Shown here: piece after piece, positions 1 through 64,000 of the stretch
Layout: the number at the start of each line of letters is the position of its first letter
Numbering within the stretch: position 1 is the stretch's first letter
DNA from: Desulfomonilia bacterium
Lineage (GTDB): Bacteria > Desulfobacterota > Desulfomonilia > UBA1062
DNA length: 64,000 nucleotides
Assembly (NCBI GenBank): GCA_036567785.1
Contig: DATCTV010000002.1
Span: 87,038 to 151,037, forward strand
Direction of reading: 5' to 3'
Position numbers and translations under genes: made by a program
The notes under the pieces: generated by a model
Told to the model about the DNA's origin: nothing
The model's input: only the letters and a program-made list of their open reading frames with translations
Database searches by the model: none

Positions 1-99
1 GACAGTCGAATTCTTGGCCGGGCTGGTGGAAAGGATGCAGCCGGCAAGGCTTGCAGCCAGTATGGTAATAAGGGATATGAGAACCAGTTTCCTTTTCAT
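1..99 (-). CDS. N-terminus of a surface lipoprotein (truncated by window edge)
   Basis: Only the first 33 codons are inside the window. They encode a type II signal peptide: MKRK, a hydrophobic core, then the lipobox LAGC followed by ILSTSP. The mature protein should therefore be a membrane-anchored lipoprotein. A clear AGGAGG lies at 104-109, just before the ATG at 97-99. The CILSTSP segment after the lipidated cysteine closely matches CIISTSP, CILSSTP and CILSTDP in the three large repeat lipoproteins upstream on the same strand. It is therefore probably a fourth member of that family; its repeat type cannot be seen. Confidence 0.75.
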   Translation of the reverse strand, partial: MKRKLVLISLITILAASLAGCILSTSPAKNSTV

Positions 100-219
100 T
101 GCATCCTCCTGAAAAATTTATCTGCATGCGGCCCGAAAAGGCCACATGCATCCATTTTTAAAGCGTCTGAAATTTTTGTTTGCCCAACTTTTATCAAAGC
201 TTCCTCTCATCAAATCTTC

Positions 220-252
220 AGGGGAAGGCTCACGCCTTCCCCTATGTTTTTT
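220..252. terminator. GC-rich hairpin downstream of the giant PKD lipoprotein gene
   Basis: A 10-bp perfect stem (AGGGGAAGGC / GCCTTCCCCT, 220-229 with 234-243) closes a 4-base loop 20 bp past the stop of the 263-6652 gene. On the plus strand it is followed by a T run (247-252). In the direction of the flanking minus-strand genes the T run precedes the stem, so it is not a textbook intrinsic terminator for them. It may be a 3'-end stabilising or rho-assisted structure. Confidence 0.55.
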
Positions 253-262
253 CCAACTACAT

Positions 263-3200
263 TTAATCCCATATTGTGACGGAGATATCGTCGGAGTACA
301 TAGCATGGGATATCCAGGTTGCTCCGCCTGTGCCGTTCATCCTGAGATTGATATTCGTGACTACCCGGTTGGGAGCCCATGTGTACTGTGTCCAAGAGTT
401 TTTACCTGGATAATGGACACGTTCGGTAGTACCCTCGAAGATACCCGCCAGGTCAGCCGGAAACTTTTGTGAAGTAGGAGTATAGAACCAGGCGCTTACC
501 GATATTACGAATTTGCCAGTATAATTGGTCATGGAGCTATAGCCTGAACCGCAATTGCCAAGGGTATTATTGCAGTCCTCTATATGATAACCATATGACC
601 CCGAGCGTTTTTGGGCAGTATCAACTGCGCATGTGCCCATGTTCGAACTGGTATACAAAGTCCATGCGTTGCCACCGCTGTCCAAATTGGAAGGAGCCTC
701 CCAACTTGTTGTGTATGTGGCCTGGGACGTGGTGAGGATTATCGTGTCGGCAGCACTGCTCACTGTGCCGTCATCCACAATAAGCTGGATGGTATATGAA
801 CCTGGCAGGTCAAGCGTGATGGTCGGGTTCACAATCGTGGTGCTGGATAGTGTAGCTGAGCTACCTGTGGGTCTTGAAGTTACCGACCATGAATATGTCA
901 AAGTATCGCCATCCAGGTCTGAGCTCCCGCTACCGCTGATTTGCACAGTCCGGTTGGCGTATTTGACAGCGGTTTGGTCTGCCCCTGCATTTGCGGTCGG
1001 CGCCCGATTTGGCACACTCAAGGTCATGGTGTCTGTGCCACTTGCTGTGCCGTCGCTCACGTTCAATTGCAGGACATACGTACCCTTGCTGGTTGGTGTG
1101 AAGGTCGGTCCGGGTATATTGGGGTTGGAGAACTGGGCGCTACTCAGGTTCGGACCGGAAGAGACAGACCATGTATAAGTCAGGGTGTCTCCGTCAGCAT
1201 CGCTTCCGCTGCCGGCCAGAGTGGTTGCCTGGCCCTTGTAAGTCGATTGGTCGTTGCCAGCCTCGGCCGTCGGTGCACGGTTGGGAACGGTCACGGTCAG
1301 AGTGTCTGTAGCATTCGCCGTGCCGTCGCTTACTGCCAGCTGCAGCACATAAACGCCTTTGCTGTTCGGTGTAAAGGTCGGGCCCGCAATGCTGGGATTG
1401 GAGAATTGGCTGGCGCTTGTGTTGGGTCCGGAAGAGACAGACCATGAATAAGTCAGGGTGTCTCCGTCAGCATCGCTTCCGCTGCCGGCCAGAGTAGTTG
1501 CCTGGCCCTTATAGAGCGGATTCACGTCAGGGCCGGCCTCGGCAGTCGGTGCGCGGTTAGGTACGGTCACTGTCAGAGTGTCGGTAGCATTCGCCGTGCC
1601 GTCACCAACTGTCAGCTGCAGTACATAAACACCCTTGCTGTTCGGTGTAAAGGTCGGACCCGCAATGCTGGGATTGGAGAACTGGCTGGCGCTTGTGTTG
1701 GGTCCGGAAGAGACAGACCATGCATAAGTCAGGGTGTCTCCGTCAGCATCGCTTCCGCTGCCGGCCAGAGTGGTTGCCTGGCCCTTGTAGAGCGGGTTCA
1801 CGTCAGGGCCGGCCTCGGCAGTCGGTGCGCGGTTGGGTACGGTAATGATCATGGTGTCGGTCACGGTGTTGACGCCGTCTGTTACGCTCAGCTGAAGCGT
1901 GAACGAACCCTTCCTGTCAGGTGTGAAGCTGGTGCTGAAGCTGTTCGGGCTCACTGGCTGCGCAGTGCTGCCTGACGGTCGGACTGTCACTGTCCATGTC
2001 GGCGTAAGTGTCTGGTTCTCCGGGTCGGTTGCGCTGCCGGTGAGTGTTGTTGTCTGGTCCTTGTAGACTGTCTGATCGTTTCCGGCATTGACCGTCGGCG
2101 CGACATTGTAGGCCGTTATCGTTACATAATCTGCAGTGCTGAGATGCAGCCCGTCTGATACGACCAGACTGATCAGGTAATCACCAACCTTGTCCGGAGT
2201 GAGCGTAGGCGTGACCGATGTAGGATTAGCAATGATGGCGCTGCTTCCGGAAGGTGACGATACAATCGTCCACGAATATGTAAGGTTGTCGTTCTCAGGG
2301 TCGTGGCTTCCGCTGCCGTCAAGGGTAGCTGTTGCGCCGAGCCCGTCGAAGAAAAGGTTCTGGTCGGGACCTGCCTCGGCGGTCGGCGCCTCATTGGGAA
2401 CTGTCACAGTAACATTGTCGGTTACGCTGTTGACACCGTCGGATACGGTCAGGGTAACCACGTAATCACCAGTCTTATCTGGTGTGAAGCTCGGAGTCAG
2501 GCTTGCAGCATTAGATAGAGTTGCATTGCTGCCTGTCGGCCTTGAAGTAAACACCCAGGAGTATGTCATCGGCTGTGATTCAGGATCGGACGCACTCCCG
2601 ATCAATGTCACCAGTGTGTTCCATTGAGCCGTCTGGTTATTGCCCGCCTCAACTGTCGGCGCTACGTTATAGGCTGTGATCGTCACTGAATCAGCTGCGC
2701 TCACGTTGACGCCGTCGGAAACGACAAGGCTGATCAGGTAGGTGCCCTTCATGTCTGGAGTCAGCATCGGCTTCTCCGCATTGGGGTCAGAGAGCGAGGC
2801 GCTGCTGCCAACCGGAGCGCTGACAATAGTCCAGTGATAGGTCAGCGGGTCGTTCTCAGGATCGTGGCTTGCGCTTCCATCAAGCGTTGCGGTCAGGCCC
2901 GTGCCGAAGAAGATGTTCTGGTCGGTACCCGCATCCGCAATAGGCGTATTGTTAGGAACAGTTACGGTGACGCTGTCAGATGCTGTGTTGACGCCGTCTG
3001 ATACTGTAAGTGTGATTATGTACACACCCGTCTTGTCAGGTGTGAAGCTGGGGCTGACGGTCGTGGCACCCGTAAGCGTTGCATTGCTGTTGGTCGGCCT
3101 TGATGTGAAGGCCCATGAATAGGTCAGTGCGTGCAGCTCGGGATCATAGCTTCCACCGCCGTTCAGCGTTACGAGAGTATTCCATGCTGCGGTCTGATTG

Positions 3201-6200
3201 TCGCCGGCCTCGGCATGCGGTGCCTGGTTTGTCGCATTTATGATAACGGTGTCCGGTGAGCTGAACAGTTCGCCGTCGGATACGACTAGGCTTACCGTGT
3301 ATGAACCTTCCTTGTCGGGCAGGAATGTGGGGTTGACTATTGTTGAGTTGGATAGTGCCGCAGTGCTGCCTGCCGGGCGCGATGTAATTGTCCAAGCATA
3401 GGTGAGCGTCGTGTCCGGATCCTGGTCTGAGCTGCCGCTTCCGTCAAGATGAGCCACATCGCCATAGCCGTAAACAAGGCTGATGTCGCTTCCCGCATTG
3501 GCCGTCGGGGCATGGTTAGATGCAGTAATTGTGACCGTGTCAGAAGAACTCGTGTTGACACCGTCGGAAACCACCAGGCTGATAACATAGGCGCCGGACT
3601 TATCAGCAACAAAGGTCGGGGCTATGGTGTCTGCACCTGCAAGTGCCGCAGAGCTTCCTGACGGAGTGGAAATCATAGTCCACGCATAGGTCAGGGTATG
3701 GCCCTCAGGGTCGGTGCTCCCGCTGCCGTTCAGATGCACAGTCTGGTTGAAGGAGACATTCTGGTCAGGACCGGCGTTTGCTGTGGGCGGATCATTATAT
3801 GCAGTCACCTTTACCGTATCAGGGGTACTGTTCAGGTATCCGTCGTTCACGGTCAGACTGATGGTATAGTCTCCCTTCTTATCAGGTACGAATGACGGGT
3901 TGACCGTGCCGGGATTGGTAAGGTCTATGACGCTTTGGGGCGGAGCGGTCAATATCACCCATGAGTATGTCAGGCTGGAGCCGTCGGGATCCGAGCTTGC
4001 GCTGCCGTTGAGTGTGGCAGCCGCCCCGTAGCCGAAGATTACGCTCATGTCAGGTCCTGCATCCGCAATCGGGAAGTGGTTTATGACCGTGATCGTGAGG
4101 GTGTCCGCAGCGCTGCTGAAGGCCCCGTCGGATACCACGAGGCTGATTACATATACACCTACCTTGTCGGGAGAGAAGGTAGGATTCATCAGCGTCGGGT
4201 TGGATATGAGGGCAGTACTCCCGGCAGGGGCTGAATCGACATTCCAGAAGTATGAAACGATCAGGGAGCCATTGGGGTCGAAGCTGGCGCTTCCATCGAG
4301 GTTTGCAGTCTTTCCGGGGAAGCCGAGTTCCTGGTCCGCTCCGGCTATTGCCATTGGGGCATCTCCCACCGTCACGGTGACGGCATCGGGAGTGCTGTAA
4401 TCGTACCCGTCGAACACGACAAGTGTAATAACATACTGCCCTTCCTTGTCAGGGGTCAGGCTTGGATTTACACTATTCGGGTTGGTAAGTGAGGCATGGC
4501 TGCCGGAAGGTGCCGTTACTATCGTCCACGCATAGGAAAGCGGCAGACCTGAAGGTGCATGGCTGGCGTCTCCGTTGAAGTTTGCCGTTATTCCGGGGAA
4601 GCTGATGGACTGGTCAGGGCCGGCCTCTGCCGTAGGGGCATTGTTGATTGCGGTTATTGTAAGGCTGTCAGGGGCACTGTAAAGGTCGCCGTCTGAGGCT
4701 ACAAGACTGATCACATATATACCGGGCAGATCGGGTTTTATCGACGGATTTACCACGTTTGCGTCCGGGAGAAGCGCCGCTGTGCTGCCGTAAGGTGCAC
4801 TTGTTACCGTCCAGTGATAGCTTAGCGTGGTGCCTTCATCCGGGTCTGAGCTGGCACTGCCGTCAAGATGGACCGTCTCGCCGGAGCCGAATGTGAAGCT
4901 GTAGTCAGGTCCGGCCTCAGCTGTCGGTGCATTATTGTAAACATTGATCGTCATTGTATCCTGCATGCTGTCAGTCTCGCCGTCGTTTACGGTAAGCCCG
5001 ATAACATAAGTGCCCTTTACGTCCGGCGTGAATGTCGGGTTGGCTATTGTGGTGCTGGAAAGCGCTGCGCTGCTGCCTCCCGGACATGAGATGATCGTCC
5101 ACTTGTATGTCAGCGGGTCGCTGTCAGCGTCTGTCCCGCTGCCGTTCAGATGAGCTGTGCGGAAGAAGATCAGGTTGATGTCGTCACCAGCCTCGGCAAC
5201 AGGGGCATGGTTTGTAGTCGTGACTACCACATCATCAGGCGCGCTTGACAGGAGTTCGTTATCAGTAACCACCAGGCTCAGAGTGTAGATACCCTTCCTG
5301 CTGGGGGTGAATACGGGTCTTGCGGCAGATGAACTCGAGAGCTGTCCCATGCTTGTGTCAGGACCTGACTTTATTGTCCATGCATATGTCAGGGGGTCGC
5401 CGTCAGGGTCCGAACTGGCGCTGCCATCTAGATGAGCGGACTGCCCGAATTCGATCGTGACATCAGCCCCGGCATTGGCCACCGGTACATTGTTCGATGA
5501 TGTCACAATCACCGAAGCATTGGCCGAGAGATCGCCATCGCTCACGGTCAGCGTGAACACATAGGCACCCTTTTTATCAGGGGTAAAAGTTGGCGCCGGG
5601 CTATAAGGATCAGAGAGTACAGCCATACTTCCTGCAGGAGCTGTAGTACGTACCCAGGAGTACGACAGGGCGTCTCCGTCCGGGTCAGAGCTTGCACCTC
5701 CGTTGAGCCTTGTAGTTTCGCCCTGTAGGATTGTCACATCGAGGCCGGCATTGGCAATCGGGGCATTGTTGGTCACCATGACAGTAAGAGTGTCCTTGCC
5801 GCTCGAAAGTTCTCCATCACTAACTATAAGTCCAATCACATAGGTACCTGTCTTGTCAGGAACGAATGTGGGCGATACGGTTGTTGGATTGGCGATCCAC
5901 GCCGCGCTGCCCGATGGTTTTGATTCTATCGTCCAGGCATATGAAAGCGCCTGATTTTCAGGGTCCGTGCTCCCCGAGCCGTTAAACGTCACAGTTCTGA
6001 AGATGTGAACAGTCTGGTCAGGGCCTGCATCGGCAGTGGGCGGATAATTGAGGATGTATGCACTGACAGTCGCGGTATCAGTTGCTGTTTTTACGCCATC
6101 GCTTACTATAAGCTGTATCGTATATCCTCCGACCTTGTCAGGAGTGAATGTCGGTCTTGCGGTATAGGGGTTTACAATGGAGGCAGTGCTGGCGGCAGGG

Positions 6201-6652
6201 CGGGTAAGAACAGACCATGTATAGGTCAGGGGCTTGCCTTCAGGGTCATAGCTGGCGCTGCCGTTGAGGTTTACGACGCTGCCCAGTGTAACAGGTGCAT
6301 ACGTGCCTGCTTCGGCAACCGGCGGCATATTATCAATAACATTCACGTTCCATTGCTTTGAAATGATATTGCCTGTAAGCTTGTCCTTTGTCTGCACCTT
6401 GAGTATGAATATCCCGGTATCTTCTTCCAGGGCGGTATAGGTGTAGGAAGCCTCCGTAATCCCGGGGATTACTACATTGTTTTTGGACCATTCATAAGGG
6501 CCGTTCATTGAACCTTTCACGGAAAAGGTCTGTGATGCACCTATATGTATGGAAACCGGTGTTGTGGTAGAAGGACTAGTGGAAATTATACAGCTGCTCA
6601 ACCACAAAGTGACAATAGATACCACAGCTAGAAATATTACATTCCTTTTCAT
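263..6652 (-). CDS. Giant surface lipoprotein with 20 PKD-type repeats
   Basis: 2129 residues, no enzyme motif. The N-terminus is a lipoprotein signal (lipobox LSSC near residue 21). Next comes an Ig-like module of about 85 residues containing NGPYEWSKNN. Then follow 20 PKD/K319-type beta-sandwich repeats of about 90-95 residues, each with an xAxAGxD opening, SxDPxGxxLTYxW core, PxFxPDxxGxY and LxVxDG strands. The last ~150 residues (from about 1975) are different: a cysteine-containing jelly-roll-like domain ending in SVTIWD that resembles carbohydrate-binding modules. PKD repeats usually act as rigid extracellular spacers or adhesion modules, so a stalk presenting a C-terminal binding domain is the likely role (inference). 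The start has a purine-rich GGGGGG stretch before the ATG. Repeats 17 and 18 are near identical. Confidence 0.85.
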   Translation of the reverse strand: MKRNVIFLAVVSIVTLWLSSCIISTSPSTTTPVSIHIGASQTFSVKGSMNGPYEWSKNNVVIPGITEASYTYTALEEDTGIFILKVQTKDKLTGNIISKQWNVNVIDNMPPVAEAGTYAPVTLGSVVNLNGSASYDPEGKPLTYTWSVLTRPAASTASIVNPYTARPTFTPDKVGGYTIQLIVSDGVKTATDTATVSAYILNYPPTADAGPDQTVHIFRTVTFNGSGSTDPENQALSYAWTIESKPSGSAAWIANPTTVSPTFVPDKTGTYVIGLIVSDGELSSGKDTLTVMVTNNAPIANAGLDVTILQGETTRLNGGASSDPDGDALSYSWVRTTAPAGSMAVLSDPYSPAPTFTPDKKGAYVFTLTVSDGDLSANASVIVTSSNNVPVANAGADVTIEFGQSAHLDGSASSDPDGDPLTYAWTIKSGPDTSMGQLSSSSAARPVFTPSRKGIYTLSLVVTDNELLSSAPDDVVVTTTNHAPVAEAGDDINLIFFRTAHLNGSGTDADSDPLTYKWTIISCPGGSSAALSSTTIANPTFTPDVKGTYVIGLTVNDGETDSMQDTMTINVYNNAPTAEAGPDYSFTFGSGETVHLDGSASSDPDEGTTLSYHWTVTSAPYGSTAALLPDANVVNPSIKPDLPGIYVISLVASDGDLYSAPDSLTITAINNAPTAEAGPDQSISFPGITANFNGDASHAPSGLPLSYAWTIVTAPSGSHASLTNPNSVNPSLTPDKEGQYVITLVVFDGYDYSTPDAVTVTVGDAPMAIAGADQELGFPGKTANLDGSASFDPNGSLIVSYFWNVDSAPAGSTALISNPTLMNPTFSPDKVGVYVISLVVSDGAFSSAADTLTITVINHFPIADAGPDMSVIFGYGAAATLNGSASSDPDGSSLTYSWVILTAPPQSVIDLTNPGTVNPSFVPDKKGDYTISLTVNDGYLNSTPDTVKVTAYNDPPTANAGPDQNVSFNQTVHLNGSGSTDPEGHTLTYAWTMISTPSGSSAALAGADTIAPTFVADKSGAYVISLVVSDGVNTSSSDTVTITASNHAPTANAGSDISLVYGYGDVAHLDGSGSSDQDPDTTLTYAWTITSRPAGSTAALSNSTIVNPTFLPDKEGSYTVSLVVSDGELFSSPDTVIINATNQAPHAEAGDNQTAAWNTLVTLNGGGSYDPELHALTYSWAFTSRPTNSNATLTGATTVSPSFTPDKTGVYIITLTVSDGVNTASDSVTVTVPNNTPIADAGTDQNIFFGTGLTATLDGSASHDPENDPLTYHWTIVSAPVGSSASLSDPNAEKPMLTPDMKGTYLISLVVSDGVNVSAADSVTITAYNVAPTVEAGNNQTAQWNTLVTLIGSASDPESQPMTYSWVFTSRPTGSNATLSNAASLTPSFTPDKTGDYVVTLTVSDGVNSVTDNVTVTVPNEAPTAEAGPDQNLFFDGLGATATLDGSGSHDPENDNLTYSWTIVSSPSGSSAIIANPTSVTPTLTPDKVGDYLISLVVSDGLHLSTADYVTITAYNVAPTVNAGNDQTVYKDQTTTLTGSATDPENQTLTPTWTVTVRPSGSTAQPVSPNSFSTSFTPDRKGSFTLQLSVTDGVNTVTDTMIITVPNRAPTAEAGPDVNPLYKGQATTLAGSGSDADGDTLTYAWSVSSGPNTSASQFSNPSIAGPTFTPNSKGVYVLQLTVGDGTANATDTLTVTVPNRAPTAEAGPDVNPLYKGQATTLAGSGSDADGDTLTYSWSVSSGPNTSASQFSNPSIAGPTFTPNSKGVYVLQLAVSDGTANATDTLTVTVPNRAPTAEAGNDQSTYKGQATTLAGSGSDADGDTLTYTWSVSSGPNLSSAQFSNPNIPGPTFTPTSKGTYVLQLNVSDGTASGTDTMTLSVPNRAPTANAGADQTAVKYANRTVQISGSGSSDLDGDTLTYSWSVTSRPTGSSATLSSTTIVNPTITLDLPGSYTIQLIVDDGTVSSAADTIILTTSQATYTTSWEAPSNLDSGGNAWTLYTSSNMGTCAVDTAQKRSGSYGYHIEDCNNTLGNCGSGYSSMTNYTGKFVISVSAWFYTPTSQKFPADLAGIFEGTTERVHYPGKNSWTQYTWAPNRVVTNINLRMNGTGGATWISHAMYSDDISVTIWD
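1261..1812 (-). repeat. Recent tandem duplication of a 276-bp PKD repeat unit
   Basis: Two head-to-tail units (1261-1536 and 1537-1812) have exactly the same 276-bp period and encode repeats 18 and 17 of the giant lipoprotein. The encoded 92-residue units differ at only a few positions (YSW/YAW, LAVSDG/LTVGDG). A third, shorter unit at about 988-1260 is clearly related but more diverged. The other 17 repeats are far less alike, so this block looks like a recent in-frame expansion. Confidence 0.85.
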
Positions 6653-7057
6653 AACCCCCCCTGGAAATGTATTTGTTGTATGTAGAGTTCTGTAGTTAAC
6701 AGATCAGAAAATCCGGAATTTTTTTTACCCTGAATAAGGAAATTGAGAGGCAGGCTGAATTTTTCTTCCCCTGGAATCCTCATAAATTCAATAAACATAT
6801 GACCTCTATAAATAAGATGTCATATAGTACAAAATCTTGGGAAATAGACCCCATATAAAAAAAGGAAAATGAAAACTGAATATAAATAGTTTTCTTAATT
6901 ATATATAGATATTTAATTAATGATTTAATTTGTATATGTCAATATTTTAATTTACAGTCTTAAAAAGGTTTTATGTTTCTCACAGCAGATAAACTGAAAG
7001 AAAGCTGGCGGGAGACCCAAAAAAGGTCTCCCGCTAATTATAGACTTTATAACCTTG
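6653..7057. other. AT-rich intergenic region, no gene
   Basis: This 405-bp gap between two minus-strand lipoprotein genes holds no convincing coding sequence. It is very AT-rich at about 6840-6960 and should contain the promoter of the giant lipoprotein gene, but I see no clear -35/-10 pair. The hairpin at 7008-7034 is annotated separately. Confidence 0.6.
7008..7034. terminator. Hairpin downstream of the PASTA-repeat lipoprotein gene
   Basis: A perfect 10-bp stem (GCGGGAGACC / GGTCTCCCGC, 7008-7017 with 7025-7034) sits 23 bp past the stop of the 7058-9163 gene. The loop is T-rich on the gene's strand. No long T run follows the stem in that direction, so it may stop transcription weakly or protect the 3' end. 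Confidence 0.6.
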
Positions 7058-9163
7058 CTAGAAACCAAAAGCATGGCCGTTGAGCGTTTCACCATTGTAT
7101 ATTACAGAAGTTGTACCTGTCTGAGGTTCCTGGTTCACTATTGGAATCGAAATATTCGTAAACTTGCCAGCAAAATTACCTGTGAATGCAATCGAACCTG
7201 TTAATGTGCCGTTGCCGCTCAAGGAAACTGTACCGCTGGCCGAGCCGTTCATGATCATTCTCCTGGTCCCGTTGCAGTCAATGGTGCCGGGAGGGTAGAT
7301 GAAATTCTGAGAATCGATATAATTTGTGAATGTTACTGTGAGAAGACCACTCAGTCCGCTCTGGGTTACTGTAAAGTGAACATTCCCGTCACCGCACGGA
7401 TCATAGTATGTTTCATTGGTTCCTAAACCAACGCTCGGGTCCTGAAGCATGACCCTTGTCAAAGGATTCCCGGCTGTCAGTTTCGCGACAGTGAAGAATT
7501 CTTCCAGGGTATAGTCCATACGACCCTGGTCATAGTTGCTGAATTCGCTATTGGTGAACATTGGCGATGAACTGCAGGCCTTGACTTTAAAATACCTGTA
7601 ATTCTTGAAGGCGCTCAGTATAGGACGTGCTGCAAGTTCATAAGCGTCAAGGGCAGCAATTGTGAGTGGTGACGGCAAAACCGGGAGGTTGAGTGTTTCA
7701 GTCTGCATGACGTCATATGATGTGGCAGGTGCTGTGGCCGATCCCACAAGAGTGTATGTGCCTTCAGGGGTGTCGGAACTGTATATATCATAGGATGTCG
7801 CATTCGTAACCGCATTCCAGGTTACCCTGATCTTGTTGTTAAAATTATGGTTCAGGAGAGGATTCGTGACTGAGGTCAGCACAACATCCGAGGCCTGTAC
7901 ATTCTGAGGCGGCGGAAGTTGTGTCGTACATATGCCGCTGGAGATGACCAGTGTCACTGTGGAACCTGGATCTACAAGTGTTCCTGCAGCCGGAGACTGG
8001 CTTATAACACCGCTGGCGGGCACTGTATTATTACAAACTGTGCTCGTTTCGCATACCAGACCTGCAGCCTCAATCTGGGCACAACTCGTTGCATTAGGAA
8101 CCGCAAGAGTACAACCCCCGCTCGATATCTTCAGATTAACCGTGGAACCCGGCTGTACGCCTGTCCCAGCGGGCGGACTCAAGCTTATTACACCACTTTC
8201 GGGCACTGTATTGCTGCACACCGTTGTCTGAAGGCATCTCAACCCGGCTGCCTCGATTTCAGCGCAGGACGTGGCTGCAGGAATTATCACCGGACACGGG
8301 CCGTTTGATATATTCAGCACTACTGTAGAACCGCCAAGTACCATCGTGCCCGGTGCAGGAGACTGGCTTACAACATGACCGGCCGGTACCGTATTGTTGC
8401 ACACAGAGGTAGTGCTGCATACAAGTCCGGCGTTTGTGAGGTCGGAACAGTTCGTAGCCGCCGGCACGGGTATCTCTGTCGTGCATGAGCCGCTCGACAT
8501 GGTCACTGCAACCGTTGTGCCGGGATAGACCATTGTACCCGCTGCAGGGTACTGGTTGACTATCTGGCCAAGAGGAATCTCCTCGCTGCACTCGGTGTAC
8601 AGGGTCGGGCTGCATATAAGGCCTGCCGCCTCAATATCTTCACAGGTCTCGGCTTCCGGAACCGGAATCTCTACCGTACATGGCCCGCTCGAAATTCTCA
8701 GGGTTACTGTTACGCCTGCTTTTACCATTGTACCTGCAGCCGGAGACTGGCTGATCACATGGCCTTCAGGGACTGTACCGCTGCAGCTCAATTCCGTGTT
8801 GCATACCAGGTTTGCAGCCATGATATAGCCGCAGTTCAAGGCTAGAGGGACTTTTACCATTGGGTCGGTTACCGTAACGGTCCATGAACGCTCAGCCTCA
8901 GGGAATATGCTGAATTTGGCCTTTACCTTGACCACATAAACGCCCTTGGGATGTATCTGAAATGTGTAGCTGGAGTTCGTTTCACCAGGCTGGGCAATAT
9001 CGTCAATATACCACTGAATTTTGCCACGGGCATTGACACTAAAATCCTGGCTTGTGCCCCATGTCAAAGATATGGGACCCTCAGGTGGGGTGGATGATAA
9101 GATGCATCCTGTAAGAACAAGAAGCGGTATCATGACCGGAAGGAGCTTAATGATTCGCTGCAT
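7058..9163 (-). CDS. Lipoprotein with five cysteine-bearing PASTA-like repeats
   Basis: 701 residues with a lipoprotein signal (lipobox LTGC near residue 20). An Ig-like N-terminal module follows that matches the one in both neighbouring PKD lipoproteins. Residues of about 105-430 are five PASTA-like repeats with the typical xAGLxC, QSPAAGTxVxxGxxVxLxIS pattern. Each has four cysteines at equivalent places: two flanking the AGL helix, one in the short loop and one at the end. This suggests disulphide-stapled extracellular domains. Next come a fibronectin-III-like segment (about 435-560) and a C-terminal beta-rich domain. PASTA domains are best known from Ser/Thr kinases and penicillin-binding proteins, where they can bind cell-wall muropeptides; no kinase or transpeptidase part exists here. 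Start supported by GGAGG upstream of the ATG at 9161-9163. Confidence 0.8.
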   Translation of the reverse strand: MQRIIKLLPVMIPLLVLTGCILSSTPPEGPISLTWGTSQDFSVNARGKIQWYIDDIAQPGETNSSYTFQIHPKGVYVVKVKAKFSIFPEAERSWTVTVTDPMVKVPLALNCGYIMAANLVCNTELSCSGTVPEGHVISQSPAAGTMVKAGVTVTLRISSGPCTVEIPVPEAETCEDIEAAGLICSPTLYTECSEEIPLGQIVNQYPAAGTMVYPGTTVAVTMSSGSCTTEIPVPAATNCSDLTNAGLVCSTTSVCNNTVPAGHVVSQSPAPGTMVLGGSTVVLNISNGPCPVIIPAATSCAEIEAAGLRCLQTTVCSNTVPESGVISLSPPAGTGVQPGSTVNLKISSGGCTLAVPNATSCAQIEAAGLVCETSTVCNNTVPASGVISQSPAAGTLVDPGSTVTLVISSGICTTQLPPPQNVQASDVVLTSVTNPLLNHNFNNKIRVTWNAVTNATSYDIYSSDTPEGTYTLVGSATAPATSYDVMQTETLNLPVLPSPLTIAALDAYELAARPILSAFKNYRYFKVKACSSSPMFTNSEFSNYDQGRMDYTLEEFFTVAKLTAGNPLTRVMLQDPSVGLGTNETYYDPCGDGNVHFTVTQSGLSGLLTVTFTNYIDSQNFIYPPGTIDCNGTRRMIMNGSASGTVSLSGNGTLTGSIAFTGNFAGKFTNISIPIVNQEPQTGTTSVIYNGETLNGHAFGF

Positions 9164-9231
9164 GTTAAACCTCCGTAAATAATAAAAAGCCTTAATAGCT
9201 GGCCTTTACTGCAAACCCTATTGCAAATGTA

Positions 9232-9254
9232 GGGAAGGACTGACAGTCCTTCCC
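9232..9254. terminator. Hairpin between the two repeat-lipoprotein genes
   Basis: A 9-bp GC-rich stem (GGGAAGGAC / GTCCTTCCC, 9232-9240 with 9246-9254) lies about 20 bp past the stop of the gene ending at 9273. A T run follows on the plus strand only. It resembles the structure at 220-243 in position and composition. Confidence 0.55.
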
Positions 9255-9272
9255 ACTCATTTTTATTAAGCT

Positions 9273-11711
9273 TTAATCCCAGACAGTGAAAACGATGTCG
9301 TCAATAAAAACTCCGTCGGTGCCCCAAAAGCTGTCGAAATAGAATCCAACCTTTGTGATAGCCATATCTGGGGTGTAGCTTTTCAAATACCATGTGTTTC
9401 CGCTGTCTCCTCGAATATCCGCATACTTGCTGTTATTAAAGTAAAGGGACGTTTTGAGGGCGCTCATATTTGCCGCATAGCCGCGGAACTGGAAACTTAT
9501 CTGGATGAGATAGGTGTTGGTGAATGTCCTGCTAAGCATGAGCGTGTTTCCACCGGCCCATGCACCCTGTGCCCAGAAGCTGTAGTTTCCGGAATAAGGC
9601 TCCTCATCATCGACATTTATGGTGCCCCAGCTTCCGCTGCTATCCTTGCTCCAAGGTGCGAGCACACCATCATCCCAATTTTCAACAATCGTTTCCTGGA
9701 ATGTAGTAAGGGTTACCGTGTCGGCAGCACTGTTTACCGTGCCGTCGTTCACTATGAGCTGGATTATATATGTTCCCGGTTTGTCTGGCTTGAAGGTAGG
9801 GTTCACGATGTTGGCATTGGAAAGCGCCGCCGTACTCCCGGAAGGTCTGCTTGTTACCGACCATACATAGGTCAGCGGGTCGCCGTCAGGATCCATGCTT
9901 GCGCTTCCGTTGAGCTGCTGCGTGACGTTGTAACGGCAGCCCGGGATGTCAGCGCCCGCATCTGCTGTCGGTGTACGGTTCGATACGGTAACTTTTACCG
10001 TATCGGCAAGACTGTAATCCTGGCCGTCAAACACGATCAGCTGTATTACATAATCGCCTTTTTTATCGGGTACCAAGGTCGGATTTATGATGGCCGGGTT
10101 TGAAAGTGTTGCAACACTGCCAGCAGGACTGGATATGATCGTCCAGGCATAGGTAAGCGGGTCGCCGTCAACATCATAACTGGCGTTTCCGTTAAGATGT
10201 ACCGTGGTATTGACATAACCGAAAGTGTCATTGCCGGCTTCCGCAATTGGCCTGTGGTTGGTGGTGGTGATGGTCATGAAATCCGGTGCACTGTAGAACT
10301 CACCGTCAAATACGATAAGCCTTATCGTGTATACCCCCTGTTTGTCAGGCTTGAACGTCGGTTCCATACCTGTCGGATTAGTAAGTGTTGCAATACTGCC
10401 GCCGGGTCTGTTTGTTATTGCCCAGTCATAAGCAAGTGAGTCTCCATCAGGATCGGAACTGAGAACCCCGGTGAGCATTACTGTACCACCGAAGGCTACG
10501 ATGACATCACTGCCTGCATTTGCTACCGGCGCATGTTTTGTGGTGGAAATCTGAACTGTATCCTCACTGCTCAGGTCGCCGTCGCTTACCACCAGCTTCA
10601 AAATGTATACGCCACGTTTGTCAGGTGTGAAGGTCGGGTTTACTAATGTGGAATTGGTAATCGTTGCAATGCTGCTGGCCGGTGCTGAATTGACCGTCCA
10701 TGTATAGCTTAGTGTTGTTCCATCAGGATCTCCACTTAAGCTCCCATCAAGATAAGCAGTTGAACCGAAATCAACGATTGCATCACTGCCTGCGTTTGCT
10801 ACAGGCGCATTATTGTAAACGGTGATTTTAACGTAACTGAGCCCGCTGCTTGAAGAACCATCATTCACAACCAGACTGAACAGATAATCACCCTTTTTGT
10901 TGGGCATGAAGGTCGGATTGACAATTGTTGGATCAGAAAGCACTGCCTGACTGCCAACCGGTTTATTAACAAGAGCCCAGTAATAAGTCAGCGGATGGCC
11001 TTCAGGATCGTAACTGGAGCTTCCATCAAGCTGAACGACATTGCCAAAGAGCACATTTGCATCAGGACCCGCATTTGATACCGGAGGGATGTTTATGTTG
11101 TAAACATTGACAATAACAATTGACGGGTCACTGGTCTTGACTCCGTCACTTACGTACAGTGAGACTGTGTAAGAACCCTCGACATCGGCTATAAAAGTCG
11201 GATTCACTATGCCGGGATTGGAAAGGGTTGCGGAACTACCAGCTGGTTTAGCTACAATCTCCCAGAGATAGTTGAGCGGCTGGCCTTCGGGGTCACTGCT
11301 CAAGCTTCCATCAAGTTGCACAAGATCAGAACCGGTAAAAGGATGAATATTTATCGGCGATGATCCTGCGTTCGCAACAGGCGGGAGGTTGTTGATGACA
11401 TTCACGGTCCATTCCTTGACCAATGTCTTTTGGTTGAGCTGGTCCTTTGTCTCAACCTTGATTTTGTTCATACCGTTGTCTTCAGCAACAGCGGTATAGG
11501 TATAGGATGTGCCGGTAGCCCCCGGAATGACTGTGTTATTTTTGTACCATGCATAGGGACCGTTCATCATTCCCGAAACCTTGAACGTCTGGGAGTCTCC
11601 CACCTTCAACGCTACAGATGTTGCAGGATTGGGATCGGTGCTTAAAATACATCCGCTGACACCAGCAACCATAACTGAAATCAGAAACACAAGAATTACA
11701 TTTCGCTTCAT
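9273..11711 (-). CDS. Surface lipoprotein with six PKD-type repeats
   Basis: 812 residues from the ATG at 11709-11711, chosen because a strong GAGGAG lies just upstream and the signal peptide MKRNVIL then starts at residue 1; an in-frame ATG 27 bp further upstream lacks such a site. It has a lipobox VSGC, the shared Ig-like module with NGPYAWYKNN, six PKD/K319-type repeats and a C-terminal domain of about 140 residues ending in FTVWD. That domain has the look of a jelly-roll binding module (FIDDIVF near the end) and parallels the one in the giant paralogue. The protein is a short version of the 263-6652 protein, probably a cell-surface adhesin or glycan-binding stalk (inference). Confidence 0.83.
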   Translation of the reverse strand: MKRNVILVFLISVMVAGVSGCILSTDPNPATSVALKVGDSQTFKVSGMMNGPYAWYKNNTVIPGATGTSYTYTAVAEDNGMNKIKVETKDQLNQKTLVKEWTVNVINNLPPVANAGSSPINIHPFTGSDLVQLDGSLSSDPEGQPLNYLWEIVAKPAGSSATLSNPGIVNPTFIADVEGSYTVSLYVSDGVKTSDPSIVIVNVYNINIPPVSNAGPDANVLFGNVVQLDGSSSYDPEGHPLTYYWALVNKPVGSQAVLSDPTIVNPTFMPNKKGDYLFSLVVNDGSSSSGLSYVKITVYNNAPVANAGSDAIVDFGSTAYLDGSLSGDPDGTTLSYTWTVNSAPASSIATITNSTLVNPTFTPDKRGVYILKLVVSDGDLSSEDTVQISTTKHAPVANAGSDVIVAFGGTVMLTGVLSSDPDGDSLAYDWAITNRPGGSIATLTNPTGMEPTFKPDKQGVYTIRLIVFDGEFYSAPDFMTITTTNHRPIAEAGNDTFGYVNTTVHLNGNASYDVDGDPLTYAWTIISSPAGSVATLSNPAIINPTLVPDKKGDYVIQLIVFDGQDYSLADTVKVTVSNRTPTADAGADIPGCRYNVTQQLNGSASMDPDGDPLTYVWSVTSRPSGSTAALSNANIVNPTFKPDKPGTYIIQLIVNDGTVNSAADTVTLTTFQETIVENWDDGVLAPWSKDSSGSWGTINVDDEEPYSGNYSFWAQGAWAGGNTLMLSRTFTNTYLIQISFQFRGYAANMSALKTSLYFNNSKYADIRGDSGNTWYLKSYTPDMAITKVGFYFDSFWGTDGVFIDDIVFTVWD

Positions 11712-11832
11712 TGTATCCTCCTCACTCTTATTTGACATGCAATCTCCAAGGATGCAGCCTGTTTACAGTCAAAAATATGTTCAAGAAAATCAATCATCTG
11801 TGAAAAAACCATTGATAACCCCCCTCATCCAG

Positions 11833-11861
11833 GCATGGGCAGACTGACTGATGCCCCATGC
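11833..11861. terminator. Bulged hairpin between lipoprotein genes
   Basis: A 9-bp stem with one bulged C (GCATGGGCA paired with TGCCCCATGC) and a 10-base loop lies in the gap between the genes ending at 11978 and starting at 11711 (both minus). It could end transcription of the small PKD lipoprotein gene. No T run follows, so this is tentative. Confidence 0.35.
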
Positions 11862-11977
11862 ATACAAATAAATCAGCACTAATCAAATTTATCGACCTCA
11901 TACAGATTTTTAAAAAATAAATTATATAATTATATCACTATAATATAAATCAATTAGAGTTTGTCAACCTCAATTAC

Positions 11978-12676
11978 TTAATTTTTCTCAATAGAAGCAT
12001 GGGGGTATCCGTTTACGATACCGCTGCTGAGACAGACATTATAACTGGCATCTCCGGTTCTTATTATAATGTTATCATTATCAACGGCTATAATCTCATT
12101 CGGGTAGCAGTCGTTATCATTCGGTATAAAACTCGTGACCTTTTTCAATATGCGGATGCCCCTGATTGTCTCTACTGCAACCGTCATCTCGGATTGATAT
12201 TCAGAATTCACGGTTCCCGTGATGACCATTCTTCCGTCCGGAAGAAAAGCCGCCATCTGGTTAGCAACCGCATATTCGCAGGAACCTTCAGATGATTGTG
12301 AACCTGTCGTCAGAAAGGCCTCGGCAGGCAACGGATTAATTTTTACATGAAGATCGTCTGATGCGCTTATTGTTACAATATAGACAATTTCTACGGTAAG
12401 TTCCGCAGTATAGTCACCTGGTTCAGTATAAACATGTGTTGCCGTGATTCCATCTTCACCGGTTCCATCGCCGAAATCCCAGTATGCTTCCCGTTGAAAT
12501 AGTCCACCCTTTACAGAGCAGGTGCCGTCAAAATCTATTGTATCGCCAACATAAGCGGTTTTATCCTCTCCTGCATCGACTTTGAGCATCCCCCCGTCAT
12601 TTTTCATTTTAATGCTGCTGCACCCGGTTGCAAGCGTGATTATAATGATAGCCGTAAGAATATTTGTTCTCATCAT
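11978..12676 (-). CDS. Small lipoprotein with a single classic PKD domain
   Basis: 232 residues from the ATG at 12674-12676, which puts the signal peptide (MRTNIL, hydrophobic core, lipobox LATGC) at the front. A TTG 36 bp upstream would add a polar stretch before it, and neither start has a good ribosome site. Residues of about 35-110 form a true PKD domain with the WDFGDG signature and HVYTEPGDY. The remaining ~120 residues are not recognised; they hold PDGRMVITG and two cysteine-containing segments. Unlike its neighbours it lacks the NGPYxW Ig-like module, so it is a distant relative. It is divergent from the operon at 12830, and the two share a 153-bp promoter region. Confidence 0.7.
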   Translation of the reverse strand: MMRTNILTAIIIITLATGCSSIKMKNDGGMLKVDAGEDKTAYVGDTIDFDGTCSVKGGLFQREAYWDFGDGTGEDGITATHVYTEPGDYTAELTVEIVYIVTISASDDLHVKINPLPAEAFLTTGSQSSEGSCEYAVANQMAAFLPDGRMVITGTVNSEYQSEMTVAVETIRGIRILKKVTSFIPNDNDCYPNEIIAVDNDNIIIRTGDASYNVCLSSGIVNGYPHASIEKN

Positions 12677-12751
12677 TTTGAAAGCATTCGCATAATTCAG
12701 AGGTTTAATCAATCAAACAGTACAGTCTATTTTCACACTTTAAAATCACGC

Positions 12752-12780
12752 TTGAAGATATTTCCGACTGGTTGTATATA
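12752..12780 (+). promoter_or_regulatory. Predicted sigma70-type promoter of the aminotransferase/deacylase operon
   Basis: TTGAAG (12752-12757) and TATATA (12775-12780) are separated by 17 bp, the optimal spacing. A start near 12787 would lie inside the palindrome at 12780-12801. Predicted by eye. Confidence 0.5.
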
Positions 12781-12801
12781 CGGTGAATAAATATTCACCG
12801 T
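12780..12801. promoter_or_regulatory. Palindromic operator candidate
   Basis: Perfect 9-bp inverted repeat ACGGTGAAT / ATTCACCGT around a 4-bp AT spacer. It overlaps the end of the -10 box and the predicted transcription start, and ends 28 bp before the start codon at 12830. That placement suits a dimeric repressor. No regulator gene is in the window. A short stem-loop in the 5' leader is the alternative. Confidence 0.6.
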
Positions 12802-12829
12802 AACGAAAACTTTTATCCAGGAGGCAAAT

Positions 12830-14323
12830 ATGTCCGAATACAAAAACACAAATATCGGTGATAAGGCACAAATCAAGAAAGGCTATTCAATATCCAGATG
12901 GCCTGATACCAGAGATATTCTCTCAAGGCTATACGAACTCGCAAACTCAAAACCTCTATATCATATCAGGCGCGACAAAATGGATAGCTACATGAAATTC
13001 TTCGATGAAAAATGCTCAAGATCCAAGGCTATGACCGACGAGGCAAAAAAGTTCATACCGGGCGGGGTTCAGCACAATCTCGCATTCAACTATCCCTTCC
13101 CTCTCGCCATTACAAAAGCGAACGGTGCCTATCTCTGGGATGCAGACGGCAACCGCTATACAGACTTTCTCCAGGCAGGCGGTCCCACGGTACTCGGGAG
13201 CAATTTCGAGCCACTGCAGGAAAAAGTAATCGAACTTATCAGGGAATCAGGACCTGTAACAGGCCTTTTCCATGAATACGAATACAAACTGGCAAAGCTT
13301 ATCAGCGAATCCATGCCTTCAATTGAGATGTTCAGAATGCTTGCCACCGGTACGGAAAGCGTTATGGCAGCCATACGTGCGGCAAGAACATTCACAGGAA
13401 AAACCAAGGTCATTAAAAATGGCGGAGGCTACCATGGCTGGAGCGATCAGATGGTCTTCGGCATGCGGATCCCTGGACTCGGAAGCCTCGATGCGCACGG
13501 CATCCCTGCAGGCGCATATCAGGACACACAGGAGTTCTATCCAAACGATATTGAAGCACTCTATACGTTACTTAAAAACAATGAGACCGCAGGCGGAACC
13601 GCGGCGGTAATACTCGAACCTCTGGGTCCGGAAAGCGGTACAAGACCGGTCATTTATGAATTCAACAGACAGGCCCGCGAACTATGCGACGAATTCGGCG
13701 CCCTCCTCATATTCGACGAAGTGGTCACTGGATTCAGGCTCGGCATGGGCGGTGCACAAGGATTCTTCGGCATCAAGCCCGATCTCACCATATTCGGCAA
13801 GTGCGTTGCAGGCGGCTACCCGGCTGCCGGCGGTGTTGGCGGAAGACGTGAAATCATGGAATGCTTTGCAGCAGGGCTCCAGGGTCTTAAAAAACGTGCA
13901 ATGGTCGGCGGCACGCTCTCGGCAAACCCCTTAAGCTGTGCGGCAGGATACTATGCAATCAGCATGATGAAAGAACATGATGCAGCAGTCAAGGCTGGCA
14001 AGGCTGGCGACAGGCTCACAGATGGCCTCAATGACATAATAAAACGCCATAATCTTCCCTTCATCGCTTTCAACCACGGCTCGATTTGCCATCTCGAGAC
14101 ATCGGCCGCAATGCTGATGGAAATTACAAATCCAAAGATATTCACCGAAGTAAACGACCGGAAGCATATAATGGAAGAGTTTGGCGCGGCGTTTTCCGCA
14201 GAAGGCATTATCTCGCTCGCCGGCAGCAGGCTGTATACCTCCATGGCAGACACGGATGACGTCATCGATAATGCCCTCGAACACTTTGAAAACGTGCTCA
14301 AGGATATAGTAGAAGTTAAGTAA
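12830..14323 (+). CDS. PLP-dependent class III aminotransferase, GSAM-like
   Basis: 497 residues. The fold and motifs follow glutamate-1-semialdehyde aminomutase and its transaminase relatives: GGVQHN and DADGNRYTDF near 80-115, LATGTES at about 171, FDEVVTGFR with the cofactor-ring Asp at 296, and the Schiff-base Lys at 324 in FGKCVAGGYP. About 65 extra residues precede the usual HemL start. That, plus its place before a D-acylamino-acid deacylase and a sugar kinase, argues for a catabolic or amino-sugar transaminase rather than haem synthesis (inference). AGGAGG lies 6 bp before the ATG. First gene of the operon 12830-18778, with the palindrome at 12780-12801 upstream. Confidence 0.82.
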   Translation: MSEYKNTNIGDKAQIKKGYSISRWPDTRDILSRLYELANSKPLYHIRRDKMDSYMKFFDEKCSRSKAMTDEAKKFIPGGVQHNLAFNYPFPLAITKANGAYLWDADGNRYTDFLQAGGPTVLGSNFEPLQEKVIELIRESGPVTGLFHEYEYKLAKLISESMPSIEMFRMLATGTESVMAAIRAARTFTGKTKVIKNGGGYHGWSDQMVFGMRIPGLGSLDAHGIPAGAYQDTQEFYPNDIEALYTLLKNNETAGGTAAVILEPLGPESGTRPVIYEFNRQARELCDEFGALLIFDEVVTGFRLGMGGAQGFFGIKPDLTIFGKCVAGGYPAAGGVGGRREIMECFAAGLQGLKKRAMVGGTLSANPLSCAAGYYAISMMKEHDAAVKAGKAGDRLTDGLNDIIKRHNLPFIAFNHGSICHLETSAAMLMEITNPKIFTEVNDRKHIMEEFGAAFSAEGIISLAGSRLYTSMADTDDVIDNALEHFENVLKDIVEVK

Positions 14324-14355
14324 GGGTACATCTTACTTCAGGAGGTGCTGTTCAT

Positions 14356-16110
14356 ATGAAGAAGAATAAATCAGGCAATCAGAAAGGCATTTCAAGACGC
14401 GATTTTCTCAGCAGGGCAGGCATAGCCGGGGCGGGTCTGATAATGCTGCCTGTTCTCGAGCCAGCAGCAGGGCTGCTGAAAGGCAGGAGTACAGTCAATG
14501 CCGATACCGGAAAAATACTCCTGAAGAACGGCCTCATTGTCGACGGAAGCGGCAAGCCTGCATTCACGGGTTCGGTCCTAATGGACAAAGGCTTCATATC
14601 CGCAATCAATCCCGATGCCATACCGGAGGATGCCAGCGTTTACGATTGCACAGGGCTTGTCATATCGCCGGGATTCATTGACGCTCATTCGCATATGGAC
14701 TGGTATATGCCCATAAAGGGTCATTCCGAATTAAAAACTCCGTTTACGGAGCAGGGCATCACGACTTTCGTGGCCGGCCAGTGCGGATACAATTCGGCGG
14801 GTTTCGAGAAAAACTCGAAATATCAAGATATCCTATCGATTAGGACCAGCGGCCTTTACGACGTGACATGGTCGAGCATGGACGAGTACTTTTCATATAT
14901 TCAAAACATCGGGTTGTCACACAACCTGGTCAATCTGGGCGGCCATGGCTTTACCAGAGCGTCCATCCGGGGATTCGACGCCTCCCCGATGAAGCCTGAG
15001 GAAATGAAGGAAATGCTCGGCTTGCTTGAGGAAGCAATGGATCAGGGGGCTGCAGGCGTCTCTCTGGGACTTCAGTATGAGCCGGGTATTTTTGCATCAA
15101 GTGATGAACTCGATCAGGTAGCAAGGCTCGTTAAGAAAAAGGACAAGATACTTGCCGTTCACATGAAGGCATACTCTTCCATATCCAATTCCTACCCGGT
15201 CAAGCTGTTCGGCACACCGCATAATCTTCTTGCGTTGCAGGACATGCTCGATCTGGCGAAAAAAACAGGGGTCAGACTTCAGGCATCTCACCTCATATTT
15301 GTAGGTACGCGCACTTACAAGACATATCCCAAAGCCCTCAAGATGATAGAAGATGCCAGAAAACAGGGCATCGACGTAAAGTTCGATACCTATGCCTATC
15401 ACTGCGGCACTTCGATTATAAACGTATTCCTGCCGTCGTGGTTCCTTGCCAAGGCGCCCGCTGTCTATGATGACAAGGCAGCTCTGCGCAAACTCCATTT
15501 CGAAGCGGTCATGATTTTCAATCTGCTGGGATTCGGCTATGAAGACATTCAGATAACTGACTCAAAGACTCCTGAACTGAACAAATATAACGGCATGTTC
15601 ATATCCGAGATCGCCAGGGAGATGAAAACAAGCAATTTTGAATGCCTCGTGGAGATCGCAAAGAAAAGCGGCGGAAAGGCCCGCGTTTTAAACCACAACT
15701 ACAGCAATGACGAGATAGTGGATGCCCTGATCAAGCACCCGGATTCACTTTTCATGACAGATGCAGTTCCAACACTCCAGGGAGTGCAGAACCCGGCTGC
15801 ATACGGAAACAATCCCCTTACATTGCAGCTTTCTCGCGACAAGAAGCTTGCAAGCCTTGAAGAAGTCGTAAAAAAGATGACCGGAGCTGTGGCCGACCGA
15901 TACCAGATCAAGAACAGAGGCTATATTAAAAAAGGAATGTCTGCGGACGTTACCGTGTTCGACTACGCCAGAATCAAGGACAACAACACGAAGAAGATAA
16001 CAAACGCAGCGCCTACGGGTATAGATTCGGTCTTTATCAACGGTGTCAGGGTCGTCTCCGGAGGTAAAGCGGACGGAAATATAAATGCAGGACAGGTGAT
16101 AAAAATTTAG
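14356..16110 (+). CDS. Tat-exported N-acyl-D-amino-acid deacylase-like amidohydrolase
   Basis: 584 residues. The N-terminus carries a twin-arginine signal, SRRDFLSRAG with Arg14-Arg15, then a hydrophobic AGIAGAGLIM stretch, so it is exported folded, probably with its metal. The rest is an amidohydrolase/D-aminoacylase: HSH metal ligands at 111 and 113 in DAHSHMD, the metal-bridging Cys143 in AGQCGYN, a later ASHL histidine, and a C-terminal small beta domain (KGMSADVTVFD). The family removes acyl groups from N-acyl-D-amino acids or cleaves related cyclic amides. The usual SDG near the end is replaced by TDA. AGGAGG precedes the ATG at 14356. Location in the periplasm next to M19-like dipeptidases suggests breakdown of D-amino-acid-containing conjugates (inference). 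Confidence 0.8.
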   Translation: MKKNKSGNQKGISRRDFLSRAGIAGAGLIMLPVLEPAAGLLKGRSTVNADTGKILLKNGLIVDGSGKPAFTGSVLMDKGFISAINPDAIPEDASVYDCTGLVISPGFIDAHSHMDWYMPIKGHSELKTPFTEQGITTFVAGQCGYNSAGFEKNSKYQDILSIRTSGLYDVTWSSMDEYFSYIQNIGLSHNLVNLGGHGFTRASIRGFDASPMKPEEMKEMLGLLEEAMDQGAAGVSLGLQYEPGIFASSDELDQVARLVKKKDKILAVHMKAYSSISNSYPVKLFGTPHNLLALQDMLDLAKKTGVRLQASHLIFVGTRTYKTYPKALKMIEDARKQGIDVKFDTYAYHCGTSIINVFLPSWFLAKAPAVYDDKAALRKLHFEAVMIFNLLGFGYEDIQITDSKTPELNKYNGMFISEIAREMKTSNFECLVEIAKKSGGKARVLNHNYSNDEIVDALIKHPDSLFMTDAVPTLQGVQNPAAYGNNPLTLQLSRDKKLASLEEVVKKMTGAVADRYQIKNRGYIKKGMSADVTVFDYARIKDNNTKKITNAAPTGIDSVFINGVRVVSGGKADGNINAGQVIKI

Positions 16111-16183
16111 CTAAAAAAACAACTGCTTCACGGTTTAATACAAATTAAAGGACCGGGGAGTATATTCCCAGGAGGTATGATTT

Positions 16184-17773
16184 ATGTATGTGATTTCGTA
16201 TGATATCGGGACTACTGCCTGTAAAACCTGCATTTACAGGATAGCGGACAAGATCGAAATGGTGGATTCTTCCCTTGCAGAGTATCCGCTCTATCTAATG
16301 CCGGACGGCGGTGCCGAACAGGTGGCCGACGACTGGTGGAAAGCAGTATGTTCAGGAACGAAAGAAGTCCTGGCATGCACGAAAATCGCACCTGGAGATA
16401 TTTCAGGTATCTCATTCTGCTGTCAGATGCAGGGCTCTGTCATGGTGGATCGCGCAGGAAACGCGCTTAGAAACCCCATGGGCTATATGGATGCCCGGGC
16501 CAAGAAACAGATGGAGGAAACGGTCGGCGGCGGACTCATCAAGATAAGCGGGGTGAACGCCTTTACACTCCTGAACTGGCTCAGGCTGACCGGCGGGGCA
16601 GCGGCAACAGCCAAGGACCCGATCTGGAAATACCTCTGGGTCAGGGACAACGAACCGGAAATATTCGCCTCGACGCACAAATGGCTCGACGTAAAAGACT
16701 ACCTGCTCATGCGCTGTACAGGAAACTTTGCAATGACTAGAGACTCGGCCAACGTGACCTTCCTTTATGACACAAGGCCTGGAAAGCTTTCATGGCATGA
16801 AGGACTCTGCAAAAGGATAGGTGTGAACATGGATCATCTGCCGCCCGTGGTCGATTCAACAGACAAGGTTGGCGGCATTACAGAAAAGGCGGCCTTGGAA
16901 ATGGGACTGAAGGCCGGAACGCCAGTGTTCGGCGGGGGCGGAGACGTATCACTGATTGCTCTGGGCGCAGGTTGCCTAGCTACGAACGATACTCACGTTT
17001 ACGTGGGCACGTCAGGATGGGTAAGTTCGTGTGTAGATAAGCGCATGGTTGATGTAGGGGCTTTCGTGGCATCAATTCTCGGTGCAATTCCTGGCAAATA
17101 TAACTATACGGCCGAGCAGGAAACGTCCGGACTCTGCCTCAAATGGGTGAAGGACCATCTCGCGTTAGACGAGATCGGAATATATCTCGAAAAACAGCAC
17201 GTGTGCGAGAAGGAAAGCGAGTATGAAAGCCTGTACGACTTCCTCAACAAAGTCATCAGCGAAACCGAACCAGGCTCCGGTGGAGTCATATTCACCCCAT
17301 GGTTCCACGGCAACCGGGCACCCAGGGAAGACCCTCATGCAAGGGCCATGTTTTTCAATCTCGGCCTGGAGACCGGCAAGCGCATGATGGTGCGCTCCGT
17401 GCTCGAAGGCGACGCCATGCACAAGCGGTGGTCGCTGGAAGCTGTTGAAAAGAGGGTCCCGAAGCAGGATGTAATCAGGTTCGCGGGCGGCGGAGCAAAA
17501 TCAGAGGTGTGGTGCCAGATCATGGCGGATGTCACCGGCAAGGTTGTCGAGACCATAGAAGAGCCGCAGAATGCAGGTGCTTTGGGAGCCGCTGTCGTGA
17601 CTGCTGTCGGACTAAACATATTCAAGAGTTTCGATGAGGCTAAAAGCATGATCCCAGTTAAAAGCGTATATAGTCCTCAAGACAGATACCGGGCCGTTTA
17701 CGACAGGAACTTCAAGGTATTCAAGGGCCTATATGCAAACAACAGGAAGGCTTTCCATCTTCTGAACGGCTAA
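16184..17773 (+). CDS. FGGY-family carbohydrate kinase, xylulokinase-like
   Basis: 529 residues. It phosphorylates a sugar or polyol with ATP in the cytoplasm. Seen: the N-terminal phosphate-binding DIGTT, the Gly-rich FGGGGDV and YVGTSGW of the middle, and the C-terminal RFAGGGAKSE and PQNAGALGAA typical of FGGY kinases. The substrate cannot be read from sequence; xylulose-like ketoses are the nearest well-known group. AGGAGG lies 8 bp before the ATG at 16184. It is third in an operon with an aminotransferase, an exported deacylase and an EEP phosphodiesterase, and ends 9 bp before the next start, so the four are probably co-transcribed. Confidence 0.82.
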   Translation: MYVISYDIGTTACKTCIYRIADKIEMVDSSLAEYPLYLMPDGGAEQVADDWWKAVCSGTKEVLACTKIAPGDISGISFCCQMQGSVMVDRAGNALRNPMGYMDARAKKQMEETVGGGLIKISGVNAFTLLNWLRLTGGAAATAKDPIWKYLWVRDNEPEIFASTHKWLDVKDYLLMRCTGNFAMTRDSANVTFLYDTRPGKLSWHEGLCKRIGVNMDHLPPVVDSTDKVGGITEKAALEMGLKAGTPVFGGGGDVSLIALGAGCLATNDTHVYVGTSGWVSSCVDKRMVDVGAFVASILGAIPGKYNYTAEQETSGLCLKWVKDHLALDEIGIYLEKQHVCEKESEYESLYDFLNKVISETEPGSGGVIFTPWFHGNRAPREDPHARAMFFNLGLETGKRMMVRSVLEGDAMHKRWSLEAVEKRVPKQDVIRFAGGGAKSEVWCQIMADVTGKVVETIEEPQNAGALGAAVVTAVGLNIFKSFDEAKSMIPVKSVYSPQDRYRAVYDRNFKVFKGLYANNRKAFHLLNG

Positions 17774-17782
17774 GGAAAAGAC

Positions 17783-18778
17783 ATGGCGCAGATAAAGGCC
17801 ATGACCATAAACGTATGGTCAGGGCTCAACTACAAGGGCATTTTCAGGATGGGTTCATATGAGCCCTCAACAGAAACTGCCAGAAGGTTCGAAGGTCTGA
17901 TCAGGGAAATAAAAAGGCTTTCCCCCGATATAATCACAGTAAACGAGGCCAATCCCCTGCCCCGCTATGCTGAAGAGCTTGCATCACGCACAGGATACGA
18001 CTGCATATGGCATATGGGTGTATCAGGTCTGCGTCTTGGAAGGTTCGGCATACCGATCAATCTGAGAGAAGGTGATGTGATACTTGCAAGAAAGGGACTT
18101 GGACTTGAATTCTCAGGACAGATAAAGCTTGCAGGTCCCGGTATTGTCAAGCCGTCATATTCAATCCATACGGGCGACCTGACTCAGGCGCTGCTCGGGA
18201 AGATAACCTGGGAAGGAGAAATCGTGTATGTCTGTGCGACACACTGGCATGCGACTCTAGGCGGAATTGATGCATTGGAGAATGCAGAAAACCTTGCAGA
18301 GAGATTTTCATATCCGGAAAAAGAATATACCCGGGTTATTAATACGATATACGGCGACATCCGCTTCAAAATGCGTGAGGCAAGGAACACACTGAAGTTC
18401 ATTAAAAAATATGTCTCTTTGGGCAACCCCGTAATCCTTATGGGTGACCTCAACGCAGAGCCGGACAGACCCGAAATAGAATGTCTGAGACTGAACGGCT
18501 TCAGTGGGGCCGCTTCCGGCGGCCCGGGCTTCACATGGGATCCTGAAACGAACACCAACCTCATAAAATACTATCCTGATAATTTCGATAAAAAATATGA
18601 CAGCCTCTATGATCATCTCCGAGCCGTCTACGAAAGATCGTTCAGGCGTGAAATAGACTACATCATGGTCAACAGACTTGCGCATCTGCATGAATCAAGA
18701 CTCTGCGCAAATGAACCATTTGACGGCTCGCACATTTCAGATCATTTCGGGGTGTTTGCAGAAATTGAAATCCTTTAG
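17783..18778 (+). CDS. Endonuclease/exonuclease/phosphatase (EEP) superfamily hydrolase
   Basis: 331 residues with the full DNase I-like metal phosphodiesterase set: TINVW (Asn), VNEAN (metal Glu), THWHA, GDLNAEP (Asp/Asn pair), EIDYIM and the closing SDHFG histidine. No signal peptide, so cytoplasmic. The superfamily includes nucleases, sphingomyelinases, inositol phosphatases and sugar-phosphate hydrolases. Being last in an operon behind a sugar kinase, with just 9 bp between them, favours a small phosphoester as substrate over DNA (inference). Start: ATG at 17783 behind a weak AAGGAAAAG. Transcription probably ends at the hairpin at 18779-18803. Confidence 0.75.
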   Translation: MAQIKAMTINVWSGLNYKGIFRMGSYEPSTETARRFEGLIREIKRLSPDIITVNEANPLPRYAEELASRTGYDCIWHMGVSGLRLGRFGIPINLREGDVILARKGLGLEFSGQIKLAGPGIVKPSYSIHTGDLTQALLGKITWEGEIVYVCATHWHATLGGIDALENAENLAERFSYPEKEYTRVINTIYGDIRFKMREARNTLKFIKKYVSLGNPVILMGDLNAEPDRPEIECLRLNGFSGAASGGPGFTWDPETNTNLIKYYPDNFDKKYDSLYDHLRAVYERSFRREIDYIMVNRLAHLHESRLCANEPFDGSHISDHFGVFAEIEIL

Positions 18779-18803
18779 GATCAAGGAATATCTTTGATCT
18801 TTT
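18779..18803 (+). terminator. Intrinsic terminator of the aminotransferase/deacylase operon
   Basis: Starts directly after the stop codon: 9-bp stem (GATCAAGGA / TCTTTGATC, one G-U pair), 3-base loop, then TTTT. It separates the plus-strand operon from the convergent minus-strand gene ending at 18838. Confidence 0.6.
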
Positions 18804-18837
18804 CTGATACATCTGGAAGTAAAAGTCCCCTTAGACA

Positions 18838-19704
18838 TTACAATGGCGTTGCCTTCAAATCATTGACCTTTCGAGCAATGCAGGCTGCAATGAAGAACAT
18901 CCATATTATTAGCCCTATGTGCAGAACGTCATTTGCACAGAACCATATACCCTGTTTCCAGAGTTTTTCTGTCAGGCCTGAAAATAAATAGACGAAATAG
19001 GCCATGTTAATGATGCCAAGAGAGAACCAGACAATCATCAGCGTCAGCTCCTGACGCTCCCTCGTTCTGATATACCGCCTGGTGTTGATTACAAAGAGAG
19101 CGATAAAACTCGGGGTTGTGAAAAGAACCATGAGTTCGAATGAGACCATCATCTTATTCGGGATAAAGGCCCCTGTCAGGACAATGGCTAGATAAACGAT
19201 TGTATTTGCTGCAGCATAGCATGAAAGCGCCCGTCGCAAGCCCCATTCGGCGCTGGAGAATGCAACGCCCTTGACGATTGCATTTATACTGATGACCGTG
19301 AATATAAGGTAGTACACTTCCCACCAGCTGGTCCAGGCACAGACAGCTCTGCCGGCGCACTTTATCTCATAGCTGAAGGCCTGATAGCTGGTCCCTGCAA
19401 GGATCGCCCCTGCTCCCCAGAAGATGAGGCCAATTCCCCACCACAGCCGCGATTTTTCATTTTCCCTGAATTTAAGGGCATAAAATCCTGTCAGAACAGT
19501 CAGAATTCCAAGAAAATAGATAAAGAATGTAGAACTGGGAACTGCAAGGACAAAATGCATCGAACCGATGGAAATATCCGTACATGGCTGGATAAGTCGC
19601 CATGTTTCAGGTGTCTGCTCCGGACAGCAGTAGGGTATCGTCTGCAGCCTGCCACAGGCTGACAGGCTTATTAAAGAAATGATCGACGCAGAGATACGCT
19701 TCAT
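18838..19704 (-). CDS. Seven-transmembrane protein with lipobox-like N-terminus, function unknown
   Basis: 288 residues from the ATG at 19702-19704, with AGAGG upstream; a GTG one codon earlier is possible. The N-terminus (MKRISAS, hydrophobic, LSAC) looks like a lipoprotein signal. A short periplasmic part with CCPEQ and a lone Cys follows, then seven hydrophobic helices. Between helices 2 and 3 is a [17 protein letters not shown] segment with two cysteines. I do not recognise the family with certainty; the layout resembles uncharacterised 7-TM families. It follows the 19720-21855 lipoprotein gene by 15 bp and is probably co-transcribed with the two M19-like lipoproteins. Confidence 0.65.
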
Positions 19705-19719
19705 CACACCTCTAGTGTT

Positions 19720-21855
19720 TCAGCGGTTTTCCACACGCTCCCACATCTCGATATATCCCTCGGCAGAACGGTAAAGCGGCTTAAGTTCCTCATCCGTGAG
19801 CCCGAGATTCTTGAGGTCGGCCACGAAATCCGGGATCAGGCCATAACAGGCGATACCCTCGGTATTAAAGTCAAAGACGCGGTTTCCGGCCTTCAGCTGA
19901 TTGAACTCACCGGTGCCGCCTACAGGATTTTTGAAGGGATATACAAGCGGATTGGTGGCGGGCGTCTCAGGCGGATTGCCGTCACAGGCCCGGCTACCGA
20001 AACGCGGACCAGGCTGCTTGCACATGCCGTTCACGTCGGAGCCGTATGGAATTGCAACCGGATACGGGCTCTGACTCATCACCCTCACCGCATTCTTATA
20101 TGATTGAGCCCAGGACTCGGACGATATCGCACATCCTCCGTGCTTCTCCTGGTAAAGCATCAGGGATACGATACCTCCGAGATTGAATATTCTTGTGGCA
20201 TACTGCCAGGTTATGCTCCCGTCAGGCGGGTCTATCCAGCTGTGGCTTGCTATTACCGGGTAACGCTCCTCCTCGCAGATCGAGAGCGCTTTGAATGCCA
20301 TCTTATGGCTCATGTGGTCTGTTTCTATTATCATCTTCTTCTTTATCATCTCCCGGATGAAGAATTCACCTATGTCAGTAAGTCCTCTTTTGTTGTCTGA
20401 CGATCTCATTCCGGCCGGATAATAGGGCACTACCGACCCGATTAGCGGCGCAAGCATTTTAAATAAAGGATTATCAGGATATGAGAACGAAGGTTCCTTA
20501 TAGGTAAACGAAGGGTCGCTGCATTCCTCGAACTCGAAATATGACCCTCTTAGCAGGCGGTTTCCAAGATTCGGGATCACCGGCACCCAGACATTGGTCC
20601 CTCCGAAGGCATTGTTGAAAATATGGATGGGGAAGATGCTCCTTACACCCTTGTCGCGGTAAACCTGAAGCTGATCGGCAATATATTGCGGGTCGACTTT
20701 GTTCTCGTCTGCCGCGTTGAAAAGGGTTGCTACCTCAATGCCCAGGACGATGGCAAGCTTGCCGTCGGCAATTACATCCCGAGCCTCTTTGGGGGAATAA
20801 ACAATGCGGAACCAGCCTTTGCCCGGACCTCCGCACTGGGCGTCTATGTAGTTTTCAAGACTCTTCACCTCATTCAGCTGACGGTCAACCGCGTTCATGT
20901 CGTTGCAGTCATAGCCGGGCAGACTGCCGTATATGCGGCACAAAAGCTCGTTGCTCACACAATGCACAACAGCCAGCCTCAAGCCGCCGAGGTATGCACG
21001 CTCTAGCCATCTGTAGTATACCATCTGATGCGTCATTGCGTTGTTGTAGGGCCAGTATTTGAAGTCGGGCCAGCCACTGGTATCGTGCCGGAGACGCCCC
21101 TCGGTCAGGTTGCCGATGAGGTCGTTTGCTCCGTTTTTCCCATGTATGTATGAACAATCCGGCAGAGCCCTGCTCACACCGAGCGGACTGAAATTCCTTC
21201 CGATTACCAGCTTGCCGCCAAAGCCCTCGTTGGCGCACAGATGAAGATGCGTATCGGCAAAACCGACTAGATTCTCTTTTGAGGGTTGCTTCATCGCTAC
21301 AGCATCGGTGCTGATGTCCGCTTCAGGGAACGGGGTGCATTTTTCAGCAGTCTCTATTGTGAATTCAGACGCCTGGCCCCTGACGCCGGAGAGGTACAGT
21401 CGGCCGTCATTTGCGTCGGCTGCAAGCCACATGTTTCCTTTATAAGGCCTGAACGCAAAACGGTCATTACCAAGAGAGACGAATTCCCACATGGTATTAT
21501 CATCAAGGGTTGATGTCCTTATTACATTTTTGTCCGCATCGATACTCAGATATCTGGCCCCTTTATCATAAAGCATATAGACGCCGAGATATGCCGGCTT
21601 CATGAAAAATGAGGAGGCCTTGCTCCGGTTTTCAGCTGATGCCGCATAACCGGTTGACGTGGACAGGATGAAACTGCCGTTTGCAGCCGACCTCAGGGCA
21701 TAGCAGCCATTGGCGAAATCATATACGGTCTTCGCTGCGGCAGTGTTTTCTGTATTTGTTTTACCATCCGATGACTCTGAGTCTGTGTTGTCGGTACTGC
21801 AGCCTGCAAGTATCAGCAGTAAGATAACTGCAATGCAATAGTTCTTCATGTTCAT
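19720..21855 (-). CDS. Lipoprotein: beta-trefoil-like domain plus M19 dipeptidase-like hydrolase
   Basis: 711 residues from the ATG at 21853-21855, 5 bp after GAGGAG; an upstream GTG is two codons earlier. Lipobox LAGC near residue 20. Residues of about 45-170 form a repetitive beta-rich region (GCYALRSAANGSFI, ARYLSID) that looks like a fascin or ricin-type trefoil. The rest follows the renal-dipeptidase (M19) pattern: HxH in ADTHLHL, the bridging Glu in VLGIEV, PIHIFNN, ETDHMSH, ASHSW and GSDVNG. M19 enzymes cleave dipeptides, often with a D-residue at the C-terminal side. Several spacings depart from the family, so the substrate may differ. Tandem paralogue of the next gene upstream. Confidence 0.7.
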   Translation of the reverse strand: MNMKNYCIAVILLLILAGCSTDNTDSESSDGKTNTENTAAAKTVYDFANGCYALRSAANGSFILSTSTGYAASAENRSKASSFFMKPAYLGVYMLYDKGARYLSIDADKNVIRTSTLDDNTMWEFVSLGNDRFAFRPYKGNMWLAADANDGRLYLSGVRGQASEFTIETAEKCTPFPEADISTDAVAMKQPSKENLVGFADTHLHLCANEGFGGKLVIGRNFSPLGVSRALPDCSYIHGKNGANDLIGNLTEGRLRHDTSGWPDFKYWPYNNAMTHQMVYYRWLERAYLGGLRLAVVHCVSNELLCRIYGSLPGYDCNDMNAVDRQLNEVKSLENYIDAQCGGPGKGWFRIVYSPKEARDVIADGKLAIVLGIEVATLFNAADENKVDPQYIADQLQVYRDKGVRSIFPIHIFNNAFGGTNVWVPVIPNLGNRLLRGSYFEFEECSDPSFTYKEPSFSYPDNPLFKMLAPLIGSVVPYYPAGMRSSDNKRGLTDIGEFFIREMIKKKMIIETDHMSHKMAFKALSICEEERYPVIASHSWIDPPDGSITWQYATRIFNLGGIVSLMLYQEKHGGCAISSESWAQSYKNAVRVMSQSPYPVAIPYGSDVNGMCKQPGPRFGSRACDGNPPETPATNPLVYPFKNPVGGTGEFNQLKAGNRVFDFNTEGIACYGLIPDFVADLKNLGLTDEELKPLYRSAEGYIEMWERVENR

Positions 21856-21945
21856 AGCCACTCCTCAAAGATGAGAATTCTAATCTGACATTCATATAGC
21901 TATCAAATACCCTCTGCCACACGGGATTTTATTAATTTGATGAAG

Positions 21946-24483
21946 TTATTGATTCTCCTTGCTCCATCCCCACCATTCTTCATAATTTTCCGGCACGCTA
22001 TCCCAGTATTTGGGGTCGCGTGACGGGTAATTCTCGGGATCTTTGTGATACCGTTCCACCCTGTTGAGCATCCTGAGATACGCCTCAGCCCCTCTGAAGA
22101 AGGAATCCAGTTTCAGGGTCGGGTCCTGTACCTGTCTGAACTTGATGAAATCAGGCATCAAACCGTAATGTGCCATGCCTTCTTTGTTCACATCGAAGGT
22201 ACGTTTCCCGGTGACCTGGCGTTTGAACTTGACCTTTGATGGATCAACCACGCTTTCATTGTAAAGGCCCGGATAAAGGGGGCCAAACCCGTCAATACCA
22301 TAATCGACAGCCTTTGTTGCAGTTGTATCCAGGCGTGGTAAAGAACAGGCGCCATTTACATCCGTGGTTATGGGCTGTCCAAGAACCAGATCATCTGAGG
22401 GATCGCCGTTCATATTGTACCATGAGGCAGGGACCATGTATGGTCTGCCGCCGTGGTAATAGAAATATTTCGCCCTTGCATTCTCGTTGTCCAGATACGC
22501 TCTGGAGCCAGGACCTTTCCTGCTGAGCTCGATTATGAAATTGAGATAGTCGAGATAGCAGAATCCATCGCCGTATATGCCAGGACCGGCATATGTGGGC
22601 GCTTTGCCGGCAATATGTTCGGAGAAGAGCCCGCCAAGCTGTATGATCTTGATCATGCGGGGTATGTCGAGCTGTTCATGTGTTTTTGCGTCAGGCGGTT
22701 CCAGGTCAGTGATACCGCCATGTGTTGCAATCACTCCCGGATACTTGTGTTCCCATATGATCTCCAGAGCCCTGTTGACCGTTTTGTCGCACATATGATC
22801 AACCTCGATGACAAAGCCCTTGTCTATCAGTTTGAGGATAAGCCATTCCCCGAGCTTTGTGAGCCCCATGCCATTGGCATGGCCCTTACCGGACGCTTCA
22901 GGCGGAAGGTCGGGTTCTATGATGGGGGCATATGGCAGATCAATGCCGAGCCTTTTCAAAAGCTCGATCGTCTGGGCCTGTGCCGTTGCATATTCTATCC
23001 CTGTTTCCTTATAAGTCACCCTTGGATTCGGGCTTGCCGTAATATCATAAAAATTGCCGCGCATGACCTTATTGCCAAGGTCCCAGACCATATTTACATA
23101 CAGCCAGGCGCCGCCGTAGCCGTTGTTTATACCGTGAACCGGGAAAATCGTGCGGATGCCCAATTCATAATACTTATCGAGCAGGCCTTCGATCTCCTCA
23201 AGTTTTGCCTTAAGCTGGGCGCTGGTTATGTGGTGAGGATCATAAACGGGCAATTCGGCATCTGATATATAGTCTCTTCCTGCCCCGCACAATGAATCGA
23301 CCTCTATTGCGAGTATTACCGCCATCTTACCCTGGCTTATCACCTTGCGTGCTTCATCCGAGCTTTTGCATATCCTGAACCATCCCTTGCCCGGACCGCC
23401 GCACTGGGCGTCTATGTAATCCTGCATCTTGTACATGTTCTTGATCTGGCTGTCGCAGATGGAAATGTCATCCTGAGGCGGCACATCCACTTTTGGCTTT
23501 ATGAGGCCGTTCTTTACCACCGCAAGGACTTCGGCGTTAACCATCTCCTGTACCATGAGACGCTGCCCGGACAGCCATGCGCGCTCTATCCAGCGGTAAT
23601 ATGCCTGCTGATGGGTCTGCGAGTTAGCCGTGGGCCAGAATGAGAATGTAGGCCATCCGTCTGTGTTATGAGTTGAGTTGCCGTCCTGAACCATGCCCAG
23701 GAGATCAGTGGAACCGTTTTTACCGTGCAGCAGGCTGCAATCCCTTAATGCCTCCTGAATGCCAAGCGGGTTGAATGTCTCTCCCACAAAGGTTGTCTGG
23801 CCTGAAGCGAGGAAGTGATTCAGGTGAACATGGACGTCGGCAAAACCGACAATGGGTTCACCCACCGCCGGACGGGCCATTGCCATTGACGGGTCAACGG
23901 GCAATCCGTCACCGTCTTTTATATCGACATTAAGCTCAGCCTCGGGAAATGAAATGCAGTTATCAGTCCCTTCAAGCCTGAACCGGCATGATTCCGACAG
24001 ACCGAATGAAAGTGAAAGTCTGCCTTCGGCAGAAGCTGAGAGAAACTTCCCTTTCGACCTGCCTCCTGAAGCTGATTTCAGTCCGAAAAGTCCATCCCCG
24101 ACAGATACAAGTTCCCACATGTTGTTCTCATTCAGTGCGACCGTGCGTATCACTTTCATGTTTGCATCCACGCTCAGGTATCTGGCATCGCTGTCATAAA
24201 ACATGTAGACGCCGAGATCGGATGGTTTCATGTAAAATGCCGAAGCACTGGTCTTATCCTGCGCGGCGGCACCATAAACTGAACCGGAGGAAGTTACAAA
24301 TCCGCCGCTGGCAACAGATTTCAAGGCGTAGCAGCCATTGGAGAAATCATAGATAGTTTTAACAGGTGTGCTGTCTTCCCTTCCGTTTTCTTCCGCTGTC
24401 AGATCTGACTGGTGGTCTTTGCTGCTGCAGCCTGCAAGAAACAGGAGAACAGCAATGCCGAGGCAAAGGCTCTTCATTTTCAT
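21946..24483 (-). CDS. Lipoprotein paralogue: beta-trefoil-like domain plus M19 dipeptidase-like hydrolase
   Basis: 845 residues with lipobox LAGC and the same layout as the 711-residue neighbour: trefoil-like region (GCYALKS, ARYLSVD) at about 45-180, then an M19-like hydrolase with ADVHVHL, ILAIEV, PVHGINN, EVDHMC, ATHGG and TTDVNGAC. It is longer because of insertions around the AGRDYISDAELPVYD and KYFYYHGGRPYM segments, and it has a charged, Trp-rich C-terminus. The second histidine loop (ATHGG against ASHSW) differs between the copies, suggesting different substrates. GGAGG precedes the ATG at 24481-24483. The pair and the 7-TM gene form a minus-strand unit between two plus-strand catabolic operons. 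Confidence 0.7.
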   Translation of the reverse strand: MKMKSLCLGIAVLLFLAGCSSKDHQSDLTAEENGREDSTPVKTIYDFSNGCYALKSVASGGFVTSSGSVYGAAAQDKTSASAFYMKPSDLGVYMFYDSDARYLSVDANMKVIRTVALNENNMWELVSVGDGLFGLKSASGGRSKGKFLSASAEGRLSLSFGLSESCRFRLEGTDNCISFPEAELNVDIKDGDGLPVDPSMAMARPAVGEPIVGFADVHVHLNHFLASGQTTFVGETFNPLGIQEALRDCSLLHGKNGSTDLLGMVQDGNSTHNTDGWPTFSFWPTANSQTHQQAYYRWIERAWLSGQRLMVQEMVNAEVLAVVKNGLIKPKVDVPPQDDISICDSQIKNMYKMQDYIDAQCGGPGKGWFRICKSSDEARKVISQGKMAVILAIEVDSLCGAGRDYISDAELPVYDPHHITSAQLKAKLEEIEGLLDKYYELGIRTIFPVHGINNGYGGAWLYVNMVWDLGNKVMRGNFYDITASPNPRVTYKETGIEYATAQAQTIELLKRLGIDLPYAPIIEPDLPPEASGKGHANGMGLTKLGEWLILKLIDKGFVIEVDHMCDKTVNRALEIIWEHKYPGVIATHGGITDLEPPDAKTHEQLDIPRMIKIIQLGGLFSEHIAGKAPTYAGPGIYGDGFCYLDYLNFIIELSRKGPGSRAYLDNENARAKYFYYHGGRPYMVPASWYNMNGDPSDDLVLGQPITTDVNGACSLPRLDTTATKAVDYGIDGFGPLYPGLYNESVVDPSKVKFKRQVTGKRTFDVNKEGMAHYGLMPDFIKFRQVQDPTLKLDSFFRGAEAYLRMLNRVERYHKDPENYPSRDPKYWDSVPENYEEWWGWSKENQ

Positions 24484-24640
24484 AAAAGCTCCTCCATTAA
24501 CAGAATTTTAAGAATACAGAATCACAAGCTTCAATAGTAAATTTTAAGCTTACTTGGCCGTCATGTCAATGCACATAAAGACTATTTTTTATTCCTGATC
24601 ATTAAAAGAGATTTCCAAATATTCTTGTTTATTGACGGGA

Positions 24641-24679
24641 TTAAAGATTGTATTAGTTGAAACGATAATTTATTCAACT
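24641..24679 (+). promoter_or_regulatory. Possible promoter and inverted repeat upstream of the GPH symporter operon
   Basis: TTAAAG (24641-24646) and GATAAT (24664-24669) are 17 bp apart. A 7-bp inverted repeat AGTTGAA / TTCAACT (24655-24661 and 24673-24679) straddles that -10 box. Weaker than the palindromes at 12780 and 44475, but in the same kind of place. Confidence 0.35.
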
Positions 24680-24730
24680 CTGATGCAGCCCCAGTTTAAT
24701 GAGATTACCATTCCCGGAGGTTATTGAAAG

Positions 24731-26131
24731 ATGCAGAAAACCGTTGAGCGTATTCCAGTATGGAAGATGATCATGTATTCGCTCGGCCAGTTCGGATGGT
24801 CGCTGCTCTCGGCAGTCGCGACACTGCTCACATATTTTTATATCCCTCCGGAAACGGGGGAAGCTGCATTTCCGCTGCTTGTGAGCCGGGAAGCAATATT
24901 CGGCATGACAGTAGTAGGCGTAAGCGGCTTCCTCGCCCAGGCAGCCGGACTCCTTTTCGACCCGCTGATGGGTGCATTATCGGACAGGAGCAAATCGAAA
25001 ATGGGCCGCAGGCGATATTTCCTTCTTATAAGCTCCCTGCCGCTCGCTGTTATCTGCTATCTCATATTCAGCCCGCCATCGTCCTCACCCGGAAGGCTCA
25101 ATGTGGTATGGGTTGTATCTGCAGTAGTTATATTCAACATTTTCATGTCCGTATACAGAATGCCGTACGGCGCCCTTATCCCTGAACTGGGACATACCTC
25201 AAAGGACAGGATGCTGCTCTGCACGGTCACATCCGTCACTTGGGCCCTGGGTTTTCTGGTCGGCGGCTCGCTTATCTATAATGTCAAGGATATCTTCCAG
25301 ACCTCATTCGGAATGTCTCCTGTGAGCGCATTCAGAACTGTCGTGGCCATATACAGCGTGATAGGATTCATCCTGCTCTGCATACCTGTGATATTTGTCG
25401 ATGAGAAACGCTACTGCACGGGTTATGTCTCGACCGAAACGCCAATACAATCCATAAAAAAAACATTTCACAACAGGGACTTCGTAATCTTTACGGCAAG
25501 CAATACCGTCTATTCCATGGCGGATGCCGTCCTGACGCTGGGCATAGTCTATTTTATGACCGTACTTCTCGGGCTTAAGGAAACATGGGTGGGAATATTC
25601 GGTGGCAGCATGTTCGCACTAAGCTTTGTGTGGTACTTTTTTGTAAACTTGGCCGCAACAAAGATCAGCAAGAAGAAGATGGTAATCTTCGCATTCTCCA
25701 TTCAGGCCCTCGTATATGTAATGATATACATGGCCAGGCAGGTCCCGGTTCCGCTGATGGTTTGGGTATGGACAATCATAGTTCTTCAAAGCATAGTCGC
25801 CGCAACGACAGGCATAGTACCCGGTGCGATCAATGCGGATATAATCCGTGCTGATTCCATCAGGACCGGGGTTCAGCGTGAGGCTTCTTTCATGGGGGCC
25901 TCCAGCCTCTTCATGAAGATACCGCTCGCCCTGCCGCCGCTTGTATTCCCTTCCCTTCTTCTTCTCGGAAGAAGTCCGGAACACAATACCGGCGTAAGAC
26001 TTGCGGCGCTTATTGCGTTCGGGCTCATGGCCCTGGCGGTTTTCATACTTCTCTTTTATAATGAAAAGCGCACACTTGAAACCCTGGCCGAGGAAAAAGT
26101 CCCTGATAAGGTCAGTTCACATGATAAATGA
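24731..26131 (+). CDS. GPH-family sugar:cation symporter
   Basis: 466 residues, about 12 membrane helices. It fits the glycoside-pentoside-hexuronide:cation symporter branch of the major facilitator superfamily: the FDPLMGALSDRSKSKMGRRR loop between helices 2 and 3 and the later GIVPGAINADII segment are typical. It should import a glycoside or hexuronide with Na+ or H+. GGAGG lies 9 bp before the ATG. First gene of an operon with the GH13 alpha-glucosidase (22 bp gap) and a serine hydrolase, so the imported sugar is probably an alpha-glucoside (inference). Confidence 0.82.
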   Translation: MQKTVERIPVWKMIMYSLGQFGWSLLSAVATLLTYFYIPPETGEAAFPLLVSREAIFGMTVVGVSGFLAQAAGLLFDPLMGALSDRSKSKMGRRRYFLLISSLPLAVICYLIFSPPSSSPGRLNVVWVVSAVVIFNIFMSVYRMPYGALIPELGHTSKDRMLLCTVTSVTWALGFLVGGSLIYNVKDIFQTSFGMSPVSAFRTVVAIYSVIGFILLCIPVIFVDEKRYCTGYVSTETPIQSIKKTFHNRDFVIFTASNTVYSMADAVLTLGIVYFMTVLLGLKETWVGIFGGSMFALSFVWYFFVNLAATKISKKKMVIFAFSIQALVYVMIYMARQVPVPLMVWVWTIIVLQSIVAATTGIVPGAINADIIRADSIRTGVQREASFMGASSLFMKIPLALPPLVFPSLLLLGRSPEHNTGVRLAALIAFGLMALAVFILLFYNEKRTLETLAEEKVPDKVSSHDK

Positions 26132-26153
26132 TAATCGTACAATGGAGGTGAAT

Positions 26154-27767
26154 ATGCCGGAACAAAGACTGTGGTGGAAACACGGCGTTATTTATCAGAT
26201 ATATCCGAGGAGCTTTTATGATGCGAACGGCGACGGCACAGGCGATATCCCGGGGATAACCGCAAAGCTCGATTATCTCAAGGACCTCGGAATTGAAGGC
26301 ATCTGGCTTTCACCCATCAATGTCTCGCCTATGTTCGATTTCGGTTATGATATCAGCGATTACAACGACATCGACCCCGTCTTCGGCAATCAAACTGATT
26401 TCGAACATCTTTTGGATGAAGCACACAGTCGCGGTATCAGGATCATCATGGACCTTGTCATGAACCACACGTCACACCTCCATCCTTGGTTCAAAGAGTC
26501 AGCTTCGAGTAAAGATAATCCCAAACGCGACTGGTACATATGGAAAGACCCGGTCAAAGGCCGTGTTCCAAACAACTGGATGGCGGCGTTCGGAGGACGC
26601 GCCTGGGAATTCGACAAGAAGACCGGACAGTACTACCTGCACCTTTTTCTGGCCGAACAGCCTGACGTCAACTGGCGCAATCCAGGACTCAAAAAGGCCA
26701 TGTTCGACATGGTCAGGTTCTGGCTTGATAAGGGTGTGGACGGGTTCAGGCTTGATGTCTGCAACTTTTTTATCAAGGATGCCCTCTTCAGAAGCAACCC
26801 GTTCGGCATCGGTCCCAACGCACCCAGGCCCTATGATCTTCAGGACCATATCTATGATCGCGACCAGCCCGAGACTCACGTCATATTAAAGGAGTTCCGC
26901 TCAATATTGGACGGCTATCCCGAGCGAATGTCGGTTGGAGAGATTGCGGTCGAAGATCCAGGCGGAAACCACGATATAGCCTCTTCCTATTACGGAAACG
27001 GCGATGACGAGCTGCATCTTGTTTTCGACTTTTCCCACATGAACGTAAAGTGGGGAGCAGACGTGTTTTACAGACGCATTCGGGAATGGCTCACGCACAT
27101 ACCGGCCGGAGGGTGGCCATGCCATGTTTTCAACAACCATGACCAGTTCAGGAGCATGAGCCGCTATGCGAAAGGCCCGGAAAGCATACCCAGGGCAAAG
27201 GTCATTGCAGCCATGCTGCTGACCCTTAAAGGCACGCCTTTCATATATTACGGCGAAGAACTGGGGATGAGGAACGGCAAAATCCCGAAAAAGATGCTGC
27301 ATGATCCGGTCGGCATCAAATACTGGCCGTTCCACCCGGGCCGCGACCCCGAGCGCACTCCCATGCAGTGGTCGAGTGCGCCTAATGCAGGCTTCTCCCC
27401 AGCACCCCCATGGCTCCCCGTAAACTCAGACTATGAAACGGTGAATGTCGAAACAGAACTCAATGACAGGAACTCCATACTCAACCTTTACAAGGACCTG
27501 ATCGCCGTCAGGAAAAGCCGCCCTGCGCTTGAACGAGGCGAATGGGTTCCGGTGATCGAGGCAAAGAATGATGTCATCGCCTATAAACGCATCTATGAAA
27601 ATGAGGAATTGATGGTTGTTCTCAATTTTTCGAATGCATCAAGAAAGGCCGGACTGGGAACGCCTCAGCTGCGAACCGTTTTTTCCACACACAGATTTAA
27701 CGCAAGTGTCATATCAGGCCCTGAAATAAGGCTGATGCCTTATGAGGCGAGCATTTTCAGTCTTTAA
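26154..27767 (+). CDS. GH13 alpha-glucosidase / oligo-1,6-glucosidase
   Basis: 537 residues from the ATG at 26154, which has TGGAGGTG just upstream and lets the protein start at RLWWKHGVIYQIYPRSF, the normal GH13 beginning. All conserved regions are present: DLVMNHTS, GFRLDV (nucleophile Asp), SVGEIA (acid/base Glu) and NNHDQ (transition-state Asp), followed by the C-terminal beta domain. No signal peptide, so it cleaves imported alpha-glucosides in the cytoplasm, in line with the symporter gene in front. Sub-specificity (1,4 or 1,6, trehalulose-type) is not decidable here. Second gene of the 24731-29669 operon. Confidence 0.87.
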   Translation: MPEQRLWWKHGVIYQIYPRSFYDANGDGTGDIPGITAKLDYLKDLGIEGIWLSPINVSPMFDFGYDISDYNDIDPVFGNQTDFEHLLDEAHSRGIRIIMDLVMNHTSHLHPWFKESASSKDNPKRDWYIWKDPVKGRVPNNWMAAFGGRAWEFDKKTGQYYLHLFLAEQPDVNWRNPGLKKAMFDMVRFWLDKGVDGFRLDVCNFFIKDALFRSNPFGIGPNAPRPYDLQDHIYDRDQPETHVILKEFRSILDGYPERMSVGEIAVEDPGGNHDIASSYYGNGDDELHLVFDFSHMNVKWGADVFYRRIREWLTHIPAGGWPCHVFNNHDQFRSMSRYAKGPESIPRAKVIAAMLLTLKGTPFIYYGEELGMRNGKIPKKMLHDPVGIKYWPFHPGRDPERTPMQWSSAPNAGFSPAPPWLPVNSDYETVNVETELNDRNSILNLYKDLIAVRKSRPALERGEWVPVIEAKNDVIAYKRIYENEELMVVLNFSNASRKAGLGTPQLRTVFSTHRFNASVISGPEIRLMPYEASIFSL

Positions 27768-27773
27768 GATGAG

Positions 27774-29198
27774 ATGGATATGAAGAAACTCAAAAAATGG
27801 ATATTATCTATACTGGCTGTTTTAATTCTCGTTACCGTCTGTGCTTTCGGTTTTTTTATCATCAAGATCGCGCCTATCGGAAGCGCATACAAGGCAAAGC
27901 GCGTATGCTCCTGCGTTTTCCTGGCGGGCCGAAATCCGGAACAGGTTATCAGGGAAGATGTTGCAGGGCTTGGATATATATGGGTTGATATCGACAATAT
28001 AAATAAAAGCGTGACGGGCAGTTTTCTCGGCATGGCAAAACGAACAGCCATATACAGGGACGGTATCGGCTGCACGCTTGTCCTGGGCAAATCCGCGGAT
28101 GAGCTTGGAAAACAGGCGGAAGGTTTCAAAACAACTGCAATTCAGGACCGTTCCAAAATCCCCTGGCCTGACGGAGATTTTGTTCCCGATGAGCCCTTAC
28201 CATCAAACGTCAGCAGACGGCTCCTTGACAACACGCTCAAATGGGCGTTTTCGCCCGGAAGCGTAGATTCACCGATAATGGCAAGGGCGGTTGTAGTTGT
28301 TTATGACGGAAGAATCGTTGCGGAACAGTATGACGAAGGGTTTGACATTAATACCCGACAGCTCGGATGGTCGATGACCAAGAGTGCTACAAACGCTCTC
28401 GTTGGAATACTTGTCAAAGAGGGAAAACTGTCGTTAAAGGCCCCTGCCCCTGTTCCAGAATGGCAGAAACCTGGCGATCCCCGTTCGGCAATCACTTTAG
28501 ACCAGCTTATGAGAATGAGCAGCGGCCTCAAATTCGGAGAGGATTATGTCTGGCCTTTATCCGATGCCATACAGATGCTTTTCAACAGGGATTGCGCAGG
28601 ATGTTTTGCATCGTCAATGCCGCTAGAAACAGCACCCGATACCAGATGGCAATATTCAAGCGGTACGACAAACATCATTTCCCGCATAATCAGACAGGCT
28701 GCTGGCGGCAGTGATGCGGATTTCTTCGGCTTTCCGAAAAGGGCTCTATTTGACAAGCTCGGCATGCAGTCAGCCGTGATAGAACCTGACCCGGACGGTG
28801 TTTTTGTAGGTTCTTCCTTCATGTATGCGACGCCCAGGGACTGGGCCAGACTCGGTCTTCTCTATCTGAACGACGGCGTCTGGAAAAACGAGCGCATACT
28901 GCCGGAAGGATGGGTCAAATATTCCACCACACCGACACCCATGGCCCCTAAAGGTGAGTACGGGGCGCAGATATGGCTTAACAGAGGCCCTGCAAACAAT
29001 CCAGGCCAGAGGCTCCTGCCGAATGTGCCTGTTGACATGTTCTCTTTTGAAGGATTCGAGGGCCAGCAGGTTGCCGTGATCCCATCGCACAAACTTGTCG
29101 TCGTCCGACTGGGAATTACATGGGATTATGAGGCCTGGAATTACGATGAGATAGATTATTTTTTAAGCAGTATAATAAAAGCCGTATCGGCTGAATGA
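27774..29198 (+). CDS. Membrane-anchored serine hydrolase, class C beta-lactamase fold
   Basis: 474 residues. One N-terminal membrane helix (about 8-31) precedes a periplasmic domain with the SxxK catalytic motif SMTK (Ser200, Lys203), the YSSGTTN tyrosine motif and a late substrate-pocket strand. This is the esterase / D-aminopeptidase / 6-aminohexanoate-dimer-hydrolase branch of penicillin-recognising enzymes, not an obvious resistance gene. A CSC pair lies just after the helix. Start: ATG at 27774 is 6 bp after the GH13 stop with no strong ribosome site, suggesting coupling; ATG at 27780 is nearly as good. Its place in a glucoside operon near D-amino-acid enzymes hints at cleavage of an ester or amide on the same nutrient (inference). 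Confidence 0.77.
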   Translation: MDMKKLKKWILSILAVLILVTVCAFGFFIIKIAPIGSAYKAKRVCSCVFLAGRNPEQVIREDVAGLGYIWVDIDNINKSVTGSFLGMAKRTAIYRDGIGCTLVLGKSADELGKQAEGFKTTAIQDRSKIPWPDGDFVPDEPLPSNVSRRLLDNTLKWAFSPGSVDSPIMARAVVVVYDGRIVAEQYDEGFDINTRQLGWSMTKSATNALVGILVKEGKLSLKAPAPVPEWQKPGDPRSAITLDQLMRMSSGLKFGEDYVWPLSDAIQMLFNRDCAGCFASSMPLETAPDTRWQYSSGTTNIISRIIRQAAGGSDADFFGFPKRALFDKLGMQSAVIEPDPDGVFVGSSFMYATPRDWARLGLLYLNDGVWKNERILPEGWVKYSTTPTPMAPKGEYGAQIWLNRGPANNPGQRLLPNVPVDMFSFEGFEGQQVAVIPSHKLVVVRLGITWDYEAWNYDEIDYFLSSIIKAVSAE

Positions 29199-29216
29199 GC
29201 CAGGAAGGAACAGCAT

Positions 29217-29669
29217 ATGAAGGGAAATACATCTATCAAATACACGGCAGATCATTTCATCGAGGCTGAAAAGCTCATAATCGCAGGCATTATCGCCAGG
29301 CTCAGCAGGCGTTACAAAACGGAATTCAAGGATGATTCCGCAAGATATGCAGCAGCAGTGACAGGAATAATCTTCAACATTCCCGAACAGGAAAATTACG
29401 GCAGGGACTTTCCTTTGAAGAGCAGGGAGGCCCTCGATTCTCTTGTTAAAGCACTTTCCGGGGACAGGGAAATTTGCGGCATTGTGACTCAGGCATACAT
29501 AATGCGCATTGTCCATGCATCGAGGCTGAGCGGCTGCAAAACCGAAGACCTGTACAAGGATATAGAAAGACTTAAAAACCTTGGGCTGTATCTCGAGGAC
29601 GGGCCTCCACCCTCACCTTCAACATTTATTCAAAGGGCAGAGGCGTTCTTCCTTGCCTCCGGTAATTAA
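29217..29669 (+). CDS. Conserved-looking 150-residue cytoplasmic protein, function unknown
   Basis: Not recognised. 150 residues, no signal peptide or membrane helix, mostly alpha-helical in appearance with charged repeats (EAEKLIIAGIIARLSRRY, SREALDSLVKALSGD). AGGAAGGA precedes the ATG, so it is probably real. It follows the serine hydrolase by 18 bp and should end the operon. Its TAA stop (29667-29669) directly abuts the stop of the convergent MFS gene at 29670. Confidence 0.55.
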   Translation: MKGNTSIKYTADHFIEAEKLIIAGIIARLSRRYKTEFKDDSARYAAAVTGIIFNIPEQENYGRDFPLKSREALDSLVKALSGDREICGIVTQAYIMRIVHASRLSGCKTEDLYKDIERLKNLGLYLEDGPPPSPSTFIQRAEAFFLASGN

Positions 29670-30854
29670 TTACAGGGAAGAAACTTTCCTTAAATACAGA
29701 TAAATAACCAGTGCCGACAGGACGAAAAGGGCCGTGCTTATGTAGAACACCATATCAAGGCTTATCGTGTCCATTACAATGCCCGCCTGAACCGGGCCAA
29801 TTATCATGCCCATCCCGAAAGACAGGTTGAAAAGGCCCATTGAAAATCCTAGCCCAAGATCCTTTGTACCCCTCACAAGAATTGCGTTTCCCGCAGGGTT
29901 TGAGATGGCGGAACCTGCGCCTCCGATTATGCAGAGGATGAAAAACTGCCAGAAGTCAGTGCATGCGGGTACGAATGCAAGGATGGCTGCAATGAGAAAA
30001 ATCCCGGACATCAGGAGCCACAGCTTGTTGTACCTGTTCGCAAGGAATCCGCACGGCGTCTGAAGCACTCCCGCCGTTATCATGATGACCGAAGACAGCA
30101 GGCCTATCTGACTTGCACTCAAGCCCTGATTCTGTGTGACAACAGGCAGAAAGGCAAAGAGCCCGCTCTGCCCTATCGAAATTATCAAGGCATAAACGAG
30201 AAGTCCTTTGAGTATATCTGAAGACAGGGCATCTTTCAGCGGTGTTTTGCTTTTACTGATATTTTCCTTGCGTATCTGCTCCTTATTTTTCGTATCCCCG
30301 GGCACAAGTATTATTACAAGAATCAGGCTGAGCGCAAGGAATGCCGCCATCGCTATGAAAGGCGCCTTCATGTTTATACGATCCATCAGAAATCCGCCCA
30401 GGATAGGCCCTATCCCGAAACCGAACATCATGAACGTGTTGAAAATCGCCATATAGGAGCCCTCTTTGTCTCTGGGAGCAATGGACCCGACATATGCATA
30501 TGCAACCGATTCCACCATTGCGGCGAGCACGCCCTCGATCAATCTTATGACTATAAGATGCGAAGCGTTCTTTGCATAGATATAGGCAAGCGCTATCGGG
30601 ATGTTGAAAATAAGCCCGATTACGATGAACTGTTTGTAGCCGTATTTATCTGCAAGCCTTCCGACAATCGGATTTGAAACTGCCATGGTAAGCGCGAAGC
30701 TTGCCATTACAATACCTACCATGGTGCCTGACGCCCCCAGATTCATTGCATAAAGGGGCATTATCGGCATGAGTATGCCCACACCCAGCATGACGGCGCA
30801 GGTTGAAATGCACAGCGCTGTAAAAATGCCTATTGTACGGGTCTGGGCTTTCAT
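29670..30854 (-). CDS. MFS transporter, 12 TM, efflux-type
   Basis: 394 residues, 12 predicted helices. The helix 2-3 loop reads GRLADKYGYKQ, the standard MFS signature, and GFGIGPILGGFL in helix 5 resembles the antiporter motif C of drug or metabolite efflux proteins (DHA1-like). Substrate unknown. A short cytoplasmic loop rich in Lys/Asp (GDTKNKEQIRKEN) divides the halves. It is divergent from pyruvate kinase and convergent, stop to stop, with the 29217 gene. No strong ribosome site is seen before the ATG at 30852-30854. Confidence 0.78.
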   Translation of the reverse strand: MKAQTRTIGIFTALCISTCAVMLGVGILMPIMPLYAMNLGASGTMVGIVMASFALTMAVSNPIVGRLADKYGYKQFIVIGLIFNIPIALAYIYAKNASHLIVIRLIEGVLAAMVESVAYAYVGSIAPRDKEGSYMAIFNTFMMFGFGIGPILGGFLMDRINMKAPFIAMAAFLALSLILVIILVPGDTKNKEQIRKENISKSKTPLKDALSSDILKGLLVYALIISIGQSGLFAFLPVVTQNQGLSASQIGLLSSVIMITAGVLQTPCGFLANRYNKLWLLMSGIFLIAAILAFVPACTDFWQFFILCIIGGAGSAISNPAGNAILVRGTKDLGLGFSMGLFNLSFGMGMIIGPVQAGIVMDTISLDMVFYISTALFVLSALVIYLYLRKVSSL

Positions 30855-30939
30855 AATTTTCTAACATTAGATTTCAACGGAAATATTGTCTATTAAATTT
30901 TAATCATTGACCTGAGGTAATTTTAAAAAATATTACCAA

Positions 30940-30967
30940 TTGACAACAATGCCATAGCGTCTGTAAT
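30940..30967 (+). promoter_or_regulatory. Predicted sigma70-type promoter of pyk
   Basis: Consensus TTGACA (30940-30945) is followed after 16 bp by TGTAAT (30962-30967). The predicted start is near 30974, only 2-3 bases before the pyk ATG at 30977, so the transcript would be essentially leaderless. The region also serves the divergent MFS gene. Confidence 0.55.
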
Positions 30968-30976
30968 CTTTTTTTC

Positions 30977-32419
30977 ATGAACATCAGACTTCCTCTTCAT
31001 AAAACGAAGATAGTGTGCACAATCGGCCCCGCATCAAGAGACAGGACGGTCCTTAAGAAAATGATCGCCAACGGCATGAATGTGGCAAGGCTTAATTTCA
31101 GCCACGGCACCCCGGAAGAGCACAGGCGAGATATCAGCGTCATAAAGGAAATCTCAGCATCGCTCGGAAAACCGGTTGCAATACTTGCTGACCTGCCGGG
31201 CCCGAAGATCAGGCTTGGTATACTCAAAGAAGGCTCCGTCATGATGAAAAAAGGTGAGATCACGACGCTCACCACAAGGGATGTCCGCGGGACTCATGAT
31301 CTTATCCCGGTCCAGTTCGAAGAGCTGCCACGCAGCGTAAAAAAAGGCGGCATGATCTATCTTAACGACGGGTTTGTCCAGCTCAAGGTCATGGATATCG
31401 GCGAAACGGATGTGAAATGCAGGGTTTTCATCAGTGGGCAGCTCCTTTCGCATAAAGGGCTCAACCTGCCCGGGGCTAATATTGACATCGATGCCGTAAC
31501 AGATCACGACCTTGAACTCCTCAAATTCGGGATCGAGGCAGGTGTGGACGCGGCAGGGGTCTCATTCGTCAAATCCGCCGCTGATATCGTGAAAATAAAG
31601 GATGCTGCAAAATCACACGGCAGAAATATCCATGTTGTGGCCAAAATCGAGAGGATAGAGGCCTTCAGAAATATCGATTCAATCCTTGAAGCCGCTGACG
31701 GGATAATGGTTGCACGAGGTGACCTCGGTGTCGAGACGCCTATCGAGAATGTCCCGATCCTGCAGAAGGAATTGATCTTCAAGGCGAACCTAAAAGGCAA
31801 GCCGGTAATTACGGCAACACAGATGCTCGAGTCAATGACCGACAACATCCGGCCAACAAGGGCTGAAGTCACGGACGTGGCTAATGCTATTCTGGACGGA
31901 ACCGATGCGATAATGCTTTCCGAAGAGACAGCCATCGGCAGATATCCTTCCGAAACGATTGCCATGATGGCAAAAATTGCCGTCTCAACTGAAAAAAAAC
32001 GTTTTCATCTGGCCGGGGGTCCGGAAATAAGCCAGGCAGTAAGAAGCCTCCTGTTCTGCAAAAACATTTCATCCGAAGATGTAATATCGCTTGACGCGCT
32101 GGAGGCGATCAACTCGCTTAAAATAAAATATGTGCTTGCCCCTACCCGCACTGGCGGGACGCCTAGAAGAATTTCGAGATATAAGCCCGATTCATGGATA
32201 ATCCCCATCTGCCCCGCTGAAGACGTACGGAATTTCCTGCTCTTCTCATATGGCACCCTGCCCGTGGTGCATTCGGACACTGTTTCCGATGATACAATCA
32301 TTGACGGGCTTAAAAGCGCCGGAAAGATAAGATCAGGAGACAGGATACTTATAGTGAGAAGGCTCCCCGAAGAAAAAGCTGGAAAAGTGAATTCGCTAAA
32401 GATAGTAACCCTGGCATAA
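30977..32419 (+). CDS. pyk: Pyruvate kinase
   Basis: 480 residues, the usual length. It makes pyruvate and ATP from phosphoenolpyruvate, the last step of glycolysis. Seen: KTKIVCTIGPAS at the start, ARLNFSHG, the active-site helix MVARGDLGVE, and PTRAEVTDVANAILDGTDA with AIMLSEETA; a C-terminal allosteric-type domain follows. The ATG at 30977 has no ribosome site, only a T-run in front, while the upstream promoter predicts a near-leaderless mRNA. It would complete catabolism of sugars brought in by the neighbouring transport operons. A DUF4412-like gene follows on the same strand after 44 bp with its own GGAGG. Confidence 0.93.
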   Translation: MNIRLPLHKTKIVCTIGPASRDRTVLKKMIANGMNVARLNFSHGTPEEHRRDISVIKEISASLGKPVAILADLPGPKIRLGILKEGSVMMKKGEITTLTTRDVRGTHDLIPVQFEELPRSVKKGGMIYLNDGFVQLKVMDIGETDVKCRVFISGQLLSHKGLNLPGANIDIDAVTDHDLELLKFGIEAGVDAAGVSFVKSAADIVKIKDAAKSHGRNIHVVAKIERIEAFRNIDSILEAADGIMVARGDLGVETPIENVPILQKELIFKANLKGKPVITATQMLESMTDNIRPTRAEVTDVANAILDGTDAIMLSEETAIGRYPSETIAMMAKIAVSTEKKRFHLAGGPEISQAVRSLLFCKNISSEDVISLDALEAINSLKIKYVLAPTRTGGTPRRISRYKPDSWIIPICPAEDVRNFLLFSYGTLPVVHSDTVSDDTIIDGLKSAGKIRSGDRILIVRRLPEEKAGKVNSLKIVTLA

Positions 32420-32463
32420 GACTGTTAGAACAGACACTAAATGAATGACACGGAGGTAATATT

Positions 32464-33246
32464 ATGAAAAAACTCTCAGGCCTTACCCTTATCGTCCTTA
32501 TCGCCCTATCGTGCATGTTTCCGGGAATTGCTTCCGCCGATATAATGCTCAAGCAGAAGCATCATACCGACAGCTACCAGGTAATGGGCAACAAGATGCC
32601 GGCAAAAGACACCATTGAAACCATATGGATGACAAAAGACGGGTTCAAAAGCGATGGCCCTGATAACTCCATGATATTCAGGATCGACAAAAATACCGTC
32701 TACATTATCGAGAAAAAAGACAGGACATACATGGAACAGTCTCTGAATGCTGTTGGCAAAGCCATGGAAGATGCACTCAGTCAGAATGGCATGTCGGCTG
32801 AAGACAAGAAGGCCATGAATGCCATGATGCAGAACATGATGCAGTTCAAACTTACGATTAAGGAGACCGGAGAAACAAAAAAGATCAACAACTGGAACTG
32901 CAGAAAATACGATATGAGGCTTGATTCGGCAATGGGGCCATCACTGTCAACCATATGGGCTACTCAGGACATCAAGATAGATCAGGCCCTCTTTTCAAAG
33001 TTCAAGGCGCTCAGCATGTCGATGACCAGTCAGGCGGGAATGAAGGATTCATTTGAAAAAGCACAGAAGGAGTATGCAAAAATAAAAGGCATCTCGGTTC
33101 TTACAACCACATCCACTAACATCATGGGCACACAGATGAAGTCTTCTGTTGAGCTCCTCGAATACAAGGATGGCAGCGCGCCTGCCGGCATTCTGGACAT
33201 CCCTGCCGGTTACAAAAAAATCAGCTCCCCGGCCATGAATAAATAA
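32464..33246 (+). CDS. Periplasmic DUF4412-like protein
   Basis: 260 residues. A Sec signal peptide (MKKLSGL, hydrophobic core, cleavage near IASA-D) leads into a beta-rich domain. It has features of the DUF4412 family: an early KQKHHTDSYQVMG strand, IETIWMTKDGFKSD, the WNCRKYDMRL motif and a C-terminal IPAGYKKI. A Met-rich helix (AMNAMMQNMMQF) at about 118-130 is notable. The family is uncharacterised and sits in the periplasm or outer-membrane face, with a lipoprotein-carrier-like look. CGGAGG lies upstream of the ATG at 32464. Confidence 0.65.
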   Translation: MKKLSGLTLIVLIALSCMFPGIASADIMLKQKHHTDSYQVMGNKMPAKDTIETIWMTKDGFKSDGPDNSMIFRIDKNTVYIIEKKDRTYMEQSLNAVGKAMEDALSQNGMSAEDKKAMNAMMQNMMQFKLTIKETGETKKINNWNCRKYDMRLDSAMGPSLSTIWATQDIKIDQALFSKFKALSMSMTSQAGMKDSFEKAQKEYAKIKGISVLTTTSTNIMGTQMKSSVELLEYKDGSAPAGILDIPAGYKKISSPAMNK

Positions 33247-33286
33247 TTTTATCTTTGATATTTAAAACAAGAGGTCCTTATCCGGT

Positions 33287-33490
33287 ATGCCGTTCATAAA
33301 AGACAGCAGGATAAAGGGCCTTTTTTATGTGCCTGAAGAAACTTCCAATATCCCAAAAAAGCACCCGTGCCCCGACTGCCATTCCTGCCGTATGTGCCCG
33401 GAGATAAAATGTGAGCTGTGCATAAATAAAAATCCCGGCTTAAGTGCGGGTTGCCTGAAGATAAATTGCAGTAACGGACAAAAGGAATGA
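33287..33490 (+). CDS. Small cysteine-rich protein, function unknown
   Basis: 67 residues, eight cysteines, six of them in a tight CPDCHSCRMC...CELC cluster. That spacing could bind zinc or an iron-sulphur cluster; it is not a standard ferredoxin. An AGAGG lies 15 bp before the ATG, so the ribosome site is only fair. No signal peptide, so cytoplasmic. It lies 40 bp behind the DUF4412-like gene and could share its transcript. The reading frame alone is short, and reality rests on the cysteine pattern. Confidence 0.5.
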   Translation: MPFIKDSRIKGLFYVPEETSNIPKKHPCPDCHSCRMCPEIKCELCINKNPGLSAGCLKINCSNGQKE

Positions 33491-33568
33491 TCAATCCTTG
33501 ACGGCCTGTCACCTTCAGGGTCTTCCCTTGACTCAACTTATATTGGATGTCCCATTTAATACCATGTA

Positions 33569-35809
33569 TTACGGTACAACATACATAGACTTTGACATGC
33601 CTTCACTAATTTTCTGCTGGCCTAGTTCGCTATCTGCTTCATAAAGAACATCACGCAATTCTGGAGACTCAGAAGTTCCCGCTACGGCACTCCCTCCTAT
33701 TGCCAGTTCATCATCCGCCAGGTTGAATTCAGGAAAGGAGTTAGCCTTAGTCATAAGCATGTCGGTACATATATCCTTCCAGTATTCACCTTCAGGGTAA
33801 ATTCCATAACAGTTTACATCAGGGACCATTCGCCAGACATAAATAACAATATAAATGTAGCGATATTCCCATTCGCCACTTGGTTGCTGTATATCATACT
33901 TAAAATGGTATGCCCTGTTTTCACACTTGCGCATTGCTATCACATGCACGCTGGCAGTTGCGGTTCCCATCGACTCGCTAAGGGTACCCTGCACGAGCAC
34001 CGCCTCTACGCTTATGGTGTCAGTCCCTTCCTGTTTGTCCGCAAGATAGCTCACCTTGCTGTAAGTCGTCTCGAACGAGTTGTCGGATTGACCGGTATCC
34101 GGATTTACGAGCTTGCCGAATGAGCCCGATGTACTCCATCTATAGTGAACTACTGCGCCTGATGGCAGGCTTTCACTGAGGTCCGGAACATGGGCTTCCA
34201 GCCAGCAGTATTCCTCTTTCGCTACATCCTGCTCTTCAGGTGATAAAGTGACTCTGGGAATCGTTGCGTCCAGTTCCCATACATTACAGGGATATGCAAG
34301 ATAGACGTTCCCTGTGGACATAACCCCTGAAACCAGGGTTCCTATTGCGTCGACTACAGTTATTGCGGAACTCAGACGACTCGCCATTGTTGCTGCTGAC
34401 GGGAACATATCCTGACCAACAGCCTTTGTAATGACTTCAAGAAGGGCCTGCCTGAAAGAGTTGTTAGTTGCAATGGCACTCATGAGCGCCGTCATGGCAG
34501 CGCTCAGGTCATGGTTTTCTATTGCCGTGCCCACATCTGGCACGGTTGAGTTGATTATTGAAAGAATATCCTGAAGAACATTGTTAGCAGTAAGCAGTTT
34601 TGCAACCTTATACTGTGAGAGCGGTGATTGTGGAACCAGGCAGTTTGCTATAAATGGTATGGCAACATAGGTCAGCATGTATTCCAGAGAAAGCTCTTCG
34701 TATTTTTTGGTCTGGGCGGCAGTCATTGCATGGCCTTCACCGGTTCCCGGTCCTATGACTGTAAGCCTGAAATGAGTCCTGTCGGCGCCTGCGGCCATGG
34801 GAAGTGTGAAAGGTCCTGTTGTAACTTCAGCAAACGCCAGATTCTGGTTTGACAGCAAATCCCAGAGTGTAGCTATGGTGCCGTTGAACATCTTTACCGG
34901 AGCGATGTCGAATTCGAGAATCTTCCTGAAGTCTTCGATCTCCTGCTGGCCGTCTGCAAGCCTGTATCCTGTCTGTTCGAGATAGCCATAGGCGGGTCTT
35001 ATGAAGCGGTTGGACAACTCCATACAATTCAAGCCCGAGGCAATGTTTGCGGTTATACCGCTCTGTTCTTCAGGAGGATTCACAAGTACTGCATTCGTAA
35101 TGCCACTCGTGAATGAAAGGTTCTGCTCATGGACAGGCACATTATAATTTCCGCTCCCGGAGACTGTTACTTTGATCCCGCTCTTATTATCGATTTCAGG
35201 ACTATGACTGGACATCATTTTCTGTGCATTGAAAAGGCTGATAAGACTATTTAGCGCATCAGCCATATTGTCATTCCTGCCCATGGAAAAAGCGCCGGGA
35301 TTTGACTTTATCTCCGATGCAATAACTTTACCCAGTTCATCAATTTCCTCAGTGGCCTTTAAAGCATTTATGGCATCATTGCATGCATCGGGCGGCAGAC
35401 TGAAAAATCCCAGGGCATAGAACAATATCACTTCCGATGTTGTCCTTACACTCATGGGCCTTTCATCACCTGTCCAGCCAAAAAGAACAGGTTCACCTGA
35501 TATGGTCTCGGCAACCATCAGCAAAGGGCCTTCTTCAAATCCCAGGGCGTTGAAAGAACCGTCCTGCGAAACCTGGGATACACCTCTTGCTGTACGTATC
35601 CGAAGACTTTCGGGCGTTAACAGCAAGCCTTCGGGAAGTTCAATAGTACCCGGAATAGATACCGGAGTCATTTGAACAGGATGATCAGGCACATCTGCCG
35701 TATCTATGATGTCGTCTGAACCGCTTCCGCCGCCGCAATCAGCAGTAAGTGAAATAAGAAACAAAACAATGATTATCCGGATAATTGCCGTTAAATCGAC
35801 TTTTTTCAT
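33569..35809 (-). CDS. Large lipoprotein, function unknown
   Basis: 746 residues. A lipoprotein signal (LTADC) is followed by a Gly-rich GGGSGSDD linker. No known catalytic motif is seen. The front (about 45-120) looks like a small beta domain (IPGTIELPEGLLLTP), the middle is largely helical with low-charge stretches, and residues of about 560-650 resemble an Ig-like strand pattern (GAVVHYRWSTSGSFG). Several cysteines occur in the last third. The ATG at 35807-35809 has AGGGAAG upstream. It stands alone between convergent and divergent genes, so context gives no role. It is probably exposed on the outer membrane. Confidence 0.65.
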   Translation of the reverse strand: MKKVDLTAIIRIIIVLFLISLTADCGGGSGSDDIIDTADVPDHPVQMTPVSIPGTIELPEGLLLTPESLRIRTARGVSQVSQDGSFNALGFEEGPLLMVAETISGEPVLFGWTGDERPMSVRTTSEVILFYALGFFSLPPDACNDAINALKATEEIDELGKVIASEIKSNPGAFSMGRNDNMADALNSLISLFNAQKMMSSHSPEIDNKSGIKVTVSGSGNYNVPVHEQNLSFTSGITNAVLVNPPEEQSGITANIASGLNCMELSNRFIRPAYGYLEQTGYRLADGQQEIEDFRKILEFDIAPVKMFNGTIATLWDLLSNQNLAFAEVTTGPFTLPMAAGADRTHFRLTVIGPGTGEGHAMTAAQTKKYEELSLEYMLTYVAIPFIANCLVPQSPLSQYKVAKLLTANNVLQDILSIINSTVPDVGTAIENHDLSAAMTALMSAIATNNSFRQALLEVITKAVGQDMFPSAATMASRLSSAITVVDAIGTLVSGVMSTGNVYLAYPCNVWELDATIPRVTLSPEEQDVAKEEYCWLEAHVPDLSESLPSGAVVHYRWSTSGSFGKLVNPDTGQSDNSFETTYSKVSYLADKQEGTDTISVEAVLVQGTLSESMGTATASVHVIAMRKCENRAYHFKYDIQQPSGEWEYRYIYIVIYVWRMVPDVNCYGIYPEGEYWKDICTDMLMTKANSFPEFNLADDELAIGGSAVAGTSESPELRDVLYEADSELGQQKISEGMSKSMYVVP

Positions 35810-36016
35810 ACTTCCCTCCCCAATAAAAATACCCTGATTTCGTGTTTGAATGTTCTGCAGGCAACATCAGGTAACACTGTAAATTCTATTCCCAATATTC
35901 TGTTTGTCAAGCACAAGACCTGAAATACTTTTTGAATAAAAGGAATTATTGCCATTTTTAAGGACAAATGCTACCTCTTGCCTAAGGTACAGCCCCAACC
36001 AATAACGGAGTAAACA

Positions 36017-36802
36017 ATGGAATATGCAATTATCATTCTGATATTCGCGGCGGCAATTGCAGCTATATGGTTTATTTCTTACAAAGGCGGCTTCAGGCAT
36101 GGTTCAGGGAACATCGAAAGGCAGATGAAAGCCGCCGAGCACGGCGACGTCTTCGCCCAGTATGAACTGGCGAAAAAATATCATGAAGGCATCGGTGTGG
36201 ATAAAGATATCCGCAAGGCATTCAACTTGTATCTAAAGGCCGCTGAACACGGCCATGTAGAGGCGCAGTTCATAACCGCAACATTCTTTGATAAGGGCTG
36301 CGCCGGCATTGAGCCGAATAATGACGAAGCATATAAATGGTACCTGAAAGCGGCATCTCAGGGTCATGCCCGTGCTCAGTTCGAAGTCTCATCCGACAGA
36401 TGGGGCAGTACCATTTCAAAAATGCAAATAGACGGCGACAGCATATCCTTTTCATCATCCGGTTCAGAACATGTCCCGAGCAAAGCCCCCTACCCCAGGG
36501 AAAAACTTGAAAGGCTCATGAATCAGGCCGAAGACGGCGATGTCGACGCACAATATGACCTTGGAATAAGATATTACAGCGGCGACGGCGTTGAAAAGGA
36601 CCATGCAAAGGCAGTCAAATGGTTTACAATGGCCGCCGAACAGGATGATGCACAGGCGCAGTTCAATCTCGGCATAATGTACGGACGTGGCGAAGGAGCA
36701 GGCAAAGACATCAATACATCCATGCAGTGGCTGAGAAAGGCTGCTGAACAGGGACATGCCGAAGCCGTCAGTATGCTTTCAAAAATGAGCGGCAGAAAGT
36801 AA
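36017..36802 (+). CDS. Membrane-anchored Sel1-repeat protein
   Basis: 261 residues. One N-terminal helix (MEYAIIILIFAAAIAAIWF) anchors a domain of about five Sel1-type TPR-like repeats: AAEHGDVFAQYELAKKY, AAEHGHVEAQF, AASQGHARAQF, AEDGDVDAQYDLG and AAEQDDAQAQFNLG, ending AAEQGHAEAVSML. A polar linker with SFSSSGSEHVPSK splits them into two groups. Sel1 repeats mediate protein-protein contacts. CGGAG precedes the ATG. It is 25 bp ahead of the acyl-CoA dehydrogenase gene and could be co-transcribed with it, though no functional link is evident. Confidence 0.78.
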   Translation: MEYAIIILIFAAAIAAIWFISYKGGFRHGSGNIERQMKAAEHGDVFAQYELAKKYHEGIGVDKDIRKAFNLYLKAAEHGHVEAQFITATFFDKGCAGIEPNNDEAYKWYLKAASQGHARAQFEVSSDRWGSTISKMQIDGDSISFSSSGSEHVPSKAPYPREKLERLMNQAEDGDVDAQYDLGIRYYSGDGVEKDHAKAVKWFTMAAEQDDAQAQFNLGIMYGRGEGAGKDINTSMQWLRKAAEQGHAEAVSMLSKMSGRK

Positions 36803-36827
36803 ACCTTCCTTTTTTCCGGAGGCGGAT

Positions 36828-37976
36828 TTGGACTTTAATCCTGACATGAAACACAAGGTTGTAAGAAAGGCTGTCCGTGAGTTTGCCGAAACCGAACTTG
36901 GTCCTGTTGCACATGACATCGACCGTGAGGCGAGATTCCCCTGGGAAGTCATAGAAAAAATGAAACTGCTCAATTACTTCGGCCTTCAGGCGCCGAAGGA
37001 ATATGGCGGGGCCGATCTCGACGGAATAAGTTATTCAATTACGATCGAGGAACTTTCCAGGGTTAGCGCGGCCGTTGGCCTGTGCATAACCGTTCATAAC
37101 AGCGTAGGAATGTTCCCGATCGTCAAATTCGGTTCTCGTGCGCTAAAGGAAAAGTATCTCCCGAAACTAGCAAGCGGCGATATAATCGGAGCATTCTGCA
37201 TAACGGAGGCGAATGCAGGCTCCGATGCAGGCGCAGTCGAGACGACAGCTGTCAAAGACGGAAGCTCCTACATCATAAACGGTACAAAAATATTCGTCAC
37301 AAACGGCGCAGTCTGTGGTGCACCTCTCATATTTGCCGTTACCAATCCTGAAAACCCGAAAAAGGCGGCAAGTGTATTCGTCGTGGATAAAGAGACGCCG
37401 GGATTTTCGGTAGGAGAATGCGAGGATATGTGCGGCATGCGTGCAAACCCGGTTTCTTCGCTATTTCTTGAGGATTGCAGGGTTCCTGCGGAAAACATGC
37501 TGGGGACTCCGGGCGACGGTCTCAAGATAGGCCTTACCGCACTCGATACCGGCCGTATAGGGATTGCCGCACAGGCCCTCGGAATCGCACAGGCCGCATT
37601 CGAGGCATCAGTCAGATACTCGAAGGAGCGCCAGCAGTTCAGGAAACCCATCTCATCCTTCCAGACGATCCAGAACATGATAGCGGACATGGCGCTTGAA
37701 GTCGATGCCGCAAGGCTCCTTCTATACCGGGCAAGCGCGATGAAGGATTCGGGGGTGCAATTTTCGGCTGAGGCAGCAATGGCGAAGCTCTCATGCAGCG
37801 AGACGGCGTCAAGGGTTACATCGAGGGCGGTCCAGATTCACGGCGGTTACGGTTACAGCAAGGAATATGATGTGGAGAGGTATTTCCGCGACGCAAGAGT
37901 CACCGAGATATATGAAGGCACCAGCGAGATACAGCGGATGGTAATATCCCGGGCCGTGCTTTCAAGGCCCGTATAG
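36828..37976 (+). CDS. Acyl-CoA dehydrogenase
   Basis: 382 residues. It oxidises an acyl-CoA to its trans-2-enoyl-CoA with FAD, passing electrons to ETF. Seen: ITEANAGSDAGA (FAD loop), TGRIGIAAQALGIAQAAF, RQQFRKPISSFQTIQ, IHGGYGY and the catalytic Glu in EIYEGTSEIQR. The start is a TTG at 36828, 5-6 bp after GGAGG; it gives MDFNPDM, the usual family beginning, whereas the next ATG would cut it short. EtfB and EtfA follow directly, giving a complete dehydrogenase-to-ETF unit. Chain-length preference is not readable. Confidence 0.9.
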   Translation: MDFNPDMKHKVVRKAVREFAETELGPVAHDIDREARFPWEVIEKMKLLNYFGLQAPKEYGGADLDGISYSITIEELSRVSAAVGLCITVHNSVGMFPIVKFGSRALKEKYLPKLASGDIIGAFCITEANAGSDAGAVETTAVKDGSSYIINGTKIFVTNGAVCGAPLIFAVTNPENPKKAASVFVVDKETPGFSVGECEDMCGMRANPVSSLFLEDCRVPAENMLGTPGDGLKIGLTALDTGRIGIAAQALGIAQAAFEASVRYSKERQQFRKPISSFQTIQNMIADMALEVDAARLLLYRASAMKDSGVQFSAEAAMAKLSCSETASRVTSRAVQIHGGYGYSKEYDVERYFRDARVTEIYEGTSEIQRMVISRAVLSRPV

Positions 37977-38025
37977 AAAAAGAAGCACAAAAAAACAGGC
38001 TTCTCATTAAATTCAGGAGCAGGCA

Positions 38026-38844
38026 GTGAAATTAGTAGTATGCATTAAGCAGGTCCCGATGGTGACCGAACTCCCCTGGAATGCTGAAACCGGGAATCTG
38101 AGACGCGACCTCTCCGAAGGGGTGATGAACCAGGCCTGCAAACACGCCCTCGAGGCTGCGCTCAAGCTGAAGGAATCCTATGGCGGACACATAACGGCAA
38201 TCACAATGGGTCCACCTCAGGCGAAAGAGGTGCTTTTCGAGGCGTCTGCCATGGGGGCGGATGTAGGTGTGCTTATAAGTGACAGAGCGATTGCCGGGTG
38301 CGACACGCTGGCCACATCCTATACACTGGCCTGCGCAATAAAGAAGGCATGCCCCGATTTCGACCTCATCCTGTGCGGATGCTATACGAGCGACAGCGAG
38401 ACCGGTCAGGTAGGCCCGCAACTGGCCGAAGACCTTAACCTGCCCGAAGTGGCATGGGTCGAATACATGGAAAAGAACGGCGAGACACTTTCTGTGACAA
38501 GGCAGGCTGACGGATTTCTTGAAACGCTAGAATTCGACCTGCCCGGGCTGGTTACCATTTCGACAAAACGTTATCTTCCCAGATACATTTCATTTTCCGA
38601 CATAAACACTTCCTTTGACGATGCAGATATAATCACGCTTGATGCAAGAGCCATCGATGCCGACCCTGTTAAAATCGGACCGGCGGGCTCACCTACGAAG
38701 ATTATCGGTATCAGTTCGACGAAGTCGGGCAAAAAAAATGTCGTCCTTAAAGGTCCTGCAAAGAAAGTCGCACATGAACTTTTTGAAAGATTCGGCGAGC
38801 GTATAGCAGGGGCCATCGGCAAAGATATGGCTAAGGGGTCATAA
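38026..38844 (+). CDS. etfB: Electron transfer flavoprotein, beta subunit
   Basis: 272 residues. It forms the ETF heterodimer with EtfA and takes electrons from acyl-CoA dehydrogenase. Seen: KLVVCIKQVPM at the start, NQACKHALEAALKLKE, the AITMGPPQA strand, and the CGCYTSDSETGQVGPQLAE nucleotide-binding loop that is diagnostic of the family. The start is GTG at 38026, 6 bp after AGGAG. It follows the dehydrogenase after 49 bp and ends 3 bp before etfA. Confidence 0.93.
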   Translation: MKLVVCIKQVPMVTELPWNAETGNLRRDLSEGVMNQACKHALEAALKLKESYGGHITAITMGPPQAKEVLFEASAMGADVGVLISDRAIAGCDTLATSYTLACAIKKACPDFDLILCGCYTSDSETGQVGPQLAEDLNLPEVAWVEYMEKNGETLSVTRQADGFLETLEFDLPGLVTISTKRYLPRYISFSDINTSFDDADIITLDARAIDADPVKIGPAGSPTKIIGISSTKSGKKNVVLKGPAKKVAHELFERFGERIAGAIGKDMAKGS

Positions 38845-38847
38845 AAT

Positions 38848-39849
38848 ATGACAGCACCTGAACGGATAATACTCATATACGGAGATTACAGAAACTATTT
38901 CAAAAGCAGGGTAACCCTTCAACTCATATCAAAGGCGAAGGAACTTGCCGGAAAGATCGGAGCCTGCGTAGCAACCTGCGCATTCGGAAACGGCGTGGAC
39001 GAGTGGGCCGGAGAATATCTGGCGCATGGCTCGGACAGGGTTTATGTCTATGACGATCCAGCTTTGAGCAATTACAGCATCGAGCTTTATTCCGAGCTCC
39101 TTTCGAGGCTCTGCCGTGAGCTTTCCCCGGAGATACTTCTTATCGGTGCAACTTCATTCGGCAGGGAAATGGCACCGATGGTTGCGAAAAAGCTCCAGAC
39201 CGGCCTTACCGCCGATTGTGTAGGTCTCGAAATAAACGAAAACGGGCTTCTTGTTCAGACAGCGCCCTCATTCGGGGGAAACCTGCTTGCCGACATAATC
39301 ACGCCAGATGCAAGACCGCAGATGGCTACAGTCAGGCCGGGAGTCTTCAAGGAAATCCCTCACAACAATAATCCGGACGGCAGGATAATAAAGATGATGC
39401 TTCCCGGAAATCTCCCAAGGCCGAGGGTGAGGCTTGTATCATCCGAGAAACTCAGAACCTCTGAACACAGACTGGAAGATGCAAGGATAGTCGTATGCGG
39501 CGGCAGGGGAATGGGCGGCGCCAAGCGATTCAAGAACCTCTTTGAGCTTGCAAGGCTGATGGACGGACAGGTCGGCGCGACAAGGCCCGCCGTGCACAGT
39601 CAGTGCGCACCGCCGGAAGCCCTTGTCGGTCAGGCCGGAAGGCATATTAAACCGGAACTGCTTTTTTCTTTCGGCATAAGCGGGGCGATCCAGCATACGG
39701 CTGCCATCACCGGAGCGGATTTCATAATAGCGGTGAACAAGAACCCGGCGGCTCCCATGATGGAGCTTGCCGATGTGGCGATAGTGACCGATGCGAATCA
39801 GGCTGCGCTTGCAATAATCAAGGAACTGAGAAAACGGGCGATGGATTGA
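38848..39849 (+). CDS. etfA: Electron transfer flavoprotein, alpha subunit
   Basis: 333 residues. It carries the FAD of the ETF dimer. The C-terminal FAD domain shows GGRGMGG, GATRPAVHSQ, VGQAGRHIKPELLFSFGIS and SGAIQHTAAI. No N-terminal ferredoxin domain is present, so it is the simple type. The GQAGRHIKP loop replaces the commoner GQTGKxVxP. Ends just before a convergent gene. Electrons would go on to a membrane ETF:quinone oxidoreductase or a bifurcating partner, neither of which is in the window. Confidence 0.92.
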   Translation: MTAPERIILIYGDYRNYFKSRVTLQLISKAKELAGKIGACVATCAFGNGVDEWAGEYLAHGSDRVYVYDDPALSNYSIELYSELLSRLCRELSPEILLIGATSFGREMAPMVAKKLQTGLTADCVGLEINENGLLVQTAPSFGGNLLADIITPDARPQMATVRPGVFKEIPHNNNPDGRIIKMMLPGNLPRPRVRLVSSEKLRTSEHRLEDARIVVCGGRGMGGAKRFKNLFELARLMDGQVGATRPAVHSQCAPPEALVGQAGRHIKPELLFSFGISGAIQHTAAITGADFIIAVNKNPAAPMMELADVAIVTDANQAALAIIKELRKRAMD

Positions 39850-39873
39850 TTATCGCCCGCCTCCACAATGGTT

Positions 39874-41553
39874 TTATTGCTGTACGCCTGAGAGATCAAA
39901 TTTCAGCAGGCACATATCGTAAGCTCCGAAATTCGTAATACCGTCAAGACTAGCGTTCGTGAATCCTGCGATGTACAGATAATCATTATTTGCATCGAAA
40001 GCAATTGCCTTGCCTTTCTCATCTCCTGCCGTGCCTGCAAGGGTAACAGAGAATAATGTACCGCTGAGACCGAATCTTGCTAATAATATATCTTCCTCTC
40101 CCTTATTTACGAAGAAAGGCGGCAAAGTTCCCCATGTAAAACCAGTGACATAAACGTTCCCCGGATCGCTGTCCATAGTGATGCCGTAGGCAATATCATC
40201 CAGAGCAGTCCCAATCTGTTTATTCCAGCGGCCGTTGGAATCAGTAAAGTTTGAAAGATTCAAGTATGCTACAACGATGTCATATCCCCCCTGGTTTGAT
40301 GCACCGAATTCACCGTTGGTTATCCCGGTCACAGCAACATAACTGTCCTGATAAATTGCTATTGACAATCCCGCAGTGGTTTTCGTGGCTTTATTGACAT
40401 CGTCTGACCCCCTGAAAACCAGACTTCCGTTATTTCCGGCACTGTCATAACGGGCTACAAAGAGATCACTCACTCCGCCAGAAAATCCCCATCCCGGCTC
40501 ATTTGAAAATGATACGAATGGTCCACCGGCCTGCCCTGTTATGGCCACTTTGTTTCCGGAAGCACTCACGGCCACTGCGGTTGCGACGTCGTCTCCTGTT
40601 GACCCGATCTGTCTGGCCCACTGTGGAACAAGTGAAGAATTGCATTTTATGAGGATTACGTCCTTTCCACCTTTATGAGAGCCTGCACCCCCTATTTCAC
40701 CTTCCGTATATCCCGTTACGTAAACATTTCCGCTTGTATCAACAGCAACGGAATTGCCCGCATCATCACTTGCAGTGCCCATTATTTTGGAAAGTTTTCC
40801 TGATCCGTTTGACTTGTCATACCTTACAAGGAAGATATCTTTGCCGCCTATCGCGCCGGCCCCGTCTATCCCGCCTGTGGTATAGCCGGTTACATATACA
40901 TAGCTGCCGTCGACTGCTACGTTGAGACCATTGCCTAGCGCATCGAGTAAAGCATCCGGGTTCGGCCCGGACACTCCTGTGGTGCCAAGCAGTTTTGTCC
41001 ACTGCTTGATGCCTTTTGAATCGTACTTTGTAAGAAAGACTTCAGCATGGCCGATATTGGTATTACCGTCAAGGTTGCCGCCGGTCCAGCCGGTCACAAA
41101 GATATTCCCGCTGCCGTCAACAGCAACACCCCGGCCATAATCATTTGAAGTCGTACCAGAAAGAATCGTCGCTGTTCCTAGCGTCGTTGCGCCTGCCTGA
41201 TTGCTCGGGTCTGACTCATTGCCGTTGGAATTATATGCTCTCACTGTGTATGTGTAAGGCGTCCTGGGTGTGAGGTTGTAATCCGAATAACTGGTCGTGT
41301 TAAAAACATTGGCAATTGCGAGTTTATTATCATTACGGTAGACATTATACCCAACGGCATTGGCGGATGCATGCCATGACAGATCAATCCGCGAAGCTGA
41401 TACGGCAGTTGCCGTAAGACCTGTCGGGGCCGGAGGAGGCGTTGCACCTTCCTCATCCACATCGACGCCACCGCCACCGCCGCCTCCTCCGCAGTTGAAA
41501 ATGAATGCAGAGACGATCAATATTAGAAACAATCTTCCTGTTTTTGATTTCAT
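39874..41553 (-). CDS. FN3-SBBP beta-propeller surface lipoprotein
   Basis: 559 residues from the ATG at 41551-41553, placed 6 bp after AAGGAGG; the reading frame continues 13 codons upstream without a ribosome site. The signal peptide ends in FIFNC followed by a run of eight glycines and an acidic patch. Residues of about 38-130 form a fibronectin type III domain. The rest holds about seven SBBP-type beta-propeller repeats: GRGVAVDGSGNIFVTGWT, NSVAVDTSGNVYVTGYT and further copies. These repeats are common in outer-membrane proteins of delta-proteobacteria and planctomycetes, with structural or binding roles. Divergent from the barrel gene at 41790. Confidence 0.78.
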   Translation of the reverse strand: MKSKTGRLFLILIVSAFIFNCGGGGGGGGVDVDEEGATPPPAPTGLTATAVSASRIDLSWHASANAVGYNVYRNDNKLAIANVFNTTSYSDYNLTPRTPYTYTVRAYNSNGNESDPSNQAGATTLGTATILSGTTSNDYGRGVAVDGSGNIFVTGWTGGNLDGNTNIGHAEVFLTKYDSKGIKQWTKLLGTTGVSGPNPDALLDALGNGLNVAVDGSYVYVTGYTTGGIDGAGAIGGKDIFLVRYDKSNGSGKLSKIMGTASDDAGNSVAVDTSGNVYVTGYTEGEIGGAGSHKGGKDVILIKCNSSLVPQWARQIGSTGDDVATAVAVSASGNKVAITGQAGGPFVSFSNEPGWGFSGGVSDLFVARYDSAGNNGSLVFRGSDDVNKATKTTAGLSIAIYQDSYVAVTGITNGEFGASNQGGYDIVVAYLNLSNFTDSNGRWNKQIGTALDDIAYGITMDSDPGNVYVTGFTWGTLPPFFVNKGEEDILLARFGLSGTLFSVTLAGTAGDEKGKAIAFDANNDYLYIAGFTNASLDGITNFGAYDMCLLKFDLSGVQQ

Positions 41554-41789
41554 ATTGTACCTCCTTGGATATTTCTTATGGTAAGCAATCACTCAATTAA
41601 ACATTTCAACAACTCATAGAATACACAAAGATATAAAATATGCCAGCGTATATGTTAGTCAAGTAAATAACAGTATTACATGTGATTTTGATATAAAAGA
41701 GAAGATTTCAGAAAAGAAATATTTATAATTTGTACCTGAAATTCCGAACATACTCTTATTACTCTTATTGAAACCGGAGGCAGGCATAA

Positions 41790-42455
41790 ATGAAAAAATT
41801 CTTACCGGCGCTTATCGTTTTGATGACTGTTCTTTTTTCACTACCTGCATATGCAGGAATCACTGGTAATGTTAACATTCTTCCCGGCTTCAAGATACTC
41901 GAAGGCGGATCAGATGCCTGGGATGACGTGCATGTTCAATCCGAAATGATTGCTCCTCCCGGTGTAGAAACAAATTTCAGAGGCGAAAGCTGGCCGATCA
42001 GCATAAACCTCGCCTACCATGATTCATCCATGCTGACGTGGCTCAATCTGATAACAGTCCCCCTCGGAGCCGTGACAATGGAATACGGCGAGACGCAGGA
42101 ATTCGATTTCGGTGTGAGGAAAATCTGGGAAACCGCACCTCATGTAAGACCCTATATCGGTGCAGGCGCTTCATACATAAGAGGCTACCTGCAGAAATCA
42201 TTCACGTTCGCATATTACCCGGATATCAACTATAACCTCGCTGACAGGAGCGACGGATGGGGCGGATATGTCGAAGCAGGTATATACTGGGAAATCGCAA
42301 ACCACCTTAACCTCGGACTGGGCGCCAGCTGGTCCAAGGCAGATCTCAAGTTTGCAGGTGATGTCATTGACGGTGACCCAAAAAGCACAAGGGGAGATGT
42401 AACTGTCGACGGCGGCGGATTTAAATTTAATTTCATTCTTGGTTTCCATTATTAG
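41790..42455 (+). CDS. Outer-membrane beta-barrel protein
   Basis: 221 residues. A Sec signal peptide (cleavage near AYA-G) is followed by alternating beta-strand sequence and a C-terminal LGFHY that ends in the aromatic residue used for outer-membrane insertion. The pattern (FGVRKIWE, RPYIGAGASYIRGYL, WGGYVEAGIYWEI) suits an 8-stranded OmpW/OmpA-like barrel. No loop motif gives a function. GGAGG lies about 9 bp before the ATG. The next gene, 48 bp on, is also an outer-membrane barrel. Confidence 0.7.
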   Translation: MKKFLPALIVLMTVLFSLPAYAGITGNVNILPGFKILEGGSDAWDDVHVQSEMIAPPGVETNFRGESWPISINLAYHDSSMLTWLNLITVPLGAVTMEYGETQEFDFGVRKIWETAPHVRPYIGAGASYIRGYLQKSFTFAYYPDINYNLADRSDGWGGYVEAGIYWEIANHLNLGLGASWSKADLKFAGDVIDGDPKSTRGDVTVDGGGFKFNFILGFHY

Positions 42456-42503
42456 CGTTATCATTTCAACGGGATCAATGGCCCAAAGGGGGATATAAAT
42501 ATC

Positions 42504-43796
42504 ATGAAAAGGCTTATGTTCCTGGCAATAGTGACAGTATCAATAGCACTTCCTCTCACTCACGCATCGGGTATCGAGTTCGAGCCCATCGGTTCGGAGT
42601 CCATCTCAATGGGAGGAGCGGGCGTAGCTTCCGCAAAAAGCGCCTATGCGCCCTATTACAACCCTGCCCTTCTCGCAGAATACAGAAAGAATTTTGACAT
42701 CACAGTTGCCGCCAGTGCATCCGCAAGGGATGTCGATCTGGGAAAATATATATCAGAACTCAGCGATTTCGACATCTACGGCTCGATTGAGAATATCTCA
42801 CAGGACCCTGCAAAGTACGTGAACAACATAGAGAGTTCCATAAACATTCTGTCATCAATCCCACTGGAGAACGGCCTGCAGATTATGCCCGGCGTCAATA
42901 TCGGTTGTCAGATCAAGCAGTTCGGCATAGGTCTTTATACTGTATCTGAAGCCACAGCAACGGCGGTGATAGACCGGCAGCATATGGACATTGTCATCGA
43001 CGCGGGTTCCGGCGTATATCTGAGATACAACCCGTCGGATCCGACTAATCCCGTAGTCACGACTCAGGCTGACTATGATTCTACCTCGATAGAGTACGCC
43101 CTTAATAACGGCCTGACATACATGGACCTGACCGGTCTGGCATACGTCGAAATACCCGTATCAGGAGGCTATCAGTTCAACACTGGAATCGGCACGATTG
43201 ATGTCGGCGGAAGCATCAAGGTCATGCCCGGATATACGCTCCAGAAATCCATAAACATCGATACCGCCACCAAGGATATCGTAAAAGACATGAGAAAGGA
43301 CACAAAAAGCTCGGTAAGCTGGGGAATCGACCTCGGGCTCCTCTACAAGCCGCCCAGACTTGAGAAACTCTCAATAGGTGTTGTCGGAAAAAACCTCAAC
43401 ACGCCCCAGTTCAAGACATCTTCCAACGACCAACTCAAAGTAAAGCCAATGGCGAGGGCGGGTATCGCGTATGACGGCCTCATCCTTGACATGCTGTCCG
43501 TTGCGATCGATTGCGATCTTACAAGGAACGAAACCTACATCCCGGGTTATTATTCACAGTATGTCGGCGGGGGAGTAAGTTTAACCCCCATAAGATGGTT
43601 TTCTGTACGCGCCGGGCTCATGCAGAACATACAGGAAACAAGTGAAGGGCTTATCTTTACAGGCGGGCTTGGAATAGGTCCTGAATTCTGCCAGGTCGAC
43701 CTATCGGCTTTCGGTTCGACAAAAAGAGGATCATATAACGGGAATTCGATTCCTCAGTATGCAAAGGTACAGCTTGGAATTAGTTCCAGATGGTAA
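42504..43796 (+). CDS. TraF-like / FadL-like outer-membrane protein
   Basis: 430 residues. Signal peptide (cleavage near THASG), then SESISMGGAGVASAKSAYAPYYNPALLAEYRK, a beginning typical of the FadL/TraF_2 outer-membrane group. The remainder is beta-rich and ends in GISSRW with a terminal aromatic. Pfam-style TraF_2 proteins are annotated as conjugal transfer proteins, but no conjugation gene is nearby; the FadL relation would suggest hydrophobic-solute uptake, in line with the acyl-CoA dehydrogenase/ETF operon 4.5 kb upstream (inference). The GGGGGA stretch lies about 10 bp before the ATG. Confidence 0.65.
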   Translation: MKRLMFLAIVTVSIALPLTHASGIEFEPIGSESISMGGAGVASAKSAYAPYYNPALLAEYRKNFDITVAASASARDVDLGKYISELSDFDIYGSIENISQDPAKYVNNIESSINILSSIPLENGLQIMPGVNIGCQIKQFGIGLYTVSEATATAVIDRQHMDIVIDAGSGVYLRYNPSDPTNPVVTTQADYDSTSIEYALNNGLTYMDLTGLAYVEIPVSGGYQFNTGIGTIDVGGSIKVMPGYTLQKSINIDTATKDIVKDMRKDTKSSVSWGIDLGLLYKPPRLEKLSIGVVGKNLNTPQFKTSSNDQLKVKPMARAGIAYDGLILDMLSVAIDCDLTRNETYIPGYYSQYVGGGVSLTPIRWFSVRAGLMQNIQETSEGLIFTGGLGIGPEFCQVDLSAFGSTKRGSYNGNSIPQYAKVQLGISSRW

Positions 43797-43800
43797 ATCA

Positions 43801-43840
43801 ACCGGGAGCTTACAGGACCACACTGCCTGTAAGCCACGGT
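43801..43840. terminator. Bidirectional hairpin between convergent genes
   Basis: A 9-bp stem (GCTTACAGG / CCTGTAAGC, 43808-43816 with 43826-43834) is extended by an outer ACCG/CGGT pairing (43801-43804, 43837-43840). It sits between the stop of the gene ending at 43796 and that of pagL at 43849. T-runs are short, so the termination strength is uncertain. Confidence 0.6.
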
Positions 43841-43848
43841 TTGTCTAA

Positions 43849-44340
43849 TCAGAAAAGGTAGCCTATCTGGAGGGTAATGAAATTTTCACCGTAATTCGGC
43901 ATTTCAGTCCAATCGAAAATTCCATCACCGTTGGAGAAATGCCTGTAACCGAGAGATATATCAGCTTTATTTATCTTCATGCCCACGGCAAACCGGAATG
44001 AAAATTGAAGATGTGTACCCAGGTTGTCGGTAAGCTCTGTAATGTAGGCCCCACCCGGTTCGAAACAGAAATATGTATTCTCAGGCAGGTTCAACAATAT
44101 CCCCAGGGCAAGGGCAAATGCATCATTGCGGTTGTCGCCGCTCCAGGCGCCGATCGTGCCTTTGTAATAAAGGTTAAGCGCAGGTATCAGGGATGAATCC
44201 ATCTGATAGCTGACAAACATGGTCTGGGAATCGGATGAACGGAAAAACCCCTGGCCTCCTTCAAGGAATACACCGTCAGCATATGCAGGTACAGATGTGC
44301 AGATGAATACAGGAATAAGGATTATCAGCCAGTTTTTCAT
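43849..44340 (-). CDS. pagL: Lipid A 3-O-deacylase PagL-like
   Basis: 163 residues. A Sec signal peptide (cleavage near AYADG) precedes an outer-membrane barrel ending in GYLF. The catalytic triad known from PagL is in place: His134 and Ser136 in YRHFSNGDG, and a Glu (about 152) in PNYGENF. PagL removes the 3-O acyl chain of lipid A in the outer leaflet, lowering its inflammatory potential and altering the membrane. A full-length signal and barrel argue that it is active. The AGGGGGGAAG stretch lies before the ATG at 44338-44340. Divergent from the GH4 gene. Confidence 0.72.
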   Translation of the reverse strand: MKNWLIILIPVFICTSVPAYADGVFLEGGQGFFRSSDSQTMFVSYQMDSSLIPALNLYYKGTIGAWSGDNRNDAFALALGILLNLPENTYFCFEPGGAYITELTDNLGTHLQFSFRFAVGMKINKADISLGYRHFSNGDGIFDWTEMPNYGENFITLQIGYLF

Positions 44341-44434
44341 TAAATCTTCCCCCCTTGAACAACATATTCATCATTCCTAAATCATTTTTTCAATAAGCTT
44401 GCAACTGGTTGATATCATTTTCTCTTAAGCAGTA

Positions 44435-44463
44435 TTGACATGAAAGCAGGTTTTTCCTATGGG
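44435..44463 (+). promoter_or_regulatory. Predicted promoter of the GH4-PfkB operon
   Basis: A consensus TTGACA at 44435-44440 is followed after 17 bp by TATGGG (44458-44463), a weak -10 box. The start would be near 44470, just before the palindrome at 44475-44495. A weak -10 would fit an activator-dependent promoter or may mean the call is wrong. Confidence 0.4.
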
Positions 44464-44474
44464 GTGGAATACCC

Positions 44475-44495
44475 TAATCCGGAAATTCCGGATTA
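44475..44495. promoter_or_regulatory. Palindromic operator candidate upstream of GH4
   Basis: Perfect 9-bp inverted repeat TAATCCGGA / TCCGGATTA around a 3-bp AAT spacer, just after the predicted start and just before the GH4 ribosome site. A dimeric repressor here could block transcription. Its sequence differs from the 12780 palindrome, so a different regulator is implied. Confidence 0.6.
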
Positions 44496-44510
44496 ATCCC
44501 AGGAGGAGTC

Positions 44511-45881
44511 ATGAAGATTGCAATTTTAGGAGGCGCGGGCCTCAGAACGCCTTTAATCATCAGATCGATGGTAAAAAGACAGAAAGAGCTGGGCCTTACC
44601 GAACTTTTTCTCATGGATACGGATGCCCGCCAGCTCGAGCTGACAGGTGCCATCACCGAAGAGCTTGAAAAGAACAGCTGCCTAGATTTCAAGATAGAAA
44701 GGACTACCGATGCTAAATCAGCTCTAGCCGGCGCAGACTATGTAATAATGACATTCAGGATAGGCGGCATGAAATCGCGCGTTGTCGATGAGAGGGTTGC
44801 TTTATCGCATGGAGTGCTCGGCCAGGAGACTACAGGCCCGGGCGGCTTTGCAATGGCCATGCGCTCCATACCTGTCGCCCTTAAATATGTAAAGCTCATG
44901 AAGGAAGTCTGCCCGGATGCCTGGCTTATCAATTTCAGCAATCCGTCCGGCATTGTAACGGAAGCAATCATAAACAAAGGGGGCTGGAAAAGGACGATAG
45001 GCATATGCGATGCACCTGAGATGATAAGAGGCTACGCTGCAATAGCGCTGGGAGCAAAGATGTCGGACGTACAGATGGAATATTTCGGGCTCAACCACCT
45101 GGGCTGGGCGCGAGCCATCTGGTATAAGGGTAAGAATCATGTCCCCGATTTCATTAAACTTATCAAAGAGGCTGGAGGCCTGCCTGGATTGCCTTTCTCT
45201 ACAGGTGTAATAGAGTCGCTTGGAATGATCCCCAATGAATATCTTTATTATTTCTATCATTCAAAAGAGGCCGTGGACAATATTCTGAAGGCCGGAAAGA
45301 CAAGGGGGGAGATGCTTGTCGAACAGAACGCGATCCTATCTTCCGACCTTGATAAATTGTTCAGGGCAGGTGACAGGGAAGGACTCGCAAAACGCTACAA
45401 GGCTTATATAGACATGAGGGGCGAGACCTATATGGCGAATGAAACCGGCGGCAGGTTCGAGGAGTTCAAGCTGGACCAGGAGAGTATAGACAACCTCACG
45501 GAAGAAGGCTATGCCGACGTGGCATTAGGTGCGATTGAGGCGCTCAGTGGAGGAAATCCCCGGGTAATGACTTTAAATGTGCCGAATGCAGGCGCAATTT
45601 ACGGTTTTCCCGAGACGGCAATCGTTGAGATTCCGGTGCTTGTGGGCACCGACAGCATCAGGCAGATAACAGTCGGAAACATACCTCTTGTATGCATGGG
45701 GCTAATGCAGTCGGTCAAATCATATGAACTCTATACTGTCGAAGCCGCGACCGAAGGCTCTTATATGAAGGCCGTGGCGGCGCTTACCGTTCACCCGCTT
45801 GTAAGGGACTACGCCCTGGCAAAATCCCTGGTGGACGGCTATGTCAAAAGTCATGGAGACCTTTTCCCCAGGCTTGATTAA
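44511..45881 (+). CDS. Glycoside hydrolase family 4 (NAD+/metal-dependent)
   Basis: 456 residues. GH4 enzymes use NAD+ and a divalent metal to cleave glycosides by an oxidation-elimination route. Seen: the Rossmann start KIAILGGAG, NFSNPSGIVTEA, the metal Cys in GICDAPEM and the metal His in FGLNHLGW. The residue after the Cys, Asp, departs from the Asn (6-phospho-glucosidases) or His (galactosidase/glucosidase types), so the substrate class is not predicted. AGGAGG precedes the ATG at 44511. PfkB kinase follows 11 bp on, and no PTS gene is present. Confidence 0.83.
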   Translation: MKIAILGGAGLRTPLIIRSMVKRQKELGLTELFLMDTDARQLELTGAITEELEKNSCLDFKIERTTDAKSALAGADYVIMTFRIGGMKSRVVDERVALSHGVLGQETTGPGGFAMAMRSIPVALKYVKLMKEVCPDAWLINFSNPSGIVTEAIINKGGWKRTIGICDAPEMIRGYAAIALGAKMSDVQMEYFGLNHLGWARAIWYKGKNHVPDFIKLIKEAGGLPGLPFSTGVIESLGMIPNEYLYYFYHSKEAVDNILKAGKTRGEMLVEQNAILSSDLDKLFRAGDREGLAKRYKAYIDMRGETYMANETGGRFEEFKLDQESIDNLTEEGYADVALGAIEALSGGNPRVMTLNVPNAGAIYGFPETAIVEIPVLVGTDSIRQITVGNIPLVCMGLMQSVKSYELYTVEAATEGSYMKAVAALTVHPLVRDYALAKSLVDGYVKSHGDLFPRLD

Positions 45882-45892
45882 AGGAACCTGTG

Positions 45893-46801
45893 ATGGGTTA
45901 CGATTATGACGTGCTGACAGGCGGGGATTACTGCATTGACTACATATTTACGGGTCTGCCTAAAATGCCCGAACCGGGCAGCGAGGTCCATGGCAGAAAA
46001 TTCGCAATCGAACCCGGTGAATCCTGCAACAGCGTCATCGCCATGCACCGACTTGGAATAAAGGTCGGCTGGGCAGCGGATTTCGGCACTGATGAATTCA
46101 GCAGAACGATCCTTGAAAAGCTCAATGACGAGGGCATTGATAACCGTCTTTTTTTCCATCATAAAAAGACTTATCAGCGCATTACAATATCGGCCTCGTT
46201 CTCACATGACAGGGCATTCATAACATACTATGACAAGGAACCCTATAAACTTCCCGCGCTTATAAAAAAACTGCCTTTCGTTTCGGCTAAAATCATGTTC
46301 ATCCCCGGCTTTTACACAGGTGCCCTTTTCCCGATCGCTTCCCTTCTCGTTAAAAAGAAAAAAATGCTGATCGTAATGGACGGGAACCATCCCAATTCAG
46401 AAACAATCGAAGTGCCTGCCGTCAGAAAAACTCTCGAGTCAATCGATATCGTACTGCCGAACGCAAAGGAAGCCTTAAAGATGTCAGGAAAAGATGATAT
46501 CCCTGCTGCCGCGAAAGAACTCGGCAGATTCTGCCCCCTGGTTATAGTCAAAGACGGTGCAAACGGTTCATGGGCCTGCAACAACGGGAAGATAATCCAT
46601 GTTCCGGGCATAAAGGTAAACCCGATTGATACTACCGGTGCGGGAGACAACTATAATGCAGGATTTCTAAGGGCATACCTTGACGCCAGGGACCTTGCCG
46701 AATGCCTCAAATGGGGAAACATATCCGGCGGGCTTTCCACCGAAGCCCTGGGCGGCCCGGGCAGGAAAATCACCGTCGAGGATATCAAAAAACATCTCTA
46801 G
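45893..46801 (+). CDS. PfkB-family carbohydrate kinase
   Basis: 302 residues from the ATG at 45893 (a GTG one codon earlier is possible). It phosphorylates a sugar or nucleoside with ATP. Signature: DTTGAGDNYNAGF (anion hole and catalytic Asp) near 245, and a front GGDYCIDYIFTGLPKMP with the typical GxxxxD/GGxxxN substrate region. It starts 11 bp after the GH4 stop, so the two are co-transcribed. In the absence of a PTS, it could phosphorylate the monosaccharide released by GH4, or supply a phosphorylated substrate (inference). Confidence 0.82.
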   Translation: MGYDYDVLTGGDYCIDYIFTGLPKMPEPGSEVHGRKFAIEPGESCNSVIAMHRLGIKVGWAADFGTDEFSRTILEKLNDEGIDNRLFFHHKKTYQRITISASFSHDRAFITYYDKEPYKLPALIKKLPFVSAKIMFIPGFYTGALFPIASLLVKKKKMLIVMDGNHPNSETIEVPAVRKTLESIDIVLPNAKEALKMSGKDDIPAAAKELGRFCPLVIVKDGANGSWACNNGKIIHVPGIKVNPIDTTGAGDNYNAGFLRAYLDARDLAECLKWGNISGGLSTEALGGPGRKITVEDIKKHL

Positions 46802-46895
46802 GTAAGATCAGACAAAACTATTCATAATATCTAAACTTAAATAATCATTTGGTACATCAGGAGATTTATATCTTAGTCGTTATGCAGGGAAAAAA

Positions 46896-46970
46896 TGGAG
46901 GCGGCAACCGGATTTGAACCGGTGAATAACGATTTTGCAGACCGTCGCCTTACCACTTGGCTATGCCGCC
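46896..46970 (-). tRNA. tRNA-Cys (GCA)
   Basis: Reading the minus strand: acceptor GGCGGCA pairs with TGCCGCC, the anticodon loop is TCTGCAAAA with GCA, and the T-arm has GGTTCAAATCC. Discriminator U and an encoded CCA (46896-46898) follow. 75 nt with CCA. It stands in a 276-bp gap between PfkB and the 47078 gene. Confidence 0.95.
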
Positions 46971-47077
46971 GTCAGTGATTTTCTATACAAAGCGGACAGG
47001 CCAAAAGTCAAGCTCTAATACTGCCGAATATTTTACCGTCTTGACTAAAACTTAAAATAAATGGATTCATCATTCTC

Positions 47078-47542
47078 ATGAGAAAATTTCTTTTATTCCT
47101 TCTGCTGACTCTTTATCCTTTCTGCCTTTCGGCTGAGTCGGAAAACCCTGACAGCGGAACCGGGATTGAAGTAAAAAAAGAAAAAAACAAGGTCTATATT
47201 CAGGAAAGCGAGATATATCCTTATATGACGATTGAACAGGATCCCCCCATTGCAGCAAGGAGAGGTTTTATAAAGGGAGACATAAACGAGGCAAGCATCG
47301 AGGCTTCGATGAAGAAACTCGCAGCCGAATACAATCTGGCAGGCTGGATTAAGAAAACACCCGAAGGGACATTTCAGTTTCATCTGCAGGGTTTGCCCGA
47401 TAATGTAAAGGCGGCAATTGAAAAAATCCCGACATGCGACCCGGGAAGCAAGATAGAGGGTGTGGATTCAAAAGCCGCAGTTGTAACCAAATACATGAGG
47501 GGATTTAAAACAATCGAGGCCGAAAACCGGCAGGGAGACTGA
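47078..47542 (+). CDS. Exported acylphosphatase-like protein lacking the catalytic residues
   Basis: 154 residues. A Sec signal (MRKFLLFLLLTLYPFCLSAES) precedes a domain whose core, RRGFIKGDINEASIEASMKK, AGWIKKTPEGTF, FHLQGLPDNVKAAIEKI, follows the acylphosphatase fold. The catalytic Arg of the VQGVGFR loop and the Asn of GWVRN are not present (INEASIE, GWIKK), so a binding or structural role is likely. Its stop runs straight into the ATG of the next gene, a GPH symporter, so the two are translationally linked. The family call is by pattern and moderate. Confidence 0.5.
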   Translation: MRKFLLFLLLTLYPFCLSAESENPDSGTGIEVKKEKNKVYIQESEIYPYMTIEQDPPIAARRGFIKGDINEASIEASMKKLAAEYNLAGWIKKTPEGTFQFHLQGLPDNVKAAIEKIPTCDPGSKIEGVDSKAAVVTKYMRGFKTIEAENRQGD

Positions 47543-48859
47543 ATGGGACAACTGACCCTTAAACAGAAGATATCATACGCGACCGGCGGGCTAGCACTTA
47601 ATCTGGCGAATCTGGTCATCTCCCAGTGGCTCCTCAAGCTTTATGTCCCGAGCAAGGATACGGCCCTGGTAAACGCAGGCCTTTTCGCAGCAATATTCCT
47701 TATAGGCAGGGTCGTGGACGGGATAACCGAACCCATAGCCGGGTACTTGAGCGATCATTTCCGATCAAAACGCGGGCGCCGCATACCATTTATATTGGCT
47801 ATGACACTGCCGACCGCAATCGTGAGTTTCCTTCTCTGGGTGCCACCCTTCCCCCATCAGATGCACTGGCTCAATGCGGTCTGGGTCTTCACCCTTGTCC
47901 AGCTTTTCTTTATATGCTGGTCTCTGCTTGCAAATCCTTACATGGCGCTGCTACCCGAAATCACCTCTGATCTTAAGGAGCGTGTGAACATATCCACTAT
48001 GCAGGCGGTCTTCCTTATGCTCGGAACTCTTGTTTTCGGCGTAATGGGTCCGATAAAGGAAACCCTCGGGTGGATAGGAATCGGCATTATAACAGGCGCA
48101 ATAACTGTTATATCGTTCACGCCGACTCTGCTAACCATCGTGGAAAAGCCTTCGGATGCATCAGTTACTGCTCATGAGAAATTCAGCCCTGTAACAATTT
48201 TTCTCTGGGCAAAGACCACATTTACAAACAGGCCTTTCGTTTATCTGCTCACCGCCAACTCCTTTCTTTGGTTTGCGCTCAACATGGTCATCCTGCTCGT
48301 GCCATTCTGGACACAGTACGTACTCGGAAAGACCGACGCCGATGTGGTAAAGCTCATGGCGCCTTTCCTCGCCTCGAATATCGTGTTCTTCTTTATCATT
48401 AATTTCCTTTCAGTCTGGCTGGGAAAATTTGCCGCCTACTGCATTACTCTGGGCAGCGCATGTTTAACAATGGCTTCACTCACATTGGTCGGATTAATCC
48501 CCGGCGAGAAGATGCTGCAATCCCAGATATGCATGGCACTCATAGGCATACCGGTAGCCGGCATCATGATACTTCCGCCCGCACTTCTCTCGGATGTGAT
48601 TGATTATGACGAAACGCTCACCGGCAAGCGCAGAGAAGGCATCTATGTAGGCGTTCACGCAATCTTTCAGAAAATAGCAATTGGCATCTCAATCGCAACG
48701 GCTACATTCATGATGTATGCAGGCGGTTCCATGACTCCCACGGAAACAGGCCTCAAATGGATATCATTAAGCGCAGGCTTTTTCGCCTTTATAGCCCTCG
48801 GCATATTCATGGGGTATCCGATCAGGGAAAAGGATGGAAAAGCATATCTTAAAAGATAG
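47543..48859 (+). CDS. GPH-family sugar:cation symporter (second copy)
   Basis: 438 residues, about 12 helices. GPH features: GRVVDGITEPIAGYLSDHFR, SKRGRRIPFI, and PALLSDVIDYDETLTGKRREGIY in the late loop, which is typical for this family. It imports a glycoside or hexuronide with a cation. It directly abuts the acylphosphatase-like gene (stop then ATG) and follows the GH4-PfkB operon by 0.75 kb, so it probably supplies that operon with substrate (inference). Related to, but not highly similar to, the symporter at 24731. Confidence 0.82.
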   Translation: MGQLTLKQKISYATGGLALNLANLVISQWLLKLYVPSKDTALVNAGLFAAIFLIGRVVDGITEPIAGYLSDHFRSKRGRRIPFILAMTLPTAIVSFLLWVPPFPHQMHWLNAVWVFTLVQLFFICWSLLANPYMALLPEITSDLKERVNISTMQAVFLMLGTLVFGVMGPIKETLGWIGIGIITGAITVISFTPTLLTIVEKPSDASVTAHEKFSPVTIFLWAKTTFTNRPFVYLLTANSFLWFALNMVILLVPFWTQYVLGKTDADVVKLMAPFLASNIVFFFIINFLSVWLGKFAAYCITLGSACLTMASLTLVGLIPGEKMLQSQICMALIGIPVAGIMILPPALLSDVIDYDETLTGKRREGIYVGVHAIFQKIAIGISIATATFMMYAGGSMTPTETGLKWISLSAGFFAFIALGIFMGYPIREKDGKAYLKR

Positions 48860-48912
48860 GTAATAACGTCAGAAGTTGTGAAAATAATAAATATGGAAAA
48901 AGAGAGGAGACA

Positions 48913-49428
48913 ATGAAGATGAAATTAAAACAGACATTACTTTTTGGCTGCCTTATAACACTTGCTTGCTTGTTTGCAGAATCTGCGGCTTTGGCAGCGG
49001 ACAGCGAATTCACATTCAAGGGGGGGCTCGCCCGGGCGGATGAAAAGGGAGTACTTGAAATCTACAAGGAAACAACAGAGATACCTCTTATTACGAAAAC
49101 GGTTGATCCAGGTTATTATTTCGGTGCCATTGCCTATGCCAATAATGAAAACTCATGCAAATGCAAAGTGGTTATCCGCATACCCAAAACCAGTGATGTG
49201 AAAGTGAATGCAGACCAGGAAAATGCCAGGGTAAAATCAGAGATCGACTCATCCGGCTCCGATTATACGACAGTATCTTCTGACGAGGGGGCCTGCTCGA
49301 CCGTATATTATTCATTGATGCAGTTTGATGAAGGCGACCTGCCCGGAACCTATTCCATCGACATCTATATAGACAAGGTTCTCAAAAAACATTTTGATTT
49401 TAATGTGATTGCTCCACCAAAGAAATAA
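48913..49428 (+). CDS. Exported protein, function unknown
   Basis: 171 residues. Signal peptide ending at ALAAD, then an immunoglobulin-like beta pattern with no known motif. Three cysteines: NSCKCK and EGACS. GAGAGGAG precedes the ATG. The secreted, soluble form is probably periplasmic. It sits 53 bp behind the symporter and could be in the same unit, but nothing shows its role. Confidence 0.6.
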   Translation: MKMKLKQTLLFGCLITLACLFAESAALAADSEFTFKGGLARADEKGVLEIYKETTEIPLITKTVDPGYYFGAIAYANNENSCKCKVVIRIPKTSDVKVNADQENARVKSEIDSSGSDYTTVSSDEGACSTVYYSLMQFDEGDLPGTYSIDIYIDKVLKKHFDFNVIAPPKK

Positions 49429-49453
49429 TTTCTTTTCAAAGAGACATCCGGAA

Positions 49454-49804
49454 ATGAAAGATATTATCGCAAATCCGGAACTTGTTGCCTTCTGCGGGCT
49501 CTATTGCGGGGCATGCAAGAGATTCCTGAAAGGTAAATGCCCGGGTTGTCATGACAATGTAAAGGCCACATGGTGCGGCATAAGAAAATGCTGTATTGAA
49601 CATGAATATTCAAGCTGTGCGGATTGTGCTGACTTCGTCGATCCTCAGGACTGCAGAAAATTCAACAATTTTATATCTAAGATATTCGGACTCATATTCC
49701 GCTCCGACCGCCGCGCGTGCATAATTCAGATTAAAAACCTCGGACTGAAAGGCCATGCCGATGACATGGCCAGAAATAACAGACAGTCGATAATGAGAAA
49801 ATGA
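49454..49804 (+). CDS. DUF3795-like cysteine-rich protein
   Basis: 116 residues from the ATG at 49454; the reading frame continues 15 codons upstream over the end of the previous gene, which is unlikely to be coding. The front has the DUF3795 pattern: FCGLYCGACKRF, GKCPGCHD, CGIRKCC, YSSCADC and DCRKFNN, eleven cysteines in all. The family is thought to bind metal or a cluster, and its function is unknown. No signal peptide. Confidence 0.7.
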   Translation: MKDIIANPELVAFCGLYCGACKRFLKGKCPGCHDNVKATWCGIRKCCIEHEYSSCADCADFVDPQDCRKFNNFISKIFGLIFRSDRRACIIQIKNLGLKGHADDMARNNRQSIMRK

Positions 49805-49823
49805 TATTTTTCTTTTTTTTATT

Positions 49824-51239
49824 CTACTTAATTATCTCTTTAAACTCCGATTCCTCAGGCAGACGGTTATTTTGCACAATGAAGCGGTAGAGCGATGCCG
49901 ATTTCGTAGGCGTACGGTCGAATGTATTCCTGTCCACGCGATATAGCCCGAACTTTGGTGCAAAGCCCTTGGCCCATTCCCAGTTGTCTGTCAGGCTCCA
50001 GTAGGTGAATCCGAATATGGGGCAGCCTTTTTCTATAAGCCTGTGCACCCAAGCGAGGTGATCGAGGATGAATTTCGGGCGTCTGTCGTCCTTTGCATCG
50101 GCAAGCCCGTTCTCGGCAATCACAAGGGGCACGCCAGGATAGCGTTTTTCAACTTTTCTGCATATCCTGTATATGCCCTTGGGATAAATCTCCCAGTCCA
50201 TATCCGTAGCCGGGTATTTATCGCAGTTTTTCATCTCGAGCATACCGGGTTTGAACGGGTTGAATGATACAACCTGACGCGTGTAATAATTGATTCCTAT
50301 CCAGTCGAGTGTGTCTCTGGAATCCTCACTGAACCTTTTTATCCTTGGACCCGGAAACACTCCCACATCTATATTGCCGGTATGTATGGCGTCAAGGAAC
50401 GACCAGTTGAAAATTTTATCGAGCTGATGTGTTGCAAACCTGTCCAGGAAAAAGCCCTGCGCCTGATAGTCGAAGAAGAAATAGATCATTCCGACCTTTG
50501 GCACCCTGACCTTGTTTCCGTCTCTGACAGTCGCGTTTTCCTTTATGATTTTATAAGCCCTTGCATGAGCGCGGATCAGATTATGATAAATCTTGATTGA
50601 AAGCTTCTGGTCCTTTTTATTGGGCGGTATCTCACCCATGGCAAAGCCGTTCAGAGCATATATCTGGGCATCGATCATGGTGCTCCAGTAATCGACATAC
50701 CAGGCGAAGCGTATGGCGCATTCCTCGACGAACTCTTCCCAGCGCACCATGACAATATCACTTTCCCAGCCGCCTGCTTCAACGGCCCATCTGGGAAGTG
50801 TAAAATGCCAGAGGTTTAAAAAGACCGTGAAGCCCTTGTCTTTCATTGAGGCGAGCATCTTTTCATAGTGAGCCATTGCATCATCGTCAAATTCACCCAT
50901 GACAGGCTCCACCCTGCTCCACTCGATACCGATTCTGTGCGCGTTCTGACCGTCGGCCCGGGCTCGTGTAAAATCCTCCTCGTACCTGTTCCAGAAGTCG
51001 GCAGCCATAAGACATTTATCGCCGTTCTCTATCGGCGAGGGAACACCTGCCTCCCAATCGGCCCAGTCATTGTTCAGATTGCCGCCCTCATGCTGATAGG
51101 CATCTTCGCCTGTCGCCCACAGGAATCCTTCGGGAAATTTGAGACCGTAACTATAAATCTCTCCGGACTTCCCTGGCGTGCGGACATTGCCGTAAATGAC
51201 AATAAGAATAAAAAATACAATGACAATACCTGTTACCAT
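49824..51239 (-). CDS. Membrane-anchored GH1-like protein with altered acid/base residue
   Basis: 471 residues from the ATG at 51237-51239; the frame runs 28 codons further to a TTG with a non-membrane extension. One N-terminal helix (GIVIVFFILIVIY) leads to a GH1 domain: FPEGFLWATGEDAYQHEGG, LWHFTLPRW, the nucleophile Glu in VIAENG, and WSLTDNWEWAKGF. The usual TxNEP acid/base motif reads TMIDA: Glu to Asp (codon 50670-50672), Asn to Ile and Pro to Ala. GH1 proteins without the acid/base Glu are known (plant myrosinases, Gln), so it may use an activated aglycone or be a non-enzyme. No neighbour operon; divergent from pheA. Confidence 0.8.
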   Translation of the reverse strand: MVTGIVIVFFILIVIYGNVRTPGKSGEIYSYGLKFPEGFLWATGEDAYQHEGGNLNNDWADWEAGVPSPIENGDKCLMAADFWNRYEEDFTRARADGQNAHRIGIEWSRVEPVMGEFDDDAMAHYEKMLASMKDKGFTVFLNLWHFTLPRWAVEAGGWESDIVMVRWEEFVEECAIRFAWYVDYWSTMIDAQIYALNGFAMGEIPPNKKDQKLSIKIYHNLIRAHARAYKIIKENATVRDGNKVRVPKVGMIYFFFDYQAQGFFLDRFATHQLDKIFNWSFLDAIHTGNIDVGVFPGPRIKRFSEDSRDTLDWIGINYYTRQVVSFNPFKPGMLEMKNCDKYPATDMDWEIYPKGIYRICRKVEKRYPGVPLVIAENGLADAKDDRRPKFILDHLAWVHRLIEKGCPIFGFTYWSLTDNWEWAKGFAPKFGLYRVDRNTFDRTPTKSASLYRFIVQNNRLPEESEFKEIIK

Positions 51240-51450
51240 TATATTATCCCAATCACCCTTTAGCCGGAAATTTTGAATTTCATGAGTAACGATTACATCT
51301 ATATTTGCATCAACGCTAGCCAACGAATCATATCATGTCAATCAGGTATTACATCCTCACATGTTTTGCAGCATGAGTATAACTGCCATTGAAAACGGGC
51401 ATATCTTCTGATAGGGTTCAAGACTGTAAAATCTTACTAAGCGGGTTTTT

Positions 51451-52527
51451 ATGAACAAAGAGATGGACGAATTAAGAAGCTCGATAGATTTAATCGATAA
51501 CGATATCGCAAAACTTCTCTCAAAAAGGGCGGAACTTTCCCGGCAGGTTGGCAGGATCAAACATGAAAACGGGATCAAGACCTACTCGCCCGAAAGGGAA
51601 CGTGAAATAATCGACCGTCTGGAAACACTTATCGAACCCCCGCTTGAACGCGGCATGATAGAAGCGGTTTTTAACACAATATTCAGCGTTTCAAGGTCTC
51701 TTCAGGCCAGGACCAGAATCGCTTATCTGGGGCCTGTTGGAACTTACAGCCATGAGGCTGCGGTTTCTGTCTTCCCATACGATGCCGATCTTATACCGGA
51801 AACATCAATTGATCTTATAATTGAAGATGTGTGTGCCGAGAGGGTTGATCTGGGTATTGTCCCTGTTGAGAACTCAACCGAAGGGATCATCAATCAGACA
51901 TTGGATCTTATGGTTTCTTCAAGGCTCTTTGTTGTTAAAGAAATACTGCTTCCTATAAGACATTGCCTTATTTCAAAAACGGATATGGGCAATATCAGGA
52001 AGGTATATTCTCATCCCCAACCGTTTGCACAATGCAGGCTCTGGCTTAAAAAGAACCTGCCCGATGCTAAAACCATCGATACCGCAAGCACTTCCGAGGC
52101 TGCTCAGATTGCAGTGAATGAAAATAATTCGGCGGCTATAGCATCCATAAATTCAGCTAGAATCTATGGCCTTGATATTGTTGCCAGGAATATCAACGAC
52201 TATCATGACAATATCACCCGATTTTGGGTAATCTCCAAGAAGATGGCCGAACCGTTAACCAATGCAAAGACCTCGATAATAATGGCATTGGACAACACGC
52301 CAGGCGCCCTTTACAACGCCCTGGGCGTATTTTCATCACAAGGGATCAACCTGACCAAAATCCAGTCAAGGCCGTCAAGGAAAGGGCCCTGGGAATATCT
52401 TTTCTTTATAGATTTCATAGGAGGCCTCTCGGAAGAAAAGGTTGCCAGGGCACTGGAGAATCTTAAACCCTTTACAAAAGAAATTATCATACTGGGTTCT
52501 TATCCCGAAGAACGGGGTGATGATTGA
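51451..52527 (+). CDS. pheA: Bifunctional chorismate mutase / prephenate dehydratase
   Basis: 358 residues in the standard three-part layout: AroQ chorismate mutase (about 1-85, with LRSSIDLIDNDIAKLLSKR), prephenate dehydratase (about 90-265, RIAYLGPVGTYSHEAA, VPVENSTEGIINQT) and an ACT regulatory domain (about 275-350, MALDNTPGALYNALGVF). It converts chorismate to phenylpyruvate, and phenylalanine binding to the ACT part should inhibit it. The ATG at 51451 has only a weak GCGGG upstream. Overlaps hisC by 4 bp. First gene of pheA-hisC-aroA-cmk. Confidence 0.93.
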   Translation: MNKEMDELRSSIDLIDNDIAKLLSKRAELSRQVGRIKHENGIKTYSPEREREIIDRLETLIEPPLERGMIEAVFNTIFSVSRSLQARTRIAYLGPVGTYSHEAAVSVFPYDADLIPETSIDLIIEDVCAERVDLGIVPVENSTEGIINQTLDLMVSSRLFVVKEILLPIRHCLISKTDMGNIRKVYSHPQPFAQCRLWLKKNLPDAKTIDTASTSEAAQIAVNENNSAAIASINSARIYGLDIVARNINDYHDNITRFWVISKKMAEPLTNAKTSIIMALDNTPGALYNALGVFSSQGINLTKIQSRPSRKGPWEYLFFIDFIGGLSEEKVARALENLKPFTKEIIILGSYPEERGDD

Positions 52528-53615
52528 AGCTGCCGGAAGAAGCCAGGCACATCAAACTGATCCCTCCCTACTCTCCCGGCCTGTCGAAGGATGAGATCGC
52601 CCGAAAATACGGAATAGAAAAGCCCGTCAAACTGGCGTCAAATGAAAATCCGCTTGGCCCAAGCCCGATGGCTGTCAAAGCCATGATGGAATATATCGAG
52701 CACACACACCTTTACCCGGACCCGATGGCAACAGAGCTTAAGGAATCAGCCTCTGAATTCTTCGGTTTCCCTTCAGAAAACATCATCACCGGCAACGGTT
52801 CGGATGAAATAATCGATTTCATATGCAGAGCATATCTTAATCCCGGCGACAGGGTAGTCATACCGGCATGTACTTTCAGCTATTACAGAATCGCATCCCT
52901 TGCATGCGGTGCAATGGTAACCGAAACGCCCATGAACGGCATGAAGATAGATACCCGTGCAATGCTTTCAAAAACGTCAAGCGGCGCAAAAATCGCATTC
53001 CTGGCTAATCCTAACAATCCCACAGGAACATATACAGGGAAAAAGGAACTACTGTCTTTATGCGAGAAGATATCTCCGGAAACCATTCTCGTTCTGGATG
53101 AGGCCTATGCAGCATTTGCACGCGCAGATGATTTCATCTCGGGACTGAAACTGATTTCAGAAAGACCAAATGTCATTGTAATAAATACCCTTTCAAAATC
53201 GCACGGACTTGCCGGAATCAGAGTGGGTTTTGCCATTGCCGGCAAAGAAATGATTGATATGCTCTATAAGGTTAAACCGCCGTTTAATATGAACCTTCTC
53301 GCAATAAAGGCCGGGGCTGCGGCTTTAAGAGACAGAGCCTTTTTTAGCCTTACACTCGAAACAACTTGGAAAGGACTTGATTACCTGTATTCTTCCTTCG
53401 ACCGTCTGGGGCTTGAATACATCAATTCCCACACAAATTTTGTACTTGTCAGGCTTGGCGCCTATGCAAAGATCATATATGAGGAACTCTTGAAACGCGG
53501 AATAATAACGAGATTCATGCCGGGTCTGCCGGAATACATAAGGGTAAGCGTGGGACTTGAAAGTGAGAACGAACAATTCATACACGAACTTGAAGATGTC
53601 TTAAAGAATGGCTGA
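52524..53615 (+). CDS. hisC: Histidinol-phosphate / aromatic aminotransferase family protein
   Basis: 363 residues, PLP class I fold. KLASNENPLGPSP, GNGSDEIIDFI, NPNNPTGTYT, LVLDEAY and the Schiff-base Lys in NTLSKSHGLAG are all present. It begins with TTG at 52524, four bases inside the pheA stop, so translation is coupled. HisC relatives in pheA/aroA clusters often act on phenylpyruvate or prephenate, so an aromatic role is at least as likely as histidinol phosphate here. No other histidine gene is in the window. Confidence 0.85.
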   Translation: MKLPEEARHIKLIPPYSPGLSKDEIARKYGIEKPVKLASNENPLGPSPMAVKAMMEYIEHTHLYPDPMATELKESASEFFGFPSENIITGNGSDEIIDFICRAYLNPGDRVVIPACTFSYYRIASLACGAMVTETPMNGMKIDTRAMLSKTSSGAKIAFLANPNNPTGTYTGKKELLSLCEKISPETILVLDEAYAAFARADDFISGLKLISERPNVIVINTLSKSHGLAGIRVGFAIAGKEMIDMLYKVKPPFNMNLLAIKAGAAALRDRAFFSLTLETTWKGLDYLYSSFDRLGLEYINSHTNFVLVRLGAYAKIIYEELLKRGIITRFMPGLPEYIRVSVGLESENEQFIHELEDVLKNG

Positions 53616-53647
53616 TAAAAAATACATATCCTGCGGAGCAATAAGCT

Positions 53648-54892
53648 ATGAGAATTAACGGAGAAATAAAACCGCCTGCCGACAAATCGATATCCCACAG
53701 GGCATTCATCCTGGGTGCACTGGCAAAAGGAAGGACCAGTGTTTTTTCCAGCCTTGAATCAGAAGATGTTAAAAGTACAAGGGAAGCGCTTAAAGCCCTA
53801 GGCGTCAGGATATCAAAATCAAATGATTCATACATTATTGAAGGCGGAAATCTTACAGAGCCAGAAACATTAATAGATGCCGGCAATTCAGGCACTACGG
53901 CAAGGCTTCTGAGCGGTGTATTATCCGGAATTAAAGGTGTGAGCATTATTACAGGAGATTCATCCCTTATAAAGAGACCGATGGCACGTGTTATCAAACC
54001 GCTCAGGCTTATGGGTGGGGACTTCATGGCAAGGCAGGACAGGTTTATGCCGATGGCCATTAGGGGAACAGATTTAAAAGGCATCACATACGACATGGAT
54101 GTTGCATCAGCACAGGTTAAATCGGCAATAATCCTAGCCGGGCTGAAGGCTGAAGGCGTAACATCCGTTACCGAACCTTCCCTGAGCAGGGACCATACTG
54201 AAAGAATGCTTGCCTTTTTCGGGGTAAGACTGAAAATATCAGGCAGGAATATCAGTCTTGAAGGTCCTCAGGAATTAACTGCACGGGATATTACGGTTCC
54301 GGGCGATCCTTCATCCTCCGCATTCCCTTCAGTTCTGGCAGCCGCCACTCCTGGTTCGGAACTCAGAGTAATGGGCATATGTCTAAATCCTGCAAGAACT
54401 GCTTTTTTAAATGTCCTTAAAAGGATGGGGGCTGATATAACTATTGAAAATATAAAGGCTTCGGCAGGAGAAACGGTAGGAGATTTCATAATAAAGGGTT
54501 CCAGACTTAAAGGTACTGTAATTGAAGGCGACGAAATTCCAGGGTTGATTGATGAGATTCCCATACTGGCAGTAGCAGCAAGTCTTGCCGAAGGTCGGAC
54601 TATAGTCAGAAATGCTCAGGAACTCCGTGTAAAAGAGGCGGACAGGATAACGTCAATGGTCGAAGGATTCGCTTCACTTGGTTCCCATATCAAAGAACTG
54701 GAGGACGGATTTGTTATCGATGGCCCCTTGAAACTCAGAAACGGCTCGGTAAAAACCTATTCCGATCACAGGATAGCCATGGCATTTTATATTCTCTCAA
54801 TGGCTGCTGACATTGATGTGCAGCTTGACAACAATTCCTGCGTTGATATTTCCTATCCCAATTTTTTCAAGGACATGAAACAGCTCATATGA
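53648..54892 (+). CDS. aroA: 5-enolpyruvylshikimate-3-phosphate synthase
   Basis: 414 residues. It makes EPSP from shikimate-3-phosphate and PEP. Seen: KPPADKSISHRAFILGAL at the start, AGNSGTTARLLSG, and RVKEADRI; the two-domain inverse alpha/beta barrel length fits. GGAG lies 10 bp before the ATG. Translationally coupled to cmk by a 4-bp overlap. The order pheA-hisC-aroA-cmk is familiar from delta-proteobacteria. Confidence 0.94.
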   Translation: MRINGEIKPPADKSISHRAFILGALAKGRTSVFSSLESEDVKSTREALKALGVRISKSNDSYIIEGGNLTEPETLIDAGNSGTTARLLSGVLSGIKGVSIITGDSSLIKRPMARVIKPLRLMGGDFMARQDRFMPMAIRGTDLKGITYDMDVASAQVKSAIILAGLKAEGVTSVTEPSLSRDHTERMLAFFGVRLKISGRNISLEGPQELTARDITVPGDPSSSAFPSVLAAATPGSELRVMGICLNPARTAFLNVLKRMGADITIENIKASAGETVGDFIIKGSRLKGTVIEGDEIPGLIDEIPILAVAASLAEGRTIVRNAQELRVKEADRITSMVEGFASLGSHIKELEDGFVIDGPLKLRNGSVKTYSDHRIAMAFYILSMAADIDVQLDNNSCVDISYPNFFKDMKQLI

Positions 54893-55551
54893 AAACCAGA
54901 ATAATAACGATTGACGGCCCTGCAGGAACCGGAAAATCGACTGTGGCAAAAACCGTCGCGGAAAAGCTTGGATATACTTTTCTGGATACAGGTGCACTTT
55001 ACAGGACATGCGCATTGGCTGTAGACAAAATAAATGGAGACATAGAAAATGAAGAAGAGTGTGCAAAAATCGTTGCAGGCATCAACATAAAACTTTTTGG
55101 ATCAAAGGTTTTCCTGGATGGTATTGACGTAAGCAAGGACATACGGACAAACAGGATAAGCACTCTTTCATCTAAAATAGCCGCACACCCTTCTGTCAGA
55201 AATCTCATGCTGAATATACAAAGGTCATTCCCGAAATTTTCTTCAATCGTTGCCGAAGGCAGGGATACCGGTTCAGTTGTCTTTCCGGACGCAGATGTAA
55301 AGATTTACCTTGATGCTTCACTTGAAGAACGTGCAAAAAGAAGACATAACGAAATGATTTTAAAAGGTATTTCAGTCCCTATTGAACAGATTATTAATGA
55401 TGTTAAAGAAAGAGATGACAGAGACCGTACAAGAGAATCAAGCCCGTTGGTGATACCTTACAACTCTACTGTGGTTGATACGACACATATGAATCTTGAT
55501 GAAGTAATTGAAACTGTCCTGAAAGAAATAAAAAAGAAATTACCCGATTAA
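54889..55551 (+). CDS. cmk: Cytidylate kinase
   Basis: 220 residues. It phosphorylates CMP and dCMP. Motifs: P-loop DGPAGTGKST, LDTGALYRTCAL, AEGRDTGSVVFPDA and RDDRDRTRESSPL. It begins inside the aroA stop (ATGA) and its last 12 bp overlap the end of the convergent 55540 gene. rpsA, which often follows cmk, is absent here. Confidence 0.94.
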   Translation: MKTRIITIDGPAGTGKSTVAKTVAEKLGYTFLDTGALYRTCALAVDKINGDIENEEECAKIVAGINIKLFGSKVFLDGIDVSKDIRTNRISTLSSKIAAHPSVRNLMLNIQRSFPKFSSIVAEGRDTGSVVFPDADVKIYLDASLEERAKRRHNEMILKGISVPIEQIINDVKERDDRDRTRESSPLVIPYNSTVVDTTHMNLDEVIETVLKEIKKKLPD

Positions 55552-55767
55552 TAATCGATCCCTTTGTCCCGCAAGCTTTGATACAGCGGCCTCTTTTTTC
55601 ATATCACCTGCCATGCATTCAATTATTTCCTTTGAAAAGCTTATAATATCACTTTCTGCAAATCCATTTTTCTTGAGTTCCCTATAAAGTGACTTGGCAA
55701 GTATTTTGGTTGCCCTTTCGGGTTCCATATTTTTCATAACCATGTCTAAATTTCCTCTTTTGTTCAT
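55540..55767 (-). CDS. Small helical protein, function unknown
   Basis: 75 residues with no signal peptide, Met/Lys/Glu-rich and probably all-helical (RATKILAKSLYRELKKNG). AGGAG lies 8 bp before the ATG, which supports a real gene. Overlaps the 3' end of cmk tail to tail by 12 bp. No recognised family. Confidence 0.6.
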   Translation of the reverse strand: MNKRGNLDMVMKNMEPERATKILAKSLYRELKKNGFAESDIISFSKEIIECMAGDMKKEAAVSKLAGQRDRLLIG

Positions 55768-55927
55768 ATTAGGCTCCTATGCCATTATGGTATGCATTCA
55801 TTGTGCCAAATATAGTTATTAAAATAATTGTTATATTTTCAAGTGGTTATACAATCATAATGAAATATTTATTTAAAATGTTGTGTTGTTTTTGCAATAT
55901 CATGGTTCCTATAAAACAGTTGTTCGC

Positions 55928-57127
55928 TTATCCCATATGCTGAATTAATTGTTTTGAATTTCTCCATTTTCTAGTTCTCTGCACCTTTCTTCTGAAAAAT
56001 TCCCCGAATGGATCATTATGATTTGATTTATCACCTATAATGATTCCGAACACCTTTGATGCATTAAGGTAATTGGCCTTTTTTCTTTCCGAATATTTGA
56101 ATCGTCCGGTTTCAACGGCTTTATTCATATTGCATAGAATAGTCAGAACCTGAGAAATATGCGCCATTACAACCTTTGGGATCTGAATCTGAATGCCAGC
56201 TTTTATCATCTCATCATGAAGCATTTTTGACTTATCCTGGCTTTCTGAATTTTTACCGACAACATGTCTAGCCCACGGCCAGAATATGATTGTAAAAATA
56301 TCCTGAATTGGGATATCTTCTCCTGATATATTTAGAATATCTATTGTTTTTAAATAGTTGAACAGCTCAGAGGTCTCAAACTGATTATCCGAATAAAATC
56401 GGCCAATATCCCCCAGAAGACATGGCAATATCCCGAAAAGATCAAGCTGGAAAAAAACAGGCATCAGAAAACCAGATTTTATGTCTTTACATATCTCCTC
56501 ATACATTCTTGCGCCAGAGCAGTTCTGAAGTAGATCTCTGTGTTGAAATACTTTAGATGCCGTTTCATGATGAATTCTGAAATTTTGTCTTGAAGAATGC
56601 CTTAAAACTCTTAAAATTCTGACAGGGTCTTCTTTGAATCTTTTATCAGGATCACCGATTATCCTTATTATTCCTTTATTTATATCATTCAGACCGCCAA
56701 CATAATCAATTACACTGAAATCAGCAATGTCATAAAAAAGGGCGTTGATAGTGATGTCTCTGCGGTGGGCATCTTCTTCCGGGGTTCCGAATGTATTGTG
56801 AATATCCTCATTACTTCCTTCTTCAGGTTCTCTTCTGAATGTTGCAACTTCAATAACTTTATTACCTTTGAATCTGATATGGGCTAGTTTGAAACGTCGT
56901 CCTATCAAAAACGAATTGGAAAACAGCTTTTTTATCTGGCCGGGTCTCGCATCTGTGGCAATATCATAATCATTCGGCTTCTTACCAAGCAGAATATCCC
57001 TTACCGCTCCTCCTACGAGATAAGCCTTGAATCCATTACGGTTAAGCCTGTACAGGACTTTCAGAGCATCTTCATCAATGTCTCTTCTTGAAATATTATG
57101 AAATGATCTTCGAAGTATCTTCGCCAT
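55928..57127 (-). CDS. pcnB: Poly(A) polymerase I-type nucleotidyltransferase
   Basis: 399 residues. Class II nucleotidyltransferase head: LVGGAVRDILLGKKPNDYDIATDA (catalytic Asp pair) and LIGRRFKLAHIRF, then RRDITINALFYD and DPVRILRVLRH. The early HNISRRDIDEDALKVLYRLN and the RRFKLAH motif favour poly(A) polymerase over CCA-adding enzyme, and both tRNA genes in the window already encode CCA. It adds 3' A tails that speed RNA decay. It lies 32 bp inside the end of yacG, so the two are coupled. Confidence 0.75.
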   Translation of the reverse strand: MAKILRRSFHNISRRDIDEDALKVLYRLNRNGFKAYLVGGAVRDILLGKKPNDYDIATDARPGQIKKLFSNSFLIGRRFKLAHIRFKGNKVIEVATFRREPEEGSNEDIHNTFGTPEEDAHRRDITINALFYDIADFSVIDYVGGLNDINKGIIRIIGDPDKRFKEDPVRILRVLRHSSRQNFRIHHETASKVFQHRDLLQNCSGARMYEEICKDIKSGFLMPVFFQLDLFGILPCLLGDIGRFYSDNQFETSELFNYLKTIDILNISGEDIPIQDIFTIIFWPWARHVVGKNSESQDKSKMLHDEMIKAGIQIQIPKVVMAHISQVLTILCNMNKAVETGRFKYSERKKANYLNASKVFGIIIGDKSNHNDPFGEFFRRKVQRTRKWRNSKQLIQHMG

Positions 57128-57293
57128 TGTTTAACTCTTCGGATGAATAATCAGTATTGGTTGAAGATATTTTGTAAGACTCATCTGCCCAGTTCAGGAG
57201 GTCTCTGTTTTTACATTCCTTCGAACAAAACGGCCTGTTTATGTTTCCCTCATATATGGTTTCTTTTCCACATGCGGGACATGATATCTTCAT
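57096..57293 (-). CDS. yacG: YacG-like zinc-binding protein (gyrase inhibitor family)
   Basis: 65 residues. Cys4 zinc site CPAC near the start and CSKEC at about 23-27, followed by DLLNWADESYKI, the YacG signature. E. coli YacG binds GyrB and inhibits gyrase. The C-terminal tail is Ser/Asn-rich and overlaps pcnB by 32 bp. AAAGG precedes the ATG. It is not beside coaE as in enterobacteria. Confidence 0.75.
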   Translation of the reverse strand: MKISCPACGKETIYEGNINRPFCSKECKNRDLLNWADESYKISSTNTDYSSEELNNGEDTSKIIS

Positions 57294-57360
57294 GCTTTAA
57301 CCTTTGCATATGTTTTGGCTGAATTTCTTTTTGGCAGAAAATAAATACCTTTTTCATAAC

Positions 57361-57437
57361 TGGCGCGCCCAAGAGGATTCGAACCTCTGACCTTTGGATT
57401 CGTAGTCCAACGCTCTATCCAACTGAGCTATGGGCGC
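57361..57437 (-). tRNA. tRNA-Arg (ACG)
   Basis: On the minus strand: acceptor GCGCCCA with TGGGCGC, anticodon loop CTACGAA with ACG (probably modified to ICG), T-arm GGTTCGAATCC, discriminator G and encoded CCA at 57361-57363. 77 nt with CCA. Confidence 0.95.
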
Positions 57438-57522
57438 ATTCGTTTTCGTTATATAGAACCTATAGTACCAATCAGTCAATGTTGTAATAAAGAGCCTTGA
57501 TAAGAAAATGTCATTGAATAAT

Positions 57523-57554
57523 AAAAAGGGGACAACTTGAAATGTCCCCTTTTT
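57523..57554. terminator. Bidirectional intrinsic terminator after the atp operon
   Basis: A 12-bp stem (AAAAAGGGGACA / TGTCCCCTTTTT, 57523-57534 with 57543-57554) with an 8-base loop. The A/T ends give a T tract in both directions. It lies 20 bp after the atpC stop and separates the operon from tRNA-Arg. Confidence 0.85.
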
Positions 57555-57574
57555 GCTATCAGTAAATTTGATGC

Positions 57575-57994
57575 TTAACTGGCTTTAACAGTCTCAGCTA
57601 CCTTAATTTTCACTTCGGCCATAATCTTTCTGCTTTCCCACTTGTTTACTTCAGGATCGTCTTTTGCAAGACTTCTCAGCTTCTCTTCTGCAATCTCCAG
57701 ATCTTTGCGTGTCTGTTCCAGATCTATTTCTTTTGCGAGCTCGGCATGTTCTGCAAGGAGTATAACTTTATCGGAAGTTACTTCACAAAATCCACCCGAT
57801 ATAGCCATATAACTTTTTCCGCCTTCATCATCATACACCGTAACCATGCCGGGTTTTAATGTTGTTAGAAAGGCTGCGTGTCCTTTAAAGACGCCGAATT
57901 CCCCCTGAGATCCCGGAGCTATTATTTCTTCAACATTACGGCTCAGTAATGATCTTTCAGGTGTAACAACATCAAGATGAAATAATTCAGCCAT
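57575..57994 (-). CDS. atpC: ATP synthase F1 epsilon subunit
   Basis: 139 residues, the full-length form with both the N-terminal beta-sandwich (FHLDVVTPERSLLSRNVEEII, PGSQGEFGVFKGHA) and the C-terminal helical pair (LEQTRKDLEIAEEKLRS). Part of the central stalk, and able to inhibit ATP hydrolysis. GGGGAG lies 6 bp before the ATG. Last gene of the operon. Confidence 0.94.
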   Translation of the reverse strand: MAELFHLDVVTPERSLLSRNVEEIIAPGSQGEFGVFKGHAAFLTTLKPGMVTVYDDEGGKSYMAISGGFCEVTSDKVILLAEHAELAKEIDLEQTRKDLEIAEEKLRSLAKDDPEVNKWESRKIMAEVKIKVAETVKAS

Positions 57995-58021
57995 TTAAGC
58001 TCCCCTTTTTATAAGGACAAA

Positions 58022-59431
<1,410 letters not shown>

Positions 59432-59459
59432 TCAGAACACCCCCTATTTCCTATTAGGT

Positions 59460-60317
59460 CTATCCTTTTAACGCCTCTGCACCACCGACAACTTCGACAA
59501 GTTCGGTAGTAATAGCTGCCTGTCTTTGTCTGTTATATTTGATTGTCAGTTTTCCGATAACTTCACTGGCATTTCCCGATGCGCTTTCCATTGCTGTCAT
59601 CCTGGCCCCGTGTTCTGACGCAGCTGATTCAAGCAGGGCCCTATAGAAAAAAACCTTAAGGCTCATTGGCAACAATGTTTCAAGCAGTAAATCCTCAGAA
59701 GGTTCAAAAATATATTCCAACCTTGAGTTTTCATCTGCTTCAATCGGTTCAATTGGAAGAACCTGATCAACATGCAATATTTGAGTCATCGCACTCTTGA
59801 ATTCGTTGAATATTATCGTCAGCTCATCGTATTCTGACTTGATATATCCGTTAATCAGATCTTCACAAATCTCAGCAGCCAGACTGAAACTCGGTTTTCC
59901 AATAATATAAGATTTCCGGATATCGACATTCTTACGTTTGTAGAAATCAAGACTTTTCTTGCCTATGAGCACAAGTGATATCTGTTCGAGACGATTTTTA
60001 TTCTGTTTCACATATGCTTCAGCTTTCCTGAATACATTTTGATTAAACGCCCCGCATAATCCTCTGTCAGAGGCAATTACGACAACAACGCCCTTCTTTG
60101 GTTCCCTAACTTTAAGCAAAGGATGTGCATCAGGGGTTATTCGGGAAACAAGAGAAACGAGGACCTCATTCATTTTGATAGCATATGGTCTGGCTGTAAT
60201 TATATCTGTCTGAGCACGTCTTAATTTTGCTGCAGCAACCATTCTCATTGCTTTTGTTATCTGTTCTGTCTTCTTGACAGAATTAATCCTGTTCTTGAGG
60301 TCTTTTAAATTAGGCAT
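59460..60317 (-). CDS. atpG: ATP synthase F1 gamma subunit
   Basis: 285 residues. Rotor shaft: N-terminal helix PNLKDLKNRINSVKKTEQITKAMRMVAAAKL, middle SDRGLCGAFN and C-terminal ESAASEHGARMTAMESASGNA. All standard for the family. It begins 3 bp after the atpA stop, behind an AAGGA site. Confidence 0.96.
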   Translation of the reverse strand: MPNLKDLKNRINSVKKTEQITKAMRMVAAAKLRRAQTDIITARPYAIKMNEVLVSLVSRITPDAHPLLKVREPKKGVVVVIASDRGLCGAFNQNVFRKAEAYVKQNKNRLEQISLVLIGKKSLDFYKRKNVDIRKSYIIGKPSFSLAAEICEDLINGYIKSEYDELTIIFNEFKSAMTQILHVDQVLPIEPIEADENSRLEYIFEPSEDLLLETLLPMSLKVFFYRALLESAASEHGARMTAMESASGNASEVIGKLTIKYNRQRQAAITTELVEVVGGAEALKG

Positions 60318-60320
60318 GAT

Positions 60321-61841
60321 TTATCCTTCAGCCGTTACTGTAAATACTTTCTTGAATTCAGCAATAGCATCCTTTAGGAGTTTCTCAGTTTCAGAATCCA
60401 TCTGTCCTGTTTCTCTTATCGTTTTCAATATTTTTGGATGTTTATTCTCAAGGAATTCAAGATACTGTTCCTCAAAAGAATTAATCGCGTCAATAGGATA
60501 CTCATCCAGATGCCCATTCGTTCCGGCATAAATTATCGCAACCTGTTTTTCTGCGGCTAATGGCTTATATTGGGGCTGTTTAAGCATTTCCATAAGGCGT
60601 GCGCCCCTGTTAAGCTGCGCTTGAGTTGCTTTATCAAGATCGGATCCGAACTGGGCGAAAGCTGCCAGCTCACGATATTGTGCCAGATCTATTCGAAGAG
60701 AACCGGCGACCTTTTTCATTGCCTTGATCTGAGCATTACCACCAACGCGCGAGACAGAAATACCGACGTTAATTGCAGGCCTGAATCCTGAATAAAACAA
60801 GTCAGTATCAAGGAATATCTGACCATCCGTAATTGAAATAACGTTGGTTGGAATATATGCAGACACGTCGCCTGCCTGAGTCTCGACTATCGGCAATGCC
60901 GTAAGTGATCCTCCACCCATGTCTTCACTCAATTTAGCAGCCCTTTCAAGGAGCCTCGAGTGAAGATAGAAAACATCTCCAGGAAAAGCTTCTCGTCCTG
61001 GCGGTCTTCTCAAAAGCAATGAAAGCTGTCTGTATGCCTGTGCCTGTTTTGTAAGGTCATCATATATACACAATGCATGTTGACCCTTATCCCTGTAAAA
61101 TTCTCCAATTGCAGCGCCTGAATAAGGAGATATGTACTGAAGAGGGGCAGGATCAGATGCAGTAGCTGCGACGACAATTGTGTAATCCATTGCGCCATAC
61201 TGCTCCAATGTTCCCACAACCTGAGCAACAGTTGACTGTTTCTGCCCTGTTGCAACATATATACAAATAACACCATTACCTTTTTGATTGATGATCGTAT
61301 CTATAGCAACGGCAGTTTTTCCTGTCTGACGGTCACCAATGATTAATTCGCGCTGACCTCTCCCAACCGGCGTCATTGCATCGATAGATTTCAAACCGGT
61401 CTGAAGAGGTTCTTTAACAGGTTGTCGTTTAACTATGCCAGGAGCTTTTACATCGACAACCTTATATTCAGAAGCAGCAATCGGGCCTTTTCCATCAATA
61501 GGCTCACCAATAGCATTGACAACTCTTCCCAGCATTCCTTCGCCAACCGGAATCTGAACAATTCTTTTTGTTCTTTTTACCTGATCACCTTCTTTAATGC
61601 CGATACATTCACCAAAAAGAACGCAACCGACATTATCTTCTTCAAGATTAAGCGCCATTCCCATAACGTTATGAGGAAATTCGATCAATTCGCTGGACAT
61701 TACGTTTCTAAGTCCATAGACACGGGCAATACCATCACCTATGGAGAGAATTGTTCCTGTTTCAGCGACGTCGATCTCCTTGTTATAACCTTTAATCTGA
61801 TCCTTGATAATACTGCTAATCTCTTCCGCCCTGATCTGCAT
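60321..61841 (-). CDS. atpA: ATP synthase F1 alpha subunit
   Basis: 506 residues. Non-catalytic nucleotide-binding subunit of F1: [10 protein letters not shown]-loop, [13 protein letters not shown], and [15 protein letters not shown] with the arginine finger. GGGGAGAT precedes the ATG, which comes 1 bp after the atpH stop. Confidence 0.97.
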
Positions 61842-61842
61842 C

Positions 61843-62388
61843 CTACATCTCCCCTTTTAGACTCTCTTTAAATTTTATTAAGTTGTGTTTTATGCTCCCA
61901 TCATAGACCATACCCTCAACATCTACAATCAGACCTCCAATAATTGAGGGATCTATTGTTGTCTCTATATGGATTTCTTTTTTTGACAGCCTGGAAAAAA
62001 CTTCTGAAATTCTTTTTTGCTGGGCTTCTGTTAATTCTACCGCACTGATAACATTTGCTGTTGCTTTTCCACCAACTTCATTAATTATGTCATGATAAGA
62101 TTCAAGTACGTCTGAAAGTTGATGGAATCTGTCTTTTTCAAGAAGTATATTAATGAAGCTCTCAATATATTTTGAGATATCAGTATTTTGAAGAAGGGTT
62201 CCAAGAATTTTCTTTTTGAGACCAATGTCATAAAGCGGACTTTCCATTATTGATTTTAGCTCTTCACTTTCTTTTATAAGCCCGACAACTGCATGAAGGT
62301 CAGCAAGAAATTTCTGGCCAACGTTTTCCTCGATACCAAGATCATACAGAGCCTTGGCATATCTTCTTGCTAAAACATCGCTCTTCAA
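61843..62388 (-). CDS. atpH: ATP synthase delta subunit
   Basis: 181 residues. Connects the b stalk to F1. N-terminal helices [12 protein letters not shown] and the closing [23 protein letters not shown] are typical. It starts with TTG at 62386-62388 inside the atpF stop (TTGA), with GAGGG 4-5 bp before, so it is translationally coupled. Confidence 0.93.
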
Positions 62389-62978
62389 TTTTCCCTCGCT
62401 ACATCATTTATATATTCTTCAACAAGTCTTTCCTGATCTTTATCAGTCATTTCTTTTGAAACTATCGAAACCGCCATGCTTCCGGCAAGTTCGACTACAT
62501 AATTTCGTAAGTTTTGTCTAGAATTAATCACTTCCTGTTCGGCAGCAGCTTTAGCCTGTTCAATTAATCTCTGAGAATTTGCCTTGCCCTCTTCAATAAT
62601 CTTATTTTTCTCGTTCTCAATTTCACCAATTAATGTCTTTGTAATTTCGTTAATATCTTTTTCAATTTCCTTAAATTTCTGCTCATATAAAATAAATTTC
62701 TGCTCAGCATCATTTTTTTCCTTATCTACTTCTTCAAGAAGATTCCCAATTTCAATTCTTCTTTCGCTAAAATACTTTTTTATTTTATCAGCCAGCAGAT
62801 ACCAAAGGAAGAACACCAGTGCAGCAAAGTTTATTGTTCTTTTTACGAGGTCCATCCACTGTACTCCATGATGACCTCCTTCATGTGCACCTTCACCACC
62901 TGATGCATACAATAAAACGGCAAACATCATACATCCGCATAAGATTGGGAGTATTCTTTTTATTTGTTTAAAACTCAT
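62385..62978 (-). CDS. atpF: ATP synthase Fo b subunit
   Basis: 197 residues. N-terminal part with a signal-like hydrophobic start, then a second membrane helix (INFAALVFFLWYLLADKIK) and a long charged coiled coil: the peripheral stalk. The upstream helix with ILPILCGCMMFAVLLYASGG may be a cleaved signal. GGAGGAAGG precedes the ATG; it overlaps the atpF' stop by 4 bp (ATGA). Confidence 0.92.
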   Translation of the reverse strand: MSFKQIKRILPILCGCMMFAVLLYASGGEGAHEGGHHGVQWMDLVKRTINFAALVFFLWYLLADKIKKYFSERRIEIGNLLEEVDKEKNDAEQKFILYEQKFKEIEKDINEITKTLIGEIENEKNKIIEEGKANSQRLIEQAKAAAEQEVINSRQNLRNYVVELAGSMAVSIVSKEMTDKDQERLVEEYINDVAREN

Positions 62979-63403
62979 GCCACCTTCCTCCCTAAAACTT
63001 GCTCTGCTATGGTAATCGCCATTTTATCAAGTTCAGGCTCAAGTTCCCTTCTGGCGGCTTCAATTTCTTTGGTGATCTGATTTTTTACTTCCGTGAGATG
63101 CCTCTCGGCTTCTTTCCTTGATTCTTCAATAATTATATTTGCTTTTTCAGTGGCCTCTTTCTTGGCATTATTTTTTATTGTCATTGCTTCAATCTTTGCC
63201 TGTTGTATTCTTTCATTATATGCATTAATTATTTTTTCTGTTTCTTCTTGGAAATCTTTTGTTTTCTGTTGTGTTTCAGAAATTTTCTTATCTCTTTCAT
63301 CTAATATTTTAAGTAAGGGTTTATAAAGAACAATATTCAGGATAAAAATTAGGAGAAAAAAGTTTGCCATCTGAAGAAACATGCTCCAATTAATTTCTAT
63401 CAA
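62975..63403 (-). CDS. atpF': ATP synthase Fo b' subunit
   Basis: 142 residues. One N-terminal helix (MFLQMANFFLLIFILNIVLYKPLLKILDER) and a long coiled coil: a second, shorter b-type stalk. Paired with atpF, as in many delta-proteobacteria, photosynthetic bacteria and cyanobacteria. It starts with TTG at 63401-63403, 7 bp after GGAGG. First gene of the operon; the a and c subunits are encoded elsewhere. Confidence 0.9.
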   Translation of the reverse strand: MIEINWSMFLQMANFFLLIFILNIVLYKPLLKILDERDKKISETQQKTKDFQEETEKIINAYNERIQQAKIEAMTIKNNAKKEATEKANIIIEESRKEAERHLTEVKNQITKEIEAARRELEPELDKMAITIAEQVLGRKVA

Positions 63404-63734
63404 GATATACCTCCAGCAATTACCTTCTGCGTCTTTCTTTTGTAATGCAAATCGATTTAATCAATGCATTAACCGTGCACCATATCGCCATCATTAAATA
63501 ATGAATGGCTATTCACTCATTAAGCAGGTAAGTCCTAACATTCAAATAAGACCATGTCAATATATTTGTATCAAAATAATAATATTCGATTAGGGCCTTA
63601 TTATCGAATAATATCTTTAAATTTGTAGTGTTAGATAATAAAGAAAATTCATTCATTCAATCATATTGTTCATTTGGATATTGAAAGAGTCATGCATGCT
63701 TGTACAAGATTTTCACATGTGTTAATTTTGATTT
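63404..63734. other. AT-rich intergenic region, divergent promoters
   Basis: 331 bp between the atp operon and the DUF4911 gene. No gene is seen. It should hold the atp promoter, but no clear -35/-10 pair stands out. Only loose repeats such as AATGAAT / ATTCACTCATT near 63500 are visible. Confidence 0.5.
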
Positions 63735-63956
63735 ATGGACCATTTGAATACGATTACTGCTATGATAGATAAAAGAAATGTTGCGTATATAAAATATATT
63801 TTTGAAGGATATGATGGAATGGCAATTATAAGTACAGAAGACAGAAGCGCATCAACAATCAATATCCTGTATTCAACAACACAGCAGAAACAACTGAAAA
63901 GCATTGTTAAGGCAATGATTAATGAAGGAGTAATTAAGGAGGTCCTTAAATCATGA
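63735..63956 (+). CDS. DUF4911-like protein
   Basis: 73 residues. The pattern YIKYIFEGYDGMAIISTEDRS followed by a short helix at the end fits DUF4911, an uncharacterised small domain of delta-proteobacteria. No ribosome site precedes the ATG at 63735. Its stop overlaps the next gene's start (ATGA), so it is part of an operon that runs out of the window. Confidence 0.65.
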   Translation: MDHLNTITAMIDKRNVAYIKYIFEGYDGMAIISTEDRSASTINILYSTTQQKQLKSIVKAMINEGVIKEVLKS

Positions 63957-64000
63957 GAAAACACCTGGTTATTATCAATACTGTCCTTGTCCTGATATTG
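63953..64000 (+). CDS. N-terminus of an exported or membrane protein (truncated by window edge)
   Basis: Only 16 codons are visible: MRKHLVIINTVLVLIL, the charged start and hydrophobic core of a signal peptide or membrane anchor. An AGGAGG lies 9-10 bp before the ATG, which overlaps the DUF4911 stop. The body lies outside the window. Confidence 0.55.
   Translation, partial: MRKHLVIINTVLVLIL

Follow-up and report, generated by a model that had tools for sequence, protein, structure and literature searches.

Organization of the lipoprotein gene row

The window (the whole 64,000-nucleotide stretch of DNA analysed in this study) begins with a row of minus-strand genes for predicted lipoproteins, A1 to A4, whose features are collected in Table 1. 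Three are complete open reading frames of 821, 701 and 2,129 aa (9273-11738, 7058-9163 and 263-6652), and the N-terminus of a fourth is present at 1-99. For A1, the ATG at 11711, just 3' of a GAGGAGG ribosome-binding site, is preferred over the end of the frame at 11738, and it is also where the original prediction had ended this gene. Sequence to the left of the window completes A4 as a protein of 1,101 aa, with the same N-terminal module (N-module), nine PKD repeats and a related C-terminal domain; beyond it lie genes for a 6-PKD protein and a PASTA protein, and then a phospholipase A1 gene. Four lipoproteins in a row had been described originally, the fourth, cut by the window edge, being credited with a matching start. 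The minus-strand series and the matching start are real, but the number was too low, as six members are now counted.

Table 1. Features of the lipoprotein gene row at the left end of the window.
Feature	Position	Strand	Basis
A1 predicted lipoprotein, first gene of the row: Ig N-module, 6 PKD, C-terminal domain	9273..11711	-	ORF, Pfam PKD, family profile
A1 N-cassette: predicted signal peptide II (11652-11711) and mature Ig domain from the lipidated Cys (11388-11651)	11388..11711	-	A2/A5 alignments, AF2, PDB profile
A1 PKD repeats 1-6	9690..11381	-	profile matches, aa 120-683
A1 C-terminal domain, end IDDIVFTVWD	9273..9701	-	alignment with A3 C-terminus
A2 predicted lipoprotein: Ig N-module, 5 four-Cys PASTA, FN3-like and C-terminal region	7058..9163	-	ORF, Pfam, Cys register
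A2 N-cassette: predicted signal peptide, lipobox, Ig domain	8864..9163	-	N-module profile E 2.4e-28; alignment
A2 five PASTA repeats, 20 Cys in register	7919..8851	-	Pfam, Cys spacing
A2 FN3-like and C-terminal region, common to a MopE-type relative in another genome	7058..7918	-	weak Fn3 profile match, E 0.012
A3 predicted lipoprotein: Ig N-module, 20 PKD, C-terminal domain	263..6652	-	ORF, Pfam, family profile
A3 N-cassette	6332..6652	-	N-module profile E 3.9e-33
A3 PKD repeats 1-20	716..6322	-	profile, repeat tree, DNA tandem repeat
A3 C-terminal domain, end SDDISVTIWD	263..727	-	alignment with A1 C-terminus
A4, fourth gene, 5' end only inside the window	1..99	-	ORF; rest read left of the window
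Sigma-70-like promoter 5' of A1, TTGACA-16-TATTAT, 11/12 positions	11940..11967	-	consensus match only
Terminator-like hairpin, 11 pairs, 3' of A2	7008..7034	-	consensus match only

A gene for a 244-aa lipoprotein with a single PKD domain, lacking the Ig N-module, is found just upstream of the row (11978-12712). Horizontal acquisition of the row is unsupported, since the GC and GC3 values of A1-A3 do not differ much from those of many neighbouring genes.

The shared N-terminal cassette

A lipobox is present in every member of the family, and the genome carries lgt (TIGR00544, 212.7 bits) near a second cluster of such genes; together with the signal peptides, these features predict that the members are bacterial lipoproteins. 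The mature N-terminus follows the pattern C-[IVL]-x4-P in 33 of 38 members, while the other predicted lipoproteins listed for these loci all lack it. Rather than being a separate sorting signal, this motif may have a structural role, as the AF2 model sets its residues in the first Ig strand and two other lipoproteins start in a similar way. The latter, also from this genome (locus L069, 1468-2745, and locus L070, 1501-3108), have a different Ig-like domain, Big_5-like by eye, directly after the similar lipobox, followed in one of them by a propeller-like region, and so represent a parallel design.

The claim that A1, A2 and A3 share both the lipobox context and an Ig-like module was borne out. 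In a comparison of mature parts, with the signal peptide removed, PKD-type and PASTA-type N-modules proved homologous, with an hhalign probability of 99% and E 4.5e-18; PKD repeats of the family, serving as the control, gave less than 7% probability. The N-modules are homologous rather than unrelated folds, and the left-edge gene resembles the other three. A model built by AF2 from four sequences is a seven-strand domain with a mean pLDDT of 91. Searched against the PDB, the N-module profile matched Ig domains of solved structure (best E 5.9e-15), and Foldseek returned mostly Ig-like domains, with TM about 0.6-0.7 over the query length and a best E of 1.3e-3. The N-module is accordingly predicted to have the fold of an Ig domain of the I-set/C2 type. 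Besides the lipobox Cys there is no conserved Cys pair in the alignment that could form the B-F disulfide typical of Ig domains. No Pfam model exists for the module itself, which scores 17.4 bits with Ig_2, where the gathering score is 27 bits; some copies weakly match the Ig family found at the C-terminus of penicillin-binding proteins. The definition of this unnamed cassette allows many unannotated lipoproteins of the group to be recognised.

Repeats and C-terminal domains

The repeat types originally read from the sequence, 20 PKD, five Cys-PASTA and six PKD, were confirmed by Pfam, with PKD-type models above cut-off for 6 repeats in A1 and 20 in A3, and the PKD repeats were also recovered by a family-specific profile. 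In A3, repeats 17 and 18 are 97% identical and 12/13 pair with 14/15, and its DNA includes a 276-bp tandem repeat at 1068-1861, so that the surplus repeats of A3 stem at least partly from internal duplication. Across A1, A3, A4, A5, B1 and B4, there is a tendency for PKD repeats 1 to 5, and for the last one, to cluster with their counterparts at the same position, many of the forks being weakly supported.

The PASTA repeats of A2 scored 171 bits against PF03793 over five stretches, far above cut-off, and their PDB matches are PknB-type kinases. In all four PASTA proteins of the genome, 20 of 20 Cys are in register over five repeats, spaced by about 10, 6 and 35 residues within each repeat and deviating by one or two residues. 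No Ser/Thr kinase or penicillin-binding-protein domain was found in A2. The four-cysteine PASTA is a variant outside these two protein classes. One sister genus shows the four-Cys pattern as well; among the weaker matches in the phylum whose loci were read, a limited test, no frame within the stretch covered passed the filter. A genome of the same family as that of the window (G007) encodes a lipoprotein (locus L100, 469-2532) in which a different N-terminus precedes three PASTA repeats, two of them with four Cys, and three PKD repeats. By eye, the C-terminus of this lipoprotein resembles a dockerin, but Pfam reported none there.

The similar C-terminal ends of A1 and A3, first noticed by the motifs TVWD and TIWD, belong to homologous domains with 23% identity and the common end DDI..T[IV]WD, and paralogues link the two. 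A jelly-roll fold is putative: the AF2 model has a pLDDT of 42, the best PDB profile match is CIP1 (E 0.064), and the domain has no Pfam match.

Copies, partners and distribution

A search for other partners of the N-module, proposed with the original prediction, found the shared module on varied repeat types genome-wide. There are 23 copies in this genome, 17 of them outside the row; 12 lie in two clusters of six and the other 11 are scattered. The second cluster, on contig C62, has the order PKD, PASTA, PKD+RCC1, PKD, PASTA, PKD+RCC1. Beyond PKD and PASTA, the N-module is followed by RCC1 propellers (with or without PKD), receptor-L/LRR domains, DGG repeats, LamG, a MopE-type metal-binding centre, or by nothing at all; no catalytic domain following it was recognised by Pfam among the proteins that were scanned. 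At locus L031 (5152-11754) of the same genome, three proteins with the N-module and receptor-L domains are encoded in series, along with a 254-aa frame that lacks the N-module start.

No other genome searched had more than six N-module matches. The module occurs in 4 of 42 genomes of the class and, in samples of the phylum, in 5 of 297 at a loose limit, these being partly isolated matches inside long unrelated frames, and in 2 of 394 at a strict limit; it is missing from nearly all of the phylum. A metagenome-assembled genome labelled 'Proteobacteria bacterium' has matches at three places; among the relatives of it that were sampled, four have one match or more.

Relation to known systems

Literature searches found no papers on such a domain combination. 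BtuH2 of Bacteroides provides a precedent for N-terminal Ig/PKD domains joined to a C-terminal ligand domain (PMC8941943), and its structure (7biz) was matched by both the N-module profile and Foldseek. Points in common with BtuH2 and related Bacteroides surface lipoproteins are the N-terminal Ig/PKD domains, a C-terminal ligand domain, predicted here, and the occurrence of different N-terminal domains among relatives; as a difference, the present family keeps the N-terminal Ig constant. BtuH2 also comes from another phylum, and no homology to the C-terminal domains of the present family was detected. SGBP and SusE/F-like proteins (e.g., 6e57, which was among the Foldseek matches of the N-module) are comparable in having a lipid anchor, all-beta spacers and a distal binding domain, the last being predicted here, but they belong to Bacteroidetes Sus-like loci, and no SusC/SusD or Sus-like genes were found among the part of the neighbours that was scanned. 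Among phage records, the N-module comes closest to Ig domains from tail fibres, from whiskers and from a Hoc-like protein, and Hoc is also among its PDB profile matches; the likeness to the I-set Ig domains of Hoc-like decoration and tail-whisker proteins amounts to about 38% identity over 93% of the module, although Hoc-like proteins are phage structural proteins without a lipid anchor. PknB/Stk1-type kinases and penicillin-binding proteins share the PASTA repeats, but A2 has neither kinase nor transpeptidase, and carries four Cys per repeat in a fixed register.

Origin and possible function of the family

The N-module tree groups by partner: six PKD types from the clusters form one group (support 100/99), the PASTA types and the MopE relative another (96/98), and the LRR types a third (100/99). 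Changes of partner label on the tree number 14, against a shuffled mean of 26.3, and no value as low was reached in 200 shuffles. With the positional orthology of the PKD repeats, this grouping is explained by tandem duplication of PKD-type and PASTA-type genes with co-inheritance of their partners, an origin of the row that the trees support. The module shuffling first suggested for these genes is unsupported as the origin of the row, where N-modules cluster by partner and PKD repeats keep their register, but is real in the wider family, in a few cases, all outside the window.

Exchange of whole modules, which the trees support as rarer than duplication, accounts for several proteins. One from the 'Proteobacteria bacterium' genome has a MopE-type centre between a PASTA-type N-module and a PASTA-type C-terminal region (tblastn E 5e-39). 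At C62:267.8 kb, a protein with one PKD repeat combines an N-module that is 54% identical to one of the RCC1 type, and at most 36% to PKD types, with a repeat and C-terminus of the PKD type; the swap of an RCC1-type N-module onto a PKD-type body is suggestive, given an AU test p of 0.06 for placing this N-module with the PKD clade. In B1, the final PKD repeat clusters with repeats of the RCC1 type (SH-aLRT 94), the RCC1 types are not one clade (p-AU 0.0004), and in the sister genus it is a different N-terminus that precedes four-Cys PASTA and PKD repeats.

The build of these proteins is consistent with outer-membrane lipoproteins that carry a distal head on a stalk, and we infer that they are exposed at the cell surface and bind there. 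No member has Asp at position +2, which under the E. coli Lol rule (PMC5727369), assumed to be valid here, points to the outer membrane. Both clusters adjoin a gene for an outer-membrane barrel, either phospholipase A1 or an inverse-autotransporter barrel. The latter gene (IAT_beta, 48 bits; locus L028, 7879-8658) is just upstream of the second cluster and a tRNA-Pro, and its 260-aa product leaves little room for a passenger; a tRNA-like stretch between two genes of that cluster was unconfirmed by ARAGORN. The export signal of Bacteroidetes surface lipoproteins, C-x-K-(D/E)2 behind the Cys (PMC5080379), is missing from the mature N-termini of the members, in which no known surface-export signal was recognised. 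A spacer role has been discussed for the all-beta domains of glycan-binding proteins (PMC7157763).

On balance, it is somewhat probable that these genes form a lineage-specific lipoprotein family built on one anchor cassette, which expanded by tandem duplication, repeat expansion and rare swaps into a set of surface-binding stalks. The cassette would fix the protein to the outer membrane and provide the initial spacer, and the stalk, with a length altered by repeat duplication within the gene, would consist of the PKD or PASTA repeats. The C-terminal domain or propeller would be the head, with extracellular polymers, surfaces, nutrients or other cells as its binding targets. The family would then be a one-genome case of how long stalks originate, through gene duplication, repeat expansion and rarer module exchange. 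A wider proposal, by which the lipidated Ig cassette would serve this bacterial group as a dedicated anchor for surface display and any domain behind it would be exported, is tentative and rather unlikely; if true, some 23 interchangeable display stalks, among them a PASTA rod stabilised by disulfides, would have evolved in a single genome.

Several other explanations were considered. Ig-like domains are common, and the two lipoproteins with the Big_5-like domain right after the lipobox could be taken to mean that unrelated lipoproteins recruited such domains independently, the shared N-module being a product of convergence. This is very improbable in view of the profile alignment between PKD-type and PASTA-type modules, with its PKD control, and of the invariant residues and start motif that the N-modules share; chance or convergent similarity is refuted for the PKD, PASTA and RCC1 types, similarity being weaker in the LRR and some DGG types. 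The members might instead be directed towards the periplasm, as tethers between outer membrane and cell wall whose PASTA repeats bind peptidoglycan. Elsewhere, PASTA domains are known to be oriented towards the cell wall, which counts against surface display, and they are the best-known extracytoplasmic wall-sensing domains; the PknB-type PDB matches and the weak resemblance of some N-modules to the Ig family of penicillin-binding proteins also favour a tether. However, most members have no PASTA, and the four-Cys variant means that wall binding is not simply transferable. An Ig-like domain is ~4 nm long, so the 21 Ig-like domains in line of A3 would reach ~80 nm if extended, which exceeds the width of the periplasm and counts against placement there, and a wall tether is considered unlikely.

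It could also be speculated that the set is maintained for surface variation, such as escape from phages or predators, and not for different ligands. The large expansion in one genome, the recent duplication that left 97% identical repeats in A3, and the resemblance of the Ig domain to those of phage whiskers and Hoc-like proteins would agree with this, but a non-exhaustive search identified no switching features in the row, and the strictly kept Cys spacing of the PASTA repeats speaks for constraint; surface variation is thus regarded as distinctly improbable.

Other features of the window

Further along the window, at 18838-24483, three lipoproteins are encoded in series, two of them (713 and 845 aa) with a short match to membrane dipeptidase M19, and the third of 289 aa. 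A gene of markedly low GC (37%, GC3 33%) occurs at 55928-57127, beside a tRNA-Arg at 57361-57437.
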